From contig NZ_FUZU01000001.1 of NCBI RefSeq assembly GCF_900167975.1, positions 1,584,580-1,648,579 of the forward strand: 64,000 nt of DNA. Reading direction: 5' to 3'. How positions within the stretch are numbered: the stretch's first letter is position 1; each line of letters opens with the position of its first letter. Below the pieces are notes generated by a model. That model ran no database searches. It was not told the DNA's origin and saw only the letters and a program-made list of their open reading frames with translations. The stretch comes from Ohtaekwangia koreensis. GTDB lineage: Bacteria > Bacteroidota > Bacteroidia > Cytophagales > Cyclobacteriaceae. Position numbers and translations under genes: made by a program. Below, in pieces: positions 1 through 64,000 of the stretch.

Positions 1-117
1 TTCAATAAAAACGAATGTTTTTCAAAAAAGTTTTGAATGAGTTATAAATTGTGATGCGATTGTAACCTTTCGACACTCACGCTTTGCAAAACCTCATGAT
101 TAAAATGATGGGGTGAT

Positions 118-1032
118 TTAAGAAAGCGCCTGCGGTGAAGGACTGCCGGCTGGTCTTGATTTATCTTCCGGTAGCGGGACATATTCATGGTTGTCCGATG
201 GTGGCAGTATAATTCTTCCTTCTTTCCAATCTGCTTTTGCCTGTTCAATTCTCTCTTTGCGCGAAGACACAAAGTTCCACCAGATAAAACGTTCTCCCAA
301 TGGTTCGCCACCCAGTAGCATGAGAGTAGTAGGTTCTTTAGCCATGAGAATCGGATCTACACCTTTTGAAAAAATGAGCATCTGTCCGGCATGATAGGTA
401 GTTCCTGAAACTTCAATACTGCCCTTTACTATATAAATGCCACGCTCGGAGTGTTCTTGCGGCAAACCAAACCGAGCGTCCTTTTCCAATACTACGTGAA
501 GATAAAATAACGGAGAGTGTATATGTACATTGCCTTTTAATCCAAAAGCATTTCCAGCGATTAGCCGCATCCATACACCTTTGTCTGTAAACACAGGTAG
601 CTCCTCGGGTTTATAGTTATTAAACGATGGTGCAGACTCCTCTGCCTTTTCCGGCAATGCCACCCACGTTTGAATCATCTCCAGAGCACCGCCCGCTAAA
701 ATAGACGGGTCTTCAAAACGTTCGGAGTGAGCAATACCACTTCCCGCCGTCATCCAGTTTACCTCGCCCGGCCGAATGATTTGCTCGACTCCCAGACTAT
801 CCCGATGCATGACCTGGCCACCAAATAAATAGCTTACGGTAGAAAGTCCGATATGCGGATGAGGGAGTACATCCATCGAGCTTATGTTTTCAGGAGCGAT
901 TGCTACCGGGCCGGCATGGTCCATAAATATAAATGGCCCCACCATTCTTCTCAGGCGGAAGGGTAGGATTCTGCGCACTTCCATTCCCGGGGTAATGGCT
1001 GCTTTTCGTGCTTCAATGACGATGTCTAACAT
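118..1032 (-). CDS. Pirin family protein
   Basis: This 304-residue protein has the bicupin pirin layout. The N-terminal cupin carries the metal-binding set: H58 and H60 in the HPHIG motif, then H102 and E104 in the SGIAHSER motif. A second, degenerate cupin follows at about residues 170-270. Family members are cytoplasmic iron proteins, and some have quercetin 2,3-dioxygenase activity; the substrate here cannot be read from sequence. No signal peptide is visible. The gene starts 30 bases after the stop of the flavin-dependent oxidoreductase gene upstream on the same strand, so the two are probably co-transcribed. The length is normal for the family and all four metal ligands are present. Confidence 0.9.
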   Translation of the reverse strand: MLDIVIEARKAAITPGMEVRRILPFRLRRMVGPFIFMDHAGPVAIAPENISSMDVLPHPHIGLSTVSYLFGGQVMHRDSLGVEQIIRPGEVNWMTAGSGIAHSERFEDPSILAGGALEMIQTWVALPEKAEESAPSFNNYKPEELPVFTDKGVWMRLIAGNAFGLKGNVHIHSPLFYLHVVLEKDARFGLPQEHSERGIYIVKGSIEVSGTTYHAGQMLIFSKGVDPILMAKEPTTLMLLGGEPLGERFIWWNFVSSRKERIEQAKADWKEGRIILPPSDNHEYVPLPEDKSRPAGSPSPQALS

Positions 1033-1062
1033 GTATATATATAGTTAATGCTCAGGCTTTGT

Positions 1063-2091
1063 TCACTTTTTGTTTTGCATATTCACCAATGGAATCACTT
1101 TGGTTCCGATCAGTTCAATGGATTTACTCAACTGTGCATGCGTCAGGCCTGCATTATCCATTTGAAAAGTGAAGCGGTCAACACCACCCAACGATTCACT
1201 GTGACGCAACAATTTTTCAGCCACTCGTTCCGGACCTCCTACCACAAGGACACCTTTTGGAGCGATCAACGAATCGAACTGTGATCGCGTAACCGGAGGC
1301 CAGCCGCGTTGCTTGCCAAGCCGTGTCCATAACTCCGCGTATCCTGGGTAATATTCAGTTACGGCTTCCTCATCTGTTGCTGCTACATAGCCGGGAGAAT
1401 GCAATCCAACACTCAGTTGTTCGGGTTTAAATCCTGCTTTACTCCCTGCTTCGCGATACAAGTCAATCAACGGACGGAAGCGATGTGTTTCACCTCCGAT
1501 AACTGCAACCATTAATGGCAACCCCAAACTTCCTGCGCGCACAAAAGATTCCGGAGTTCCTCCTACACCTAACCACACAGGCAGCTGTGGCTGCAAGGCG
1601 CGGGGATAAACTGGCAAGTTGTTAATGGGTGCGCGAAACTTGCCAGCCCAGGTAATAAACTCCTGATCGCGTATCTTAAGAAGTAAGTCTAACTTCTCTT
1701 TAAATAGTGCATCGTAGTCATTTAGGTTGTATCCAAATAAAGGATATGCTTCTATGGACGAACCACGACCCACAACCAACTCTGCACGACCTTTCGATAT
1801 AAGATCTAAGGTGGCATAACTCTGATAAACGCGCACCGGATCAGCAACGCTCAATACTTTCACAGCACTCGCAAGCCGTATGCGTTTGGTACGCGCTGCT
1901 GCAGCGGCCAGTATTACTTCCGTTGCCGAATCCAGAAACTCCTTTTTATGATGTTCGCCTATACCAAAAACATCGAGTCCTGCCTGATCTGCTAAACTGA
2001 TTCGTTCCAGTAATTGCTCCATCGCGTCCACGCTACTCAGCGAGTTGCTACCATACATTGCCGAGGCAAAACTGTCTATTCCTATTTCCAT
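1063..2091 (-). CDS. LLM-class flavin-dependent oxidoreductase (luciferase-like monooxygenase)
   Basis: The 342-residue protein reads as a single luciferase-like TIM barrel. It begins MEIGIDSFA, has the family motif GIGEHHKKEF near residue 43, a strand ending LASAVKVLS near residue 73, and VVGRGSSIEAYPLFG near residue 105, which is typical of the LLM group including alkanal monooxygenase-like proteins. Members use reduced FMN or F420 to oxygenate or reduce small molecules; the substrate is unknown here. No signal peptide is present. It is the first gene of a likely two-gene minus-strand unit with the pirin gene 30 bases downstream. Both are commonly stress-related or catabolic, but no specific pathway is indicated. 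Confidence 0.88.
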   Translation of the reverse strand: MEIGIDSFASAMYGSNSLSSVDAMEQLLERISLADQAGLDVFGIGEHHKKEFLDSATEVILAAAAARTKRIRLASAVKVLSVADPVRVYQSYATLDLISKGRAELVVGRGSSIEAYPLFGYNLNDYDALFKEKLDLLLKIRDQEFITWAGKFRAPINNLPVYPRALQPQLPVWLGVGGTPESFVRAGSLGLPLMVAVIGGETHRFRPLIDLYREAGSKAGFKPEQLSVGLHSPGYVAATDEEAVTEYYPGYAELWTRLGKQRGWPPVTRSQFDSLIAPKGVLVVGGPERVAEKLLRHSESLGGVDRFTFQMDNAGLTHAQLSKSIELIGTKVIPLVNMQNKK

Positions 2092-3076
2092 ATTGTTATC
2101 TCCTTTTCGTTGTAAAAATGGCAGAAACGCTCGTACATCTCATTGATAAATGATAAGAAAGGCGATTAACAAATATCAATGAATGATGAAGTTACATACA
2201 AACTCATTGCGGAATGTCAACTGGATTGGGTAATGGTTCGGTTGCCGTAGTTGATTAATCAAGCTCGAAGGAGAGTTTAATAATGGATATATCGGTGATG
2301 GAAAAGTTAAAAGTTCTTCCGTACAAGATTTGACTTGATCATGCTTACCTCATATATACTCAATACCTTTAATAACAAAGAGCGAGTTGCACACTCATGT
2401 ACGGTGATAAATCGAATAGTGTTTAGTTATATAGTCTTGTAACGAAGTTGCTTCATACGAATATTCCCTGGAGTGAGGCTATATTTTAAGGGTAGTATAT
2501 TTTTCTATTTCACCAGTGTATAAATGATTCATTAAATCAGGTGGTGTATTCTATTTGAAGACAGCCATTCAGGCTTCTATACTCCACTTGATCATTGTGA
2601 AGAGTATGCTATACATTGGAGATAATATACACCTAAACACTTTTATCCGAAATTGTTTAATACTATTAATAAGACGAAATACTGTAAATGTATGGTGAAA
2701 CATCTGTTTACTTTCCGTTTCTTTCTTTATTGTTATGTATCATTTTGAGCATTAAAAATCCCAGGACTGGAATATTTGGGTGACTCATGAAGGGCTTGCG
2801 AACGTTTTTGAAGTATATCTATACTCCATAATCCTGATTTTTGTCAGTAAACACTTCATGACCAGTTGACTTACTAAAAGCTCATTCGATGCTTAATTAG
2901 GGTATATTTTATTTCTAAGCGCTTTTATTAGCGCTATAAACGAGGGTAAAAGTTACTTCCGGTGAAGCCATAGATTATTGTGTCTGGAATTACAACGATT
3001 GCTTGGTTCAAAATCTGTACTCTGCGGTGTGTATCAAATTGCGGTAACCATAAAAAAAGATTCTAACCCTAAAATT
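2092..3076. other. Long gene-free divergent intergenic region
   Basis: About 985 bases between the divergent LLM oxidoreductase gene and the chemoreceptor gene hold no convincing open reading frame on either strand. The stretch is AT-rich. A short hairpin of two AGCGCT arms around TTTATT lies at 2918-2935, about 140 bases before the receptor start. Promoters for both flanking units must lie here, but I could not pick out a clear Bacteroidota -33/-7 pair. A small RNA or a decayed gene is possible and not shown. Confidence 0.5.
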
Positions 3077-5293
3077 ATGTTCAAAGAAAACGAAACTCAA
3101 CCTGCTGCGTCAAAGAACCAAAACGGAAAGCACCATAATGGTCACATTGAAAATTCTGCGACTACCACCAAACTGCAGTCTGATGTTATTAATACTGTAT
3201 TTGCAGTTGCTGAGTTTGATCCTTCCGGAAATGTACTACGTGCCAATGATATATTTTTGGATACGTTTGGATATACTATAGAAGAATTGGTTGACAGCCA
3301 CCATAGTATTCTGGTTGATATGCTATATGCGCGCAGTAAAGAGTATAAGAAATTCTGGAACGACCTTGCTCTGGGCATCGCGCAGTCGGGTGAGTATGCC
3401 TTTGTTGATAAAGAAGGAAATGCAGTTTGGTTGCTGATATCATACACACCAGTAACAGATAGCAAGGGAAAGGTTGTGAAGATTGTTACCATGTCTAAAA
3501 ATATTACTGAATCGAAGACTAAATATTCTGATTACGAAGGGCAAATTAATGCCATCAATAAATCGCAGGCGGTAATCTCCTTTAATCTTGATGGAACCAT
3601 TCTGGACGCTAACGATAATTTTCTGAAATCACTTGGCTATACTATTGAAGAAGTAAGGGGTAAGCACCATAGTATATTTGTGGATAGCGCCTATGGACAA
3701 AGTCAGGCCTATAAAGAATTTTGGCAGAAGTTGAATCGTGGTGAATTCATAGCTGATGAGTTCAAACGTATTGGTAAAGATGGGAAAGAGATATGGATAC
3801 AAGCGTCTTATAATCCAATCCTTGACCTCGATGGAAAGCTTTTCAAGGTAGTGAAGTTTGCCACGGACATAACAGATCAGAAGTTGAAGAATGCTGACTA
3901 CCAGGGTCAGATTGATGCAGTAGCAAAGTCTAATGCTGTAATCGAATTTAACATGGACGGCACCATCATTCATGCAAATGATAATTTTCTAAAAACAGTA
4001 GGCTATACGTTGAATGAGATAAAGGGAAAGCATCATCAGATGTTTGTGAGTGCAGACTACGCACGCACTACTGAATATCGTGCTTTCTGGGATACATTGA
4101 ATCGTGGTGAGTTCTTCGTTGGCACCTATACACGTCTGAATAAAAGAGGAAATGAAATATACCTGCAGGCGTCTTATAATCCAATTCTTGATTTGAATGG
4201 TAAGCCTTTTAAGGTGGTAAAGTATGCGTTGGATATGACTGAAATTATCCGTGTAATAAAAGGCATGGCCAATGGAGACTTAAGTCAGCGTTGTGATATA
4301 TCGATAGATAATGGTGGACTGACATCTGAAATAAACAGAGCGCTTGATAATCTGAATTCTGTCATGGGAAATATAAGTCAAGGCTCTGAAGTCGTTGCAA
4401 AATCTTCTGATCTGCTACAAAAAAAAGTAGAAGACATGAGACGCAATACAACAGAGGTGGCTGCAGCTATAGCGCAGATGGCGAAAGGCGCACAAGACCA
4501 GGCACAACGTACAGACGAATCTTCTAAACTTGTTAATCACGTTTTGGCTTCTGCAAATGAAATGGAGAAGAAAGCAAATGTAATCAACAAGGCTGCTGAA
4601 AGCGGATTAGAAAGTTCGAAGCAAGGTGTACAGACTGTTAAAGTATTAGTGGAAAACATGACGGAGATTAAAGACTCCGCGGGTCAAACATCTCAATCTA
4701 TAACTGTGCTGACAAAACGTACGGAAGAGATTGGTAGAACGCTGAACGTTATCACAGATATAGCGAGCCAGACAAATCTGCTTGCTTTGAACGCTGCCAT
4801 TGAAGCTGCACGAGCAGGCGATGCCGGAAGAGGATTCGCAGTAGTAGCAGAAGAAATACGGAAGCTTGCCGAAGACTCACGCAAGTCGGCTGTTGAAATC
4901 GAAAAGATCATCAGCGATGTACAGAAAGATACTGCAGCAGCTGGAAAAGCAATTGATACTATGGAGGCCAGCGTTCGCCAAGGAAATAAGTCTAGCAATG
5001 AAGCTGAAAAAATATTCCTGGAAATAGCGCGCTCTACAGAAGAGACCTTCGGTTCATCCAAGGAAATTCAAACGGCCACTGTTACACAGAAAGATTTCAT
5101 CACCAGTGTAGTGAAAAATATAGAGCAGATCGTAGTGGTCTCTGAAGAGACCGCAGCGGGTACACAACAAGTAGCAAGCTCCAGCCAGCAAATGAGCAAC
5201 GGCATGATGGAAATTGCAAAAGCAGGAGATGAATTGTCGGCAGTGGCTGCAGAGCTGCAAGCGGGTACTACACAGTTTAAGCTGAAGAAATAA
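3077..5293 (+). CDS. Soluble methyl-accepting chemotaxis protein with three PAS domains
   Basis: I start at ATG 3077 (738 residues). The frame can be extended to a TTG at 2978, but that adds a non-conserved, PAS-free 33 residues. There is no membrane segment or signal peptide, so the receptor is cytoplasmic. Three PAS-PAC units lie at about 38-145, 158-267 and 281-390, spaced about 122 residues apart, each with a GYT-E-[LVI]-HH motif. A short HAMP-like linker follows ([16 protein letters not shown]), then the signalling coiled coil at about 434-738. The coiled-coil tip is intact ([20 protein letters not shown]). This is the architecture of Pseudomonas BdlA, with one extra PAS. The PAS domains may bind heme, flavin or a small ligand, which the sequence does not settle. 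It heads the che cluster and is its only receptor. There is no C-terminal CheR-tethering pentapeptide. Confidence 0.92.
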
Positions 5294-5301
5294 TACCTAC
5301 A

Positions 5302-5321
5302 ACTATATATACATATATAGT
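5302..5321. repeat. TATATA-rich inverted repeat after the receptor gene
   Basis: Nine-base arms (5302-5310 and 5313-5321) flank a two-base centre just after the receptor stop codon. It could fold as a weak AT hairpin in the mRNA. There is no T-tract, so a terminator is unlikely and the cluster may read through to cheW. Confidence 0.4.
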
Positions 5322-5365
5322 CAGGCGAAAATCAAAGTTTCCAGGAATTTATTGCAGCAACAACA

Positions 5366-5890
5366 ATGAGCAAGACAACACAAATAAAGGAACCTAGCGC
5401 TGATCAAGGACGGATACAGCAAATCGTAGTATTTAAGTTAGGACAAGAAGAATACGGCCTGCATATAGATCAGATTCGGGAAGTGGTGATTACACCAGTT
5501 ATCACAAGAATGCCACAAACACCTTCTTTTGTAAAGGGCGTAGCCAACATCCGCGGTAATGTCATTGCCATACTGGATCTGGAAGATAAATTCGGTTTGG
5601 CCGATCATAATTCGAAACGGTCTGAAAATAATTTTACACTGGTAATTGAAAGCGATGAATATAAAATGGGTATACTGGTATATGAAGTTCCCAATACATT
5701 ATCCATTTCTTCCACCAGCATCGAAGCTTCTGTTTTTACAGGCGATCAACACACAGAGCAGTCCTATATTGCCGGAATTGCAAAGCTGGATAAGCGCCTG
5801 ATCATAATGATCGATATTTTCAAAGTGATTGGTGAGCAGGAAATGCAGCATGTTTTTAAACGTCAGAATCCGCAAACACAGCAGGCATGA
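5366..5890 (+). CDS. cheW: Chemotaxis coupling protein CheW
   Basis: The 174-residue protein is one CheW domain with short tails. It shows the conserved opening strand (VVFKLGQEEYGLHIDQIREVV, about residues 21-41) and the motif FVKGVANIRGNVIAILDL, which contains the NxRG signature. It couples the receptor to the CheA kinase in the cytoplasmic array. It starts 72 bases after the receptor and its stop codon overlaps the cheD start by four bases (ATGA), pointing to translational coupling. The C-terminal tail (residues about 160-174) is polar and not conserved. Confidence 0.95.
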   Translation: MSKTTQIKEPSADQGRIQQIVVFKLGQEEYGLHIDQIREVVITPVITRMPQTPSFVKGVANIRGNVIAILDLEDKFGLADHNSKRSENNFTLVIESDEYKMGILVYEVPNTLSISSTSIEASVFTGDQHTEQSYIAGIAKLDKRLIIMIDIFKVIGEQEMQHVFKRQNPQTQQA

Positions 5891-6342
5891 TGACGCGGAT
5901 ACTACCGATAAATCATGTAAATGTCACAGCGAAGGCTGTGGTATATATGTGTTATGGCCTTGGCTCCTGCATTGGTTTATTCGTTACCGACCGGGCTACA
6001 AAGCTTGCAGGCGGAGCACACATTCCTGTACCATCTTCGTTAGACACGGACGAACTACTGGGAGCTCCATTGCTGATTGATAAATTACTGCAAGCCTTTC
6101 AGCAACAGGGAAGCGATCTCAGCTGCCTTCGCGCGAAAATTACAGGAGGTGCGCAGGTATATGAAAGTTCTTCAGACATCGGCAAACAGAACATTGAAGC
6201 GGTAAGGCAAGTTCTGGTAGATAAAAAAATATTTTTAGCTGCTGCAGATGTAGGTGGTACAGTATCACGAACGGCACGCTTCAACAGTATGACCGGTGAA
6301 TTAAAAATTTCTACATCCGGACAAATGATATACTCCATCTAA
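5887..6342 (+). CDS. cheD: Chemoreceptor glutamine deamidase CheD
   Basis: The 151-residue protein has the CheD fold signature: the GLGSC motif with nucleophile C28, followed by GGAHIPVPS with catalytic H45, and ITGGAQVY near residue 85. The family deamidates or de-esterifies receptor glutamines and often partners with CheC. The third member of the usual triad is a threonine six residues before the cysteine; here that position is C22, giving CYGLGSC. The start overlaps the cheW stop by four bases. A second ATG follows immediately at 5890, so the first or second methionine could be used. Confidence 0.9.
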   Translation: MMTRILPINHVNVTAKAVVYMCYGLGSCIGLFVTDRATKLAGGAHIPVPSSLDTDELLGAPLLIDKLLQAFQQQGSDLSCLRAKITGGAQVYESSSDIGKQNIEAVRQVLVDKKIFLAAADVGGTVSRTARFNSMTGELKISTSGQMIYSI

Positions 6343-6354
6343 AATTATATCCCA

Positions 6355-6711
6355 ATGACAAAAAATGTTTTAATCGTTGATGATTCGCTATATATGCGAA
6401 CTGTTATAAAAGACTACCTGGAACAGGCAGGCTATAAGGTTGTTGGTCAGGCTTCCAACGGTGAGGAGGCTATCGATCTTGCTTTTGACCTTCAACCCGA
6501 TATTATTACACTGGATAATATACTTCCGGATATGATCGGTACGGATATACTCAAAGTATATAGTAAAGAGAAGCTTGGTTCCAAAGTAATTATGATCAGC
6601 GCTGTAGGACAGGAGTCAGTTATACAGGAGGGCCTCAATCTGGGAGCCAAAGCATACATCGTGAAGCCGTTTACTTCTGAGCAACTTCTTCAGGAAGTAG
6701 GGAAACTATAA
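6355..6711 (+). CDS. cheY: CheY-like response regulator
   Basis: This stand-alone receiver domain has 118 residues and no output domain. The acidic pocket is D9-D10, the phospho-acceptor is D54 (ITLDNILPD), S82 takes the Thr/Ser position, Y101 is the aromatic switch, and K104 is the conserved lysine (YIVKPF). It should be phosphorylated by the CheA of the same cluster. The output target is unknown because there are no flagellar motor genes here; in gliding Bacteroidota it may act on another machine. It lies 12 bases after cheD and 12 before cheB. Confidence 0.93.
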   Translation: MTKNVLIVDDSLYMRTVIKDYLEQAGYKVVGQASNGEEAIDLAFDLQPDIITLDNILPDMIGTDILKVYSKEKLGSKVIMISAVGQESVIQEGLNLGAKAYIVKPFTSEQLLQEVGKL

Positions 6712-6723
6712 TTTATACTTCCT

Positions 6724-7752
6724 ATGCCTGGACCCAAAATAAAAATCCTTTTGATCGAAGACTCTGGATTTATGCGGATTGTTCTATCAGATCTGCTGCG
6801 TAGAGACGAGACGATTGAAGTAGTGGCCACTGCCTCCAACGGACTAGAAGGTGTTGAGAAAGTAAAACATTTTAAACCGGATGTTGTCATCACCGATATG
6901 GTAATGCCGCAATATGATGGCTTATATGTAGTGCAGCGACTCATGAAAGATATGCCGTTACCAATTATACTACTCAGTTCTATGGATCGCACCAATCCCA
7001 GGATATTTGATGCTCTTCGCGAAGGTGCGTTTGATTTTGTGGATAAGCCGGGCAAAGAAACAGCGTTGCAAGAATATATAGCATTGACGCAAATGGTTCA
7101 CGAAGCCTCGTTGGCGGATTATGTAAAGCTTCGTCAACTGGCCGAAGGCCGTAATACGAGTGCGCATACTTTTGAAGCGCGACTCAACTATGATCTGATA
7201 GCTATAGGAGCTTCCACGGGAGGTCCAAGTGCAATTGAGCTTATAGTTAGTAATCTGCCGAAGAACATTACTGTACCTATTATTATAGCGCAGCATATGC
7301 CTTCCCGGTTCATTACATCTTTTGCAGCTCGTCTGGCTGACAGCACAGGCTTACGTGTAAGCGTTGCTGAGGATGGCGAGCACTTGCTCAACAACCATAT
7401 ATACATGGCGCCCGGAGATGCAAACCTCTGCGTTGGCTTTTCAGGATCGAGCCCTGTGATGCAATATAGTGACGCTATATATAAAGAGTATAATCATCCC
7501 TCAATTGATTGCCTTCTTGAATCGATAGGTGCGATGTATGGAAGACGAGCCATCGGAGTGATCCTGACCGGTATGGGAAAGGACGGCTGCTCTGGATTAA
7601 AAAAAATACGCGAGGCTGGTGGACTTACAATTTCACAAGATGAACATTCATCTATAGTATATGGAATGCCGAGGGTTGCTTTTGAATCAGGATCCTCGAT
7701 GCATCAGATGCCGTTAACAGAAATTCCAAAATTTATCATCAGCGCATTATGA
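6724..7752 (+). CDS. cheB: Chemotaxis-specific methylesterase CheB
   Basis: The 342-residue protein has the standard two-domain CheB layout. An N-terminal receiver (about 5-125) carries phospho-acceptor D58. The methylesterase domain (about 155-340) carries the catalytic triad S164 (GASTGGP), H191 (AQHMP) and D287 (GMGKDG). It removes methyl groups from receptor glutamates when phosphorylated by CheA. Length and motifs are complete. The stop codon overlaps the cheA start by four bases, so expression of the two is likely coupled. Confidence 0.96.
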   Translation: MPGPKIKILLIEDSGFMRIVLSDLLRRDETIEVVATASNGLEGVEKVKHFKPDVVITDMVMPQYDGLYVVQRLMKDMPLPIILLSSMDRTNPRIFDALREGAFDFVDKPGKETALQEYIALTQMVHEASLADYVKLRQLAEGRNTSAHTFEARLNYDLIAIGASTGGPSAIELIVSNLPKNITVPIIIAQHMPSRFITSFAARLADSTGLRVSVAEDGEHLLNNHIYMAPGDANLCVGFSGSSPVMQYSDAIYKEYNHPSIDCLLESIGAMYGRRAIGVILTGMGKDGCSGLKKIREAGGLTISQDEHSSIVYGMPRVAFESGSSMHQMPLTEIPKFIISAL

Positions 7753-9479
7753 ATCAGGATGAAAAAGATCAGGAATACCGTGAAATATTCTTAGCGGAAG
7801 CGCTTGAGAATTATACTGAGATTAACAGACTTCTTACTATTGTTGAAAAAAATGTTGGTGACAGTCAGTCAGTTCATGCTTTGTTCCGTATCACGCATAC
7901 CCTGAAGGGAAATGCCACCGGAATGGGATTCGAAAAAATTGCCGAGCTGGCTCACGTCATGGAAGATTTCTTTGGAGAAGTCCGTGATGGAAGAATTGCC
8001 CTGGGAAGTGACATTTTTTCATCAGTGTTTAAAGCTGCCGATGTGTTAGGAGAATTGATTGAAGCGATTAAAACTCCGAAAGATGTAAAATACCGTGGTA
8101 TCAAAACCAAGCTGGAAGTGTTGATTAAAAATGCAACGGAAGGTACAATGCGCACTGAGCATCATCCGGCATCAACGCAAGTTGCAACGGCAAGGCTATC
8201 CGCAGATATACTACCTTTACAAGCAGGTGATGACTCTGAATCAGGTGTTGGATCAACGCAGGTAGCGTTTTCAGATCTGATCCAAGTCTCCGTTAAAAAG
8301 CTGGATAATCTTTTGAACTTGGTAGGAGAACTTATAATTGAACGCGATCGTATCATTGCCAACAATGCCCGTTCGCATACTGCAAATGAATTCTCAAGGC
8401 TCAATCGTATTTCTTCTGACCTGCAGTATTCCGTTATGGATGTGCGGCTTGTACAAGTAGGTTTCTTGTTCAATAAATTTCACCGTATCGTTAGAGATGC
8501 ATCTGTTAAAGAGAGCAAGCAAGTAAACCTCAAACTTGAGGGAGTAGAAACAGAAATTGATAGAAATATACTTCAGGTCATTAGTGATTCGCTTATTCAC
8601 CTGATTCGTAATTCTGTTGGACATGGGATTGAATCACCGGAGGAACGCATAAAGAAAGGAAAAACAGCAGAAGGAAATATTATGCTGTCTGCCACCAGTG
8701 AATCCGACACCGTGGTCATTACTATAAAGGATGATGGCGCGGGTATTGATCCACAGCGTATCAAACAAAAAGCCATCGCGAAGAATATCATTCACGCGCA
8801 GGACGCAAACCAGTTGAGTGAACGCGACTTGATTATGCTGATTTTTGAACCAGGTTTTTCTACCATGGATCATGTTACAGCTATATCTGGCAGAGGTGTT
8901 GGAATGGATGTAGTGAAGAGAGCACTTGATTCTATAGGAGGTACCATACAGGTGGACTCTATGATAGGCGAGGGTACAATCATTACTTTGCGTTTGCCAT
9001 CCTCTATGGCGGTTAAGTCTACGTTATTGTTTGAGCTTGAAAGTCAAACGTATGCTATACCACTCTCCTATACCGAGTCGGTAATTTCCATTTATAAATC
9101 AGCGGTCCATAAGGCAGGGCAGGGGCTTATTACCGTACACTTGGGCAACACGATTCATATAGTATTTCTCTCAGATCTGTTTGCACAAAGCGTAGGGGAT
9201 TCAAGAGGTCGCTATGCTTCTTTCGATCAGCTTCATGGCGAGCAGAAACTGGAAGTTGTCGTAGTTACTTTCAATGGTAAAAGAATAGGATTTATAGTGG
9301 ATAAACTTCTTCAGCAAAAGGAAATTGTAGAGAAGCCTTTGCGAAAACCTTTTGATGCAATTTCTTTCCTAAGCGGAACCACTATATTAGGTAATGGAAA
9401 TGTATGCTTGTCGCTAAGCATTCCAGGCATAGTCAACGCATTATTTACAAATCAGGTGAACAAAACAGTCAACGCTTAA
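7749..9479 (+). CDS. cheA: Chemotaxis histidine kinase CheA without a P2 domain
   Basis: At 576 residues this is shorter than typical CheA. The P1 phosphotransfer domain has H50 in FRITHTLKG. A linker of about 50 residues (115-170) stands where the CheY-binding P2 domain would be. P3 dimerisation spans about 175-240. The P4 ATPase spans about 245-418, with N-box N288, G1 motif DDGAGID (328-334) and G2 motif GRGVGMD (381-387). A CheW-like P5 domain runs from about 420 to the end. The N-box reads RNSVGHGIE; the aspartate usual before HGIE is glycine (G291). It is the central kinase of the cluster and should phosphorylate the CheY and CheB encoded upstream. Confidence 0.95.
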   Translation: MNQDEKDQEYREIFLAEALENYTEINRLLTIVEKNVGDSQSVHALFRITHTLKGNATGMGFEKIAELAHVMEDFFGEVRDGRIALGSDIFSSVFKAADVLGELIEAIKTPKDVKYRGIKTKLEVLIKNATEGTMRTEHHPASTQVATARLSADILPLQAGDDSESGVGSTQVAFSDLIQVSVKKLDNLLNLVGELIIERDRIIANNARSHTANEFSRLNRISSDLQYSVMDVRLVQVGFLFNKFHRIVRDASVKESKQVNLKLEGVETEIDRNILQVISDSLIHLIRNSVGHGIESPEERIKKGKTAEGNIMLSATSESDTVVITIKDDGAGIDPQRIKQKAIAKNIIHAQDANQLSERDLIMLIFEPGFSTMDHVTAISGRGVGMDVVKRALDSIGGTIQVDSMIGEGTIITLRLPSSMAVKSTLLFELESQTYAIPLSYTESVISIYKSAVHKAGQGLITVHLGNTIHIVFLSDLFAQSVGDSRGRYASFDQLHGEQKLEVVVVTFNGKRIGFIVDKLLQQKEIVEKPLRKPFDAISFLSGTTILGNGNVCLSLSIPGIVNALFTNQVNKTVNA

Positions 9480-9483
9480 AATT

Positions 9484-10077
9484 ATGTTACAGGAAAAAAG
9501 AAAAGTCGTAGAAGATGTTTTGCAAGGGGCATATAAATCTGGTTTTTCAAATGCGGCCGCTTCCTTGTCCATGATGACAAAGGACAAAATAGACTTCGGT
9601 AATTTGACGATGGGACTTCACAAGCTTGACTCTGATTACTTTTCTGAAAAATCATCTTTTAATCATGCCGGAGCAAGCCTTCTTGTCACCACAGAAGTCT
9701 TTGGTGATGTAACGGGGAAGAGTTACCTGTTTCTTTCGGAAAGAGAATTTGAACTACTAACGAGTACAATACCTTCTAATCATCATGCTGATGTTGACTT
9801 GAAAGAAGAGTTTATAAAAGAACTCGATAATATTTTATCCGCTTCCGTGATTACCAAGCTGTCCAATACGCTTCAGTATAAAATGTACGGTGATGTACCC
9901 GTCATGGTCGGGAAAGTGCAAGGTAAAATTGAAGATATCATTTATGATGATTTCAATGATCAGGCCGAAGAGGTATATATAAGTTCGATCATGTTCTCTT
10001 TTGAAGGCCATCCTGCAATGAAGCCTTGCTTTATTTGGGTAATGGATAGTAATTCCATGAATGTAAGCAAAGAATAG
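9484..10077 (+). CDS. CheC/CheX-family CheY-P phosphatase-like protein
   Basis: The 197-residue protein sits directly after cheA, with a gap of four bases. Residues 113-139 fit the core of the CheC/CheX/FliY active-site pattern: E113, N116, then 22 residues to P139. The Asp/Ser expected four residues before E113 is a glutamate (E109). Only one such site is visible, whereas classical CheC has two. The likely role is CheY-P dephosphorylation, possibly in partnership with the CheD encoded in the same operon, as in Bacillus. The first half (1-100) is not recognisable by motif, so I leave the gene symbol empty. Confidence 0.72.
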   Translation: MLQEKRKVVEDVLQGAYKSGFSNAAASLSMMTKDKIDFGNLTMGLHKLDSDYFSEKSSFNHAGASLLVTTEVFGDVTGKSYLFLSEREFELLTSTIPSNHHADVDLKEEFIKELDNILSASVITKLSNTLQYKMYGDVPVMVGKVQGKIEDIIYDDFNDQAEEVYISSIMFSFEGHPAMKPCFIWVMDSNSMNVSKE

Positions 10078-10095
10078 TGCCTCATTTTTAAAGTG

Positions 10096-10153
10096 AGTGG
10101 TAGCAATCAGACCACTTCGATCGCGAGTATATATATTCGCTTTCTATATATAG
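10096..10153. repeat. Cluster of small palindromes between the CheC-like gene and cheR
   Basis: The 136-base gap before cheR holds three dyads in a row: arms 10096-10101/10111-10116, an imperfect palindrome at 10123-10140 centred on TATATATA, and CTATATATAG at 10144-10153. They may mark an internal terminator, a processing site or a regulatory site. None has a T-tract, so the role is open. Confidence 0.4.
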
Positions 10154-10213
10154 GAGAAATTTTAAATCATCGGTACTTCATTTGCATTTACCGATTCAGG
10201 CAATGCTATAATT

Positions 10214-11050
10214 ATGGAACCAAATGAAACAGTATTTGTAACGTTATCGGATGAAGAGCTCAAATCTCTGACAGATGCGATTCATCAACGCCATGGCATT
10301 GATTTTAGCTGCTATGAACCCAAGTCGTTAAAGCGGAGAGTTGTACGGGCACTGCATATATTTCAATTCGGCTCTGTTCATGAATTGTGGGTGAAAATAT
10401 TGCGCGATCATTCTTTTATATACCCATTCATGGATGAAATCAGCGTAGGACTTACCGCGATGTTTCGTGATCCTGTGCTTTGGAAGCAAATGAAGTCTCT
10501 ACTCACAAACGAGCTGGCTGCAAAAAAAGAATTATCCATCTGGCATGCCGGATGTTCTACTGGAGAAGAAGTATATACCATGAACATCGTGCTAAAGGAA
10601 TCGCGGTATGCCAAACCCGTGAGAGCATGGGCCACGGATATAAGCAACCAATCAATCGAGACTGCTATGAAAGGGGAGTATCACACTTTGAAGGTAAGCG
10701 AGTATGATCAGAATTATAGGCAATTCAACCCGGCAAGTTCTCTGAATAAATATTTTCGGGAGGGGCAGGATTCTATTGCAATGGATAACAGTCTCATCAG
10801 TCATGTCAATTTCCAGCATCATAATCTTATTAAAGATCCCGTTGATAAAAAGTTCGACATTATTTTTTGTCGGAACGTGATGATTTACTTCGATAACAAC
10901 ACCAAATTCAAACTGTTCGAAAAGTTCCATCAGGCACTCAATCCTGGCGGATTGTTTATCATCGGTTTTTACGATGCTATTCTTCCATTGGTAGATGAGA
11001 GCAAGTTCAAAGTTGCAAATCTGGAAGCGAAAATATTTCAGAAGGTATAA
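10214..11050 (+). CDS. cheR: Chemotaxis protein methyltransferase CheR
   Basis: The 278-residue protein carries the all-helical N-terminal CheR domain (about 12-80), with the TAMFRDP motif (81-87) corresponding to the usual TxFFRDP. The SAM-binding domain follows, with the motif WHAGCSTGEEVYT (110-122) and the later acidic strand motif FDIIFCRNVMIYFD. It methylates receptor glutamates, opposing CheB. It is separated from the upstream che genes by 136 bases with several small palindromes, so it may have its own promoter, but gene order and strand place it in the same cluster. A strong hairpin follows the stop codon. Confidence 0.95.
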   Translation: MEPNETVFVTLSDEELKSLTDAIHQRHGIDFSCYEPKSLKRRVVRALHIFQFGSVHELWVKILRDHSFIYPFMDEISVGLTAMFRDPVLWKQMKSLLTNELAAKKELSIWHAGCSTGEEVYTMNIVLKESRYAKPVRAWATDISNQSIETAMKGEYHTLKVSEYDQNYRQFNPASSLNKYFREGQDSIAMDNSLISHVNFQHHNLIKDPVDKKFDIIFCRNVMIYFDNNTKFKLFEKFHQALNPGGLFIIGFYDAILPLVDESKFKVANLEAKIFQKV

Positions 11051-11132
11051 GGCTCAAATATATCTGGTTTAAGGATCACACTTAGCAGAAATAGAATTCT
11101 CGGTATAAATATCATGTTTAGTATCACGGTAT

Positions 11133-11166
11133 ATAAGGACGGCTACTGATAAGTAGCCGTCCTTAT
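11133..11166. terminator. Bidirectional terminator between cheR and the subtilase gene
   Basis: A perfect 15-bp stem (11133-11147 with 11152-11166) and a GATA loop lie between two convergent genes. The stem is GC-rich in its middle and ends in AT on both sides, followed by an AT-rich stretch, so it can serve both directions. Confidence 0.85.
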
Positions 11167-11192
11167 TATATTATATTAAAATGTTGGCTATG

Positions 11193-13601
11193 TTATTTGA
11201 GCACTATCCTGATCTGATCAGTTTTACGATCACTATTTTCAACACGCAGATAGTAAATTCCGCGTGGATAGGTATTTACAGGAATATTCAATGTTTTCTC
11301 ATTACTGAAATTCGTAGTGAGTTTTTCGTGTGAAATAGTATATACTACCTTTTGAGTTTTTTCACTGTACAAGCTAATCTGCCGTGGTAACGCTACGGGA
11401 GCGTCATCAAAGCTCAATGAGAGTATATCTGAAGTCGGATTGGGATATGCTACACTTAAACTTCCACAACTGCTTGCATAAAAAGTTTTGGAGTAGGGAG
11501 CACTTATGCCACAAGCATTTTGGGCCGTTACCGAAATAGATTGTGATGGTGCAGCAGAGCTGTTCACCGTTAACATGGCTACAGAAGTATATACCCCTAA
11601 TCCATCATAATCTGTAAAATATGAAGCCCAGCTTCCAAAGTTCCAGTTGTATTGTGTTACGCTTTGTGCACTTTGATTAGAATTGCCAACCGCTATACCT
11701 AAATTATATCCATAACAAAGTTGATTACCCGAAGGCGGTCCCATTCTTACTGTCAAACTTGAAATAGCGGAAGGCGAACCAACGGTTACTGTTTTGGTTA
11801 ACGTAACAACACCACATAAACCGTTGAGCGTTGCCGTAATGGTGGCAGTACCATTAAAGCTTCCAACGCGCGATGCTACTCCGCTGCTATTAATAGTTAC
11901 TCCGCTTGAGTTACTCGACCAGGTAATGGTTGTACCAGCAGGTTGGTTGCTAACTGTAAATGTAGCGCTCGGGCAAATGTGCGTTGGTCCGGAGAGGACA
12001 GCATTATTAATTGCTGCCTTCACAGCGGTAAAAGCATTTAGTCGTCCAAAGCCAAATGTATTATCAAAGCCTGATGACCCCATATCGGTAGCAGTCTGCT
12101 GTAGTAATGTTCTTACCTGTGTTTCTGTTAGCGTAGGATTAGCAGAAAGCATCAATGCCACGACACCAGAAACTTGAGGAGCTGCTGCTGATGTTCCATT
12201 AAACCCATTAAAGAAATCTCCTGCATCATACCCATTAGCACCTGGCCTATCAATGGTGCGGATGTTTCCGGTTGGAATATTACAACCACCTATTTGTGCA
12301 GTTCCTGCTGCTCCACCGGAAGGTGCCACTAAATCCATTTCTCCACCTCTGCTGCTATAGCCATGTATATTTCCTACATTATCAATCGCACCTACTGTGA
12401 TTACACCATTCACATTTGCAGGAAACGAAACACCATTAAAGCAACCAACACACCCAGCGACAGGATTCCAATTACCGGAAGCAAAGACAACAGCACATCC
12501 ACGGGTTACCCCATTCCTTACGCGCCCTAAAGTGCGTGCGTCTATTATTTCCTGCTCAATAGCAGGTATATTGTTAGTCGAGTTAAAGCCCCATGAGTTA
12601 CTGATAACATCTGCATTTCCAAAGGCAGGATCCCACGCTCTGTTAATAGAAGTTACCAACTGTGCTATAGTTTCTCCGCCAACAAAAATATTTATAGGGT
12701 ATATCAATGCATTCGGTGCAATGCCGGCAACGCCAAGCGTATTATGAGATGCTGCAATTATACCCGTGCAAGCCATGCCATGCCCAACCCGATTTGTTCC
12801 TGCACAAACAGCATTGGGGCGACCAAAGCCGGTGGCATTTAAAACCGTAAATCCCTGCAATACCCTTCCTGCTAAATCATTGTGATCTTCAACGCCATCA
12901 TCGATTACAGCAACTCTTATATTACATCCTCGAGTGATATCCCAGGCCTCGGGAGCATTTATATCTATACCTGCTGTTCCACCGAATTGTCCGGTGTTAT
13001 TGAGATAGTATTGATCTCCAAATGTAGGATCAGTCGGAATTAGATGTTTTTCTATTTGCGCCAGAAAATCCGGATGACACCACTCTACTAAACCACTCTC
13101 ATGAATTTTATTCGCAATGTCCAATACATTTTCTCCTTTAACTACTTTAAAGAAGTATGTACCTTGGCCAGTGCTTCCTTCCTGAGATATACCATTCTCC
13201 GCCAGTCGTTTGATCCGATCGACTGCCACACCATTCTTCGGACGAAAAATTATATCTCCATTCAGATAGTATGGAACACCGTTTCCGTAGAAGACAGGCA
13301 GTTGGAATTCTACATCAGAAACATTCAGGCTCGCCTTATTTCCTTTTGCCTGCTTTAATAAAATAAAAGGTTGTCCACCAATAGATAATTCACTGGCATT
13401 GTCAACCCCTTTTAATCTTGCAGCTTCCTCCATTAACGTTCGTGCTTCTTTACCACCCTTTTTAATTTTCAATAAAGTTTGTGTAGAGTCGGCAGTTAGA
13501 ATCAGTTTTTGCTTCCCGGTCCAAAAGTAGGCTTGCTGGGAAAAGGAAGTAACGGTTGCTAATAGAATGACAATAAACAAAGTAGGTATACTCTTTCTCA
13601 T
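11193..13601 (-). CDS. Secreted S8 subtilisin-like serine peptidase with T9SS sorting domain
   Basis: I start at ATG 13601 (802 residues) because it opens directly into a signal peptide (MRKSIPTLFIVILLATVTSFSQQ); the frame continues 21 codons upstream without such a signal. Residues about 25-190 look like a propeptide. The S8 catalytic domain spans about 200-555, with D234 (VIDDG), H274 (GHGMACTG), oxyanion N377 (ASGN) and S471 (NGTSAAAP). Two Ig-like or PKD-like segments follow. The C-terminus has the AYPNPTSD motif and ends RIVLK, typical of type A T9SS sorting domains, so the enzyme is probably exported across the outer membrane and possibly anchored. It is a single-gene unit, convergent with cheR. 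Confidence 0.93.
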   Translation of the reverse strand: MRKSIPTLFIVILLATVTSFSQQAYFWTGKQKLILTADSTQTLLKIKKGGKEARTLMEEAARLKGVDNASELSIGGQPFILLKQAKGNKASLNVSDVEFQLPVFYGNGVPYYLNGDIIFRPKNGVAVDRIKRLAENGISQEGSTGQGTYFFKVVKGENVLDIANKIHESGLVEWCHPDFLAQIEKHLIPTDPTFGDQYYLNNTGQFGGTAGIDINAPEAWDITRGCNIRVAVIDDGVEDHNDLAGRVLQGFTVLNATGFGRPNAVCAGTNRVGHGMACTGIIAASHNTLGVAGIAPNALIYPINIFVGGETIAQLVTSINRAWDPAFGNADVISNSWGFNSTNNIPAIEQEIIDARTLGRVRNGVTRGCAVVFASGNWNPVAGCVGCFNGVSFPANVNGVITVGAIDNVGNIHGYSSRGGEMDLVAPSGGAAGTAQIGGCNIPTGNIRTIDRPGANGYDAGDFFNGFNGTSAAAPQVSGVVALMLSANPTLTETQVRTLLQQTATDMGSSGFDNTFGFGRLNAFTAVKAAINNAVLSGPTHICPSATFTVSNQPAGTTITWSSNSSGVTINSSGVASRVGSFNGTATITATLNGLCGVVTLTKTVTVGSPSAISSLTVRMGPPSGNQLCYGYNLGIAVGNSNQSAQSVTQYNWNFGSWASYFTDYDGLGVYTSVAMLTVNSSAAPSQSISVTAQNACGISAPYSKTFYASSCGSLSVAYPNPTSDILSLSFDDAPVALPRQISLYSEKTQKVVYTISHEKLTTNFSNEKTLNIPVNTYPRGIYYLRVENSDRKTDQIRIVLK

Positions 13602-14062
13602 AACATGTTGTTTTTTAGTTTGAATTTGACTTATACAGAATATTTTATTTAATGCACGGAGCACGGAAATTATTGATACTATATATCGGATTCATGATGT
13701 TGACATTTATAGCACAACCTTTTGTAACCTATATTTCTCTCTATTCTATCCGGCCAACGATTTTTACTTGTTCCTTACGTGAGTATAGAACACAATTAGT
13801 ATAATGCCAATAATCTTTGAGTATTTTTATTTGAATTTTCATATATAGTTGATGTTCACGTTTTCATAAGATTGAAAAGCATAACTATATATTTTATCCG
13901 TTGCGACATTGAATTCAGTTGAAGTGTACCTTCAACTTTATGAGGCATCAATTTTTGACGCAAATCGCCTCTTAGGATGTCGCAACTATAACCACGATGT
14001 CAAGCAATCGCTGTTGATATTTGTGGCAGATAAAAGAGCATCAAATTCTAAAAGCGATTTCT
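13602..14062. other. Gene-free divergent region
   Basis: These 461 bases separate the divergent subtilase and DHFR-family genes. A weak frame from 13909 overlaps the next gene in another phase and has no family features, so I do not call it. Promoters for both genes should lie here; I see no clear motif. Confidence 0.5.
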
Positions 14063-14626
14063 ATGCGAAAATTAAAACTACAGGTACAAATGAGTCTCGA
14101 TGGTTTTGTAGCGAGACCGAATGGCGAACTGGACTGGCAATGGATTGGTAAACCGGATGAATCTATATTACAACGTGTGATCGAATTGGCTGAAACCTGC
14201 GATACCATTTTACTGGGACGCAAGATGACTCGTGGATTCATTGATCACTGGGAAGATACACTCGACAATCAGTCTGCAAGTTTGCACCATTCATTAGCAC
14301 AACAAATGGTTAGTATGCGCAAAATTGTTTTCAGTCGCACAGAGACAGATATCAAAGGCAGAAACCTGGAAGTAGAAAATGGCGACTTGGCCGCTGCAGT
14401 GCACGAACTGAAAAAACAACCTGGTAAGGATATCATGGTTTATGGTGGCGCTACTTTTGTAAGTTCATTGATCAGTCAGAATCTTGTTGACGAATATTAT
14501 ATATTCAGAAGACCTGTTGCAATTGGAAACGGGCTCTCAATTTTTAATGAGCAAAAAATCTTAGAATTAGAGAGTTCCATCTCTTATAAAAACGGAACAT
14601 TGCTCAATAAATACCTGCCGGTATAA
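14063..14626 (+). CDS. Dihydrofolate reductase/RibD-C family protein
   Basis: I start at ATG 14063 (187 residues), since MRKLKLQVQMSLDGFVA is the typical opening of this family; a longer TTG start at 14021 adds an unlikely leader. The fold markers are MSLDGF near residue 10, the nucleotide-binding motif TILLGRKM near residue 48, and IMVYGGATFVSSL near residue 128. Members resemble the reductase half of RibD and reduce pterin- or pyrimidine-like substrates with NADPH; most are uncharacterised. It lies 72 bases before the VOC gene on the same strand and may be co-transcribed with it. Confidence 0.88.
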   Translation: MRKLKLQVQMSLDGFVARPNGELDWQWIGKPDESILQRVIELAETCDTILLGRKMTRGFIDHWEDTLDNQSASLHHSLAQQMVSMRKIVFSRTETDIKGRNLEVENGDLAAAVHELKKQPGKDIMVYGGATFVSSLISQNLVDEYYIFRRPVAIGNGLSIFNEQKILELESSISYKNGTLLNKYLPV

Positions 14627-14698
14627 TTGAAGTAAATTTCGGAAAAGACAATATGTGTATCTGTTTTAACTTTCTTCAAAATCAATATAAAGGCAAAC

Positions 14699-15205
14699 AT
14701 GAATACGATCGGTACCATCACTCAACTTGAATTCGCCCAGATCTGCTGGGTAATCCCAGACATTCATACTGCTGTAAAATTTCTTTCGAGAACTCTTGGT
14801 GTCGCTGGCTTTCCTGAACCGGAAAATGTCCGTGCGCAGGATCTGAATATGACCTACTATGGCAACGTTGTTGACGGAGAATGGCTGACTACGCAGACTT
14901 ACAACGGCGGCACTTTCATTGAACTCGTTCAGCCTATATCTGGAAAAAGTATGTTTCATGACTACCTCGAGAAATATCCTGCAGGGGGCATTCAACACAA
15001 TGCGTTCCGTTTACCAGTGAATGGTTTTGAGAAGATCACGAACGATCTTCGTGAACAAGGTTATGCAGTCATCAGCGAAGTCGATCATTCCATTGCAAGA
15101 ATGGCTTTTTTCGATACATACAAAACGCTGGGTGTTGTTACCGAGATCATGGGCATCACACCGGAGGGTTGGAAAGCAATCGAACAAATGCAGAATGCTC
15201 AGTGA
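14699..15205 (+). CDS. VOC (glyoxalase/dioxygenase) family protein
   Basis: The 168-residue protein has one vicinal-oxygen-chelate module pair. It starts with the strand AQICWVIPDIHTAVKFL, has FIELVQPISG near residue 75, and GGIQHNAFRLPV near residue 96, whose H100 is a likely metal ligand. The C-terminal half ends in TEIMGITPEGW. The length fits lactoylglutathione lyase-like or methylmalonyl-CoA epimerase-like proteins, but substrate residues cannot be assigned. It follows the DHFR-family gene and is closed by a strong hairpin. Confidence 0.82.
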   Translation: MNTIGTITQLEFAQICWVIPDIHTAVKFLSRTLGVAGFPEPENVRAQDLNMTYYGNVVDGEWLTTQTYNGGTFIELVQPISGKSMFHDYLEKYPAGGIQHNAFRLPVNGFEKITNDLREQGYAVISEVDHSIARMAFFDTYKTLGVVTEIMGITPEGWKAIEQMQNAQ

Positions 15206-15283
15206 GGAAATGTATTGTAAATAATATTGAAGTTAAACATTCGTTAATGATGACCATTTAAGGAGTTTCATTTACAATGCTTT

Positions 15284-15321
15284 AAATATAGCCTTATACT
15301 TTTTAGTATACGGCTATATTT
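15284..15321. terminator. Bidirectional terminator between the VOC gene and egtB
   Basis: A 17-bp stem with one mismatch (15284-15300 with 15305-15321) closes on a TTTT loop. The stem ends in AT-rich sequence on both sides. It lies between convergent genes, so it probably stops transcription from both. Confidence 0.78.
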
Positions 15322-15386
15322 ATTGTTGGACTGCCACTGGCTTTATATAAGTCTATAAATAGAAAATCTATTTATAGTATATCGTT

Positions 15387-16550
15387 CTATTCGGCAAGTC
15401 TTATCCCTGTGAATTGCCATTGATGTGGTGCATGGAAAAAATTACGATATGTATTTCGGCTATGTCCGTCAGGCGTTGCTACGGAAGCACCACGTAGTAC
15501 CATCTGGTTAACCATAAACTTGCCGTTATATTCTCCAATAGCACCAGCCGCTTTTTTAAATCCGGGATACGGTAAGTAAGCACTGCCTGTCCATTCCCAG
15601 CGTTGACCCCAATCAAAATTCGGTGATGCAATTTCCCATTCCGCTTCTGTTGGCAATCGTTTCCCTTTCCACGAGGCGAATGCAGATGCTTCATAGAAAC
15701 TCACATGACATACAGGCTCATTCAAATCTATATGCTTGAGACCTTTAAATGTATAGTACATCCAAGCTCCGTCTATAAAATGCCAATATAATGGCGCATT
15801 AACCTTATTGGTCTTTACCCAGTCCCAACCCTCAGCATGCCAGTATCTGAAATCTCTATATCCTCCATCGTGGATAAAATCCAGGTACTCGCGATTACTT
15901 GCCAACGTTGAGGTAATGGTATAATCATCCAGGTAAACTTTGTGACACCCGCACTCATTGTCAAAACAGAAGCCATCACCTTTGAATCCAATCTCATAAA
16001 TACCAGCAGGTATAGGTATAACCTTTGGTGTCTCGTTGTTGGTAGCAGGTTTCGTAAATTCGTGATCTACACTATACGCAGGGAATAAGGGGTTATGACC
16101 CAGTATATACTTTATATCAGTATAGAGTAATTCCTGATGCTGTTGCTCGTGATGCAAACCGAGGATAATGGTACCGCGTAGTGGCTCATCAATAGAAGTA
16201 TTACTGAGAAAATGTTCCATCTGTTCGTCAATATATTTTCTATACCGAAAAACTTCGGAAACCGATGGGCGGCTCAGGTTGCCACGATCCGTGCGAATAA
16301 CACGCGCACCCACCGTTTCATAATAACTGTTAAATACAAAGTTATACTGATTATCAAACTCGCGGTAATCACTTGCGAATGGTTTAAGTATGAATGTCTC
16401 AAAGAACCATGTGGTATGGCCTAAATGCCATTTGGGCGGACTCACGTCAACAATGGGTTGAACGACATAATCTTCATTGCCAAGAGGAGAACATATGCGC
16501 TCGGATTGCAAGCGTATGCGTTTATATTGATGGAGTAAATCGTTATTCAT
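15387..16550 (-). CDS. egtB: Ergothioneine biosynthesis protein EgtB (sulfoxide synthase)
   Basis: The 387-residue protein has an N-terminal DinB-like bundle and a C-terminal formylglycine-generating-enzyme-like domain (about 170-387), the EgtB arrangement. The iron ligands are visible: H45 in HLGHTTWFFE and the H134-x3-H138-x-E140 motif (HHEQQHQE). The C-terminal domain ends with the conserved RNTYRNFF and FTGIRLAE motifs. EgtB joins trimethylhistidine (hercynine) to a cysteine-type thiol using oxygen and iron. The start is 39 bases after the egtD stop, so the two are co-transcribed. The thiol donor (cysteine or gamma-glutamylcysteine) cannot be told from sequence by eye. Confidence 0.92.
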   Translation of the reverse strand: MNNDLLHQYKRIRLQSERICSPLGNEDYVVQPIVDVSPPKWHLGHTTWFFETFILKPFASDYREFDNQYNFVFNSYYETVGARVIRTDRGNLSRPSVSEVFRYRKYIDEQMEHFLSNTSIDEPLRGTIILGLHHEQQHQELLYTDIKYILGHNPLFPAYSVDHEFTKPATNNETPKVIPIPAGIYEIGFKGDGFCFDNECGCHKVYLDDYTITSTLASNREYLDFIHDGGYRDFRYWHAEGWDWVKTNKVNAPLYWHFIDGAWMYYTFKGLKHIDLNEPVCHVSFYEASAFASWKGKRLPTEAEWEIASPNFDWGQRWEWTGSAYLPYPGFKKAAGAIGEYNGKFMVNQMVLRGASVATPDGHSRNTYRNFFHAPHQWQFTGIRLAE

Positions 16551-16589
16551 GAGTGACTCTCGGGATTCGAATTATATATATAGTATGGA

Positions 16590-17600
16590 TCATTGCGCTA
16601 TCCATACGCTATCGATAAACCAACGTTTTGGATCTGTGAAATTGGTAATCATACTAAAGCCGGAATGGCTTGCGAGTTTCTCAATCTCTTTGAGACTATA
16701 TTTTTGAGATACTTCCATATAGATCCATTCACCTTCGCTGAACGATATGGATGTGCCACTCACGATGACCGTTTGCTTTATATTGCTAACCAGGTAACTT
16801 TTACACGCACCGGTTTCAGGATCGTATGTTTGATAATGTGTAAACCGGTGAAGATCAAAGTTGCCTTCCAGTTCTGTATTGATTCGCTCCAGGAGGTTGA
16901 GATTGAAATCACGGGTGATTCCCCCTTTATCATTATAGGCGTCTAATATAGTGTGTGGGTTTTTCTTTAAGTCAAAACCCATCAATACTATATCGCCCGG
17001 CTGCAGCATGCTTCTTAGATCCTTACAAAAAAACTGCGCTTCTTTCGCAGACATATTGCCGATGTTTGCTCCCAGGAATAAAATAACCTTTCGATTGTCC
17101 GAAATCTTCGTTGCTTCTCGGAGCATATCGAAGTATTCACCTTCCAGGGAAACAAGGTTTAATCCTTGCAAATCTGAGAGACTTGTTTCGAGTTGAGAGA
17201 GTATATTTCCCGATATATCAACCGGTAGATATCTGAATTCTATTTTTCTGTCAAGCAATTCACGTATCAGGTATTTTGATTTTATACCATCGCCCACTCC
17301 AAGTTCGATCAGATCGAAAGATTGTGCCCTTGCATTTGTGATGGCAGCTATGAGACTAGATGTCTGATCACGAAATATTTCGAGCTCACAACGTGTCAGG
17401 TAATATTCCGGACAGTTCATGATCTGCTGAAATAGAGCATCGCCCTTTGTATCATAAAAATACTTTGAGCTCAAATGTTTAGGGTAAGATTGTAATCCTC
17501 CCAGGACATCTTCCCGGAAACACAGAACGCGATGTTCCTCTGTTTGTACTATATCTTGCTGAAGGCTGTATGCATGAGCGGATTGTTGTATGTCTATCAT
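16590..17600 (-). CDS. egtD: L-histidine N-alpha-methyltransferase EgtD
   Basis: The 336-residue protein has the EgtD signature. YFYDTKGDALFQQIMNCPEYY (about residues 47-67) is the substrate-side motif. LIELGVGDGIKSKYLI (about 97-112) is the SAM-binding glycine loop. VILFLGANIGNMS (about 173-185) follows. It trimethylates histidine to hercynine, the first ergothioneine step, upstream of EgtB. The gene starts 12 bases after the quinone-oxidoreductase-like gene, so it is probably part of a longer unit. No egtC, egtE or egtA is present in the window, so the later C-S lyase must come from elsewhere or be a general enzyme. Confidence 0.92.
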   Translation of the reverse strand: MIDIQQSAHAYSLQQDIVQTEEHRVLCFREDVLGGLQSYPKHLSSKYFYDTKGDALFQQIMNCPEYYLTRCELEIFRDQTSSLIAAITNARAQSFDLIELGVGDGIKSKYLIRELLDRKIEFRYLPVDISGNILSQLETSLSDLQGLNLVSLEGEYFDMLREATKISDNRKVILFLGANIGNMSAKEAQFFCKDLRSMLQPGDIVLMGFDLKKNPHTILDAYNDKGGITRDFNLNLLERINTELEGNFDLHRFTHYQTYDPETGACKSYLVSNIKQTVIVSGTSISFSEGEWIYMEVSQKYSLKEIEKLASHSGFSMITNFTDPKRWFIDSVWIAQ

Positions 17601-17612
17601 TTTTTTTGCGTT

Positions 17613-18581
17613 TTAAGGAACGATAACAATTTTCCCGGAAGCCGTATTGCTTTCCATCAGTTTATGTGCTTCCATAATTTCATTCAATGTAAATACACGA
17701 CTCACATTCAAATTAATTTTCCCGGCCTCGGCATCTTGAATAAATTCCTGAAAGTGAGCAGCCTCTATTTTTATTAGTCCGCTGTCATACACCGTAAGGT
17801 TTACAGTAGGTGGTATATATTCCATGGGAGCAAACTCCTTTAGTGACCATTGCTCTGAAAGCATCCCCGTCATACATACGGCTCCGCCCAACTTCGCGCA
17901 TTGTAGCGAGTCTTGCAAAGTAGATATACCTATAAGTTCGAGTACTTTATCAACTCCCTCCGGAAGTATATTTCGTAGATTGAGGGCTACCTTTCCATCA
18001 TCGATCAAAACTTCATCAGCTCCGTTTTGCAGGAGTAACTTTTTCTTTTCTGAATTTCGTGTTGTAGCGATAACTGTTAGTCCACTATTTTTTGCGAGCT
18101 GTGTTGCCAGCATTCCAATGGACGAGGTGCCTCCTCTAATCAGTAATGTTTCGCCTTTTGTTATCTTCAACGCCAGATGAAGCGAGCCGTACGTTGTCTG
18201 AAACATTTCGGGAAATGCACCAAGTTGTTCCCACGGTAAGTGACTCTTAAATGGAAATATAATAGAGTGTGGTAGTAAAGTATATTCTGCATAGCTTCCA
18301 TCATATAGTCTTCCCATTTCTCCCATGGCAGCTGCAACCTGTTGCCCCTTTTTTAATATACCTAAAGGGTCGGACTCCACTTCACCGACACATTCTATTC
18401 CTAGTATTCGCGGGAACTTAACGTTGGGAGAAAATCCTTTGCGTGTCATTATTTCAGACCGATTGAGACCGAATGCCTTTACTTTAATCAACACCTGACC
18501 GGGCCAGGCTGTTGGTATAGGTCTTTCTTCTATAGTAAAGTTCTCCGGGTCACCGGGTTTATATAGCACGGCGGCTTTCAT
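17613..18581 (-). CDS. Quinone oxidoreductase-like medium-chain dehydrogenase
   Basis: The 322-residue protein has the MDR fold: a GroES-like N-terminal domain (about 25-125) with the motif GLNRSE and ILGIECVGEV, and a Rossmann domain with RGGTSSIGMLATQLAK near residue 148. The structural and catalytic zinc ligands of alcohol dehydrogenases are missing, which fits the zinc-free NADPH:quinone reductase group. The substrate is unknown. It lies 22 bases after the SnoaL-like gene and 12 before egtD, so it is likely co-expressed with the ergothioneine genes, although it has no known role in that pathway. Confidence 0.88.
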   Translation of the reverse strand: MKAAVLYKPGDPENFTIEERPIPTAWPGQVLIKVKAFGLNRSEIMTRKGFSPNVKFPRILGIECVGEVESDPLGILKKGQQVAAAMGEMGRLYDGSYAEYTLLPHSIIFPFKSHLPWEQLGAFPEMFQTTYGSLHLALKITKGETLLIRGGTSSIGMLATQLAKNSGLTVIATTRNSEKKKLLLQNGADEVLIDDGKVALNLRNILPEGVDKVLELIGISTLQDSLQCAKLGGAVCMTGMLSEQWSLKEFAPMEYIPPTVNLTVYDSGLIKIEAAHFQEFIQDAEAGKINLNVSRVFTLNEIMEAHKLMESNTASGKIVIVP

Positions 18582-18603
18582 GTTATTGGTGGTGATTATT
18601 GAG

Positions 18604-18993
18604 CTATTTATGCATGTCGTTGAATATATAGCGGTATATCTTCCAGAGGTTTTGTTCTTTCCGTAAAACGAAAAGATCGCGACTTGTTTTCGTTACACCT
18701 TTTTCTTCTTCCAAATTACGGACTGTTGTAGTGGATGTTGATTGTACAAAAGCGAACTCACCGTTCGCCACTACATCTTTTATTTCAAAGACAATCGAGA
18801 AATGGTTGTTTTTTAGAAATGTACCTGACTTGGAAATTAGGTGGTGCTTGTTAATGGTACGATAGTGGTTCGGGAAGAAAAGCCCCTCATCGCTATAAAG
18901 ATCAATAATCGATTGGGAGTCTGCTGTGTTCAACGCCTTACCATATTCATCGATCAACGTGTTGATGGCTTGTGTTTCGTCTTGAGTGCTCAT
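18604..18993 (-). CDS. SnoaL-like/NTF2-fold small protein
   Basis: I start at ATG 18993 (129 residues); an upstream in-frame start would add a 21-residue leader that reads as untranslated sequence. The protein shows an NTF2-like pattern: helix AINTLIDEYGKALNTADSQS, then LYSDEGLFFPNHY, and a C-terminal sheet ending LWKIYRYIFND. This resembles the DUF4440/SgcJ group. Such proteins bind or isomerise small ligands and often have no known function. It lies between a Crp/Fnr regulator and the MDR gene on the same strand. Confidence 0.75.
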   Translation of the reverse strand: MSTQDETQAINTLIDEYGKALNTADSQSIIDLYSDEGLFFPNHYRTINKHHLISKSGTFLKNNHFSIVFEIKDVVANGEFAFVQSTSTTTVRNLEEEKGVTKTSRDLFVLRKEQNLWKIYRYIFNDMHK

Positions 18994-19066
18994 ACTTATT
19001 TTGATTGGAGATCGAAACAAAGTTGAGCAGTTCGTATCGACTTGCCCTATAAACAAGTTTAAGAAA

Positions 19067-19090
19067 TACCCTTAACATTGTTTAAGGGTA
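19067..19090. promoter_or_regulatory. Inverted repeat between the Crp-like and SnoaL-like genes
   Basis: Perfect 9-base arms (TACCCTTAA / TTAAGGGTA) surround a 6-base centre, directly after the Crp-like stop and about 75 bases before the SnoaL-like start. The size and spacing suit either a terminator for the regulator gene or an operator for the downstream operon. The core CCTTAA is not the classic CRP or FNR half-site. Confidence 0.45.
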
Positions 19091-19097
19091 ACGATGA

Positions 19098-19724
19098 CTA
19101 ATCTTTGGAGGACAGGCCTTTTCGGATCTTGCTCAGGAACTCTGGCGTAACGCCGAGGTATGATGCTATTTGCGTAGAAGGGAGCCGATTGGACAGATGA
19201 GGGTACTGCTCAAGGAAAGCTATATAGCGTTCTTCGGCTGTAGAACTAATATTTTGAAGCACACGATTTTGTAACTCCACAAATTTGTTTTCAATAATTA
19301 CCCGGAAGTTGCGGTCAAACATGTGGTAATGTGTATAGAGGTGTGTCAAGTCTTTCCGTTCGATCTGGAGAATGTGTGAGGGTTCGATAGCTTCTATAAA
19401 CAGTTTGCTCGGTTTTTGAGAAAAGAAGCTTCCAACGTCGGTGATCCAATCATTTTCAGCGGCAAACTGTATATTATACTCAACTCCTTTTTTATCTACG
19501 CCAAACATTCTGAAACATCCACTAATAACAAATGTATAGTGCTTGCATATATCACCTTCCTGTAAAATAAATTGCCTTCTCCGGATCTTTCGCTCTTGCA
19601 TCCGCTCACGCAATTCGTTTTTCTCTTTCTCCTTTAGCGGTATTATGCTTTTGAAGTATTGAAATAAACTATTAAACGCAGCCTCAGAATTTAACGCAAT
19701 GCTTTTGCCAGGTGTAGTATCCAT
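19098..19724 (-). CDS. Crp/Fnr-family transcriptional regulator
   Basis: The 208-residue protein has an N-terminal cyclic-nucleotide-binding-like beta-roll (about 20-140), with RRRQFILQEGDICKHYTFV as the entry strands, and a C-terminal helix-turn-helix (about 170-203) with LPSTQIASYLGVTPEFLSKIRK. There is no FNR-type cysteine cluster at the N-terminus, and the cAMP phosphate-binding arginine motif is not obvious, so the effector is unknown. This short form is very common in Bacteroidota and often regulates the adjacent operon. It precedes the SnoaL-MDR-egtD-egtB run on the same strand, with an inverted repeat between. Confidence 0.88.
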   Translation of the reverse strand: MDTTPGKSIALNSEAAFNSLFQYFKSIIPLKEKEKNELRERMQERKIRRRQFILQEGDICKHYTFVISGCFRMFGVDKKGVEYNIQFAAENDWITDVGSFFSQKPSKLFIEAIEPSHILQIERKDLTHLYTHYHMFDRNFRVIIENKFVELQNRVLQNISSTAEERYIAFLEQYPHLSNRLPSTQIASYLGVTPEFLSKIRKGLSSKD

Positions 19725-19795
19725 TTGCTTCTACCCTCAATTAAGTAATCTCAAGTTGGTTAAGATATAATAAAATAGCGAATATATTTCTACTT

Positions 19796-20992
19796 CTAGA
19801 ACCTTCTTGTGACTACGGTTTTATCGGGAGATTTAAATTTATCAATGACTACTTGCGTTGTACGATATGCTAATTTAAGAATTGATTGTGCACCCCATTG
19901 ATATTTGTACGTATTGAGAAGAAGTTTCCCTTTTTCTACAATGGAAACCTTCACTAGATTTAATAGCAGTAGTCGAAGCTTAAAAAGTTTATAACCGTTG
20001 CCAACATCGGGAGTGGTAAGCAAACTGAAATATTTAGCTTCTTTACTTTCGAGGGAATAATTCTGCAGCGCTGCCAAAACATGTTCTGGTATAACACAAA
20101 ACCCTTCTTGATTCAGATGTTCCAGTAAGACCTTCCCGGGAATTTGTAAATTATTTTCGTGCACTATATCTATAACTATCTTCCAGTCAAAGTTGGGTGT
20201 ATTTCGAATGATATACGTTGTGTCGGCAATGGCGCGAAGTACTGTGTCGCCTCCTATATCATAGCCATGAATAAGGGCACTGATCAATTGATGTTCCGGA
20301 CGCAACATTTTATGTCCTGGTTTATACGTCACGGCCCCATTCCAGAAACTGTTTACAGTATTTTCCGTCAGCGGAAAATCATGAAAACGGATGTGAAGAT
20401 CAATTTCAAATATATCTTTTACGAAGTGTGTTGCATGTACCAATGTATCTTGTACCGCTTCCGGTATATACATGGCGTCTTTGCTTGTCCATCCTTCTTT
20501 TGATAAAACCACCAGTGCTTTAGACCAATGATCAGGGTGGATCATGATGTCAAGATCCAATACAGACCGCGCCCCCAAATCTTTATAGTAAGCCTCAATC
20601 ATCGGGAAACCTTTAATGACCAGATGTGTTATGCCTTGTGCGTTGAGTATTTCGACAATGCTTTTAAGCTGCTCTTTAATTACCTGGTTTCTCACCCATA
20701 CGTACCGGTAGTATCCTTTTAGTGAATTGATCAACGGATGATTGACACCGGCTGAAGACATTTTCTTATATAGTAAAGCAAGCAGACGTTGTGATGAAAA
20801 GTCAAGTGGATCATATACTTGAGGAAGTATACCAGAAGATTTTTCGCTTGTCAGGTTGCTGAAACCATTTACCGACATCCATTTTTCCCAATGTTGAATC
20901 GCTTGATCGTTATCCAGAAGACAAGCTTTTAATAATAAAGTTTGATGCGCGTTGGGTAACGGATTGTAAAAATTCTGTGGTAAAGTATGCAT
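19796..20992 (-). CDS. NTP_transf_5-like nucleotidyltransferase family protein
   Basis: The 398-residue protein is the last gene of the PqqD-HprK operon. It has the motif HLVIKGFPMIEAYYKDLGAR followed by SVLDLDIMI near residues 127-155; the DLD pair fits the metal-binding aspartates of the uncharacterised nucleotidyltransferase family 5. The C-terminal half (about 230-398) is helical and unassigned. Proteins of this family are known beside HPr-kinase-like, PqqD-like and ABC genes in some lasso-peptide clusters, where their substrate is unclear. The start overlaps the ABC transporter stop by one base (TAATG). No membrane segment or signal peptide is visible. Confidence 0.8.
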   Translation of the reverse strand: MHTLPQNFYNPLPNAHQTLLLKACLLDNDQAIQHWEKWMSVNGFSNLTSEKSSGILPQVYDPLDFSSQRLLALLYKKMSSAGVNHPLINSLKGYYRYVWVRNQVIKEQLKSIVEILNAQGITHLVIKGFPMIEAYYKDLGARSVLDLDIMIHPDHWSKALVVLSKEGWTSKDAMYIPEAVQDTLVHATHFVKDIFEIDLHIRFHDFPLTENTVNSFWNGAVTYKPGHKMLRPEHQLISALIHGYDIGGDTVLRAIADTTYIIRNTPNFDWKIVIDIVHENNLQIPGKVLLEHLNQEGFCVIPEHVLAALQNYSLESKEAKYFSLLTTPDVGNGYKLFKLRLLLLNLVKVSIVEKGKLLLNTYKYQWGAQSILKLAYRTTQVVIDKFKSPDKTVVTRRF

Positions 20993-22626
20993 CAGGAGTA
21001 AGATGTTTTAAGTTCAATGATGTTATCAGCGAGCGATTGCAATTTTGCAGTGTGCGAGATGATAAGTATAGATGGAGTGTGTGCCTGGTTCTTTAGTGTA
21101 GTAGCAATAAGTTCTACTGAGTGCTGATCGAGGTGATTGGTCGGCTCATCCAATATGACGAGTGATGCCTTAGCGAGGAAACATCGGGCTATAGCGATCT
21201 TCTGTCGTTGTCCCCCTGAAAGTTTCGCACCCTTCTCACCAATCATGGTATAAAGGCCATCGGGAAGTGATTCAATAAATTCATGCAAACCTGAATTCAG
21301 CACAGCCTGTTGTACGGCGGTTATGTCAACCCCGGAAATGCCATATACTATATTATCAAGTATAGTACCTTGAAACGTGGTGTCCTCTTGCAATACCACG
21401 GCTATTTTACTTCGCAGGTATTGGATATCCCATGTTGAATAGGGAATACCACTCGCATAGAGGGCACCTTCTTGTGGTTGGTACAATCCGAGTATCAGAT
21501 TTACCAGCGTACTTTTTCCTGAACCATTTGGACCTACTACCAGCGTTGTTTCCCCGGGGCGCAACGAGAGATTATACTTTTTAAATAATACGAGTTCACC
21601 AAAGGAAAAAGTCAGATCCTTACATTCGATTCTTCCGTCAAACTCACCGCGCATTATACCGGTATATATCTCGTCACTTTCTTCTTTTAATATACTGGTA
21701 CATTGCTGCCATGAATCTGATCCTTCTAAAACAGCGGGGACTGCGTTGCCAATAGTGGTTAAGTATCTTTTTAATAAAAACAGGCAAAAGTAAAATGACA
21801 TCAGCGTGCCTATAGTCATTTCGCCTTTCATTACTGTATAGCTGCCCCATGCCAGCAATATGATACTGCTGATTGAAAAAATTACTTCTTGATAATTGGA
21901 CATCTTTATATAGCCGATGGCCATGTTCAGGCTGGAGTCTTCCAACTCGGTTATAATGTCTTTATGGAGATCAGCCTCTTTCTGCTGCGTTGATGAAACT
22001 TTGATGAGTTTGTTAAGCTCTAAAAGAAAAAGCGATTTTCGGTGGAAGTTCTCAAATGAAAGTTGAAACTGACGGAGGCTTTTTTTACAGGCGCGCCTTA
22101 GTAGCTCCGTAAGCAGTAGTATGAAAGGTGCCACTATAAATAGCAGAAGGCTCATCTGCACATTGAGGATTAGCAGTATAACTGCCAGGCAAAAGCTGAT
22201 GCATGCAGAAGGTATTATGACTGAAAATATAGCGTTGGCAAAATTATCAAGCTTCTCAGTATCATAAACCAGAACTTTGTGAATCCTGGACAGGTCTGCC
22301 TGTTGATAGGAGACATGTGACATGCGGAGTAATTTTGCTGTTAATGAATTACGAATACCGGAGATAGCGCGTTTCGTATGACGTATTATCGTTGCGCGGG
22401 TATATATCGAAAAGATACCACTGCAAGCCATCAATGCTATTAACGTTAAAGTCAGCTTTAGTAACAGACTAATGTCTGCGTTGGGGATAGCCTGATCAAA
22501 GATGATCTTTACCAAGAAACTTACGGGTATGAGAAGTGCTGATAAAAGAACGGAGAAAAAGACAACGATCCATATTCTTTGATGGAAGGAAGCGATCAGA
22601 AAGCGAATAGAACTTAAAATCTTCAT
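20992..22626 (-). CDS. ABC transporter, fused membrane and ATP-binding domains
   Basis: The 544-residue half-transporter has a six-helix membrane domain (about 15-320) and an ATPase domain (about 335-540). The ATPase motifs are complete: Walker A GPNGSGKST near 366, signature LSGGQRQ near 467, Walker B LVILDEP near 492, and the switch histidine in LIISHT. There is no N-terminal C39 peptidase domain, so it would not cleave a leader peptide. It is the export candidate for whatever this operon makes. The start overlaps the second glycosyltransferase gene by four bases. Confidence 0.93.
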   Translation of the reverse strand: MKILSSIRFLIASFHQRIWIVVFFSVLLSALLIPVSFLVKIIFDQAIPNADISLLLKLTLTLIALMACSGIFSIYTRATIIRHTKRAISGIRNSLTAKLLRMSHVSYQQADLSRIHKVLVYDTEKLDNFANAIFSVIIPSACISFCLAVILLILNVQMSLLLFIVAPFILLLTELLRRACKKSLRQFQLSFENFHRKSLFLLELNKLIKVSSTQQKEADLHKDIITELEDSSLNMAIGYIKMSNYQEVIFSISSIILLAWGSYTVMKGEMTIGTLMSFYFCLFLLKRYLTTIGNAVPAVLEGSDSWQQCTSILKEESDEIYTGIMRGEFDGRIECKDLTFSFGELVLFKKYNLSLRPGETTLVVGPNGSGKSTLVNLILGLYQPQEGALYASGIPYSTWDIQYLRSKIAVVLQEDTTFQGTILDNIVYGISGVDITAVQQAVLNSGLHEFIESLPDGLYTMIGEKGAKLSGGQRQKIAIARCFLAKASLVILDEPTNHLDQHSVELIATTLKNQAHTPSILIISHTAKLQSLADNIIELKTSYS

Positions 22627-23306
22627 TGTTCTTGTTGTCGTCTTCTATCCAAAGCGGCCTTTAATATACGTGGATAGTCCTTTTTTAAATCTTTGTGAAC
22701 GCGCGATGTATTCGATAGATGTATTCTTCTTTTGGCCACGACTTCCTGTACAACAAACTCATTCAGTTTTTTCTCTTTGGACCGTGCATACCAATCCGTG
22801 AACTCTTCTAATAGAAATCCGCCAGCAAATACACCTACGCCCATGAAGGCTTCACGCTTTATCAGCCATGCAGACTTGTGAATGCCGATCATCACCTCAG
22901 CGGTGTTTACTTCTATTTTGTTTTTCTCTTCCTCGGATAATTCAGGGCTGACAAATTGTTGCATTAACCCGAAAACCATATCAAGCGAAGGATTTTTTTC
23001 AAATGCCTGCAGCTGTACATATAGTCTTTGCGGCATCCATACATCGTCTGCATCAATAAACGCGAGATAGTCTCCGGACGATTGTTCAATGCCCGCATTT
23101 AAGGCTGCTGCCGTTCCCGAGTTAGCCTGATAAAAATAATGTACAGGAAAACCAGATACTATATCTTTTGTGCTATCAGTCGAGCCATCGTCTATTACAA
23201 TAATTTCATGTATAGGTATAGTTTGATCAATAACGCTTCGTAGAGCTTCACCAATGTACTTCCCTGCGTTGTATGCAGGAAGAATAACACTAATCTTTGC
23301 CTTCAT
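22623..23306 (-). CDS. GT2-family glycosyltransferase (second of pair)
   Basis: The 227-residue protein is a single GT-A domain. It opens SVILPAYNAGKYIGEALRSV, has IIVIDDGSTDST near residue 35 and the metal-binding LAFIDADDVW near residue 80. The donor sugar and acceptor are unknown. No membrane anchor is visible, unlike many exopolysaccharide GT2 enzymes. It overlaps the preceding glycosyltransferase by 17 bases and the ABC gene by 4, and shares the motif pattern of its neighbour, so the pair probably arose by duplication. Confidence 0.9.
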   Translation of the reverse strand: MKAKISVILPAYNAGKYIGEALRSVIDQTIPIHEIIVIDDGSTDSTKDIVSGFPVHYFYQANSGTAAALNAGIEQSSGDYLAFIDADDVWMPQRLYVQLQAFEKNPSLDMVFGLMQQFVSPELSEEEKNKIEVNTAEVMIGIHKSAWLIKREAFMGVGVFAGGFLLEEFTDWYARSKEKKLNEFVVQEVVAKRRIHLSNTSRVHKDLKKDYPRILKAALDRRRQQEQ

Positions 23307-24012
23307 GGGTGGTAATTGGATTCAATGGATCTCCCGGCTTTTGTCTTCTTCTGTCGAGTGATAACTTCAACGCACGTAACACACCGAGGTCTTTCAAAGT
23401 TTTATGCAAGGTCATATTTCCGGGATGAATGCGGTATAAAAGAACTGTCTCATTCAAAATAGTCATGGGAACGTTTGATTCCTTTATGCGAAGTATCCAA
23501 TCCTGGTCTTCTGAGAAATGAAGCTGTTCGTTAAAATACCCTACGGTATCAAATACTTTTTTGCGAACGATCAATCCTCCCAGCTGAACATTAAAAACAG
23601 GTGTGTCAATTTTTATTTGTTCTTTTCTATATTCCGAACCAGGCATATACACATATTCGATCAAGCCGCCAACAACGTCAACGTTTTGATTCTCTTCCAG
23701 GAAGGATAGCTGATGTTTTAGTTTAGTCAATGGCCAGTAATCATCAGCGTCTAAGAATGCGATCAGGTCGCCTCGTGCCTGAAGTATACCCGTGTTTCTT
23801 GCTTTTGAAGGGCCGCTATGCTGTTGATGAATATACCGTATATCAGGATTATGAAATGCATGTATGATCTCGCTGGTAGCATCTGTAGAACCATCATCCA
23901 CAATGATAATTTCCCACGCTATATCCGTTACATGTTGTGATACAATACTCTCTATAGCTTCCTGTATATAGGCAGCTCCGTTGTATACCGGCATGATTAC
24001 AGAGACCATCAT
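23290..24012 (-). CDS. GT2-family glycosyltransferase (first of pair)
   Basis: The 240-residue protein has the GT2 opening VSVIMPVYNGAAYIQEAIES, the nucleotide motif IIIVDDGSTDAT near residue 36 and the metal-binding LIAFLDADDYW near residue 83. It is cytoplasmic by sequence. It overlaps the HPr-kinase-like gene upstream by four bases and the second GT2 gene downstream by 17. Its acceptor could be a lipid, a sugar or a peptide; the operon context (PqqD-like plus HPr-kinase-like) makes a peptide or protein acceptor worth testing, but nothing in the sequence proves it. Confidence 0.9.
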   Translation of the reverse strand: MMVSVIMPVYNGAAYIQEAIESIVSQHVTDIAWEIIIVDDGSTDATSEIIHAFHNPDIRYIHQQHSGPSKARNTGILQARGDLIAFLDADDYWPLTKLKHQLSFLEENQNVDVVGGLIEYVYMPGSEYRKEQIKIDTPVFNVQLGGLIVRKKVFDTVGYFNEQLHFSEDQDWILRIKESNVPMTILNETVLLYRIHPGNMTLHKTLKDLGVLRALKLSLDRRRQKPGDPLNPITTHEGKD

Positions 24013-25043
24013 AGCACTTGTCTTTTTTGAATAAAAAACTCTGAGATGACCGCAGCTATTTCAGAGGCCTCTGTTCCAAGTTCAATTCTATAGGGCTTCA
24101 GTTTTTTAGTTAATGCAATGCATTTTTTAAACGTTTCTGTTTGCCCGGAAGGCAGTTGGAACATAGTCGTGGGAGCAATGCTTTTTAATACTTCAGCTTC
24201 CGTGCATTCCACAATGGTGGTCTTATTTGCTTTGCAGACTACAGGGACAAATGCATAGTCAAGCCTGCTTTTTTGCATCACTTTTTCTGTACACGTGTCG
24301 TGCATAAATATCATTGCTTTCTCTGCCTCTTTAATATTCCGATCTACCAATGGCTTTAAAAAATCGAGCCTCTCCAGATTATCCCATTCTACTTTAGCAC
24401 AATTATATAATGAATATAGCATGGATGTCTCGGTGTCAACAAGTACATAATCGTCACCGGCAATTTGCAGATCATCCCTTAACAGGCATGACAAGGTGGT
24501 GCTTGATTTGCCGGAGCCACTTTTACCGGAGAGAAGTGCTGAAGAATATTTTTGTGCTATACCGGCAGCGTGCAGTAGGAGGAGGGTTGTATCCCTTGAC
24601 CACCAATGTAAAATGGTACGAAACGGAAAACTTCGCTCCCAGTAGGGAATATCGTTGAAGTCTTTAACCCAATATATACCTTCTTTTGTATCATGGTCAT
24701 ACATCATCACAGCGCCTGATCCATGCTGGTAGGCCGTTTGAAAGCGAGGTGTATTAAAACCTTCAATAGCACCCTGGACACCATAATTTTGGCCCTGCCA
24801 TGGAAATGTAGTCAACAATGGACTGTCAAAGCAATATATAGTAATAGCCGCTGAATGCACGTTGTCAATCAGTATATGTGACAACGATGAAAGCATATAG
24901 GCTTTTATTTCAGGCCGGGAAAAATGGATCGTCAGGAAACTCTCTGCCAATCGAACATGAACCGCAGAGCGTTGCCGTGTAGATGAACTTGAATATAATG
25001 CCTTGAGAGTTTTAAAGAACTGTTCTGGATGCGAAGCGTTCAT
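24009..25043 (-). CDS. HPr kinase/phosphorylase-like (HprK-fold) protein
   Basis: The 344-residue protein has a P-loop ALLSGKSGSGKSSTTLSCLL near residue 165, followed by DLQIAGDDYVLVD near residue 190, the order seen in the C-terminal domain of HPr kinase. The N-terminal half (1-150) is not like the HprK sensor domain and is unassigned. In lasso-peptide clusters such proteins phosphorylate a serine at the precursor C-terminus. Here no precursor is identified, so the substrate is open. The gene overlaps the PqqD-like gene by four bases on one side and the first glycosyltransferase by four on the other. Confidence 0.82.
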   Translation of the reverse strand: MNASHPEQFFKTLKALYSSSSTRQRSAVHVRLAESFLTIHFSRPEIKAYMLSSLSHILIDNVHSAAITIYCFDSPLLTTFPWQGQNYGVQGAIEGFNTPRFQTAYQHGSGAVMMYDHDTKEGIYWVKDFNDIPYWERSFPFRTILHWWSRDTTLLLLHAAGIAQKYSSALLSGKSGSGKSSTTLSCLLRDDLQIAGDDYVLVDTETSMLYSLYNCAKVEWDNLERLDFLKPLVDRNIKEAEKAMIFMHDTCTEKVMQKSRLDYAFVPVVCKANKTTIVECTEAEVLKSIAPTTMFQLPSGQTETFKKCIALTKKLKPYRIELGTEASEIAAVISEFFIQKRQVL

Positions 25044-25420
25044 TCCGCTTTTTTATGAGGCCACCCCGTCTGATCAACTTCATGGATTGGATCCAATAGC
25101 AGAAGATCTTTCATGTCGTCATACTTTTTGTATTCAGGACGAACGAATTGCAGATCTATTGTTATTGGTTCCTTCACCGTTACATCCGATGTTGTAATCA
25201 GATTCTCTTGCACCAAAAAGGCTATAAATTGGTTGATGGACTCCGAGTCTTTAAACTGTTCAATAACTTCCTGATCGCTATAGCCGGCACCAATCAGCTG
25301 CCAGATTGCGATTGCAGATCCTTTAAAGCTATAGTATGCTCCACTAGCCAAATTCACGATAACGGCTTCGTCATTGAAAATCTCACTCACTACTTTATTT
25401 GTATCGATGGTATAGGTCAT
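25040..25420 (-). CDS. PqqD-like peptide-recognition protein with conserved-looking tail
   Basis: I start at ATG 25420 (126 residues), because MTYTIDTNKVVSEIFNDEAV begins the PqqD fold at once; the longer frame to 25552 uses a TTG start and adds basic, unstructured residues. Residues 1-80 are the three-strand, three-helix PqqD fold, with VIVNLASGAYYSFKGSAIAIW as the core. In RiPP pathways this fold binds the leader peptide. Residues about 95-126 form an extra acidic-hydrophobic tail, DDMKDLLLLDPIHEVDQTGW then PHKKAE. It is the first gene of the operon. No cyclase or transglutaminase-like protease is nearby, so a standard lasso pathway is not shown. Confidence 0.8.
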   Translation of the reverse strand: MTYTIDTNKVVSEIFNDEAVIVNLASGAYYSFKGSAIAIWQLIGAGYSDQEVIEQFKDSESINQFIAFLVQENLITTSDVTVKEPITIDLQFVRPEYKKYDDMKDLLLLDPIHEVDQTGWPHKKAE

Positions 25421-25620
25421 AATCCTTAAAGATAAGGGCGCGAAATTATATACACAAGGCAAAATTTTTCGTGATATTTTACGAGGTGATCCAACCTTCT
25501 TTAGCACGCTGCGCAGTATTGGAAATAGGTTTGAAGTAAGAGGAGAAAGCAAAGTGATTGCCTTCGTGTTAATGCCACATCCGGTTTATAATAGTCTGCT
25601 TACGAAACTATATCTCAAAA

Positions 25621-25652
25621 AAATAGAGCTGCCTAAAGAGACAGCCCTATTT
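25621..25652 (-). terminator. Intrinsic terminator of the GH5 gene
   Basis: Read on the minus strand, an 11-bp stem with one mismatch (25642-25652 with 25621-25631) and a 10-base loop is followed by a run of seven T. It lies about 70 bases after the GH5 stop and about 200 bases before the PqqD start, so it separates the two units. Confidence 0.8.
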
Positions 25653-25719
25653 TATAATATCGTAAATAACTCAGATGTAGATCATGTGCGTTGCTCGCAC
25701 ATACTACTTTTAGAATTAT

Positions 25720-27195
25720 TTACTGCACAACAACCTGCCACTGCTGATTATTCCCGCCATTCCATGGCCATTGAATAATTGTTGCGCCATTTGCAGTGGA
25801 ACCCTGATTTACATCCAGTGCACTGCCACTATTTCTGTTGATAATCCGGTAGTAGCCTCCTCCGTTGTCAATGATTTGCCATTGCTGATTATTGCCACCG
25901 TTCCAAGGCCATTGAATGATCGGTGCGCCATTTGTTGTTGAACCTTGGTTCACATCCAGTGCATCGCCACTGTTACGATTTGTGATCCTGTGATAGCCAT
26001 CACCTATATCTACAATACGCCACTGCTGGTTGTTACCACCACTCCATGTCCATTGTATTACACTTGCACCATCGGTAGTAGCAGCACCGTTCACATCAAG
26101 TACTCTGCTGCTGTTCCGGTTCGTGATGCGATAGTAACTATTAGGTTCAAAGCCACCATATCCCCAACCATAACGGATCCGGGTAACGCCTGAGTTATTG
26201 GTTGTCGTGAGCGTAATGTTATTGCCACTTCCTCCGCGTTGTTGAATGCTATAGCTGTCACCATCCCGCAAGCCAGGCCAGTATACACTTGCAATCTGAC
26301 TGTTTCTGAATTTGTTGGTAGACCCTTGGATATAGGCGATTTCATTGTCGCCATTGGCGACACCAGTATAATTTTTCCCAGTAGTCATCGCTGCACCATA
26401 CTCGGTTACAACGGTACGGCTGGCGTAATTGCCAATGCGATTTTGCCAGTCTTGTTCCCACTGTGCAGCAGTAGCATGTGTAGTCCAGAAAGCATAGTTA
26501 TGCAACGCGAGCAGACAATTACTGAAACGGCTATCAGCACCTACAGCAGTAACATTTTCAGAATAGCCGGTTCCTCCCAGAAGAATTCTTCCGTGTGGTA
26601 CAGAAGGATAACGCGAAAGCCACTCAGCATAGATCGTGGTTAACTCAGACAAACTATATCCATGTGGTTCATTGAATACTTCGAAGTATACATTTGCATT
26701 ATTGCCATATTTATTTACGATGGTTTGCCACATACTCCAAAATTGCGTGGTGTTATCAATACGCCCATCACGCGAAGAAGCGCTTTCCCAGCAGGCGAGA
26801 ATCACCTTCATGTTTTTACTGAGTGCTGCATCCATGGCACCGGTATAAGCGCTCCACCAGGATTCCAGTACGCTGTTCGGATTAACTGGTAGGCGTACCG
26901 TGTTAACACCCGCCATGTTTGTTTGAAAGGCTGTGAGAATAGAATTCGCTTTAGCCTGAACTGTAGAATAATTATCAGAGGACGTCAGTCCGGATGGAAT
27001 TACCCAGCCGTCAACAAAGTTATCCCGGCCATCGGCCCAGTTTACACCAGCAATGCTACCGGCACCAAGACGTTTGTCCTGGTTATTGACAACCTCGGGA
27101 GCCACCGCCCTGGTGGTCGTAATTTCTTCTTCCTGGCTGCATCCGCAGACCATCGCCAACGATATGGCTACTGCATAACTTACATGTTTGATCAT
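25720..27195 (-). CDS. GH5-family glycosidase lipoprotein with ricin-type trefoil
   Basis: The 491-residue protein starts with a lipoprotein signal peptide ending at C19 (AMVCGCS). The GH5 barrel spans about 45-340, with acid/base E176 in FEVFNEP and nucleophile E265 in VVTEYGA. Residues about 355-491 are a ricin-type beta-trefoil of three repeats, each with the GGNNQQW pattern and a SALDVN or RVLDVN motif, likely a carbohydrate-binding CBM13-like module. The substrate is a beta-linked polysaccharide not identifiable by eye. It is divergent from the first hybrid sensor and probably belongs to the same utilisation locus. It ends in a clear intrinsic terminator. Confidence 0.88.
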   Translation of the reverse strand: MIKHVSYAVAISLAMVCGCSQEEEITTTRAVAPEVVNNQDKRLGAGSIAGVNWADGRDNFVDGWVIPSGLTSSDNYSTVQAKANSILTAFQTNMAGVNTVRLPVNPNSVLESWWSAYTGAMDAALSKNMKVILACWESASSRDGRIDNTTQFWSMWQTIVNKYGNNANVYFEVFNEPHGYSLSELTTIYAEWLSRYPSVPHGRILLGGTGYSENVTAVGADSRFSNCLLALHNYAFWTTHATAAQWEQDWQNRIGNYASRTVVTEYGAAMTTGKNYTGVANGDNEIAYIQGSTNKFRNSQIASVYWPGLRDGDSYSIQQRGGSGNNITLTTTNNSGVTRIRYGWGYGGFEPNSYYRITNRNSSRVLDVNGAATTDGASVIQWTWSGGNNQQWRIVDIGDGYHRITNRNSGDALDVNQGSTTNGAPIIQWPWNGGNNQQWQIIDNGGGYYRIINRNSGSALDVNQGSTANGATIIQWPWNGGNNQQWQVVVQ

Positions 27196-27599
27196 AAATT
27201 AAAGGTTTTGGTTGTTTGACTTAATTACTCATACAACCTACCCATTGAAATTCATCTTAAACGGGGATATATGCGGAATTAGTAGGGGTTAAATCGTTTG
27301 CATAAAAATTATTGCTCAGATATCAACGGACAAGGCTGTAGACACTTAAGTAATTCAGAATTCCATGCTACACGGAACGCTTTCTTGTAAATATTCCGGA
27401 CCGAAAACGATTTAATCTTCAATTGCCCCCTACGGTTTACACAAATCCCCCCATGTAAAGCATGTCGCGTTACGGTTATTTGAGCTCTTGTCGTGTGTTA
27501 AAACTTCTTTCTGTTAAAAGACTCACATTTTTGTTGTAACAGACTGGATTGAGAAGGTTAAACAACATTGATTTGAGATTACGTTAACTTCAGGGGACA
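27196..27599. promoter_or_regulatory. Divergent intergenic region, GH5 and first hybrid sensor
   Basis: These 404 bases must hold the promoters for both the GH5 gene and the hybrid sensor gene. No open frame is visible. I did not find a clear -33/-7 pair or a direct repeat that would mark the binding site of the sensor's AraC domain. Confidence 0.45.
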
Positions 27600-30500
27600 A
27601 TGGATCCGGATTCCAAGAAACTACAACTTCCACGCATTTTTTTACAATCCCTGATAGGGCTCACGTTGTTATTTGCTACCACGGCCGTTGCGCAGCAGGA
27701 ACCTAAAAGCCGTATCAAACGATACAGTATTAAAGACGGACTCTCCCAAGGTGTTGTCAATAGTATAACACAAGACGATCAAGGGCTAATGTGGTTTGCC
27801 ACCGAAGATGGATTGAATCGTTTTGATGGTTATTCATTTAAAGTTTTTAAGTACGATCCGGATAATAGTAGAGGACTTGCTGATAATTTTATTCAGAGTG
27901 TATTCAAAGATTCCGAAGGATCGTTTTGGGTTTCATCCCGAAAGGGTCTGCATCAGTTCGATCAGCTAAAGGAACAATTTCCACTATACAAACATTCTTT
28001 TCCTGCAGGAAGTAATGACCCTAATAATGATGTGAGCTTCATTGCGGAAGGAAGCGCCAAAAACCTATGGATCGCTTGGTATGGTGCGGGCTTCGCTTCC
28101 TTTAATAAGGAGACAAAAATATTTACACCCTATACTGATCGTACACTTCGTGAGTTGAGCAGCACACAAACCCTTACGTTACATGAAGACAAATTTGGAT
28201 TGCTTTGGGTTGGCACACAAAACAGAGGTATAGATGTTTTTAAGGTAAGCAAAGGGACCATTGTTAAGAAGCACGAAAATCTTTCGGATAAAAAACTTCT
28301 CCCATCACTCAATATTCGTTGCTTTGCCGAAGACCTGGCTGGTAACCTATGGATCGGTACAGCCAACGGTCTGGTACTATATAAACGGCAAGAGAATCGG
28401 TTCTACACCTTCAACGCAAAACGTTTCGGTATAGCCGGTAAGAGTATATTTACATTGCTTGCCGACAGTCATGAAAACCTGTGGATCGGTGTACAGGGAG
28501 GAGGACTATATTCCCTCGATCTTCGCCAGCTGAACAGTCACTCTCTTGATGATGTAATTTTTAATCACATCGAAACTCTGGACGACTATAACATTTCCAA
28601 ACGAACTATACTTTCCTTATATGAAGATAAGGATAAGAACCTCTGGATCGGAACTTTTGGTGATGGTATATATATGATCAGCAGTGTTAAAGAGAAATTC
28701 TTTAAGATTCAAACCAAACAATATACAAACGCATCGTTAAGCTTTGTACAGTATTACGGCATGTGTTATGATCAGGATGGTAACTTATGGCTTGGCACAG
28801 ATGGCGATGGTATATATAAATCGCGTGTAACAGGCGAAGTTGTAAAACACTATAAAGCCGATAATAAAAAAGGAAGCCTCACGGACAATGCTATACTCAG
28901 CGCCCTTCGTGATCATGACGATAATTTATGGTTTGGTACATATTCGCAGGGGATTTTCAAATATGATACACACAGCGATACGTTTATCAATTACCGTTAT
29001 TCCGGAGATCAGTCTTTAGCAGGAGGTAATGATGTACGTGTCATTTTTGAAGATTCGAAGCATAACCTGTGGGTGGGTACCAATCGCGGTGGATTATGTT
29101 TGCTGGACGAAGCCAGTCACACATACAAGAGTATACCAGGAGCACAAGGTATATTACGAGATGGTGACATTCGTGCAATTGCCGAAGATAAATCGGGAAG
29201 TCTGTGGATTGGTTGCTATGGTGACGGCCTTCATTATTTTGATCCGGCTTCAAAAAAATCAGAACGGTACTTCCATACGTCAGAGAAAGATGAACAGCTC
29301 AAGAGCAACGTTGTCTTTGCTTTGAGCATTGATCGAAAAGGTAAAGTATGGATTGGTACAGGAGGAGGAGGGCTGGTATATTATGATCCTGTCGCAAAGA
29401 GTATAAAGCGATACAGCGATAAAGATGGCCTTGCTAATAATACGATCTACGCCATCTTAATAGACAACTCTGATAATTTGTGGGTCAGTACCAACAAGGG
29501 TATCTCCAAGTATGAATCTGTTAAAGGACAATTTTATAACTACGATGTGAATGATGGTTTGCAGGATGGTCAATATAATCCGGGCTCAGCCTTGTATAAT
29601 GATATAGCAGGGTATATGTGCTTTGGCGGAACAACGGCACTGAATGTTTTTTACCCCGATCAGGTCATCGAACATTTAAAGAAACCGAAAGTAATGATCT
29701 CCGGGTTTCAACTCTTTAATAAACCGGTTGAAGTAAACAGCAAGAATGAAAATGATTTTGAATTAAATCAGGTCATAAGCCAAACAAAAAAAATTACACT
29801 GACACATCGGCAATCTGTGTTCACTTTTGATTTCGTTGGATTAAACTATAGCTATCCTGAAAAAAATAAATATGCCTATAAACTGGATGGACTCGATCGT
29901 GATTGGAACTATGTAGGGAACCAGCGTTCTGCTACATATCGTTACCTGGAGCCGGGTAAGTATACATTTAAAGTAAAGGCTTCGAATGAAGATAACATCT
30001 GGAGTGATGAATATGCAAGTATAGCCATTACAATCCTGCCACCATTTTGGCGGACACCTTTCGCATATTTTTTATATGTGCTGGTGGTCGGTGGATTATG
30101 TTTGGCCGTAGTAGCTGTGAGGCGGAAGCAAGCGACATTACGCAAGCGTCTGAAAATTGAGAAAGCACAACGTAAGCGTGAGCGCCAATTGGTACAGGAG
30201 AAACTTAGTTTCTTCACGGAGATCTCGCATGAATTCCGTACACCTCTTACGTTAATGATTGGACCATTGGAGGAAATGGTTTCCCGCGAAGGCAGTTATA
30301 CGCCAACGGGCCGGAAATTAAAAATGGTAAATCGCAATGCGCATAAATTGCTAAGTCTGATCAATAAGCTGCTGGATTATCGCAAGATAGAAAGCGGAAA
30401 CATTGTGTTAAAGGTTAAGGAAGATGATATCGTGACCTTTGTAGAGGAGATCTATATCACGTTTAAAGAGCTTGCCATTCGTAAAAATATAGTATTCAAT

Positions 30501-31790
30501 TTCCATCCTGAAGAAGCATCACTATTGGTATGGTTTGATAAGGAAAAATTGGAGATGGTGTTGAATAATATAATTTCTAATTCTTTTAAATATATAGGGA
30601 AGGGAAACGAGATCACGATTTCAATTCACAAACAGGTCTCTGAAAAATCGCCGCAAGGCAAAGTCTCCATTAAGATTAAAGACAACGGTATAGGTATACC
30701 CAGGAAACAACTTGGGAGTATATTTGACTGGTTTTATAAAGGAGATAGCTCCGGCCCGATGAGTTCGGGCATTGGCCTTGCGCTCGCAAAGAAACTGGTG
30801 CACCTGCACAAGGGTGATATCTTTGTTGAAAGCACAGAAGGAAGTGGTTCAACGTTCAGTATTAAAATTCCATTGGGGAAGGATCACTTTAAACCCAATG
30901 AGATTATCATTGATACGAGTGAAGATACGTTCCTGTTGAATGGGAGCGGAGCAAGAGGTGCTCATATTGCTGACCTAGTAACGGAAGATGGAGAGGATGA
31001 TACTACAGGAAGAAAAGGACAACGCAGTTTGTTGATTGTGGAGGATGATGAAGACATCCGGATGTTCCTGAAAGAATATTTTGAGAAGAATTATAGAGTA
31101 CTTGAAGCAAATCATGGTAAGGAAGGATTAGCGCTTACAGCCGAGCATCATGTTGATCTAATTATTAGCGATATCATGATGCCTGAAATGAATGGTATAG
31201 ATTTTTGCAAGGAGTTGAAAAGTAATATTCGTACCAGCCATATACCCATCATTTTACTAACCGCAAAGACATCACTCACACATCATAAAGAAGGAATTGA
31301 AATTGGTGCTGACGCATACATCACGAAACCGTTTAGCCCCGAGATGCTCGCGCTAACCATGAACAACCTGTTACAGTCGCGCGAAAATCTGAAACGTTTT
31401 TACCGGAACTTGTTCAGTGCCAACACAACGATAACGGCCCCGGAATCTCATTCGCCAGATGAAAAATTCCTCCATTCCATTTACGATATTTTTAAAGCTA
31501 ACCTCGACCACCCCGACTTTAATGTAAATGAGCTTTGCGAATCGCTCAACATGAGCCGCTCTTTATTATATAAGAAAGTCAAAATGCTTACAGGGCTTTC
31601 ACCGGTTGAATACCTAAGGTCGTTGCGGATGCAGGAAGCTGCGCAGTTATTGAAGTCCAAAAAGTATAAAGTCTTTGAGGTTGTCTACATGGTTGGGTTC
31701 TCGGATTTGAAATATTTCCGCCAGTGTTTTGTGAAAGAATTCGGTTATGCACCCTCGGAATTGCTAAAAAACAACGACAAGACTGATTGA
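27600..31790 (+). CDS. Hybrid two-component sensor/AraC regulator (HTCS) of locus 1
   Basis: This 1396-residue one-protein two-component system has a signal peptide (about 12-32). A periplasmic double beta-propeller of repeated LWIGT-GL blades spans about 40-720. A Y_Y_Y domain (about 737-819) and a membrane helix (about 820-840) follow. The kinase domain has H877 in EISHEFRTPLTL and an ATPase domain (about 980-1095). The receiver carries phospho-acceptor D1191 (IISDIMMPEMNG). A C-terminal AraC helix-turn-helix covers about 1290-1396. Such proteins sense an oligosaccharide in the periplasm and activate the adjacent sus genes. The start at ATG 27600 leads into the signal peptide. It is followed by susC and susD of locus 1. 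Confidence 0.95.
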   Translation: MDPDSKKLQLPRIFLQSLIGLTLLFATTAVAQQEPKSRIKRYSIKDGLSQGVVNSITQDDQGLMWFATEDGLNRFDGYSFKVFKYDPDNSRGLADNFIQSVFKDSEGSFWVSSRKGLHQFDQLKEQFPLYKHSFPAGSNDPNNDVSFIAEGSAKNLWIAWYGAGFASFNKETKIFTPYTDRTLRELSSTQTLTLHEDKFGLLWVGTQNRGIDVFKVSKGTIVKKHENLSDKKLLPSLNIRCFAEDLAGNLWIGTANGLVLYKRQENRFYTFNAKRFGIAGKSIFTLLADSHENLWIGVQGGGLYSLDLRQLNSHSLDDVIFNHIETLDDYNISKRTILSLYEDKDKNLWIGTFGDGIYMISSVKEKFFKIQTKQYTNASLSFVQYYGMCYDQDGNLWLGTDGDGIYKSRVTGEVVKHYKADNKKGSLTDNAILSALRDHDDNLWFGTYSQGIFKYDTHSDTFINYRYSGDQSLAGGNDVRVIFEDSKHNLWVGTNRGGLCLLDEASHTYKSIPGAQGILRDGDIRAIAEDKSGSLWIGCYGDGLHYFDPASKKSERYFHTSEKDEQLKSNVVFALSIDRKGKVWIGTGGGGLVYYDPVAKSIKRYSDKDGLANNTIYAILIDNSDNLWVSTNKGISKYESVKGQFYNYDVNDGLQDGQYNPGSALYNDIAGYMCFGGTTALNVFYPDQVIEHLKKPKVMISGFQLFNKPVEVNSKNENDFELNQVISQTKKITLTHRQSVFTFDFVGLNYSYPEKNKYAYKLDGLDRDWNYVGNQRSATYRYLEPGKYTFKVKASNEDNIWSDEYASIAITILPPFWRTPFAYFLYVLVVGGLCLAVVAVRRKQATLRKRLKIEKAQRKRERQLVQEKLSFFTEISHEFRTPLTLMIGPLEEMVSREGSYTPTGRKLKMVNRNAHKLLSLINKLLDYRKIESGNIVLKVKEDDIVTFVEEIYITFKELAIRKNIVFNFHPEEASLLVWFDKEKLEMVLNNIISNSFKYIGKGNEITISIHKQVSEKSPQGKVSIKIKDNGIGIPRKQLGSIFDWFYKGDSSGPMSSGIGLALAKKLVHLHKGDIFVESTEGSGSTFSIKIPLGKDHFKPNEIIIDTSEDTFLLNGSGARGAHIADLVTEDGEDDTTGRKGQRSLLIVEDDEDIRMFLKEYFEKNYRVLEANHGKEGLALTAEHHVDLIISDIMMPEMNGIDFCKELKSNIRTSHIPIILLTAKTSLTHHKEGIEIGADAYITKPFSPEMLALTMNNLLQSRENLKRFYRNLFSANTTITAPESHSPDEKFLHSIYDIFKANLDHPDFNVNELCESLNMSRSLLYKKVKMLTGLSPVEYLRSLRMQEAAQLLKSKKYKVFEVVYMVGFSDLKYFRQCFVKEFGYAPSELLKNNDKTD

Positions 31791-32101
31791 CATCTACCCC
31801 CCTCATCGCGAACAATTCGTGGAGGGTGAATATTCCCGTGTTTTATTCTTCGAAATGGCTCCGAAAACGATGTTTTAACTCAGAAAAGCCATCCACCCCT
31901 CACGAAGTATAAGTTTCCCCCTCATTCTAACAATCGATTTCGACCACCTTTATGCAAAGGTTTGCACCACTTCGGTGCGCCAGTACCACTAGTATTCGAC
32001 CCTAAACTTAAATGGCATGAAAGCGATTCTCAATTCAGGTTAAGCGTCCCCGTCAATCCTCCGCCTTCGCGGCAAATTCAAGTCCTAACAAAACCGAAAT
32101 T
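31791..32101. promoter_or_regulatory. Region upstream of the first susC
   Basis: The 311 bases between the sensor gene and susC contain no gene. An imperfect bulged hairpin at 31800-31826 may end the sensor transcript. A GCAAA-GG-TTTGC dyad sits near 31955. The susC promoter and the binding site of the upstream AraC domain are expected here but not identified. Confidence 0.4.
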
Positions 32102-35100
32102 ATGATCATTAAACATTTACCAAGAAAAATTACGGCTCCGTTCATCGTCATGATGATAATGCTCGGATGCCTGCACGCTTCGATTCCACTGTTTGCCCAG
32201 TCAGACATTACTGTAAAGGGCAAGATCACATCACAGGATGATGCCTCCGCTTTGCCGGGTGTCAACGTGATTGTAAAAGGAACTTCCATTGGCACCACAA
32301 CGGATGCTAATGGTGAATTCTCAATTAAGGCTCCTGATCAGAATTCAATCCTCGTGTTCTCATTTATAGGGTATACATCGCAGGAAGCTGTAGTCGGAAC
32401 GCAAACGAACATAGACGTAGCATTGGTTTCTGATATCGCTACACTCTCTGAAATAGTTGTGGTAGGATACGGTGAGCAGAAAAAAGAAACGCTTACGGGT
32501 TCTGTATCGCAGATAAAAGGAGAAGATATAGTAAAGAGTCCTCAGACGAACGTATCCAACTCACTGGCCGGACGCTTCTCCGGTGTTATAGCCAGCAACC
32601 GTGGTGGCGAGCCTGGGTATGATGGCAGTAGCTATAACATTCGTGGTTTAGCAACAACTGGTAACAACGATGTACTTGTCGTAATTGATGGTATACCTGG
32701 ACAGTTGGGAGGTCTCGAACGTTTAAACCCCAATGACATTGAAAGTGTATCTATACTGAAAGATGCTTCGGCTGCAGTATACGGAAGTCGTGCTGCAAAC
32801 GGTGTTATCCTTGTTACAACGAAGCGTGGTAAAAGTGGTAAGCCCACAGTAAACTATAGCTTTAACCAAGGCTTTTCTTCACCAACACGTTTGCCTGATA
32901 TGGCAGATGCCGCTACGTATGCTACTATACAAAACGAGATTGACTACTATAATAACAAAGCGGGTGGTATGAATCAGCATTATTCAGAAGCAGAGATTCA
33001 GAGATTCCGTGATGGTTCAGATCCGATCAATTATCCCAATACAAACTGGGCGGATGAAACGCTGAAGAAAGTAGCATTGCAGAATCAGCACAATCTATCC
33101 ATCAATGGTGGATCTTCGGATGTAAAGTATTTTGTGTCGCTTGGTAAAATATACCAGGACGGGCTCTATAAGAACGGAGCTACAAAATACAATCAGTATA
33201 GCTTCCGCTCGAACATCGATGCGAATGTTACTAAAGATTTTAAAATTACACTTTCGCTTGCTGGTCGTCAGGAAGATCGTAAGTATCCGATAAGTGGTGC
33301 TGGAGATATTTTCCGCTCGATATACCGCGCCTATCCAACAGTTGCTGCACGCTATCCGAATGGTTTTCCATCGAGAGGTGTTGAGGGTAATAACCCTGTA
33401 TTGATGGCAACTGATATTGGTGGTACAAACGTCAATCCAACCAATGTATTCAACGGGATTTTAAGAGCTAGCTATGCTATACCAAAAATTCAGGGACTCT
33501 CGGTTGACGGATTTTATGCTGTTGATAAAACCTGGAATTTCTCAAAAGCCTTCAGTAAGCCATACGCAGTGTATAGTTATAATAGTGCAGACGATAGCTA
33601 TACCCGTAGTATCTCCGGAGGATCATCAGGTACAGCGAAGCTTACGGAATCGCAGGAGAATAATACAATGATTACCCAGAACATAAAACTGAATTACGAA
33701 AAGCAGTTTGGTGATCATTATATCAATTCATTTGTGGCTTATGAACAAAGCCAAACGCATCGTGAAACATTCAATGCAACACGGTTAAGATTCCCAACCA
33801 TAGAAACGCCTGAACTTTCACAAGGAGGATCAGCAGCCGCTGATCGTGATAATACAGGTTCAAGCTATAATTATACCCGCAGAAGTTATATAGGCCGAAT
33901 TGCCTACAACTATAAAGAAAAATATCTTGCAGAAGTGCAAATGCGTGTTGATGGATCATCAACGTTCCCAAGTGGTAATCGCTATGGATACTTTCCTGCA
34001 GTATCTGCAGGATGGAGAATCTCAGAAGAAGATTGGTTCGCGAACAGTGTTTCATTTATCAATGATTTAAAGATCAGAGCATCTTATGGTCAATTGGGTA
34101 ATGATAATGTAAATCAATTCCAGTACTTTAATAATTACTCCTTTAATAATACATATGTTTTAGGAACCGATAAGCATCCTGGTATAGATCTCACAAAATT
34201 AGCCAATAAGAATATCACGTGGGAAGTGTCCAAAAAAACTGATATAGGTTTAAATGCTACCGTACTGCGGAATTTTACGCTTGAATTTATATACTTCATG
34301 CAGGATCGTTCTGATATATTAGCTGTCCGCAATGCATCTATTCCGGGCATATCTGGAATTGTTAATCCATACAATGACAACAGCGCCAATTACAATCCAC
34401 TCGTGCCTTCTGAAAATATAGGTAAAGTTAAGAGCCGTGGTATTGAAACAACAGTGGGCTATAAGCATCAGGGTGATTTCTGGTATGCGCTTTCAGCCAA
34501 CATGACGTATGCAAAAAGCGAGATTGTGTTTATTGATGAAGCGCCTTCTGTCCTTGATTACCAACGTCAGACAGGACGTCCATTGAATAGTTACCTGCTC
34601 TATAACGCTATAGGTATATTTCGCACAGCAGGTGATCTTGACAGTCATCCACATTTAGCGAACGCACAGCTCGGAGATCTGATCTATGACGATTATAATA
34701 ACGATGGAAAAATCACGGCCGATGATCAGGTAAGGACCAAATACGGTAACATCCCTCAATTAACCTATGGCCTTAACGTTAGTGCAGGCTGGAAAAACTT
34801 TGATATATCTATACTCTTTGCCGGACAAGCCCGCGTGAGTCAATATGTATTGGCGGAATCTGGAACGGTTGGAAACTTTTATAGCACATGGGCAGATAAT
34901 CGTTGGAGCCCTTCAAATGTAAATGGTAGCTATCCGCGCGTAGATACACGTGCTTCAGCATCCATCAATGGTGGTTCTAATAAAAATAATTTCTGGCTGA
35001 ACGATGCATCATTCATGCGTCTTAAGAATATAGCGATTGGCTATAATGTGCCAAGTGCGCTGATTTCTAAATTAAGTCTGACAGGTGTGCGGGTATATGC

Positions 35101-35224
35101 AAACGCATTCAACCTGTTTACCATCACCAAGGTAAAAGACTATGATCCTGAAGGAAGCAGTGAAAGTGGACAATTCTATCCACAGCAGCGCATTATCAAC
35201 TTGGGTGTAAACATTCAGTTTTAA
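32102..35224 (+). CDS. SusC/RagA-type TonB-dependent outer-membrane transporter, locus 1
   Basis: The 1040-residue protein starts with a signal peptide (about 1-32). A carboxypeptidase-regulatory-like domain follows (about 36-112; LPGVNVIVKGTSIGTTTDANG). The TonB-box-like motif EIVVVGYGEQKKETLTGS precedes the plug domain (about 130-240; VVIDGIPG and ILKDASAAVYGSRAANGVILVTT). The rest is the beta-barrel, ending in LGVNIQF with a terminal aromatic residue. It imports oligosaccharides with its SusD partner, which starts three bases after the susC stop. Size and order match the family. Confidence 0.95.
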   Translation: MIIKHLPRKITAPFIVMMIMLGCLHASIPLFAQSDITVKGKITSQDDASALPGVNVIVKGTSIGTTTDANGEFSIKAPDQNSILVFSFIGYTSQEAVVGTQTNIDVALVSDIATLSEIVVVGYGEQKKETLTGSVSQIKGEDIVKSPQTNVSNSLAGRFSGVIASNRGGEPGYDGSSYNIRGLATTGNNDVLVVIDGIPGQLGGLERLNPNDIESVSILKDASAAVYGSRAANGVILVTTKRGKSGKPTVNYSFNQGFSSPTRLPDMADAATYATIQNEIDYYNNKAGGMNQHYSEAEIQRFRDGSDPINYPNTNWADETLKKVALQNQHNLSINGGSSDVKYFVSLGKIYQDGLYKNGATKYNQYSFRSNIDANVTKDFKITLSLAGRQEDRKYPISGAGDIFRSIYRAYPTVAARYPNGFPSRGVEGNNPVLMATDIGGTNVNPTNVFNGILRASYAIPKIQGLSVDGFYAVDKTWNFSKAFSKPYAVYSYNSADDSYTRSISGGSSGTAKLTESQENNTMITQNIKLNYEKQFGDHYINSFVAYEQSQTHRETFNATRLRFPTIETPELSQGGSAAADRDNTGSSYNYTRRSYIGRIAYNYKEKYLAEVQMRVDGSSTFPSGNRYGYFPAVSAGWRISEEDWFANSVSFINDLKIRASYGQLGNDNVNQFQYFNNYSFNNTYVLGTDKHPGIDLTKLANKNITWEVSKKTDIGLNATVLRNFTLEFIYFMQDRSDILAVRNASIPGISGIVNPYNDNSANYNPLVPSENIGKVKSRGIETTVGYKHQGDFWYALSANMTYAKSEIVFIDEAPSVLDYQRQTGRPLNSYLLYNAIGIFRTAGDLDSHPHLANAQLGDLIYDDYNNDGKITADDQVRTKYGNIPQLTYGLNVSAGWKNFDISILFAGQARVSQYVLAESGTVGNFYSTWADNRWSPSNVNGSYPRVDTRASASINGGSNKNNFWLNDASFMRLKNIAIGYNVPSALISKLSLTGVRVYANAFNLFTITKVKDYDPEGSSESGQFYPQQRIINLGVNIQF

Positions 35225-35227
35225 AAA

Positions 35228-36916
35228 ATGAAGATCATGAGATTTAAATTAACATATATTATCCTCGCAGGTACAATTGGACTTGCTGGTTTAATGACTG
35301 GTTGCAATGATGATTTTCTGAATGTAGAGGCAACGGACAGAATATCCGACGACGCTATTACTTCAGATTCTTCTTTATTTGAAGATTTTGTAATCAACCG
35401 ATACATGGGTACACGTCTACAGGATAAAGAAGCAGAGGGAACTCCTCCTGGTTTTGGTCGTGGGTTTGAATATGCCCTATGGGCATCGCTTACTGATGAA
35501 GCTATATATAATAATGATGATAACACATGGGTAGTACAACGCGGACAGCTTGCACCTGAGAATACAGGTATAGCCGGTACGTTGTGGTCGAGAAGTTATC
35601 GTAGCATTCGTGAATGTAATTACGCATTGACTCATATTGCCGAAGTCGAAATGAGCCAGGCGCGTAAAGCTATATTGATCGCTGAACTTAAATTCATCCG
35701 GGCGTATCGTTATCATGACCTTGTTCGTAATTATGGTTCTGTGGTGCTTGTAGGCGATGCAGTATCCGAACTTAACGATGACCTTACTGCTGACGCGCTT
35801 TTCCAGAAATCATCTATTGCTGAAGGGATCAATTATATTGTATCAGAATTAGATCAGGCAGCAGCAGCATTACCGTCAGCTAACAACACATCCACTTGGC
35901 TATTGGGTCGTGCTACAAAAGGAGCGGCACTGGCACTAAAGTCACGCATCTTGTTGTATGCAGCCAGTCCGCTGTATAATGCCGGAACATGGCAGCAGGC
36001 TGCAGATGCAGCAGAAGAAGTTATGGGAATGGGATATACATTGCACGCTGACTATGAGTCATTGTTTCATACTTCGTCTAGCAGTGAAATTATTTTTGAA
36101 AGACTATATGTAGTCGGTGCACGCCACGTATGTCTGGAGATATCAAATGGTCCGAACGGTTACGGTGGATGGGCTGGAAATTCCCCGCTGCAAAACCTGG
36201 TGGACGCTTATGAAGTAAAAGAAGATGAAGATACTGCTGTACCATTTGACTGGAGCAATACAACGCATGTAGCTGATCCGTACGCAAATCGTGATTCACG
36301 TTTCTATGCAAGTATACTATATAACGGTGCTGAATATAGAGGTCGTGAAATCGAAACCTTCCTCCCTGGAGGCAAGGATAGCAAAGATGGTAAGGACAAC
36401 TGGAATGCTTCCAAGACAGGATACTACCTGCGTAAGTTTGTAGATGAGAACCTGCCGATGGACAACCCTTGGGATGTTGCTGGTATCCAGCCTTGGATAT
36501 ATATACGTTACGCAGAGATCTTGCTGAACTATGCGGAAGCACAAAACGAAGTAGCAGGTCCGGATGCAAGTGTATATGATGCGATCAATCTGATCCGTCA
36601 GCGTGCTGATATGCCTGACCTTCCTGCAGGACTTTCACAGACTGAAATGCGTGAAGCGATTCGTAGAGAACGTCAGGTGGAACTTGCCTTCGAGGAACAC
36701 CGCTTCTATGATGTGCGCCGTTGGATGATTGCTATGGAAACAGAGAATGAACCAGCGTATGGTATATCGATTACTAAAGATGGAAGCAACCTGACATTCG
36801 AGAAAAAGGTTGCTCTTGATGGACGTAAGTTTGAAGAGAAGCACTATTGGCTGCCAATTCCGCGTGCTGAAATTCAGTCTTCCGGAAATAAGCTTCAACA
36901 AAGCCCCAACTATTAA
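35228..36916 (+). CDS. SusD/RagB-type surface glycan-binding lipoprotein, locus 1
   Basis: The 562-residue protein has a lipoprotein signal peptide ending at C26 (GLMTGCNDDFLNVEATDRIS). The N-terminal TPR-like helices and the C-terminal motif region fit SusD, including RYAEILLNYAEAQNEV and ERQVELAFEEHRFYDVRRW, then YWLPIPRAE and a closing NKLQQSPNY. It binds glycan at the cell surface and caps the SusC barrel. It is translated immediately after susC and ends before a strong terminator, so susCD1 is a two-gene transcript. Confidence 0.95.
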   Translation: MKIMRFKLTYIILAGTIGLAGLMTGCNDDFLNVEATDRISDDAITSDSSLFEDFVINRYMGTRLQDKEAEGTPPGFGRGFEYALWASLTDEAIYNNDDNTWVVQRGQLAPENTGIAGTLWSRSYRSIRECNYALTHIAEVEMSQARKAILIAELKFIRAYRYHDLVRNYGSVVLVGDAVSELNDDLTADALFQKSSIAEGINYIVSELDQAAAALPSANNTSTWLLGRATKGAALALKSRILLYAASPLYNAGTWQQAADAAEEVMGMGYTLHADYESLFHTSSSSEIIFERLYVVGARHVCLEISNGPNGYGGWAGNSPLQNLVDAYEVKEDEDTAVPFDWSNTTHVADPYANRDSRFYASILYNGAEYRGREIETFLPGGKDSKDGKDNWNASKTGYYLRKFVDENLPMDNPWDVAGIQPWIYIRYAEILLNYAEAQNEVAGPDASVYDAINLIRQRADMPDLPAGLSQTEMREAIRRERQVELAFEEHRFYDVRRWMIAMETENEPAYGISITKDGSNLTFEKKVALDGRKFEEKHYWLPIPRAEIQSSGNKLQQSPNY

Positions 36917-36930
36917 AAAGTTATAAGAAG

Positions 36931-36962
36931 AATACAGGGAACATACGCATGCTCCCTGTATT
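36931..36962 (+). terminator. Intrinsic terminator after susCD of locus 1
   Basis: A 10-bp stem (36931-36940 with 36953-36962), extended by three further pairs inside, is followed at once by a run of eight T. It closes the susCD transcript, so the GH30 and GH2 genes need their own promoter or read-through. Confidence 0.9.
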
Positions 36963-37053
36963 TTTTTTGTTTTTGTGTTGATCTGGTAGATCAATTAGTA
37001 TATCTATAGGTATAAGTCTATACCGGTAGTCACACATTTAAAGCAAAGTATTT

Positions 37054-38607
37054 ATGCGCTTGAATTTATTTCTGATCGTGCCGGTAATGATTTTGGGGAG
37101 TTGTTCCCGAAATGATTCCAGCGCACCCGTTGTAACCGAAGAGACTCCCGTGGTAACAATTCATGTTACAGAAAAGAAACAAACCATTCGCAATTTTGGA
37201 GGATCAGATGCATGGGCTTGTCAATATATAGGGCAGTGGCCTGACGATAAACGAAATCAGGTTGCTGATTGGTTGTTTAGTACAGAGGATGATGCGAACG
37301 GTCAGCCGAAAGGTATAGGCCTCTCATTGTGGCGATTCAATATTGGTGCTGGCAGTGCGGCACAAGATAACATCAGTGATGAATGGAGAAGAGCAGAAGG
37401 TTTTCTCAAAAGTGATATGACGTATGACTGGTCAAAACAAGCTGGTCAGCAATGGTTTTTACAAGCCGCAAAGCAACGCGGTACGGCACAGTTTGTTGGC
37501 TTTGTGAATAGCCCTCCAGTACAACTAACCAGGAATGGTAAAGCTTTTTCAAGTGATGGAGAACATGCCAACATCAGTCCATCACACTATGTAGACTATA
37601 CCGTTTTTCTTGCAGCGGTTGTAAAACATTTTCAGGAGCAAGGTATAGTTTTGAATTACCTCAGCCCGTTCAACGAGCCACAATGGGATTGGACGGGTAA
37701 CAACCAGGAGGGTAGCCCCTATACAAACGAAGAAGTATATACCATCACGAAGAAGCTTGATTCTGTTATTACAGCACAAGGCCTCTCTGCAAAAATACAA
37801 CTGGCAGAAGCTGCTAAAATGAATTATCTCTACGAACTGGCAGACAGACCAACACGTGGAAATCAAATCGAAGATTTTTTTTTACAAAGCTCGCCACGAT
37901 ATGTTGGTAATTTTCCAAATGTAGACAGAGTTATCTCGGCACATAGTTATTTCACATCGGCCCCAATGGAAACCATGGTGCAGGTTCGTAAAGCAGTAAG
38001 TGAAAAAACAAAACAGGCATCAGTCCCGTTGGAATTCTGGCAAAGCGAATATTGTATTCTTGGAGATCAGGAGGAAATTCCCGGTGGAGGCAAAGATACG
38101 GGCATGACTACGGCACTATATGTAGCACGGCTTATCCATCATGACTTGACCGTTGCCAATGCGTCTGCCTGGCACTGGTGGACTTCACTATCAGCGTATG
38201 ATTACAAAGACGGGTTGGTATATGTCGAAAAGAATAAAGCCAACGGTGCGATCGAAGATTCCAAATTGTTGTGGGCCTTCGGAAACTATAGCAGGTTCAT
38301 TCGCCCGGGAGCAGTTCGTGTAGGTATATCTTCAGCGGACACAGACATCAATAACACGAAAGGGTTGATGATATCATCGTACCTTCAAGAAGATAAAGGT
38401 AGGCTTGTTACAGTAGCCATCAATTATAGCAATACCGATGCTTCCGTAAAAATCGCGCTGGATAGTAATGCAGTAACATCTTTTAAGCCCTATATTACTT
38501 CTGGAAAAGATGGTGAAGACCTGAAACCACTCCCGGTTGTGAGCAGCGATGATGTGATCGTTATTCCCAAGAAGTCCGTTGTAACATTCGTGGGGACTCT
38601 GAATTAG
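37054..38607 (+). CDS. GH30-family glycosidase lipoprotein
   Basis: The 517-residue protein has a lipoprotein signal peptide ending at C17 (ILGSCSRN). The barrel starts at about residue 45 (IRNFGGSDAWACQYIGQW). The acid/base is E208 in YLSPFNEPQWDW and the nucleophile is E332 in LEFWQSEYCIL, as in clan A retaining enzymes. The C-terminal beta-sandwich (about 415-517) is the usual GH30 side domain. The FGGSDAWACQ opening resembles endo-beta-1,6-galactanase-like members rather than glucocerebrosidase, but beta-1,6-glucanase or xylanase activity cannot be excluded. It precedes the GH2 gene by 33 bases, so the two are one transcript. Confidence 0.88.
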   Translation: MRLNLFLIVPVMILGSCSRNDSSAPVVTEETPVVTIHVTEKKQTIRNFGGSDAWACQYIGQWPDDKRNQVADWLFSTEDDANGQPKGIGLSLWRFNIGAGSAAQDNISDEWRRAEGFLKSDMTYDWSKQAGQQWFLQAAKQRGTAQFVGFVNSPPVQLTRNGKAFSSDGEHANISPSHYVDYTVFLAAVVKHFQEQGIVLNYLSPFNEPQWDWTGNNQEGSPYTNEEVYTITKKLDSVITAQGLSAKIQLAEAAKMNYLYELADRPTRGNQIEDFFLQSSPRYVGNFPNVDRVISAHSYFTSAPMETMVQVRKAVSEKTKQASVPLEFWQSEYCILGDQEEIPGGGKDTGMTTALYVARLIHHDLTVANASAWHWWTSLSAYDYKDGLVYVEKNKANGAIEDSKLLWAFGNYSRFIRPGAVRVGISSADTDINNTKGLMISSYLQEDKGRLVTVAINYSNTDASVKIALDSNAVTSFKPYITSGKDGEDLKPLPVVSSDDVIVIPKKSVVTFVGTLN

Positions 38608-38640
38608 AAGTATAGTGTAATAAAAAATAAAATAGATAAT

Positions 38641-41079
38641 ATGCACATGAATATAGTGTCTGTAAAGATCACACTTAAATGCATTGCTGTACTGGTTATT
38701 TATAGTGTTTTTTCTCTGAATACAAACGGGCAAGATTCCCGTGCAACCCTGTTCAACGCAAATTGGAAATTTCATAAAGGTGATGTTCCGCAAGGAGAAA
38801 AAGCGGCCACCAGCGACAATATCTGGAGAACATTAGATCTTCCTCATGACTGGAGTATTGAAGGACCTTTTAGCGATGAATGGGCGAGTGGCACCGGGTA
38901 TCTTCCTGCTGGTATCGGATGGTATAGGAAGACATTTCCGCTTAGCACTGATCAGCTTGGTAAAAATATATACCTGTATTTTGACGGAGTATATAAGAAC
39001 AGCGAAGTTTGGATTAATGAACATTACCTTGGCAAGCGTCCGAATGGATATGCCTCGTATTATTATGACATTACAAAGTACCTGAATCAAAGAGGTACCA
39101 ACCTGGTATCGGTTAAAGTTGATCATACGGACTTTGCAGACTCACGTTGGTATAGCGGATCAGGCATTAACAGGAACGTATACCTTATAGCGACAGAGCC
39201 GGTACACATTCCGTTGTGGGGCGTGGCGTTTACTACGCCCACAGTATCTGCCGAAACGGCTTCTGCAAATGTAGTGGTAGGGATAAAGAACACCAGCAAG
39301 AGTATAGCAGATGTTCGTGTAGTATCAGAACTGATCGATGCCAATGGTAAGGTAGTAGCACAAGCAGAAAGTAAAGCACAAGCCGCTCCTGATAAAACGA
39401 ATGAAGCTAAACTTAGCTTCATGGTAAACAAGCCATCGCTGTGGTCAGTTGAAAATCCTGCGCTATATAAACTCCGCACTACGCTCTTTGTGAATAGTAA
39501 AAAAACAGATATAGTGACAGAGCAGGTTGGCTTTAGAAATTTTCGCTTCGATGCAGATAAAGGATTTTTTCTGAATGACCAGAATATAAAACTAAAAGGA
39601 CTATGCATTCATGATGATGCAGGCGCTCTTGGTTCTGCTGTACCGAAAGACGTTTGGGAGCGCAGACTTAAAACCTTGAAGGCTATGGGATGTAATTCTA
39701 TTCGCATGAGTCACAATCCTCACCAGGATTATCTTTATGATCTTTGCGATCAACTGGGGTTACTGGTACAGGATGAAGCTTTTGATGAATGGGAAATTGG
39801 AAAGAACAAGTGGATCAAAGGCTGGAATGTAGGCACGCCTGGTAAAGACGGGTATAGCAAATATTTTAAAGAATGGGCCGATCAGGATTTGCGCGATATG
39901 ATTTTACGGAATCGGAATCGCACCTGTATAATTATGTGGAGTATAGGGAATGAGATCGACTATCCGAATGATCCCTATACACATGAAGTATTGAATACAG
40001 GTAGAAACCCACAGATATACGGCAAAGGATACCAGGCAGGAAATCCTCCTGCAAGTCGTATGGGAGAAATTGCAGCACACCTGGTGCAAGTGGTGAAGCA
40101 ATATGATACAACGCGACCAGTAACCGCAGCGCTTGCTGGCGTGGTCATGTCAAACTTTACTACCTATCCGGACGCGCTTGATTTAGTAGGCTATAATTAC
40201 CAGGAGTATCGCTACAGCGATGACCATAAGCAATATCCGAAGCGGATCATCTATGGAAGTGAAAACGGGAAGTCGTATGACGCCTGGACTGCTGTGGAGG
40301 ATAACGAGCACATTTCGGCACAATATTTATGGACCGGTATAGATTTCATTGGCGAAGCGCGCGTATGGCCTGTCCGTGGCAGCGGCGCAGGATTGGTTGA
40401 TCTTGCCGGATTTCCGAAGCCCGAGTATTTCTACCGCAAAAGCCTTTGGACAAAAGAGCCAACGGTATATTTAGCGGTATCTAAAATATCGGGTGAACGA
40501 AGAGGAAGAGGAGCAGGCTGGGCAGAATCTCATTGGACATGGACGAATGCAGACTCTGTTAATGTACTTTGTTATACCAACACGGAAGAGGCTGAATTAT
40601 TTCTCAATGGGAAATCGTTAGGTCGCAAGTTGCTGAAGGATGCGCATCAGAAAGTTATAGTATGGAAAACAGTTTATCGGCCAGGCGAACTTACTGTGCG
40701 CGGATATACGCAAGGTAAGGAAGCAGGTATATATACTATAAAAACAGCCGGTGAAGCAACCACTCTAAAAACAGTCTCTGATAAGACCATCTTAACGGGC
40801 GATCAGGTTGCGCATATTGAAATTGATGTAATCGATCCGGCCGGTATACTGGTAGCGTCTGCAGAAAATGAAATTGAGATCAGAATCGAGGGTCCGGGAA
40901 AACTAATCGGACTGGAAAGCGGCAACCTGGCCAGTCATGAAGACTATAAATCAAATAAACGAAAAGCATTTCACGGTAAGTTGCTGGCGTATGTTCAGAC
41001 AATAAAGCCGGGACCTGTAAAAGTCACTATCTCATCACCGGGATTGAAAACAAGCACAATTGAATTGACAGGAAAATAA
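38641..41079 (+). CDS. GH2-family beta-galactosidase-like protein
   Basis: The 812-residue protein begins with a signal peptide (about 1-31), using ATG 38641 or 38647. The GH2 sandwich (about 36-190; SRWYSGSGINRNVYL) and Ig domain (about 195-300) lead to the barrel (about 305-600). Its acid/base is E438 in IIMWSIGNEIDYP and its nucleophile is E541 in IYGSENG. A C-terminal DUF4982-like and Big-like part follows (about 640-812). It would remove terminal beta-galactosyl or related residues in the periplasm from products of the GH30 enzyme. The true sugar specificity is not readable by eye. Confidence 0.9.
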   Translation: MHMNIVSVKITLKCIAVLVIYSVFSLNTNGQDSRATLFNANWKFHKGDVPQGEKAATSDNIWRTLDLPHDWSIEGPFSDEWASGTGYLPAGIGWYRKTFPLSTDQLGKNIYLYFDGVYKNSEVWINEHYLGKRPNGYASYYYDITKYLNQRGTNLVSVKVDHTDFADSRWYSGSGINRNVYLIATEPVHIPLWGVAFTTPTVSAETASANVVVGIKNTSKSIADVRVVSELIDANGKVVAQAESKAQAAPDKTNEAKLSFMVNKPSLWSVENPALYKLRTTLFVNSKKTDIVTEQVGFRNFRFDADKGFFLNDQNIKLKGLCIHDDAGALGSAVPKDVWERRLKTLKAMGCNSIRMSHNPHQDYLYDLCDQLGLLVQDEAFDEWEIGKNKWIKGWNVGTPGKDGYSKYFKEWADQDLRDMILRNRNRTCIIMWSIGNEIDYPNDPYTHEVLNTGRNPQIYGKGYQAGNPPASRMGEIAAHLVQVVKQYDTTRPVTAALAGVVMSNFTTYPDALDLVGYNYQEYRYSDDHKQYPKRIIYGSENGKSYDAWTAVEDNEHISAQYLWTGIDFIGEARVWPVRGSGAGLVDLAGFPKPEYFYRKSLWTKEPTVYLAVSKISGERRGRGAGWAESHWTWTNADSVNVLCYTNTEEAELFLNGKSLGRKLLKDAHQKVIVWKTVYRPGELTVRGYTQGKEAGIYTIKTAGEATTLKTVSDKTILTGDQVAHIEIDVIDPAGILVASAENEIEIRIEGPGKLIGLESGNLASHEDYKSNKRKAFHGKLLAYVQTIKPGPVKVTISSPGLKTSTIELTGK

Positions 41080-41100
41080 TGTTTAATGCGGGTTACACTC

Positions 41101-41127
41101 AGGAGCAGGTGAATTTCATCTGCTCCT
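41101..41127. terminator. Terminator hairpin after the GH2 gene
   Basis: A 27-base inverted repeat has nearly complete self-complementarity (arms 41101-41113 and 41115-41127, with one G-T pair). The real loop would be about 5-7 bases. T-rich sequence follows on the plus strand. It lies between the convergent GH2 and small hypothetical genes. Confidence 0.75.
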
Positions 41128-41145
41128 TTGTTATTTTATAGAGGT

Positions 41146-41165
41146 GATCTCTATATATAGAGATC
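41146..41165. repeat. Perfect 20-base palindrome next to the hypothetical gene stop
   Basis: GATCTCTATATATAGAGATC is fully self-complementary and lies four bases after the stop codon of the minus-strand hypothetical gene. It can fold as a hairpin in either transcript and may help terminate the minus-strand one. Confidence 0.55.
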
Positions 41166-41169
41166 AACG

Positions 41170-41604
41170 TTATGTCTTTTTAATCCACCAAAGACCGGAC
41201 CCATCAGATATTTCATATAGCCTGCCATTCACCTTTCGAAAGGTTCGTCCGATCTTCCAGGTGCCATGTAGTATATCATCCTTCCAAAGCAAACCTTTAT
41301 AAAAAATTTCAGGGTGTGGTTCATCTCCTACAAAGAAATTACCAAGTTCATCATACCCGAATGTCTTCGGATATAGCTTCACAAAAAAGAGTTCCTGGTC
41401 AGTTACCAGTCCATAAATATTAGCCGCTATAGTGATGTTGCTTTTGGCCGATTCGTCCTGCCAGATTCCTTCGAAACCACCGCTCATTCCCATTACTCCT
41501 GATTGCCTGATACTTACCGTAAAAGGTATAGTGACTTGTTGAAAGGGAACTTTGCAATACTCGTCATAAACATACTCACCCTTCCAGGTTCCTTCAATGA
41601 TCAT
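41170..41604 (-). CDS. Hypothetical protein, 144 residues
   Basis: I do not recognise this protein. It has no signal peptide or membrane segment and is rich in beta-type residues, with GTWKGEYVYDEY at the start and ILHGTWKIGRTFRK near the end. The two GTWK motifs suggest a small lipocalin-like or avidin-like barrel, but that is a guess from pattern only. It lies alone on the minus strand between the two polysaccharide loci, flanked by hairpins. Its codon use looks like that of its neighbours. A real gene is likely because the frame is open, has an ATG, and ends next to a hairpin. Confidence 0.6.
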   Translation of the reverse strand: MIIEGTWKGEYVYDEYCKVPFQQVTIPFTVSIRQSGVMGMSGGFEGIWQDESAKSNITIAANIYGLVTDQELFFVKLYPKTFGYDELGNFFVGDEPHPEIFYKGLLWKDDILHGTWKIGRTFRKVNGRLYEISDGSGLWWIKKT

Positions 41605-41918
41605 AATCCAGAAAATTTTTATAAATACAAGTAACGCTATGTCAAAAAGAATATAGATCGGTTAATATTCCTAATCCTTTTCGATAAAGAGGGTGCTATA
41701 AGTTATGTTTATACCAATGTGAATATAATTTTGGATCGGCCCAAACCTGATTCATAATAAATTTTCATGCGATGCGACTTATCGACTTGATCAAGTATTC
41801 TTTCATATACTGTGGATTCTCCATTTACTCTTTTTAAATTAGAAGTTAGAACCCGTATAGATGGTAAATAAAAGTGCGGTGCTGGTATAAGACGCTCTCT
41901 GGATTTCAGTGTGTGAAT
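41605..41918. promoter_or_regulatory. Divergent region upstream of the second hybrid sensor
   Basis: These 314 bases separate the small hypothetical gene from the second hybrid sensor, which face away from each other. I see no gene and no clear promoter motif or repeat. Confidence 0.4.
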
Positions 41919-44900
41919 ATGAAAATGATTAGGATCAGTATTTTGCTTTTGTTTGTTTGTCACGGAGTACTGGCCCAGTACACTAACCTGAAGTTCGAGA
42001 ACCTTTCCACTGCGGATGGACTTTCCAGCAGTACGTGCGTTGATATATTTCAGGATAGAGACGGTTTTTTATGGTTTGGTACAATTGATGGGTTGAATAA
42101 ATACGATGGCTATGATTTTACAATATACCGTTCGAATATAAATGATCCGTTTTCAATCAGCAGCAACCGTATAAATTCAATCACGGAAGACAGCCAGGGG
42201 AGACTCTGGATTGGTACCGGAAATGGACTAAACGTCTTTGATAAGAACTCAGAACGGTTCTTTCGGATGAATGCCAATATAGATGATCCTAATTCGATTA
42301 GCAGTGATGTAGTATACGATGTTCTTTTTGATGAAACCGGAAATATACTGTGGGTAGCAACAAAAGATGGCGTAAACAAACTATCGCTGAGTACAGTGGA
42401 CCTTTCGCAAGCCTCAAGTCTTACCTTCAAACACTATATACATCATGAGGATGATGCCAGGACGATTGATAACAATGAAGTGACCGGTATTTTGCGTGAT
42501 CATGAAAATAAGATATGGCTTGTTACTGCCGGAAGAAATCTGAATTACTACAATCCCGCAAAGGACAAATTTGAACGTATTCCCGTTCCGGTTCCCAACG
42601 CAAAGCAACTTGATCATATACCCAACACCATGTTGATCGATCAGGAAGGTGATTTCTGGATTGGTAATAATTTATCCGGAATGATAATATGGAATCGCAA
42701 GAAGAACGTGTTCACACCGGTGTCCTATATTAATAAAAACGTTCCGATCTTTGATATTTACCAAGATGCAAGAGGACTTATATGGGTTGCAACAGATGGA
42801 CATGGTCTATATTTCATTGATAAGCAGAAAGGTATAGTCGATCACCAGGTACACAATCCTTCCGATCCGTTCTCTATTTCAAATAATCAACCATCGAAGA
42901 TCTTGCAAGATACAAACGGTATCATTTGGCTTGCGACCTATAATACTGGTGTGAATAAGATAGCATTGTCCAAATCAGACTTCGGGCACTTCTTCCACCA
43001 GGAAGGTGTTCCGAATAGTCTTAGTCATAAGATAGCGCAATCCATTTTACAGGATCATGCCGGACGAATATGGATTGGTACAGACGGTGGCGGATTAAAT
43101 CAATTTGATGAAAAGACGAATATATTCAAGCACTATAAAAGTATTCCGGGTGACGCATCTTCCTTAAGCTCCAACAAAATAATTTATCTCTGCAAAAGCG
43201 ATGATGGAGCGTTGTGGATTTGTACCTGGGATGGTGGACTGAATAAGTTGAACCCACAGACGGGTAAGTTCGTAAGCTATAAACACGATGTGTCCAATCC
43301 ATTTTCAATTCGGCAGAACAGTGTATGGTGTGCGATCGAAGACAAGCAGCATCGTTTGTGGGTGGGGACTCAATCCGCAGGTCTCAATTTATTTGATCCT
43401 GCGAGCCAAAAATTTTACCAGTATAGTAATATACCCCATGACTCCACAAGCCTTGTAAATAATTTTGTCATTTCGATGTTTATTGACTCTCATGAACGGC
43501 TTTTTATTGGTACATCCACCGGTCTTTGTATGGTTGATCTGACATCTCTCAAAACTAGCTTCCCGGAAAGATTAACGTTCAAAAATTTTAAAGCGCACAG
43601 CTTGCGCGGTAATCGAATCAATTCTATAACCGAGGACAAGCATGGAAATATCTGGGTAGGCTCAGACCTTGGGCTGAATAAATTAAGTACGGATCTTAAA
43701 CTGTTAGAAATATATACCACCAAGGAGGGGCTTCCCAATAACCTCATTACCGGAGTGAAAGAAGATGATCATGGGAATTTATGGATCACATCAAAAAGCG
43801 GTTTATCCAAATTAGATCCCGCGACACGGAAATTCAAGAACTTCAACACACACGATGGTCTACAGGGTATGGAGTTTCAAAGTAAATCCATTGATAAGAC
43901 GCAGGACGGACGCATGCTGATCGGCGGTATTAATGGTTTCAATATTTTTGACCCCGAAAAAATCCTTGCGGATTCTACCAGACCTCGTTTGCTCATAACG
44001 GATTTCAAGATCCATAATAAATCCATAAAAGCGTTTGATACTATAAATAATAGAGTGGTACTAAAGACTTCCATTGCAAAAACAAAAGAACTAACCTTGA
44101 AGCATAACGAAGGCTATATTTCATTTGATTTTCTGGCGCTGGATTACGGTAATCCTGAAAAAAATAAATATGCATACCGGATGACCGGGTTGGATAAAGA
44201 CTGGAACTATGTTGGCAGTAAGCGAAGCGCTACCTACTCTAATCTTGCCGCGGGCGACTATATATTTGAAGTGCTCGTATCAGGCGATGATGTTTGGGAC
44301 AATGCAACACGGGTTTCTTTGCCCATCAGCGTACTTCCGCCACCGTGGAAAACATGGTGGGCCTATACACTCTATAGTATTATACTGGTCATTGCTTTCT
44401 GGATGGTGATGCGATATTATACCAGACGTGTAAGAGAAGAGAAGGAACATGAGCTGGACCAGATGAAGTTGCTATTCTTTATAAATGTATCGCATGAATT
44501 TCGTACACCGCTAACATTGATCCTCAACCCCATCGAGAAAATACTCTCTGCGCATACGCAGACCGATGAGGTGCGAACATCCGCCTTGACCATTCAGAGA
44601 AGCGCACGCAGGTTACTCAATCTTGTAAATCAACTATTGGATTTCAGAAAGATGGATCTTGGTAAAACTCCGCTTGAAACGGTAGAAGCTGATGTTGTAC
44701 AGTTCAGTAAAGATATATTTATACTCTTCAATGACCTGGCAGGAATGAAACAGATAGACTTCCGTTTTGAGAGTTCCGTAGATGCGCTCATGGTTTGGTT
44801 CGATCCGGATAAACTTGAAAAGATCCTGACAAACTTATTGTCCAACGCTTTAAAGTTTACACAGGAGAAAGGAACGGTTATACTCTCGATTTCAAAGGTG

Positions 44901-46100
44901 ACAAGCTCTTCAAAAAGGAATGAATATGTAGAGATAAAGGTGATTGATACTGGTATTGGGCTAAAAGCAGAACAACTCAAACATGTATTCGAGCGATTCT
45001 TTCATGTTGACAATTCTAAAACCGGCACCGGTATAGGATTACACTTTACCAAGAGTCTTGTGGAATTACATCATGGAGAAATAATGGTGGAAAGTGAATA
45101 CGAAAAGGGAAGTAGTTTTATCGTGCACCTTCCGCTGCATGAAAAGCGAAATCGCAATGAGAAAGGAGTGAGCCAGAATACTCCGCTTGCTAAATATACT
45201 TTCGACAGTAATGCGATCAAGTCAACGGAATATGAATTGGCAATTTCAGGAAGCGTGACCGATGAAGATATAGAGGTTGCTCAGAATACAAATGACGTTG
45301 ACCGGAAACCGGTACTGCTGATCGTGGAGGATAACAAGGAATTGCGCTGGCATCTTAAGAATGAACTTCGTAATCATTATAAAATTCGCGAAGCAGTTAA
45401 CGGAGTAGATGGTCTTGAAAAAGTAGTGAAATACTACCCGGATATAATTATCAGTGATATCATGATGCCGGAGATGGATGGCTTCGAGTTGTGCCGCAAA
45501 ATAAAAAGCGAGATAGAGACCAGCCATATACCTGTAATTTTATTAACGGCTCGCAGTTTGGAAGAAGACAGGATTGAAGGATATCACACCGGTGCTGATG
45601 AATATCTGCCCAAGCCATTCAATATATATGTACTAAGGGCGCGCCTGAAAAATTTATTGGAGTCTCGTCAGCGCCTGAAAGATAAATTTATGGCAAAGGG
45701 TGGAGTAATTCCCGCGAAAGAAATTACCACCAATACACTGGACGAAGTTTTTCTCGATAAGGTCACCAAAATTATATTGGATAACATCAGCGATCCGGAT
45801 TTCTCACTTGAAAATCTGCTGGAGAAAGTAGGCATTAGCCGGTCGCATTTCTTCCGCAAGATCAGTTCCCTCACAGGTCAGAATCCGAGCAATTTTATAC
45901 GAACCGTCCGGCTTAAATATGCGGCGGGGCTTCTGCTTCAACAGCAACATTCTATTAAAGAGATAAGCTTCATGGCAGGGTTCAATTCTTCTGCTTATTT
46001 CAGTAAAACCTTTCGTGAATTATTTGGTAAAACGCCACAGCAATACTTAGAGGAACAAGTCGCCCCAAAAAAGTCAAAGGAAGCACCGCAATCGATGTAA
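41919..46100 (+). CDS. Hybrid two-component sensor/AraC regulator (HTCS) of locus 2
   Basis: I start at ATG 41919 (1393 residues), which opens directly into the signal peptide MKMIRISILLLFVCHGVLAQ; the frame runs 15 codons further upstream without one. The periplasmic propeller spans about 25-715, with blades of the LWIGT-GL or IWVAT type. The Y_Y_Y domain is at about 727-807 and the membrane helix at 814-834. The kinase has H859 (NVSHEFRTPLTL), the receiver D1180 (IISDIMMPEMDG), and the AraC domain covers about 1280-1380. The layout matches the locus 1 sensor, but the propeller sequences differ, so the ligand probably differs. It should activate the susCD pair and enzymes downstream. Confidence 0.95.
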   Translation: MKMIRISILLLFVCHGVLAQYTNLKFENLSTADGLSSSTCVDIFQDRDGFLWFGTIDGLNKYDGYDFTIYRSNINDPFSISSNRINSITEDSQGRLWIGTGNGLNVFDKNSERFFRMNANIDDPNSISSDVVYDVLFDETGNILWVATKDGVNKLSLSTVDLSQASSLTFKHYIHHEDDARTIDNNEVTGILRDHENKIWLVTAGRNLNYYNPAKDKFERIPVPVPNAKQLDHIPNTMLIDQEGDFWIGNNLSGMIIWNRKKNVFTPVSYINKNVPIFDIYQDARGLIWVATDGHGLYFIDKQKGIVDHQVHNPSDPFSISNNQPSKILQDTNGIIWLATYNTGVNKIALSKSDFGHFFHQEGVPNSLSHKIAQSILQDHAGRIWIGTDGGGLNQFDEKTNIFKHYKSIPGDASSLSSNKIIYLCKSDDGALWICTWDGGLNKLNPQTGKFVSYKHDVSNPFSIRQNSVWCAIEDKQHRLWVGTQSAGLNLFDPASQKFYQYSNIPHDSTSLVNNFVISMFIDSHERLFIGTSTGLCMVDLTSLKTSFPERLTFKNFKAHSLRGNRINSITEDKHGNIWVGSDLGLNKLSTDLKLLEIYTTKEGLPNNLITGVKEDDHGNLWITSKSGLSKLDPATRKFKNFNTHDGLQGMEFQSKSIDKTQDGRMLIGGINGFNIFDPEKILADSTRPRLLITDFKIHNKSIKAFDTINNRVVLKTSIAKTKELTLKHNEGYISFDFLALDYGNPEKNKYAYRMTGLDKDWNYVGSKRSATYSNLAAGDYIFEVLVSGDDVWDNATRVSLPISVLPPPWKTWWAYTLYSIILVIAFWMVMRYYTRRVREEKEHELDQMKLLFFINVSHEFRTPLTLILNPIEKILSAHTQTDEVRTSALTIQRSARRLLNLVNQLLDFRKMDLGKTPLETVEADVVQFSKDIFILFNDLAGMKQIDFRFESSVDALMVWFDPDKLEKILTNLLSNALKFTQEKGTVILSISKVTSSSKRNEYVEIKVIDTGIGLKAEQLKHVFERFFHVDNSKTGTGIGLHFTKSLVELHHGEIMVESEYEKGSSFIVHLPLHEKRNRNEKGVSQNTPLAKYTFDSNAIKSTEYELAISGSVTDEDIEVAQNTNDVDRKPVLLIVEDNKELRWHLKNELRNHYKIREAVNGVDGLEKVVKYYPDIIISDIMMPEMDGFELCRKIKSEIETSHIPVILLTARSLEEDRIEGYHTGADEYLPKPFNIYVLRARLKNLLESRQRLKDKFMAKGGVIPAKEITTNTLDEVFLDKVTKIILDNISDPDFSLENLLEKVGISRSHFFRKISSLTGQNPSNFIRTVRLKYAAGLLLQQQHSIKEISFMAGFNSSAYFSKTFRELFGKTPQQYLEEQVAPKKSKEAPQSM

Positions 46101-46414
46101 AAACCTTATCAAACGATTGAAAATGGGCTATAATTTATGGTGTTTGAGCAATAATTAATCTCCGTTTTTTCATTCCATAGGCAACTTTGAAGCGTATTTT
46201 TTGCGCCCTGCCAGACCTTAATTTCTAAGGCTTTTCAGGTGCGACAAAAGCTACACGCATCAAACTAACTAACCCCAAGCCTATGCATTTCATGCACCCA
46301 AAACCGCGTGATTCCGTCCGGAATAACATCCGTAAGGTACCTCTGATTCTTTCCGTTCAAGCCGGATCAATCCACTCTTCCAAAATCTATTTTTTGTCCA
46401 ACTAAATCTAGTCT
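46101..46414. promoter_or_regulatory. Region upstream of the second susC
   Basis: These 314 bases between the second sensor gene and susC hold no gene. The susC promoter and the target of the sensor's AraC domain should lie here. No strong hairpin is present after the sensor gene, so read-through is possible. Confidence 0.4.
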
Positions 46415-49400
46415 ATGAATAAATCATTACGCTTTAATGTGCCACAGCCGTGGTCAAAGAAGGCAGGTTTGTTACTGGCCTTACTGCTCTCCATCGCTGG
46501 TGTGAGTATACATGCCGAGGCATCCCAGCAGGCAGATAAAAGTATTTCAGGAATTGTTTCCGATGAATCGGGACAAGCTATACCCGGTGTAAATATACTT
46601 GTGAAAGGAACATCACAAGGTACCACATCCGACAGTGACGGTAAATATACATTAAGTATAAAAGGTGACGATGTTGTAGTTGTATTTTCATTTATAGGCT
46701 ATCAGCCACAGGAAGTATCGGTTGATAGTCGGTCGACCATAAATGTTTCATTGGTACCCGATATGCAATCTCTGCAGGAAGTTGTCGTGGTCGGATATGG
46801 TGAACAGAAAAAGGAAACGTTAACCGGATCTGTTGCCAGTGTGAATTCAAAAGTTTTTCAGGACCGGGGTGTTGTGTCCAATCCGTTGTCTACGCTGCAG
46901 GGACAAGTACCGGGTGTAATTGTTACGCGTAGTTCTGCCGCTCCAGGGCAGGAGGGATGGAACTTTCAAATCCGTGGCGCTGCTTCTTCCAATGGTGCCG
47001 ATCCGCTCATCATTGTAGACGGTATACCGTTGGTAAGTTCGGCTGCATTGAACTCGATCAACCCTCAAGACATTGATAATATATCATTCTTGAAAGATGC
47101 ATCGGCTGCTATATATGGAGCCCGTGCTGCCGGTGGTGTCGTGTTGATTACTACCAAGCGCGCAAAATCAGGAAAGCCAACTGTACAATACAACGGTTCT
47201 ATGTCTCAAAAGAGAATGGGACTTACACCCAATTTCCTAAATGGGGATCAATACGGTAAATACTTACTGGAAGCTATATCGAATGCTTCCACTGGTGGTG
47301 TACCCGATGAAAACTGGATCTGGACAAAGTATGCAAGAGCCTGGATAAATAAACCAGCCAGCCTGTATATCGATAAAAATACTCCTGAATATATAGCGGG
47401 TGGTGAAACTATCGGATTCACAGATGTAAAGGATTACACATTCTTTGATACAAACCCGATCGATCTGCTATGGGGAAATGGACGCGCTATATCAAATCAG
47501 CACGACATTAGTCTGGCAGCACGCACCGACAACATGGGCTATCGTCTGTCATTCGGTTACCTGAATGATGGCAGCATGTTGAAGTGGGGCGAGAACTCGA
47601 GCAAGCGTTACAATGCACGTCTCGCCATGGACTATATATTCTCACCACGATTCAAGATCGAAACAAATATATCGCTGGAGAAAAATGACGTTGTTGTACC
47701 AACCCGTCAGGATCAGATCAACTTTGGATCACAACCTGGCTTTCCGGTAGCGACTATAAATGGCAAACCCTATGCATGGGGAACACAACCTGCTCGTAAC
47801 TGGCTGCTTGAACTTGGTGGGGAGAACAAGACCTTTAACAACCGGGTTTTTCTAAATACGAAACTTGATTTTAAATTGGCTGAAGGACTGAACCTCATTA
47901 CGCAGGCCGGGTATAACTGGGCAGCTACGGATGGACAAGTGCAGTATAAATATATACCAGAGATCTATAATTATACCGAAAGCTATCAATATCAACCAAA
48001 CCCTTCGCAGGCTCAATCATTCTACGATCGCTCTTTAGGGAAAGATTCTTATTTCAATACCAACGCCTATTTAGAGTACAAGAAAACATTGCAGGATGTA
48101 CACAGTATCGCTGTTGTAGCAGGTGGTAATTATGAACGTGAAGAGTTTAATTACTTTTCGACACGTACCGGTTACCTGGCCAGTAACGATGTTCCTTCTT
48201 TAGGCCTCGGCCTTGGCGATAACACCACACGTTCCAATGGTGAAATCCGAAATCATTGGGCTATAGCCTCTGCCTTTGGACGGTTGAATTATTCCTTCAA
48301 GGAAAAATATCTTTTTGAAGCCAATGTCCGTTACGATGGCTCTTCCAAGTTTGATGCAGAAAACCGGTGGAAATTATATTCCGGTATATCAGCCGGCTGG
48401 CGCATCGGACAAGAAGAATTCATGCAAGGACTTTCATTCCTGAGCGAATTGAAAATCCGTGGTTCCCACGGAAGCGTTGGCAACCAGGCTGGTATAGGGC
48501 TCTATGACTATATACAACTTATAGACATCAATAATACAGGTCCTATTTTAGGAGGGTATACTTCACGCTCTGTAACGGCATCTCCATCCGGCACATTGGT
48601 AAGTGCCAACCGGACGTGGGAGAAAATTCAAAGTACAAATATAGGTGTTGATATAGCCGTGTTTAACAATCGCCTGTCCGGTAGCTTTGATTATTATTGG
48701 AAGGAAAACAAGAACATGCTGTTGCCACAAACCTATCCTGCGGTATTGGGTGCAACGGCTCCCACAGCAAATATAGGGCACCTGAAAGTATGGGGATGGG
48801 AAATGTCGTTAGGCTGGAGAGATCAGATCGGCAACATTACCTATCGTATAAGTGGTTCGCTTACGGACAACAACAATAAGCTTGTAGACTACGGTGGCGC
48901 AAATATAGTTGTGGCAGGACAGCAGTCCATAGAGGGCTATGCGCTGGGCTCGTACTTTGGCGTGAAGTATAATGGCAGGATTCAAACCGATCAGCAGGCT
49001 ACCAACTATGCACTTCTTGTTCCGGGAAGCAGCATCAACAACATGCCAGGCGCTACACAGATGATCAAAGGTATAAATATGTATCAGGATATAAATGGTG
49101 ATGGCAGACTTACCAACGCGGGTGCCAATCAATATTTACTTGGGAAAACAGATGCAAATGGAAAACCGATTGCCGATGGTGATATAGTATATCTTGGGCG
49201 TAGCGATCCACGGTATGTATTTGCTGTAAACATGGGTGCTGAATGGAAAGGATTTGATTTCTCCGTAGTGTTCCAAGGTGTTGGCAAGCAGAATATATAC
49301 AGACGTTCGGACTGGAGTACTCCGTTTGGAACAATCTGGCAAGGGCATGCTGACTGGTGGGTAGGTAAGACATGGACACCAGAAAATCCAAATTCTGAAT

Positions 49401-49717
49401 TACCAATCCTGACGACAGCAACGAATAAAGGCTTTGGCGGATATGGCGCCTATAATTACCAGATATCAGATTGGTCTTTACAAAACGGTGCCTATGTGCG
49501 GTTGAAAAATATAGTACTGGGCTATACACTTCCACAAGAGCTATCACGCAAAGCGAAATTCGAAAAGCTTCGCGTATACTTTTCAGCGAATGATATATGG
49601 GAATGGACAAAGATTAAAGATAGCTGGGATCCCGAGCAAACCGCTGGTGTCGTTGGTGGTGCACAACGTTATCCATTCTATCGCCTGTTGACCTTTGGCG
49701 TGAACGCTACATTTTAA
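46415..49717 (+). CDS. SusC/RagA-type TonB-dependent outer-membrane transporter, locus 2
   Basis: The 1100-residue protein has a long positively charged N-terminus and signal peptide (about 1-37). The carboxypeptidase-regulatory-like domain (about 42-118; IPGVNILVKGTSQGTTSDSDG) is followed by the motif EVVVVGYGEQKKETLTGS, almost the same as in the locus 1 SusC. The plug (about 140-255) has IIVDGIPL and FLKDASAAIYGARAAGGVVLITT. The beta-barrel ends LTFGVNATF. The barrel differs clearly from the locus 1 protein, so a different glycan is expected. The susD gene starts 17 bases later. Confidence 0.95.
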   Translation: MNKSLRFNVPQPWSKKAGLLLALLLSIAGVSIHAEASQQADKSISGIVSDESGQAIPGVNILVKGTSQGTTSDSDGKYTLSIKGDDVVVVFSFIGYQPQEVSVDSRSTINVSLVPDMQSLQEVVVVGYGEQKKETLTGSVASVNSKVFQDRGVVSNPLSTLQGQVPGVIVTRSSAAPGQEGWNFQIRGAASSNGADPLIIVDGIPLVSSAALNSINPQDIDNISFLKDASAAIYGARAAGGVVLITTKRAKSGKPTVQYNGSMSQKRMGLTPNFLNGDQYGKYLLEAISNASTGGVPDENWIWTKYARAWINKPASLYIDKNTPEYIAGGETIGFTDVKDYTFFDTNPIDLLWGNGRAISNQHDISLAARTDNMGYRLSFGYLNDGSMLKWGENSSKRYNARLAMDYIFSPRFKIETNISLEKNDVVVPTRQDQINFGSQPGFPVATINGKPYAWGTQPARNWLLELGGENKTFNNRVFLNTKLDFKLAEGLNLITQAGYNWAATDGQVQYKYIPEIYNYTESYQYQPNPSQAQSFYDRSLGKDSYFNTNAYLEYKKTLQDVHSIAVVAGGNYEREEFNYFSTRTGYLASNDVPSLGLGLGDNTTRSNGEIRNHWAIASAFGRLNYSFKEKYLFEANVRYDGSSKFDAENRWKLYSGISAGWRIGQEEFMQGLSFLSELKIRGSHGSVGNQAGIGLYDYIQLIDINNTGPILGGYTSRSVTASPSGTLVSANRTWEKIQSTNIGVDIAVFNNRLSGSFDYYWKENKNMLLPQTYPAVLGATAPTANIGHLKVWGWEMSLGWRDQIGNITYRISGSLTDNNNKLVDYGGANIVVAGQQSIEGYALGSYFGVKYNGRIQTDQQATNYALLVPGSSINNMPGATQMIKGINMYQDINGDGRLTNAGANQYLLGKTDANGKPIADGDIVYLGRSDPRYVFAVNMGAEWKGFDFSVVFQGVGKQNIYRRSDWSTPFGTIWQGHADWWVGKTWTPENPNSELPILTTATNKGFGGYGAYNYQISDWSLQNGAYVRLKNIVLGYTLPQELSRKAKFEKLRVYFSANDIWEWTKIKDSWDPEQTAGVVGGAQRYPFYRLLTFGVNATF

Positions 49718-49734
49718 TTCTAAACTTGAAAGAA

Positions 49735-51471
49735 ATGAAAAAGCAACTACTAAAATATCTTACCGTCCTGGTGGGAGTTATGCTCACTGTTGCCCCCTTT
49801 GGTTGTGATGATGCATTAGATCTTGAACCGTTGGATAGAGTGTCGGATGCTACTTATTGGGAAGATGCAGTGCAATTCAAATTAGCGGCCAATAATTTTT
49901 ACGGATACCTGCGCACGTTCAACAACGGCAATGGAGACGGACACAGCGGAACAGATTTGGGTGCAGACCGCGGATCTTTTGCAAGGGGCACCAACACGGT
50001 AGTGTCGAATGATGATAATTATAACAACGCCTATCGTTGGATTCGCAATGTGAACTACCTGCTGGATAAGGCAACTGCCTTTAAATCCCCGGATGCCATC
50101 AAGGTATATGTAGCCGAAGCCAAATTCTTCAGAGCCTATATATACTTCGATAAGCTTCTGACATCCTATGGTGGTGTGATCCTGATCAAAGATGTACTAA
50201 CAACGAGCTCTCCGGAGCTTACCACTACACGCAGTACCCGTGATGAGACAATTGATTTTATCATTCAGGATCTGGAAGAAGCTATCGCTGATCTCCCCGT
50301 AGAAAGTACAATCGCTGCGGCCGATAAAGGGCGCGTAAGCAAGCAGGCAGCGCAGGCTTTTTTAGGAAGAGTTTGTTTGTATGAAGGCACCTGGCAGAAA
50401 TTCAGAAATGGAGATGTAACACGGTATAATGCGTTGCTGGATAAAGCGATCAGCAATACTGATGCTGTGATAACAAGCAACACATACGCATTGTTCAAAC
50501 CAGCGGCACTCGGAGATTCTGCATTGAAGTATATGTTTATCCTCGAAAACCAGAAATCCAACCCGGCTGGTATAACAAAAACGGCCAATCAGGAATATAT
50601 ACTTGCTGTGCGGTATGAATCAAATAATCTTTTGAGGACTATACCAAATCAGATTTCCTTTGGAGCGTTGGGTGCAGATATGAGTCGCCTAATGGCAGAT
50701 ATGTATTTATGCAGCGATGGTTTACCGATAGATAAAACTACGACAGGATTTAGCCGTACAAAGATGACATCTGAATATCAGAACCGCGACCATCGTATGC
50801 GCTACTATATGATGATCCCCGGATACCCATACTGGCAGAATGCTACGAACTGGCATATAAACTGGGACTGGAGTACAGCTGATTTGGCGAATGCTCGTCC
50901 ACCACACAATCCGTGGAGCAATGATATAACCGGGTATAACAATCAGCAGTGGGCAGCGGAGCGCCAGGTGCCGAACTCACAGGAAGGTTATGATTACCCG
51001 GTGATCCGCCTCGCAGAAATATACCTCAACTATGCGGAAGCACTATATGAACGAAATGGAACGATTGGCGATGCTGATCTTGACAAATCACTGAATCTTG
51101 TACGCTCGCGTGTCAATGCAGCAATGCCGAAACTCACCAACACATTTGTGTCAACCAACGGACTGGATATGCGCGAAGAGATCAGGCGTGAACGTGCGGT
51201 AGAGTTACAAGGTGAAGGTTTCCGCATGGATGATCTGAAGCGCTGGTATATAGCGCACATAGAACTGACTAAGCCGGTACTTGGTGTTCGGTGGGCAGGC
51301 ACCGAGTTTGCAACGAAATATACCAATCCTCCTGCGCTCACAGCAGACGGCGATGTATTGGCAGATCCGGCAAGTGAACGAAAATTTACAGAAAAGAATT
51401 ACCTGATTCCTATTCCTACGAATCAGATCCAACTTAATCCAAACCTGGCACAGAACCCGGGTTGGGAATGA
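49735..51471 (+). CDS. SusD/RagB-type surface glycan-binding lipoprotein, locus 2
   Basis: I start at ATG 49735 (578 residues); a TTG three codons upstream is less likely. The lipoprotein signal peptide ends at C24 (VAPFGCDDALDLEPLDRVSD). SusD motifs include FFRAYIYFDKLLTSYGGVIL, RLAEIYLNYAEALYERNG and ERAVELQGEGFRMDDLKRW, with a closing NYLIPIPTNQIQLNPNLAQN. It pairs with the SusC of the same locus at the cell surface. A very regular hairpin follows the stop codon. Confidence 0.95.
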   Translation: MKKQLLKYLTVLVGVMLTVAPFGCDDALDLEPLDRVSDATYWEDAVQFKLAANNFYGYLRTFNNGNGDGHSGTDLGADRGSFARGTNTVVSNDDNYNNAYRWIRNVNYLLDKATAFKSPDAIKVYVAEAKFFRAYIYFDKLLTSYGGVILIKDVLTTSSPELTTTRSTRDETIDFIIQDLEEAIADLPVESTIAAADKGRVSKQAAQAFLGRVCLYEGTWQKFRNGDVTRYNALLDKAISNTDAVITSNTYALFKPAALGDSALKYMFILENQKSNPAGITKTANQEYILAVRYESNNLLRTIPNQISFGALGADMSRLMADMYLCSDGLPIDKTTTGFSRTKMTSEYQNRDHRMRYYMMIPGYPYWQNATNWHINWDWSTADLANARPPHNPWSNDITGYNNQQWAAERQVPNSQEGYDYPVIRLAEIYLNYAEALYERNGTIGDADLDKSLNLVRSRVNAAMPKLTNTFVSTNGLDMREEIRRERAVELQGEGFRMDDLKRWYIAHIELTKPVLGVRWAGTEFATKYTNPPALTADGDVLADPASERKFTEKNYLIPIPTNQIQLNPNLAQNPGWE

Positions 51472-51473
51472 TT

Positions 51474-51512
51474 ACTAATAGCTCCAGAGTATCATACTCT
51501 GGAGCTATTAGT
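51474..51512. terminator. Perfect 19-bp-arm hairpin after susD of locus 2
   Basis: The arms 51474-51492 and 51494-51512 are perfectly complementary around a single base; the real loop would be about five bases. It starts two bases after the susD stop codon. There is no T-tract after it on the plus strand, so it may act as an mRNA end-protector or attenuator as well as, or instead of, a terminator. Confidence 0.7.
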
Positions 51513-51691
51513 ATATACATGCAATTTATACAGTATTGTTTTAATCAGAAGTGATATATCCCATATCATGGATATACATAGCCGTGAGATTTTGAACCCT
51601 TTTAAACTATAGATATATGAGATAGGAAGCCATATGCCTCCCCGGCACATGGTATATATGTTGACTACGACCCCAACCAAACTATACAGAT

Positions 51692-54600
51692 ATGAAGAAG
51701 ACGACCACACTCCTTATTTTGCTTATGTTGTGTATGAGCCCGCTTGTAACAATGGCTCAAAACTTTGTTCATCCAGGAGGTTTGCATACACTGCAGGACC
51801 TCGACCGGATGAAAGCGAAAGTAGCGGCTGGCGAGCATCCATGGATCGATGGATGGAATTTGTTAATAACAGATCCGCAGGCACAAAATACCTATAGTCC
51901 TGCGGCGCGGGCAAACATGGGTTCAAGCCGACAGCGCGCAGATGCGGATGCGCATGCAGCGTATCTCAATGCGCTTCGATGGTATATATCGGGCGACACA
52001 ACGTATGCAGTGAATGCTGTACGGATCTGCAATGCATGGTCTGCTGCGGTAAACCAGGTTCCTACGGGTACAGATATACCGGGGCTCAGCGGTATTCCCA
52101 TTTTTGATTTTGCGTTGGCGGCTGAAGTATTGCGTGTATACCCGGGATGGGCAGCAGCAGATTTTGCACGTTTCAAAAATATGATGCTTACCTATTTTTA
52201 TCCCGTAGCGCATGATTTTCTGGTGAATCACAATGGCGCCTGCATCAGTGCTTATTGGTCTAACTGGGACATTGCAAATATAGGTGCTATACTTACTATG
52301 GGGGTGTTGTGTGACGATACTGCGAAGTATAATGAAGCCGTAGAATATTTTAAGTATGGCGCAGGTATGGGAAGTATTATGAATGCGGTTCCCTATATAC
52401 ATCCCGGAGGATTGGGACAATGGCAGGAGAGTGGGCGCGATCAGGAACATGCGCAGCTTGCCGTAGGAATGCTCGCATCCTTTTGTCAGGTGGCGTGGAA
52501 TCAGGGACTCGATCTATATAGTTATGATAATAACCGGTTGCTCGCCGGTGCGGAATATGTAGCACGTACAAATCTCTCACAGCCTGTTCCCTATACAGCC
52601 TATAATAACTGCCAGGGTGCAAATCAACTTTGGGTTTCTATCAATGGCCGGGGACGTTTGGATGATCGCCCACTGTGGGAAATGGTATATAACCATTATG
52701 TCATACGACAGGGGCTTGACGCCCCCAACGTAACGGCTATGGCTCACGTGACGCGACCAGAGCACGGCAGCTCAGATCACTTCGGATACGGCACGCTGGC
52801 ATTTACCCTGGACGCTACGGCTTCTCCGTATCCTCCATCACCCGTGGCTCCTATACCTACAGGACTTACAGCAACAGCCGGTGTGTCGCAGGTAACATTG
52901 AACTGGACATCGAGTGGTGTGACTACTACAGGTTACAATGTGCTGCGTTCCACGACAAGCGGTGGCCCCTATACTACGATTGCTTCATGGTCGGCAAATA
53001 CAAATCCTCAATATACCGATGCCACAGTAGCGAATGGAACAGCGTACTACTACGTTGTGTCGTCAATCAATCAGGCAGGCACGAGTGGTAATTCTTCAGA
53101 GGCAAGCGCCACCCCTATAGCAGCCGGGTCTTTGCCGGTAGGGTGGGCAAGACAAGATATAGGTACTGTCGGCGCAGCCGGTAGCGCGCAGTACGCAAAC
53201 ATTGGCAATAATACATTTATTGTTAAAGGTTCAGGGACAAGTATAGGGGGCACTGGCGATTCATTTGGATATACCTATGGAGTGGCAACCGGTGACTTCA
53301 CATTTACAGCACGATTGATTGGTATGGGAGGAACATTAAGTAAAACCGGTATCATGATACGCGAGTCTCTTGCCCCGGATGCAAAGACAATCGTGATGAA
53401 GCTCGGTGATGCAGGATGGAGACAGGCAGGTTTCGGTACGCGTACTTCAACCGGTGGTACGATGACGTGGATCGGTGGGAATGACTATACTTGGCTACCC
53501 GCATGGTTCAGGTTAAAACGTTCGGGTGATACATTCACAGGCTATCAATCCTCGGATGGTATAACCTGGTTTGCTATAGGAACAAGTACGATAGCCATGG
53601 CCAGTACATATTATGTCGGATTGGTGAATTGTTCAGGAAGCTCAACCGGTGCATTGAACACTTCTACTTTTGACAACGTTACAACGGAGGGCGGAGGAAC
53701 TACACCTCCTATAGCACCAACCGGCTTAACAGCATTAGTAGGAAACACTCAAGTGCCCCTTCAGTGGAATGCAGTGAGTGGTGCAGCAAGCTACACCATT
53801 AAGCGTGCTACGGTGAGCGGTGGCCCCTATACGAATGTTGCTACAAATCTCAATGTAACTAACTATACTGATACCGGTTTACTGAATGGTACTACGTACT
53901 ACTATATAATAACGGCTGCAAATTTTGCGGGCGAAAGTCAAAACTCCATGGAGGTAAGTGTTACACCGGTGTTGAGTTTGCCACCTGTTCCCGCTGGAGT
54001 TATTGCTACATCGGTTTCATCGCGTCAGATAAGTTTATCATGGACAGCCAGTCTTAGTGCTGAGAGCTATAGTATAAAACGTGCTACAGCAAGTGGTGGT
54101 CCGTACACTACCATTGGCAATTCCGTTACAACAAGCTATAGCGACACCACTGTAACAACACCGTCTATATATTACTATGTTATCTCCGCTACAAATGCTA
54201 TAGGAGAAACGGCCAATTCAATTCAAACCAGTGCTATACCCGGTCAGGCCAATTATTGGAAGTTTGATGAGACGAGCGGTACCACTGCTATAGATGCCTG
54301 GAGTAGCCGAAGCGCAACCCTTGCCACCGGTGCAACCTGGGCAGCCGGAACCATCAACAATAGTATTAACCTCGATGGTACAGCCAACGGGTACGTGACT
54401 CTCCCCGCAGGAATTGTGAGTGCATTAAATGACTTTAGTATTACGGCATGGGTAAAGTTGGATGCCACAGCAAACTGGGCCCGTGTTTTTGATTTTGGAT
54501 CAGACACTGGTATATATATGTTCCTGACGACCAGAAATGGTGCCAACGGAACCGTGCGCTATTCTATATTAGTCCCGGGTGGTGCTGAACAGCAAATCAC

Positions 54601-57265
54601 TACTACGACTACGCTGACTACAGGAACATGGTATCATGTGGCGATAACTCAGTCCGGTACAACGGGTATCCTATACGTAAATGGTGTCGAGGTGGGTCGC
54701 AATGCAAACCTGACACTTAAGCCCTCTAGCCTGGGGAATACCACGCAGAATTGGATTGGTAAATCGCAATGGCCAGATCCATTGTTAGCGGGTAAAGTAG
54801 ACGAGTTTAAAATATATAGCCGGGCATTAAGCGCTTCTGATATATATATGGAGACCGTTCTGAATGTTCCCCCCGCTGCACCTTCTCCATTGATAATCAC
54901 TTCAGGAAACAATCAAGTTACATTGAACTGGGCAGCACCTGCCGGAGCACTTTCCTATACGATAAAACGTGCAACGGCTATCGGTGGAACCTACACCGTT
55001 ATTGCAACGACAGATACAACAAACTATACCGATACAGACGCAACGAATTGTGCAACTACATTTTTCTACACCGTGTCTGCAGTTAACCAGGCAGGAGAAG
55101 GTGTGAATGCTTCGCCTGTAAGCCTGGCACTCGGAGTAAAACGTACGGGTACAGTCATTGGGACATCCGGTTCATTTGGGAATGTTGCTACGACTACCAA
55201 AACAGCAGCAGTAGATGGAAGCCTGGATACATTCTTCGATTCACCACAAGGTACAGGCTGGGTTGGATATGATCTGGGCGAAGAAGGTAAGAGTATAATT
55301 ACACGGGTACGCTACGCACCACGGAGCAATTTTCCTGTACGAATGGTAGGCGGTGTCTTTCAAGGATCAAACACCGCAGATTTTAGTGGTGCCACAACAT
55401 TGTTTACAGTAACCGCGCAGCCAACGGTAGGGGTACTTACAGAGCAAGTACTTACCAACACTGCAGCCTATCGCTATGTTCGATATCTGTCACCCGGTAC
55501 AGGTTTTGGTAATGTCGCCGAGGTTGAATTCTATGGCGTAGTAACGCAAGCACCGAAGATTACAAGTTCTACAGTAACTCAAAATATAGTATATGACAGT
55601 GCCTTTCGCTATACCATCGAGGCATCAAACCGGCCGAGTCAATTTAGCGCTTCCGGTGTGCCGGAGGGTTTAAGTTTAGATGCCTGCAGAGGTATTATTG
55701 AAGGTATACCTTTAGTTAGCGGAACATATCCAATAGTCTTCAGCGCAGGTAACGCTTGGGGGAGCGCTACCGATACATTAGTGCTCATTATTAAGCGAAA
55801 TCAAAGTATAGTCTTCAATGCCTTTGCAAGAAAAGTAATTGGAGATGTTGATTTTGTTATAGGTGCAACCAGTAGTTCCGGTTTGCCGGTAACCTATACC
55901 AGCGCAGATGAACGTGTAGCCACTATAGTAGGAAGCTCGATTCATATTACAGGTATGGGCACCACATTGATCACGGGCTCTCAAACGGGAGATACTACGT
56001 ACAACGCTGCTCCGCAAGTGACGCAATTGCTGACGGTGGTTCCCCTAAATCTGAATATACTGTATCAGAACGGTGACAATGGACAGATAAGCAATACGCT
56101 GATTAAGCCGTACATCAAGGTGGTAAACCAGGATAGCGTTGCCATACCCTATAGCGAACTGACCGCCCGCTATTGGTTTACAGCAGAGAACTATGCTGGT
56201 GTTAATACGTGGATCGATTATGCTTCACTAGGTGCCAGCAAGGTAAAGATGAAATATATACCATTGGCACAACCGCAGGACGGTGCATATGGTTACGCAG
56301 AGTATAGCTTTGATGCCACGGCAGGTTTATTAAAGTCCGGTGCTAATTCAGGGGCTATTCAGTCACGATTGGCAAACGTTGATTGGGCTCTTCTAAACGA
56401 AACAGATGACTACTCTTATAAGGCGAACGCCAGTTATTCGGCTAACAATCACATTACCTTGTATCGGAATGGATTACTGGTTTATGGTATAGAGCCGGCA
56501 GCTGTACTTCCTGTATTATCGTTGAAAGCGTATTATCAGAATCAGAATACCAGTACGGGGACCAATAAGATCAAGACGTATCTGAAGATTAATAATGAAG
56601 GAAATATACCCGTGCACTATAAAGATCTCTCTGTGCGGTATTGGTTTACCAAAGATGGTACTGCTAGTCTGAACTATTGGATTGACAATGCGAAGATCGG
56701 AGCTGCAAAAGTCACAGGAAGTTTCACAAACATTGACCCTGCACGTACTCAAGCCGATGTGTATTTTGAAATGCTTATAGATTCTACAGCTGGCACACTA
56801 TATCCGCAAAGCAGCTCGGGAAATATTCAGTATCACATTGCCAAAACAGATTGGACTAATTTCAATGAAGTAAACGATTATTCATTTTTACCCGCAGCAC
56901 TGTATGCAGAAAATCCAGCAGTAACAATCTATTATCAGCAGCAATTGATCTATGGAACAGAGCCATCAGTCGCAGCAAACGGCAGGATTGCTGCTTCCGA
57001 TATTGCGGAAAATGTTCAGTCAGCATATATCTATCCCAACCCGGTTACCGGAGATCGTTTCTTTGTCAGGATAAACGAAGCGCTTGGTAAAGATGATGTA
57101 GTCGTTAAAATATATAGTCCGGTGGGCATTTCTGTGTTGAACAAACAGATCAAGCAGGATCAATCCGGATTGCTCGAAGTAAAACTCAATGATGCAACTG
57201 GGGCAGGGGTATATATGATCCGGCTCAATAATCTGCCCGCAATGAAATTAATTATACAACGATAA
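51692..57265 (+). CDS. Multidomain alginate-lyase-like T9SS protein with two CBM3 domains
   Basis: The 1857-residue protein starts with a signal peptide (about 1-22). The catalytic domain (about 25-375) resembles the alginate lyase superfamily (PF05426, possibly PL38): SNWDIANIGAILTMGVLCDD and GQWQESGRDQEHAQLAVGM are typical. Then come FN3 (387-480), a DUF1349-like sandwich (480-665), two FN3 (673-851), LamG (853-1060), FN3 (1060-1147), an F5/8C-like domain (1149-1287) and Ig-like domains (1287-1450). Two CBM3-like domains (1451-1603 and 1607-1763) and a T9SS sorting domain (about 1777-1857, YPNPVTGD) close it. It would be displayed or released at the surface, bind a polymer and cleave a uronic-acid polysaccharide by elimination. 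The uronic-acid substrate is inferred. Confidence 0.85.
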   Translation: MKKTTTLLILLMLCMSPLVTMAQNFVHPGGLHTLQDLDRMKAKVAAGEHPWIDGWNLLITDPQAQNTYSPAARANMGSSRQRADADAHAAYLNALRWYISGDTTYAVNAVRICNAWSAAVNQVPTGTDIPGLSGIPIFDFALAAEVLRVYPGWAAADFARFKNMMLTYFYPVAHDFLVNHNGACISAYWSNWDIANIGAILTMGVLCDDTAKYNEAVEYFKYGAGMGSIMNAVPYIHPGGLGQWQESGRDQEHAQLAVGMLASFCQVAWNQGLDLYSYDNNRLLAGAEYVARTNLSQPVPYTAYNNCQGANQLWVSINGRGRLDDRPLWEMVYNHYVIRQGLDAPNVTAMAHVTRPEHGSSDHFGYGTLAFTLDATASPYPPSPVAPIPTGLTATAGVSQVTLNWTSSGVTTTGYNVLRSTTSGGPYTTIASWSANTNPQYTDATVANGTAYYYVVSSINQAGTSGNSSEASATPIAAGSLPVGWARQDIGTVGAAGSAQYANIGNNTFIVKGSGTSIGGTGDSFGYTYGVATGDFTFTARLIGMGGTLSKTGIMIRESLAPDAKTIVMKLGDAGWRQAGFGTRTSTGGTMTWIGGNDYTWLPAWFRLKRSGDTFTGYQSSDGITWFAIGTSTIAMASTYYVGLVNCSGSSTGALNTSTFDNVTTEGGGTTPPIAPTGLTALVGNTQVPLQWNAVSGAASYTIKRATVSGGPYTNVATNLNVTNYTDTGLLNGTTYYYIITAANFAGESQNSMEVSVTPVLSLPPVPAGVIATSVSSRQISLSWTASLSAESYSIKRATASGGPYTTIGNSVTTSYSDTTVTTPSIYYYVISATNAIGETANSIQTSAIPGQANYWKFDETSGTTAIDAWSSRSATLATGATWAAGTINNSINLDGTANGYVTLPAGIVSALNDFSITAWVKLDATANWARVFDFGSDTGIYMFLTTRNGANGTVRYSILVPGGAEQQITTTTTLTTGTWYHVAITQSGTTGILYVNGVEVGRNANLTLKPSSLGNTTQNWIGKSQWPDPLLAGKVDEFKIYSRALSASDIYMETVLNVPPAAPSPLIITSGNNQVTLNWAAPAGALSYTIKRATAIGGTYTVIATTDTTNYTDTDATNCATTFFYTVSAVNQAGEGVNASPVSLALGVKRTGTVIGTSGSFGNVATTTKTAAVDGSLDTFFDSPQGTGWVGYDLGEEGKSIITRVRYAPRSNFPVRMVGGVFQGSNTADFSGATTLFTVTAQPTVGVLTEQVLTNTAAYRYVRYLSPGTGFGNVAEVEFYGVVTQAPKITSSTVTQNIVYDSAFRYTIEASNRPSQFSASGVPEGLSLDACRGIIEGIPLVSGTYPIVFSAGNAWGSATDTLVLIIKRNQSIVFNAFARKVIGDVDFVIGATSSSGLPVTYTSADERVATIVGSSIHITGMGTTLITGSQTGDTTYNAAPQVTQLLTVVPLNLNILYQNGDNGQISNTLIKPYIKVVNQDSVAIPYSELTARYWFTAENYAGVNTWIDYASLGASKVKMKYIPLAQPQDGAYGYAEYSFDATAGLLKSGANSGAIQSRLANVDWALLNETDDYSYKANASYSANNHITLYRNGLLVYGIEPAAVLPVLSLKAYYQNQNTSTGTNKIKTYLKINNEGNIPVHYKDLSVRYWFTKDGTASLNYWIDNAKIGAAKVTGSFTNIDPARTQADVYFEMLIDSTAGTLYPQSSSGNIQYHIAKTDWTNFNEVNDYSFLPAALYAENPAVTIYYQQQLIYGTEPSVAANGRIAASDIAENVQSAYIYPNPVTGDRFFVRINEALGKDDVVVKIYSPVGISVLNKQIKQDQSGLLEVKLNDATGAGVYMIRLNNLPAMKLIIQR

Positions 57266-57272
57266 TGAATTC

Positions 57273-57310
57273 AGTCTGCTGCCTGCGCTACGCCCTGCGG
57301 GTAGCAGACT
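57273..57310. terminator. Hairpin between the two lyase-like genes
   Basis: An 11-bp stem with one G-T pair (57273-57283 with 57300-57310) closes a 16-base GC-rich loop shortly after the stop codon of the first lyase-like gene. No T-tract follows, so termination would be partial. Confidence 0.6.
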
Positions 57311-57386
57311 ATATATACACCAGGAAACAATCTATAGTAGTAGGCTTTGTCGTTTCATTATTTTGGACACCTCAAAATCGAACACT

Positions 57387-60131
57387 ATGAAAAAGACAAT
57401 CAGACGACTTGTTATGCTTTTGCTATTGGTGGATACATGTATAGCGACAGCACAGACTTTTATTCACCCGGGAGGTTTACACACGCAAGCTGACCTTGAT
57501 CGCATGAAAGCTCAAGTAGCAGCAGGCGCGCATCCCTGGATCGATGACTGGAATTTACTCCTCACCGATCCACAAGCGCAAAATACATATACCGCCAATG
57601 CACGTGCAAATATGGGAGGCAGCCGTCAACAGGCTTCACGCGATGCACATGCCGCGTATCTGAATACAATCCGATGGTATATATCGGGAAACACAAGTTA
57701 TGCGGACTGCGCTGTAAGGATTTGCAATGCTTGGTCTTCCACAGTAAATCAGGTCCCTACCGGTACAGATATACCAGGTTTAAGTGGTATCCCGATTTTT
57801 GAGTTTGCTATGGTTGGTGAGATTTTACGAATGTATCCGGGATGGGCTTCCGCAGATTTTACCCGGTTTAAAAACATGATGATAAATTATTTTTATCCGG
57901 TGTGTAATGATTTCCTGTTAAATCACAATGGTTCGTGTATCAGTAACTACTGGTCTAATTGGGACATCTGTAATATAGGTGCCATCCTTACCATAGGTAT
58001 ATTATGCGATGACCGGGCAAAGTACAACCAAGCCGTAACCTACTATCAAACCGGAGCAGGTATGGGAAGCATTATGAATGCGGTTCCAACGATACATCCT
58101 GGTAATCTTGGGCAATGGCAGGAAAGTGGTCGTGACCAGGAACACGCACAACTTGCTGTAGGCATGATGGCTTCTATCTGTGAGGTTGCCTGGCACCAAG
58201 GACTTGACCTGTATAGCTATAGTAACAATCGCCTGCTGGCAGGTGCTGAATATATAGCGCAAACAAATTTGTGGAAGTATGTTCCGTATACATACTATAC
58301 CAATTGTCAAAATGCAAATCAATCGTGGATCTCTATCAATGGGAGGGGACGTTTGGATGATCGTCCTGTATGGGAACTGATTTATAATCACTATGTGGTA
58401 CGAAAAGGCTTAAGCGCCCCGAATACGAAAGCCATGGCGCAACTCATGCGGCCGGAGCATGGCAGTGCGGATCATTTCGGATATGGTACACTCACATTTA
58501 CACAAAACGCTTCGGCTTCTCCGTATCCTCCTTCACCGGTTCCTCCTATACCTACAGGTCTCACAGCAACGGCAGGCAGCGGTCGTATTGCACTGAAGTG
58601 GACTCCATCTATAGGTGCTACTGCTCAGGGATATTCTGTATTGCGTTCTACATCCAGCGGGGGGCCTTATACATCTATAGCATCGTGGACAGCAAACACA
58701 ACGGCACAATATATAGATGCTTCTGTTACGAACGGCACAACATACTATTATGTGGTGGCAGCCATTAATCAGGCTGGTACCAGTGGTAATTCTGCACAAG
58801 TGAGTGCTATACCTATAGCGCCCGGTGCTTTGCCTGCTGGATGGTCGAGACAAGATATAGGACCTGTAGGCGTTGCGGGCAGTGCGAGTTATGCAAATGT
58901 TAGCAACGGTACATTTATCGTGAGTGGTTCCGGAGGCGGGATTGGCGGCACTTCTGATTCATTTGGCTATACCTATAGGAGTATCACCGGTGACTTTACC
59001 ATTACTGCGCGGCTGTCTGATGTAACGGGTACGTTGAATAAAACGGGGATCATGATCCGCGAAACGCTCGACCCCGCTGCAAAGACACTGATCATGAAGC
59101 TTGGCGATGCCGGGTGGAGACAAGCGGGTTTTGGTTCGCGCTCCTCATCGGGTAATGGCATGACATGGCTGAGAGGCAATGACTATACTTGGTTACCAGC
59201 CTGGTTCAGGTTACAACGGAGTGGCAACACGTTCACTGCGTATGAATCTTCAGATGGTGTTACATGGTTTACCGTTGGAGCGAGTACGGTGTCGATGACC
59301 AATACATGCTATACCGGGCTCGCTGCATGTTCCGGTAGTACAACGGCCTTGGACAATTCTACATTTGACAATGTGACAATTGTAACAGCCATCCCTCAGC
59401 CCATTCCGAATGGGATCTATAGGATCATTGCCCGCAACAGCGGGAAGTCGATGGACGTTGCAAGCAATTCAACAGCAAATGGTGCCAACGTACAACAGTG
59501 GTCTTATAACGGTGGTAACAACCAACAATGGACATTGACTTACCTTGGTAACAATCAATATCAAATTATAGGTGTTGGCAGTGGCAAGTCACTGGATATA
59601 GCAAGCAACTCAACTGCGGATGGTGCTAACGTACAAATATGGCCCTATAGCGGTGGCAATAATCAACGCTTCACAATAACAACAACCTCTGGCGGGTACT
59701 TTCGAATTACACCAGTACATAGTGGTAAAGCCCTTGAAATAGCGGGTAACTCTTCTGCTGATGGTGGCAATGTGCAGCAGTGGACCTATAGCGGTGGCAA
59801 TAATCAGCAATGGCAATTTGTAGCCGCTATAACGACAGCGCGAATCGAATCATCTTCAGAAGCATCAGTAGAAATTGATGAGCAGTTTCCTGAGCAGGTA
59901 GTGATTTATCCGAATCCGGCGGGTGATCAACTCACCGTGCAATTGGGAGAATATTTTGATCAGGATGCTACAATTATACTTCAGGATAGTAACGGACGAA
60001 CACTTTATGAGGACGTAGTGAAGGGCACGCAACATGTAATTAGCCTGAATAAAATTCCATCAGGAATTTATTTTGTAAATGTCAGTAATGGCAATGGAAA
60101 GAAGGCTGTCAGGAAACTGATGAAGAATTGA
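57387..60131 (+). CDS. Alginate-lyase-like T9SS protein with ricin-type trefoil
   Basis: I start at ATG 57387 (914 residues), giving MKKTIRRLVMLLLLVDTCIA as signal peptide; the upstream TTG frame is dropped. The catalytic domain (about 25-375), FN3 (387-480) and DUF1349-like domain (480-665) are closely similar to the first 665 residues of the upstream lyase-like protein. After that the proteins diverge: this one has a ricin-type beta-trefoil (about 671-813, three GGNNQ repeats) and then a T9SS sorting domain (about 831-914, YPNPAGDQL). The pair looks like a tandem duplication with exchange of the C-terminal binding part. The same uronic-acid-polymer role is inferred. Confidence 0.85.
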   Translation: MKKTIRRLVMLLLLVDTCIATAQTFIHPGGLHTQADLDRMKAQVAAGAHPWIDDWNLLLTDPQAQNTYTANARANMGGSRQQASRDAHAAYLNTIRWYISGNTSYADCAVRICNAWSSTVNQVPTGTDIPGLSGIPIFEFAMVGEILRMYPGWASADFTRFKNMMINYFYPVCNDFLLNHNGSCISNYWSNWDICNIGAILTIGILCDDRAKYNQAVTYYQTGAGMGSIMNAVPTIHPGNLGQWQESGRDQEHAQLAVGMMASICEVAWHQGLDLYSYSNNRLLAGAEYIAQTNLWKYVPYTYYTNCQNANQSWISINGRGRLDDRPVWELIYNHYVVRKGLSAPNTKAMAQLMRPEHGSADHFGYGTLTFTQNASASPYPPSPVPPIPTGLTATAGSGRIALKWTPSIGATAQGYSVLRSTSSGGPYTSIASWTANTTAQYIDASVTNGTTYYYVVAAINQAGTSGNSAQVSAIPIAPGALPAGWSRQDIGPVGVAGSASYANVSNGTFIVSGSGGGIGGTSDSFGYTYRSITGDFTITARLSDVTGTLNKTGIMIRETLDPAAKTLIMKLGDAGWRQAGFGSRSSSGNGMTWLRGNDYTWLPAWFRLQRSGNTFTAYESSDGVTWFTVGASTVSMTNTCYTGLAACSGSTTALDNSTFDNVTIVTAIPQPIPNGIYRIIARNSGKSMDVASNSTANGANVQQWSYNGGNNQQWTLTYLGNNQYQIIGVGSGKSLDIASNSTADGANVQIWPYSGGNNQRFTITTTSGGYFRITPVHSGKALEIAGNSSADGGNVQQWTYSGGNNQQWQFVAAITTARIESSSEASVEIDEQFPEQVVIYPNPAGDQLTVQLGEYFDQDATIILQDSNGRTLYEDVVKGTQHVISLNKIPSGIYFVNVSNGNGKKAVRKLMKN

Positions 60132-60147
60132 CCATTAACCTGGACTA

Positions 60148-60189
60148 TAAACAACTGCCTGGCTATGCTACGAGCCAGGCAGTTGTTTA
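60148..60189. terminator. Strong hairpin after the second lyase-like gene
   Basis: A perfect 17-bp stem (60148-60164 with 60173-60189) with an 8-base loop starts 16 bases after the stop codon. The GC-rich core and AT ends fit a terminator. It separates the lyase pair from the GH97 gene. Confidence 0.82.
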
Positions 60190-60325
60190 AAAACAAATCT
60201 ATAGTAGCAAGTATATGATATTGAGTCAACTGATAGCAGAATAGACTCATAGTTTATCCTTTTTGAACCATAATTGATAGGCCATCGATAACAACGTAAA
60301 TAAATTTGAGCCGACTTATGGCCAC

Positions 60326-62329
60326 ATGAAGTTCGATAAAATAATGACGAAAAGTAAATATTCAAGTATCGTGATGATTCAGTGTAAGTATTCTTTCCTT
60401 CCTGTAAAATTGATTTTTTTTCTGGCAACCTTGTTTTGCTTTGATTTGTATTGTGCAGCTCAATCTCTCCCTGCAGCGAAAAGCATTTCATCGCCCGATG
60501 GTAACCTTGTGGCAGACGTTTGGCAAGCAGGGCCTGTAGCAAACAAAAAAATATTCTATACGCTAGCGTACAAGAATAAGCCTGTTATACTTGAATCAGT
60601 AATAGACATACAACTCGATAATCATTTATCCCAACTTGCTTTGGCATTAAAAGCGGATGAAAGTGAATACTGGTGTGGTGATCTTGTTTTGGAGAATATC
60701 GCGCAGTCTTCTCGTGATACGGTTTGGCATACTATATATGGAGAGCGGAGTCAGGTTCGTGATCATTACAATGAATGGACATTTCATTTTAAGAAATCCA
60801 GCGATGAAAGATATAAGGTCAACCTCATTGTGCGTGCCTATAATGAAGGCATCGCATTCCGATTTTATTTTCCTGATAATCCAACCGGTGTATATTATCA
60901 TATAGCGTCCGAAAATATAGAGTTTACGTTTCCGGACAACACGCAAGCGTGGTATGAGCAATGGGCGCAGGGGCCGTTTAAATTACTGCCACTCTCCGGC
61001 TGGCCTGATGAAAGCGAGCGACCGCTTACTTTAAAACTTCCCAATGGAGTATATACATGCCTGGCGGAAGCCGCTATGGTAGATTATGTGCGTACTAAAT
61101 TTACATTAAAAAAAGACAAGCTGAATACCATCGTTACCTCCCTATATGAGGACATTGATCTCGTTCCATATTTTAATACACCTTGGCGCGTTATTATGGT
61201 AGCGGATACACCCGGAAAGTTAATTGAGAATAATAGTCTGCTGTTGAATCTCAATGCGCCTACAAAATTTCAGAATACAGATTGGATTAAACCCGGGAAG
61301 ATTATTCGTGAAATGACCTTGACGAATGAAGGTGCGAGAGCCTGCATTGATTTTGCCGCTGCGCATAATCTTCAATATATACTCTTCGACTGGAAATGGT
61401 ATGGGCCTTCATTTACGTTTGATTCAGATGCACGCAAAGTTGTGGTCGACCTGGATATGAAAGCTGTTGTTGATTACGGTGCGCAGAAAAATGTAGGGGT
61501 ATGGTTGTATGTTAATCAGCAGGCACTTGTGAAACAGGATCATGATCTTTTTCCATTGTATAAGCGTTGGGGAATAAAAGGTGTGAAGTATGGTTTCGTG
61601 CAAGTCGGTTCACATCGCTGGACTACCTGGTTACACGAATCAATTCAACGCGCTGCTGATAATCAATTGATGGTAAATGTTCATGATGAATTCAGGGCAA
61701 CTGGTGAACAACGCACATGGCCAAATATACTTACCACGGAAGGTATACGCGGAAATGAAGAAATGCCGGATGCTGATCATAATACAATTTTGCCGTTCAC
61801 AAGAGGCATAGGGGGCGCTGGAGATTATACCATTTGCTACTATACAGACCGGATCAAGACTACACATGCTCATCAGCTTGCGTTGGGAGTTGTTAATTAT
61901 AGTCCGTTGCAAACCCTCTTCTGGTATGACAAGCCTTCCGATTATCAGGGCGAACCTGAGGTAGAGTTTTTTGAAAGACTTCCTACCGTTTGGGATGAGA
62001 CCAGAATTCTTCAAGGCGAGATAGGCGAGTATATTATTACGGCAAGAAAAAGTGGTGATCAGTGGTTTATAGGTGCTATAACCAATAATACAGCGCGTGA
62101 GGTATCAATTTCGCTTAACTTTTTATCCAACGCGAAGAAATACACTGCAATTATATACTCCGATGATGCCGCGGTCAATACACGTACACATGTAAAAACA
62201 GAACAACGCAAAGTGAAACCGTCCGATGTATTGAAAGTAAAACTTAATGGTTCCGGAGGTATAGCACTTTGGATATACCCGGAACAAGACAAGGCTAGTG
62301 TAAAGGATGCTGCAGGAAATAAAAAATAA
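60326..62329 (+). CDS. GH97-family alpha-glycosidase
   Basis: The 667-residue protein has a signal peptide ending near residue 46 (LFCFDLYCAAQ); ATG 60326 or 60344 may be the start. The N-terminal super-sandwich (about 47-310; SPDGNLVADVW) and the barrel (about 315-570) match GH97, with ILFDWKWYGPS, RTWPNILTTEGIRGNEE and LPFTRGIGGAGDYT. At the fourth-strand position where retaining GH97 alpha-galactosidases have their Asp nucleophile, this protein has G423 (VKYGFVQ), which suits the inverting alpha-glucosidase type. It would act in the periplasm on imported oligosaccharides. Confidence 0.88.
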   Translation: MKFDKIMTKSKYSSIVMIQCKYSFLPVKLIFFLATLFCFDLYCAAQSLPAAKSISSPDGNLVADVWQAGPVANKKIFYTLAYKNKPVILESVIDIQLDNHLSQLALALKADESEYWCGDLVLENIAQSSRDTVWHTIYGERSQVRDHYNEWTFHFKKSSDERYKVNLIVRAYNEGIAFRFYFPDNPTGVYYHIASENIEFTFPDNTQAWYEQWAQGPFKLLPLSGWPDESERPLTLKLPNGVYTCLAEAAMVDYVRTKFTLKKDKLNTIVTSLYEDIDLVPYFNTPWRVIMVADTPGKLIENNSLLLNLNAPTKFQNTDWIKPGKIIREMTLTNEGARACIDFAAAHNLQYILFDWKWYGPSFTFDSDARKVVVDLDMKAVVDYGAQKNVGVWLYVNQQALVKQDHDLFPLYKRWGIKGVKYGFVQVGSHRWTTWLHESIQRAADNQLMVNVHDEFRATGEQRTWPNILTTEGIRGNEEMPDADHNTILPFTRGIGGAGDYTICYYTDRIKTTHAHQLALGVVNYSPLQTLFWYDKPSDYQGEPEVEFFERLPTVWDETRILQGEIGEYIITARKSGDQWFIGAITNNTAREVSISLNFLSNAKKYTAIIYSDDAAVNTRTHVKTEQRKVKPSDVLKVKLNGSGGIALWIYPEQDKASVKDAAGNKK

Positions 62330-62370
62330 TGATTTGGTAGGTTGCGGTTTATTTTGGGTTAATAAACCTT

Positions 62371-62401
62371 CACTCATGGTACACTTCGGTGTCCATGAGT
62401 G
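62371..62401 (+). terminator. Intrinsic terminator after the GH97 gene
   Basis: A 9-bp outer stem and an ACAC-TTCG-GTGT inner stem with a stable tetraloop (62371-62401) are followed by TTTTGTTTTTT. This is a textbook rho-independent terminator. Confidence 0.93.
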
Positions 62402-62462
62402 TTTTGTTTTTTACGTTAGTAACCAATAGACTGCTGAATATTCTATATTTATAAATAAGCAC

Positions 62463-63638
62463 ATGAACATGAGAGGGAGACATTCTTATATTTCTTCAAT
62501 TGGTTTTATTGGTATAGTCATTTTGATAGGAGTGTTTTTGGATGCTTGCTCAATCAAGTCTTCCCATGACACAGCACAGGGTGGAGCTGTAGAGTATGAT
62601 TTTTTATCGGTCAATTCCCAAATACAAAACTGGATAGACAGCGGGTATTACGATGGAGCGTCAATTCTTGTGGTGAAAGATAGCCAGGTAGTGCTTGAAA
62701 AGTACTTTGGGAAGTATATTCCGGAAACACAGGTATATATAGCTTCAGCAGGCAAGTGGCTTGCGGCTGCTACAATTGCAACACTGGTTGCCGAGCGCAG
62801 ACTTTCGTGGAATGATTCAGTGGCAAAGTGGCTTCCGGAATTTAAAGATATAAAGGGCAAGGCTACTGTGAGACAACTACTGTCCCACACTTCCGGATAC
62901 CCGGATTATCAACCGGAAGGCAATCACCGTGATGATTATCAATCTCTCGAAGAAGCTGTAAAGCACATTGCAAACCTTCCTGCAGATACAATGCCGGGAA
63001 CTAAATTTCAATACGGCGGCCTCGCAATGCAGGTGGTTGGCAGGATAGCCGAGGTTGCTACAGGGAAGAAATGGGAAGATCTTTTCCAGGAAAAGATAGC
63101 GATACCGCTCAACATGACGAATACACATTTTACACCAGTCGATAGTACGGATGGTCATAATCCGATGATCGGAGGTGGCGCACGCAGTACACTGCACGAC
63201 TATATTCACTTCCTGGAAATGATTGCAGGGAACGGTATATATAAAGGAAAGTATATTCTCTCACCCGAAAGTATAGAAGCCATGCAGGCCGACCAGGTAA
63301 AGGAAGCGATCGTTCCGGTTGGTGAGTATGTTGAGAAAGCACGTGCGTCCAAGCATACCGGTATATATGGATTAGGGGAGTGGCGTGAGATCCTCAATGA
63401 CGAGGGTGATGCCGTGCTGATCAGCAGTCCGAGTTGGGCGGGTGCCTATCCGTGGATCGATAAGGAATACGGAATATATGGATTTTTTATCGCTCATGTA
63501 AATGTCGGAAAGGCAAACCGTGATAAGTTCTCATCCTTTTATGCAAGCCCTTTGCTTCCTATACTTGTGCGCAATGCGATTGATAGCACAGAGCCATCTA
63601 ATCTCAGTAGTAAAGGCGTTGTAAAGAAAAAGTATTAG
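62463..63638 (+). CDS. Beta-lactamase-fold serine hydrolase
   Basis: The 391-residue protein has an N-terminal membrane-targeting segment with a possible lipoprotein cysteine at C29 (FLDACS). The class C beta-lactamase/esterase fold spans about 50-360. The SxxK motif is S95-A-G-K98, followed by VRQLLSHTSGYPDY near residue 137 and a YGG triad in place of YxN near residue 180. Family members include esterases and D-alanyl peptidases, and some lie in polysaccharide loci as candidate de-esterases. A sugar-ester substrate would fit here but is inferred. It follows the GH97 terminator by about 60 bases, so it likely has its own promoter. Confidence 0.85.
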   Translation: MNMRGRHSYISSIGFIGIVILIGVFLDACSIKSSHDTAQGGAVEYDFLSVNSQIQNWIDSGYYDGASILVVKDSQVVLEKYFGKYIPETQVYIASAGKWLAAATIATLVAERRLSWNDSVAKWLPEFKDIKGKATVRQLLSHTSGYPDYQPEGNHRDDYQSLEEAVKHIANLPADTMPGTKFQYGGLAMQVVGRIAEVATGKKWEDLFQEKIAIPLNMTNTHFTPVDSTDGHNPMIGGGARSTLHDYIHFLEMIAGNGIYKGKYILSPESIEAMQADQVKEAIVPVGEYVEKARASKHTGIYGLGEWREILNDEGDAVLISSPSWAGAYPWIDKEYGIYGFFIAHVNVGKANRDKFSSFYASPLLPILVRNAIDSTEPSNLSSKGVVKKKY

Positions 63639-63734
63639 CCTGTGCTAATGAAAAGATCGTATCTTCGGATGATGCATGACACTACAGGATTCTGCTCCCT
63701 GCCAAATAGAATATACTTCCATTAAACTGCTGCT

Positions 63735-64000
63735 ATGAATAACAAGCTTTTACATAACATACTATTAACGGGGTTACTGGCACTTATATTTTCGTGCGGT
63801 ATATCTTTGGCACAGCCATCCAACAGACAGATTACAATGGATCTTCGCCAGCAGGGTAAACCACTGCGGCCGATATGGGCATACTTTGGATATGATGAGC
63901 CTAATTATACCTATATGCGCGATGGCAAGAAATTGCTCAGCGAGCTGGCAGCACTTAGCCCGGTGCCGGTATATGTACGCGCCCATAACCTCTTGACAAC
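63735..64000 (+). CDS. GH39-like glycosidase, cut by the window edge
   Basis: Only the first 88 residues are inside the window. After a signal peptide (MNNKLLHNILLTGLLALIFS and on to about residue 27) the sequence WAYFGYDEPNYTYMRDGKKL, then LAALSPVPVYVRAHNLLTT, is the opening of the GH39 barrel as seen in Bacteroidota beta-xylosidase-like proteins. The catalytic residues lie beyond the edge, so the activity cannot be checked. It continues locus 2, 96 bases after the serine hydrolase gene. Confidence 0.72.
   Translation, partial: MNNKLLHNILLTGLLALIFSCGISLAQPSNRQITMDLRQQGKPLRPIWAYFGYDEPNYTYMRDGKKLLSELAALSPVPVYVRAHNLLT

Follow-up and report, generated by a model that had tools for sequence, protein, structure and literature searches.

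Within a window of 64,000 nucleotides from the Ohtaekwangia koreensis genome (contig NZ_FUZU01000001.1), the term denoting here the whole stretch that was analysed, six open reading frames lie on the minus strand between positions 19796 and 25420, with consecutive overlaps of 4, 4, 17, 4 and 1 bases (Table 1). An earlier note made from the sequence had described an overlapping six-gene operon at this place, and strand, coordinates and overlaps were all re-found. Pfam searches returned strong GT2 matches for both glycosyltransferases, NTP_transf_5 at 105.7 bits for the nucleotidyltransferase-like protein (NTP5 below), a weak Hpr_kinase_C match of 14.5 bits for the kinase, and PqqD at 22.5 bits against a cut-off of 23.4 for the PqqD-like protein, which was rated as over in the search that took in its neighbours. 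The ABC exporter has no peptidase domain among its reported Pfam and NCBIfam matches. Because the stretch immediately upstream of the operon is kept in four congeners while the sequence farther up diverges in two of them (L010 and L011), it is probable that the operon is transcribed from a promoter of its own; a string resembling the 16S end upstream of the RRE gene was set aside as it is not kept in relatives.

Table 1. Features of the six-gene operon, in window coordinates
Feature	Position	Strand	Basis
RRE (PqqD-like) protein with C-terminal tail, 126 aa	25040..25420	-	ORF, AlphaFold2, Foldseek, profile matches
RRE domain, residues 1-76	25193..25420	-	strands and three helices in AlphaFold2 model; Pfam PqqD 18-57
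Leader-like motif FVRPEYKKY, residues 92-100	25121..25147	-	predicted strand 96-100; motif rule in excerpts of PMC13381572 and PMC12710340
Near-invariant block DDMKDLLLLDPIHEVDQTGWP, residues 101-121	25058..25120	-	D-P-[I/V]-H and GW in 23/23 loci
HprK-like kinase, 344 aa	24009..25043	-	Pfam, 13-sequence profile; H158, K179, D197, D198
GT2 glycosyltransferase a, 240 aa, FLDADD motif	23290..24012	-	Pfam, motif reading
GT2 glycosyltransferase b, 227 aa, FIDADD motif	22623..23306	-	Pfam, motif reading
ABC exporter (membrane part and ATPase), 544 aa	20992..22626	-	Pfam; NCBIfam best relative MsbA
NTP_transf_5 nucleotidyltransferase-like protein, 398 aa, RSVLDLDI motif	19796..20992	-	Pfam, alignment
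Conserved upstream stretch, putative promoter/ribosome-binding region	25421..25464	-	comparison with four congeners

Beside the operon, positions 25720-36916 code for a GH5 cellulase with ricin-type lectin domains, followed by a hybrid two-component regulator and a TonB-plug/SusD pair, and thus form a carbohydrate-utilisation neighbourhood. At 15387-17600, again on the minus strand, an FGE-sulfatase/DinB_2 protein adjoins a Methyltransf_33 protein, a pair which we take to be of the ergothioneine type (EgtB/EgtD-like). The possibility of a defence system was set aside, the sole PADLOC match being weak (mad8, 18.1 bits).

Judged by profile comparison and predicted fold, the PqqD-like protein is an RRE whose nearest solved relatives are the RREs of lasso peptides and of the linear polyphosphorylated peptide (LPP) clusters of Popov et al. 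2026 (PMC13381572; this and the two other papers cited here are drawn on in excerpt). The best matches of its profile are TbiB1 (3.1e-14), PbaB1 (2.4e-12) and LppB (7e-5), with TfuB1 also among them. AlphaFold2 predicted an RRE fold for the 126-residue protein with a best mean pLDDT of 82.9, from a shallow alignment of four close sequences and with five models ranging from 82.9 to 47.4; Foldseek searches with the RRE model gave complexes of TbiB1 with its leader (5v1v) as best matches. The leader motifs bound by RREs have been given as YxxP and W/Y/LxxP/L/I (PMC12710340) and as [Y/W]xxPx[L/V/I/F/A] (PMC13381572). For the kinase, the HPr-kinase label is firm because a profile of 13 sequences has HPr kinase 1jb1 as its best PDB match (E 2.4e-8), aligned over H...GKS...DD. 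By alignment, H158, K179, D197 and D198 appear to supply the His, P-loop Lys and Asp-Asp of HprK-like peptide kinases, a His-Lys-Asp-Asp motif carried by lasso kinases (PMC9266682), and all are kept in 13/13 sequences save D197 (12/13); the fold prediction for this protein failed, with a pLDDT of 31.9.

The most distinctive feature of the RRE protein is its C-terminal tail (residues 92-126), present on an RRE frame at 23/23 loci with a consensus of roughly [F/Y]xxPx(hydrophobic)xK[Y/F]xDMxDLLLLDPIHxVxxxGWP. Mean pairwise identity is 0.65 in the tail versus 0.33 in the RRE and 0.14 in the linker (9 of 13 sequences, 36 pairs), DP[I/V]H is kept at all 23 loci, and the preceding 18 residues align without gaps. 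Among the four congeners, residues 95-126 show zero nonsynonymous against at most 17 synonymous changes, and the RRE part differs by up to 13 residues. A leader-like motif, [Y/F]xxPx(hydrophobic), is separated from DPIH by a constant number of residues, without gaps. It is present in strict form in 14/23 tails and in relaxed form in 18/23, the five tails lacking even the latter being L013, L030, L076, L077 and L078; in 13 of the RRE proteins, none of the 1316 remaining positions matches the strict form. Its commonest first residue is phenylalanine, which is absent from the motifs given in the excerpts of PMC12710340 and PMC13381572. For the tail, AlphaFold2 predicts a strand (residues 96-100, pLDDT about 84) that starts directly after P95, and then a helix (residues 103-109); in the LppB-LppA crystal the strand of LppA likewise begins directly after P-13 (PMC13381572). 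A contact between tail and RRE may be surmised from this strand, as predicted from the four-sequence alignment. The block holds no Ser, Thr, Tyr or Cys conserved across the 23 loci; the position before DM (Ser/Thr in 14/23, Asp in 8, Asn in 1) was considered as a phosphosite and is read instead as a helix N-cap.

The earlier note had advised looking for a small conserved gene close by: a conserved element does exist, in the form of this tail and not of a separate gene. Among 472 ORFs from 14 loci no separate small ORF is conserved between distant loci, for which reason a separate precursor gene was set aside, as were stand-alone tail peptides, since the strong tail matches are all on RRE frames. 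The weak tail matches, seven at E 0.02-0.07 and one in the O. koreensis genome itself at E 3, lie for the most part inside large unrelated frames or lack the motif; that at L038 (PLLRDPVHPVEATGWRF, on a 173-aa frame without an RRE) is probably due to chance. Viral contigs gave 162 matches to the tail pattern, none of which was confirmed. In the literature searched, which consisted largely of papers outside subscription journals, we found no description of the tail or of an RRE-precursor fusion.

The cassette was recovered, with shuffled gene order, at 23 loci, 22 of them in 19 Bacteroidota genomes, where the earlier note had proposed to seek the same gene order, and one on a cyanobacterial plasmid. 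The HprK-like kinase is present in 8/295 genomes of the family, that of O. koreensis included, and in 4/7 genomes of the genus. As the remaining five gene types are found near the kinase at all eight of its loci in the family, the gene association is above chance; the tail, too, is in the same locus as the kinase in 8/8 kinase-positive genomes of the family. The tail profile matched 6/395 genomes phylum-wide, 8/92 (five strong, the rest weak) and 5/114 (one strong, the rest weak) in two other groups, and 5/395 class-wide, where seven of the eight matches are new loci outside the training alignments. PqqD-domain proteins are common (89/267 genomes) as against the rare tail. Among 72,556 plasmid records, tblastn found one full-length relative, on a plasmid of Crinalium epipsammum, where the tail gene adjoins genes annotated as a nucleotidyltransferase, an HPr kinase, glycosyltransferases, an FkbM methyltransferase, a second nucleotidyltransferase and an ABC transporter. 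Among 395 genomes, six have the tail, seven a strong kinase match and six both; a Fisher test on these counts is in part circular, since tail loci went into the kinase profile. The seventh kinase, without a tail (G410), is located at a contig end. Three of five weak kinase matches were examined, and all three are without a tail.

A kinase lies beside the tail at 23/23 loci (that of L041 being a mere fragment where the contig ends), GT2 at 22/23, NTP5 at 21/23, one of these without its DxD, and an ABC protein with a membrane part at 11/23; the transporter is absent from the other 12 fetched loci, three of which (L041, L073 and L077) are cut by contig ends. In the window the catalytic motifs are intact. 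The DxD motif of NTP5 is present in 13/15 aligned sequences, and L027 and L040 have lost it from a first copy and kept it in a second. Kinase-GT2 fusions also occur, with one GT2 joined to the kinase in the genus of L026, L028, L029, L042 and L058 and two joined to it in L015 and L075. Glycosyltransferase number varies between loci, as do extras such as sulfotransferase-like, O-FucT-like, FkbM and fatty-acid hydroxylase proteins. Three genomes (G833, G905 and G957) each carry two cassettes of two subtypes (L072-L074 and L076-L078), and L076-L078 have lost the leader motif and encode a shorter kinase of 301-317 aa. At the four loci checked from one genus (L026, L028, L029 and L042) a tRNA-Ala(ggc) gene lies beside the cassette; genomic islands often adjoin tRNA genes.

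The operon is a genuine and conserved cassette of LPP-like type whose architecture is new. In our best reading, its six genes would phosphorylate, glycosylate and export a peptide; the earlier note had placed such a system beside lipid or polysaccharide tailoring, and of these the peptide system now fits best, though the end product may be either a peptide or a glycan. More specifically, we give about an even chance to an LPP-like phospho/glyco-peptide cassette in which a leader-like, precursor-like peptide is fused to the RRE as one polypeptide. We infer that the [F/Y]xxPx(hydrophobic) stretch of the tail would dock on its own RRE, or on that of a neighbouring molecule, as a leader would, and thereby present the DPIHxV...GWP block; the HprK-like kinase, NTP5 and the GT2 enzymes might then act on the block or be recruited by it, building a phosphate/sugar decoration, and the MsbA-like ABC protein, where present, could export the product. 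Counting against a fused precursor are a tail without a conserved Ser/Thr to accept phosphate, an operon without a leader peptidase, the five tails that lack even the relaxed leader motif, the predicted nature of the strand on which the RRE-tail contact is based, the incomplete presence of ABC, NTP5 and GT2 at the 23 loci, and the hardly varying sequence of the tail, which looks equally like a docking peptide or a product. On a bolder version of this idea, which we consider rather doubtful, the RRE protein would be its own substrate, its DPIHxV...GWP block receiving phosphate and a strain-variable oligosaccharide in cis, and the glycoprotein or the tail would be the product. This would amount to a RiPP made as a single chain, whose peptide handle stays constant while its glycan varies and whose modified residues would be Asp, His, Trp or Lys and not Ser/Thr.

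The same tail might instead be a docking or recruiting arm, and we regard as a real, if lesser, possibility that an RRE-tail adaptor holds the kinase, NTP5 and GT2 enzymes for an acceptor that is a glycan, a lipid or an unlinked peptide. Such an arm could well do without a conserved hydroxyl or thiol acceptor and stay near-invariant across phyla while glycosyltransferase number and extras vary, and the end of the LPP leader is described as not touching the RRE and as possibly serving enzymes (PMC13381572). A rightly placed leader-like motif followed by a conserved block is, however, the layout of a precursor, and a second bound peptide would need to displace the cis tail. It seems unlikely that the operon is a tailoring cassette for a cell-surface glycan of the EPS/LPS type which the RRE-tail protein only regulates. 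The two GT2 genes and the MsbA-like exporter would suit that role, as would L029 with as many as five GT2 ORFs apart from its kinase fusion, the EPS-type cluster (Wzy_C, Bac_transf) adjoining L075, and the location of LPP clusters in capsule loci (PMC13381572); yet the kinase and NTP5 point to peptide tailoring, and no other polysaccharide assembly gene was found among the scanned flanking genes of the window locus. A consistent tie to exopolysaccharide clusters, which the earlier note had named as contrary evidence, was not seen among the selected flanking genes scanned, L075 alone showing one.

The RRE is closest to those of lasso peptides, which would fit a lasso cluster that degenerated after losing its cyclase and protease; but all six genes are intact, the same cyclase-free set recurs at distant loci, and PF13471, the family of the lasso leader protease, is without a match in the O. 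koreensis genome, making this origin very improbable. PF00733 (Asn_synthase) is present in 14/14 genomes tested, with none of its listed matches inside a cassette. A lasso cluster in disguise is rejected on these two grounds, and the earlier description of the operon as the accessory set of lasso clusters without cyclase or protease holds; nor, among the selected flanking genes scanned, does either enzyme consistently lie beside it. If the fused peptide is as we propose, the kinase/NTP-transferase/MsbA type of peptide pathway would extend beyond Bacillota and include a one-chain design with a leader-like peptide on its own RRE. Other pathways without a findable precursor gene may likewise hide one in the RRE protein, and the 23-locus motif offers a direct search handle.

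Among known systems, the paeninodin and pseudomycoidin lasso clusters share with this operon an RRE, an HprK-like kinase with His-Lys-Asp-Asp and a nucleotidyltransferase linked to hexose addition, PsmK phosphorylating pseudomycoidin and PsmN being required for its hexose (PMC9266682); the operon differs in having no cyclase, B2 protease or separate precursor. To the HPr-rel-A system (NCBIfam TIGR04352/TIGR04353) the likeness is slight, the kinase matching TIGR04352 at 30.5 bits, far below the cut-off of 200, and no TIGR04353 match being listed for the window RRE protein. A possible precedent for fusion comes from genome G507, which has 12 PqqD matches, including tandem PqqD-domain proteins (L079 2758-9504 and L080 1192-5264) with a Tat-like segment and variable Cys/Ser/Asp-rich C-termini. 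These adjoin a YcaO/SagD-type protein, a SagB-type dehydrogenase and HprK-like proteins, and are apparently RREs fused to precursors of a thiazole/oxazole-type RiPP.

The LPP clusters (PMC13381572) resemble the operon in bringing together a discrete RRE, an HprK-like kinase, an NTP transferase and an MsbA-like transporter, and in their glycosyltransferase-rich surroundings, YxxP-type leader and core without a macrolactam cyclase. There the RRE holds the precursor, LppK phosphorylates Ser3 and LppS cleaves; LppK and PadeK both phosphorylate a Ser (PMC13381572, PMC9266682), whereas the tail has no conserved Ser. The precursor LppA is separate, in contrast to the precursor-like tail fused to the RRE, and of its leader YxxPxVLxHQxIxFETxxS the tail shares only the [F/Y]xxPx part. 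The SpI-like leader peptidase LppS is encoded in the cluster, and no such peptidase was found in the window operon or its scanned neighbours. LppN had no visible effect in a heterologous host according to the excerpted text. The compact six-gene system with intact GT2 partners makes the role of NTP5 testable. Finally, here the GT2 genes lie inside the operon, with kinase-GT2 fusions at some loci, and the hosts are Bacteroidota and one cyanobacterial plasmid, unlike the LPP clusters, which are described in that source as restricted to Bacillota (PMC13381572).
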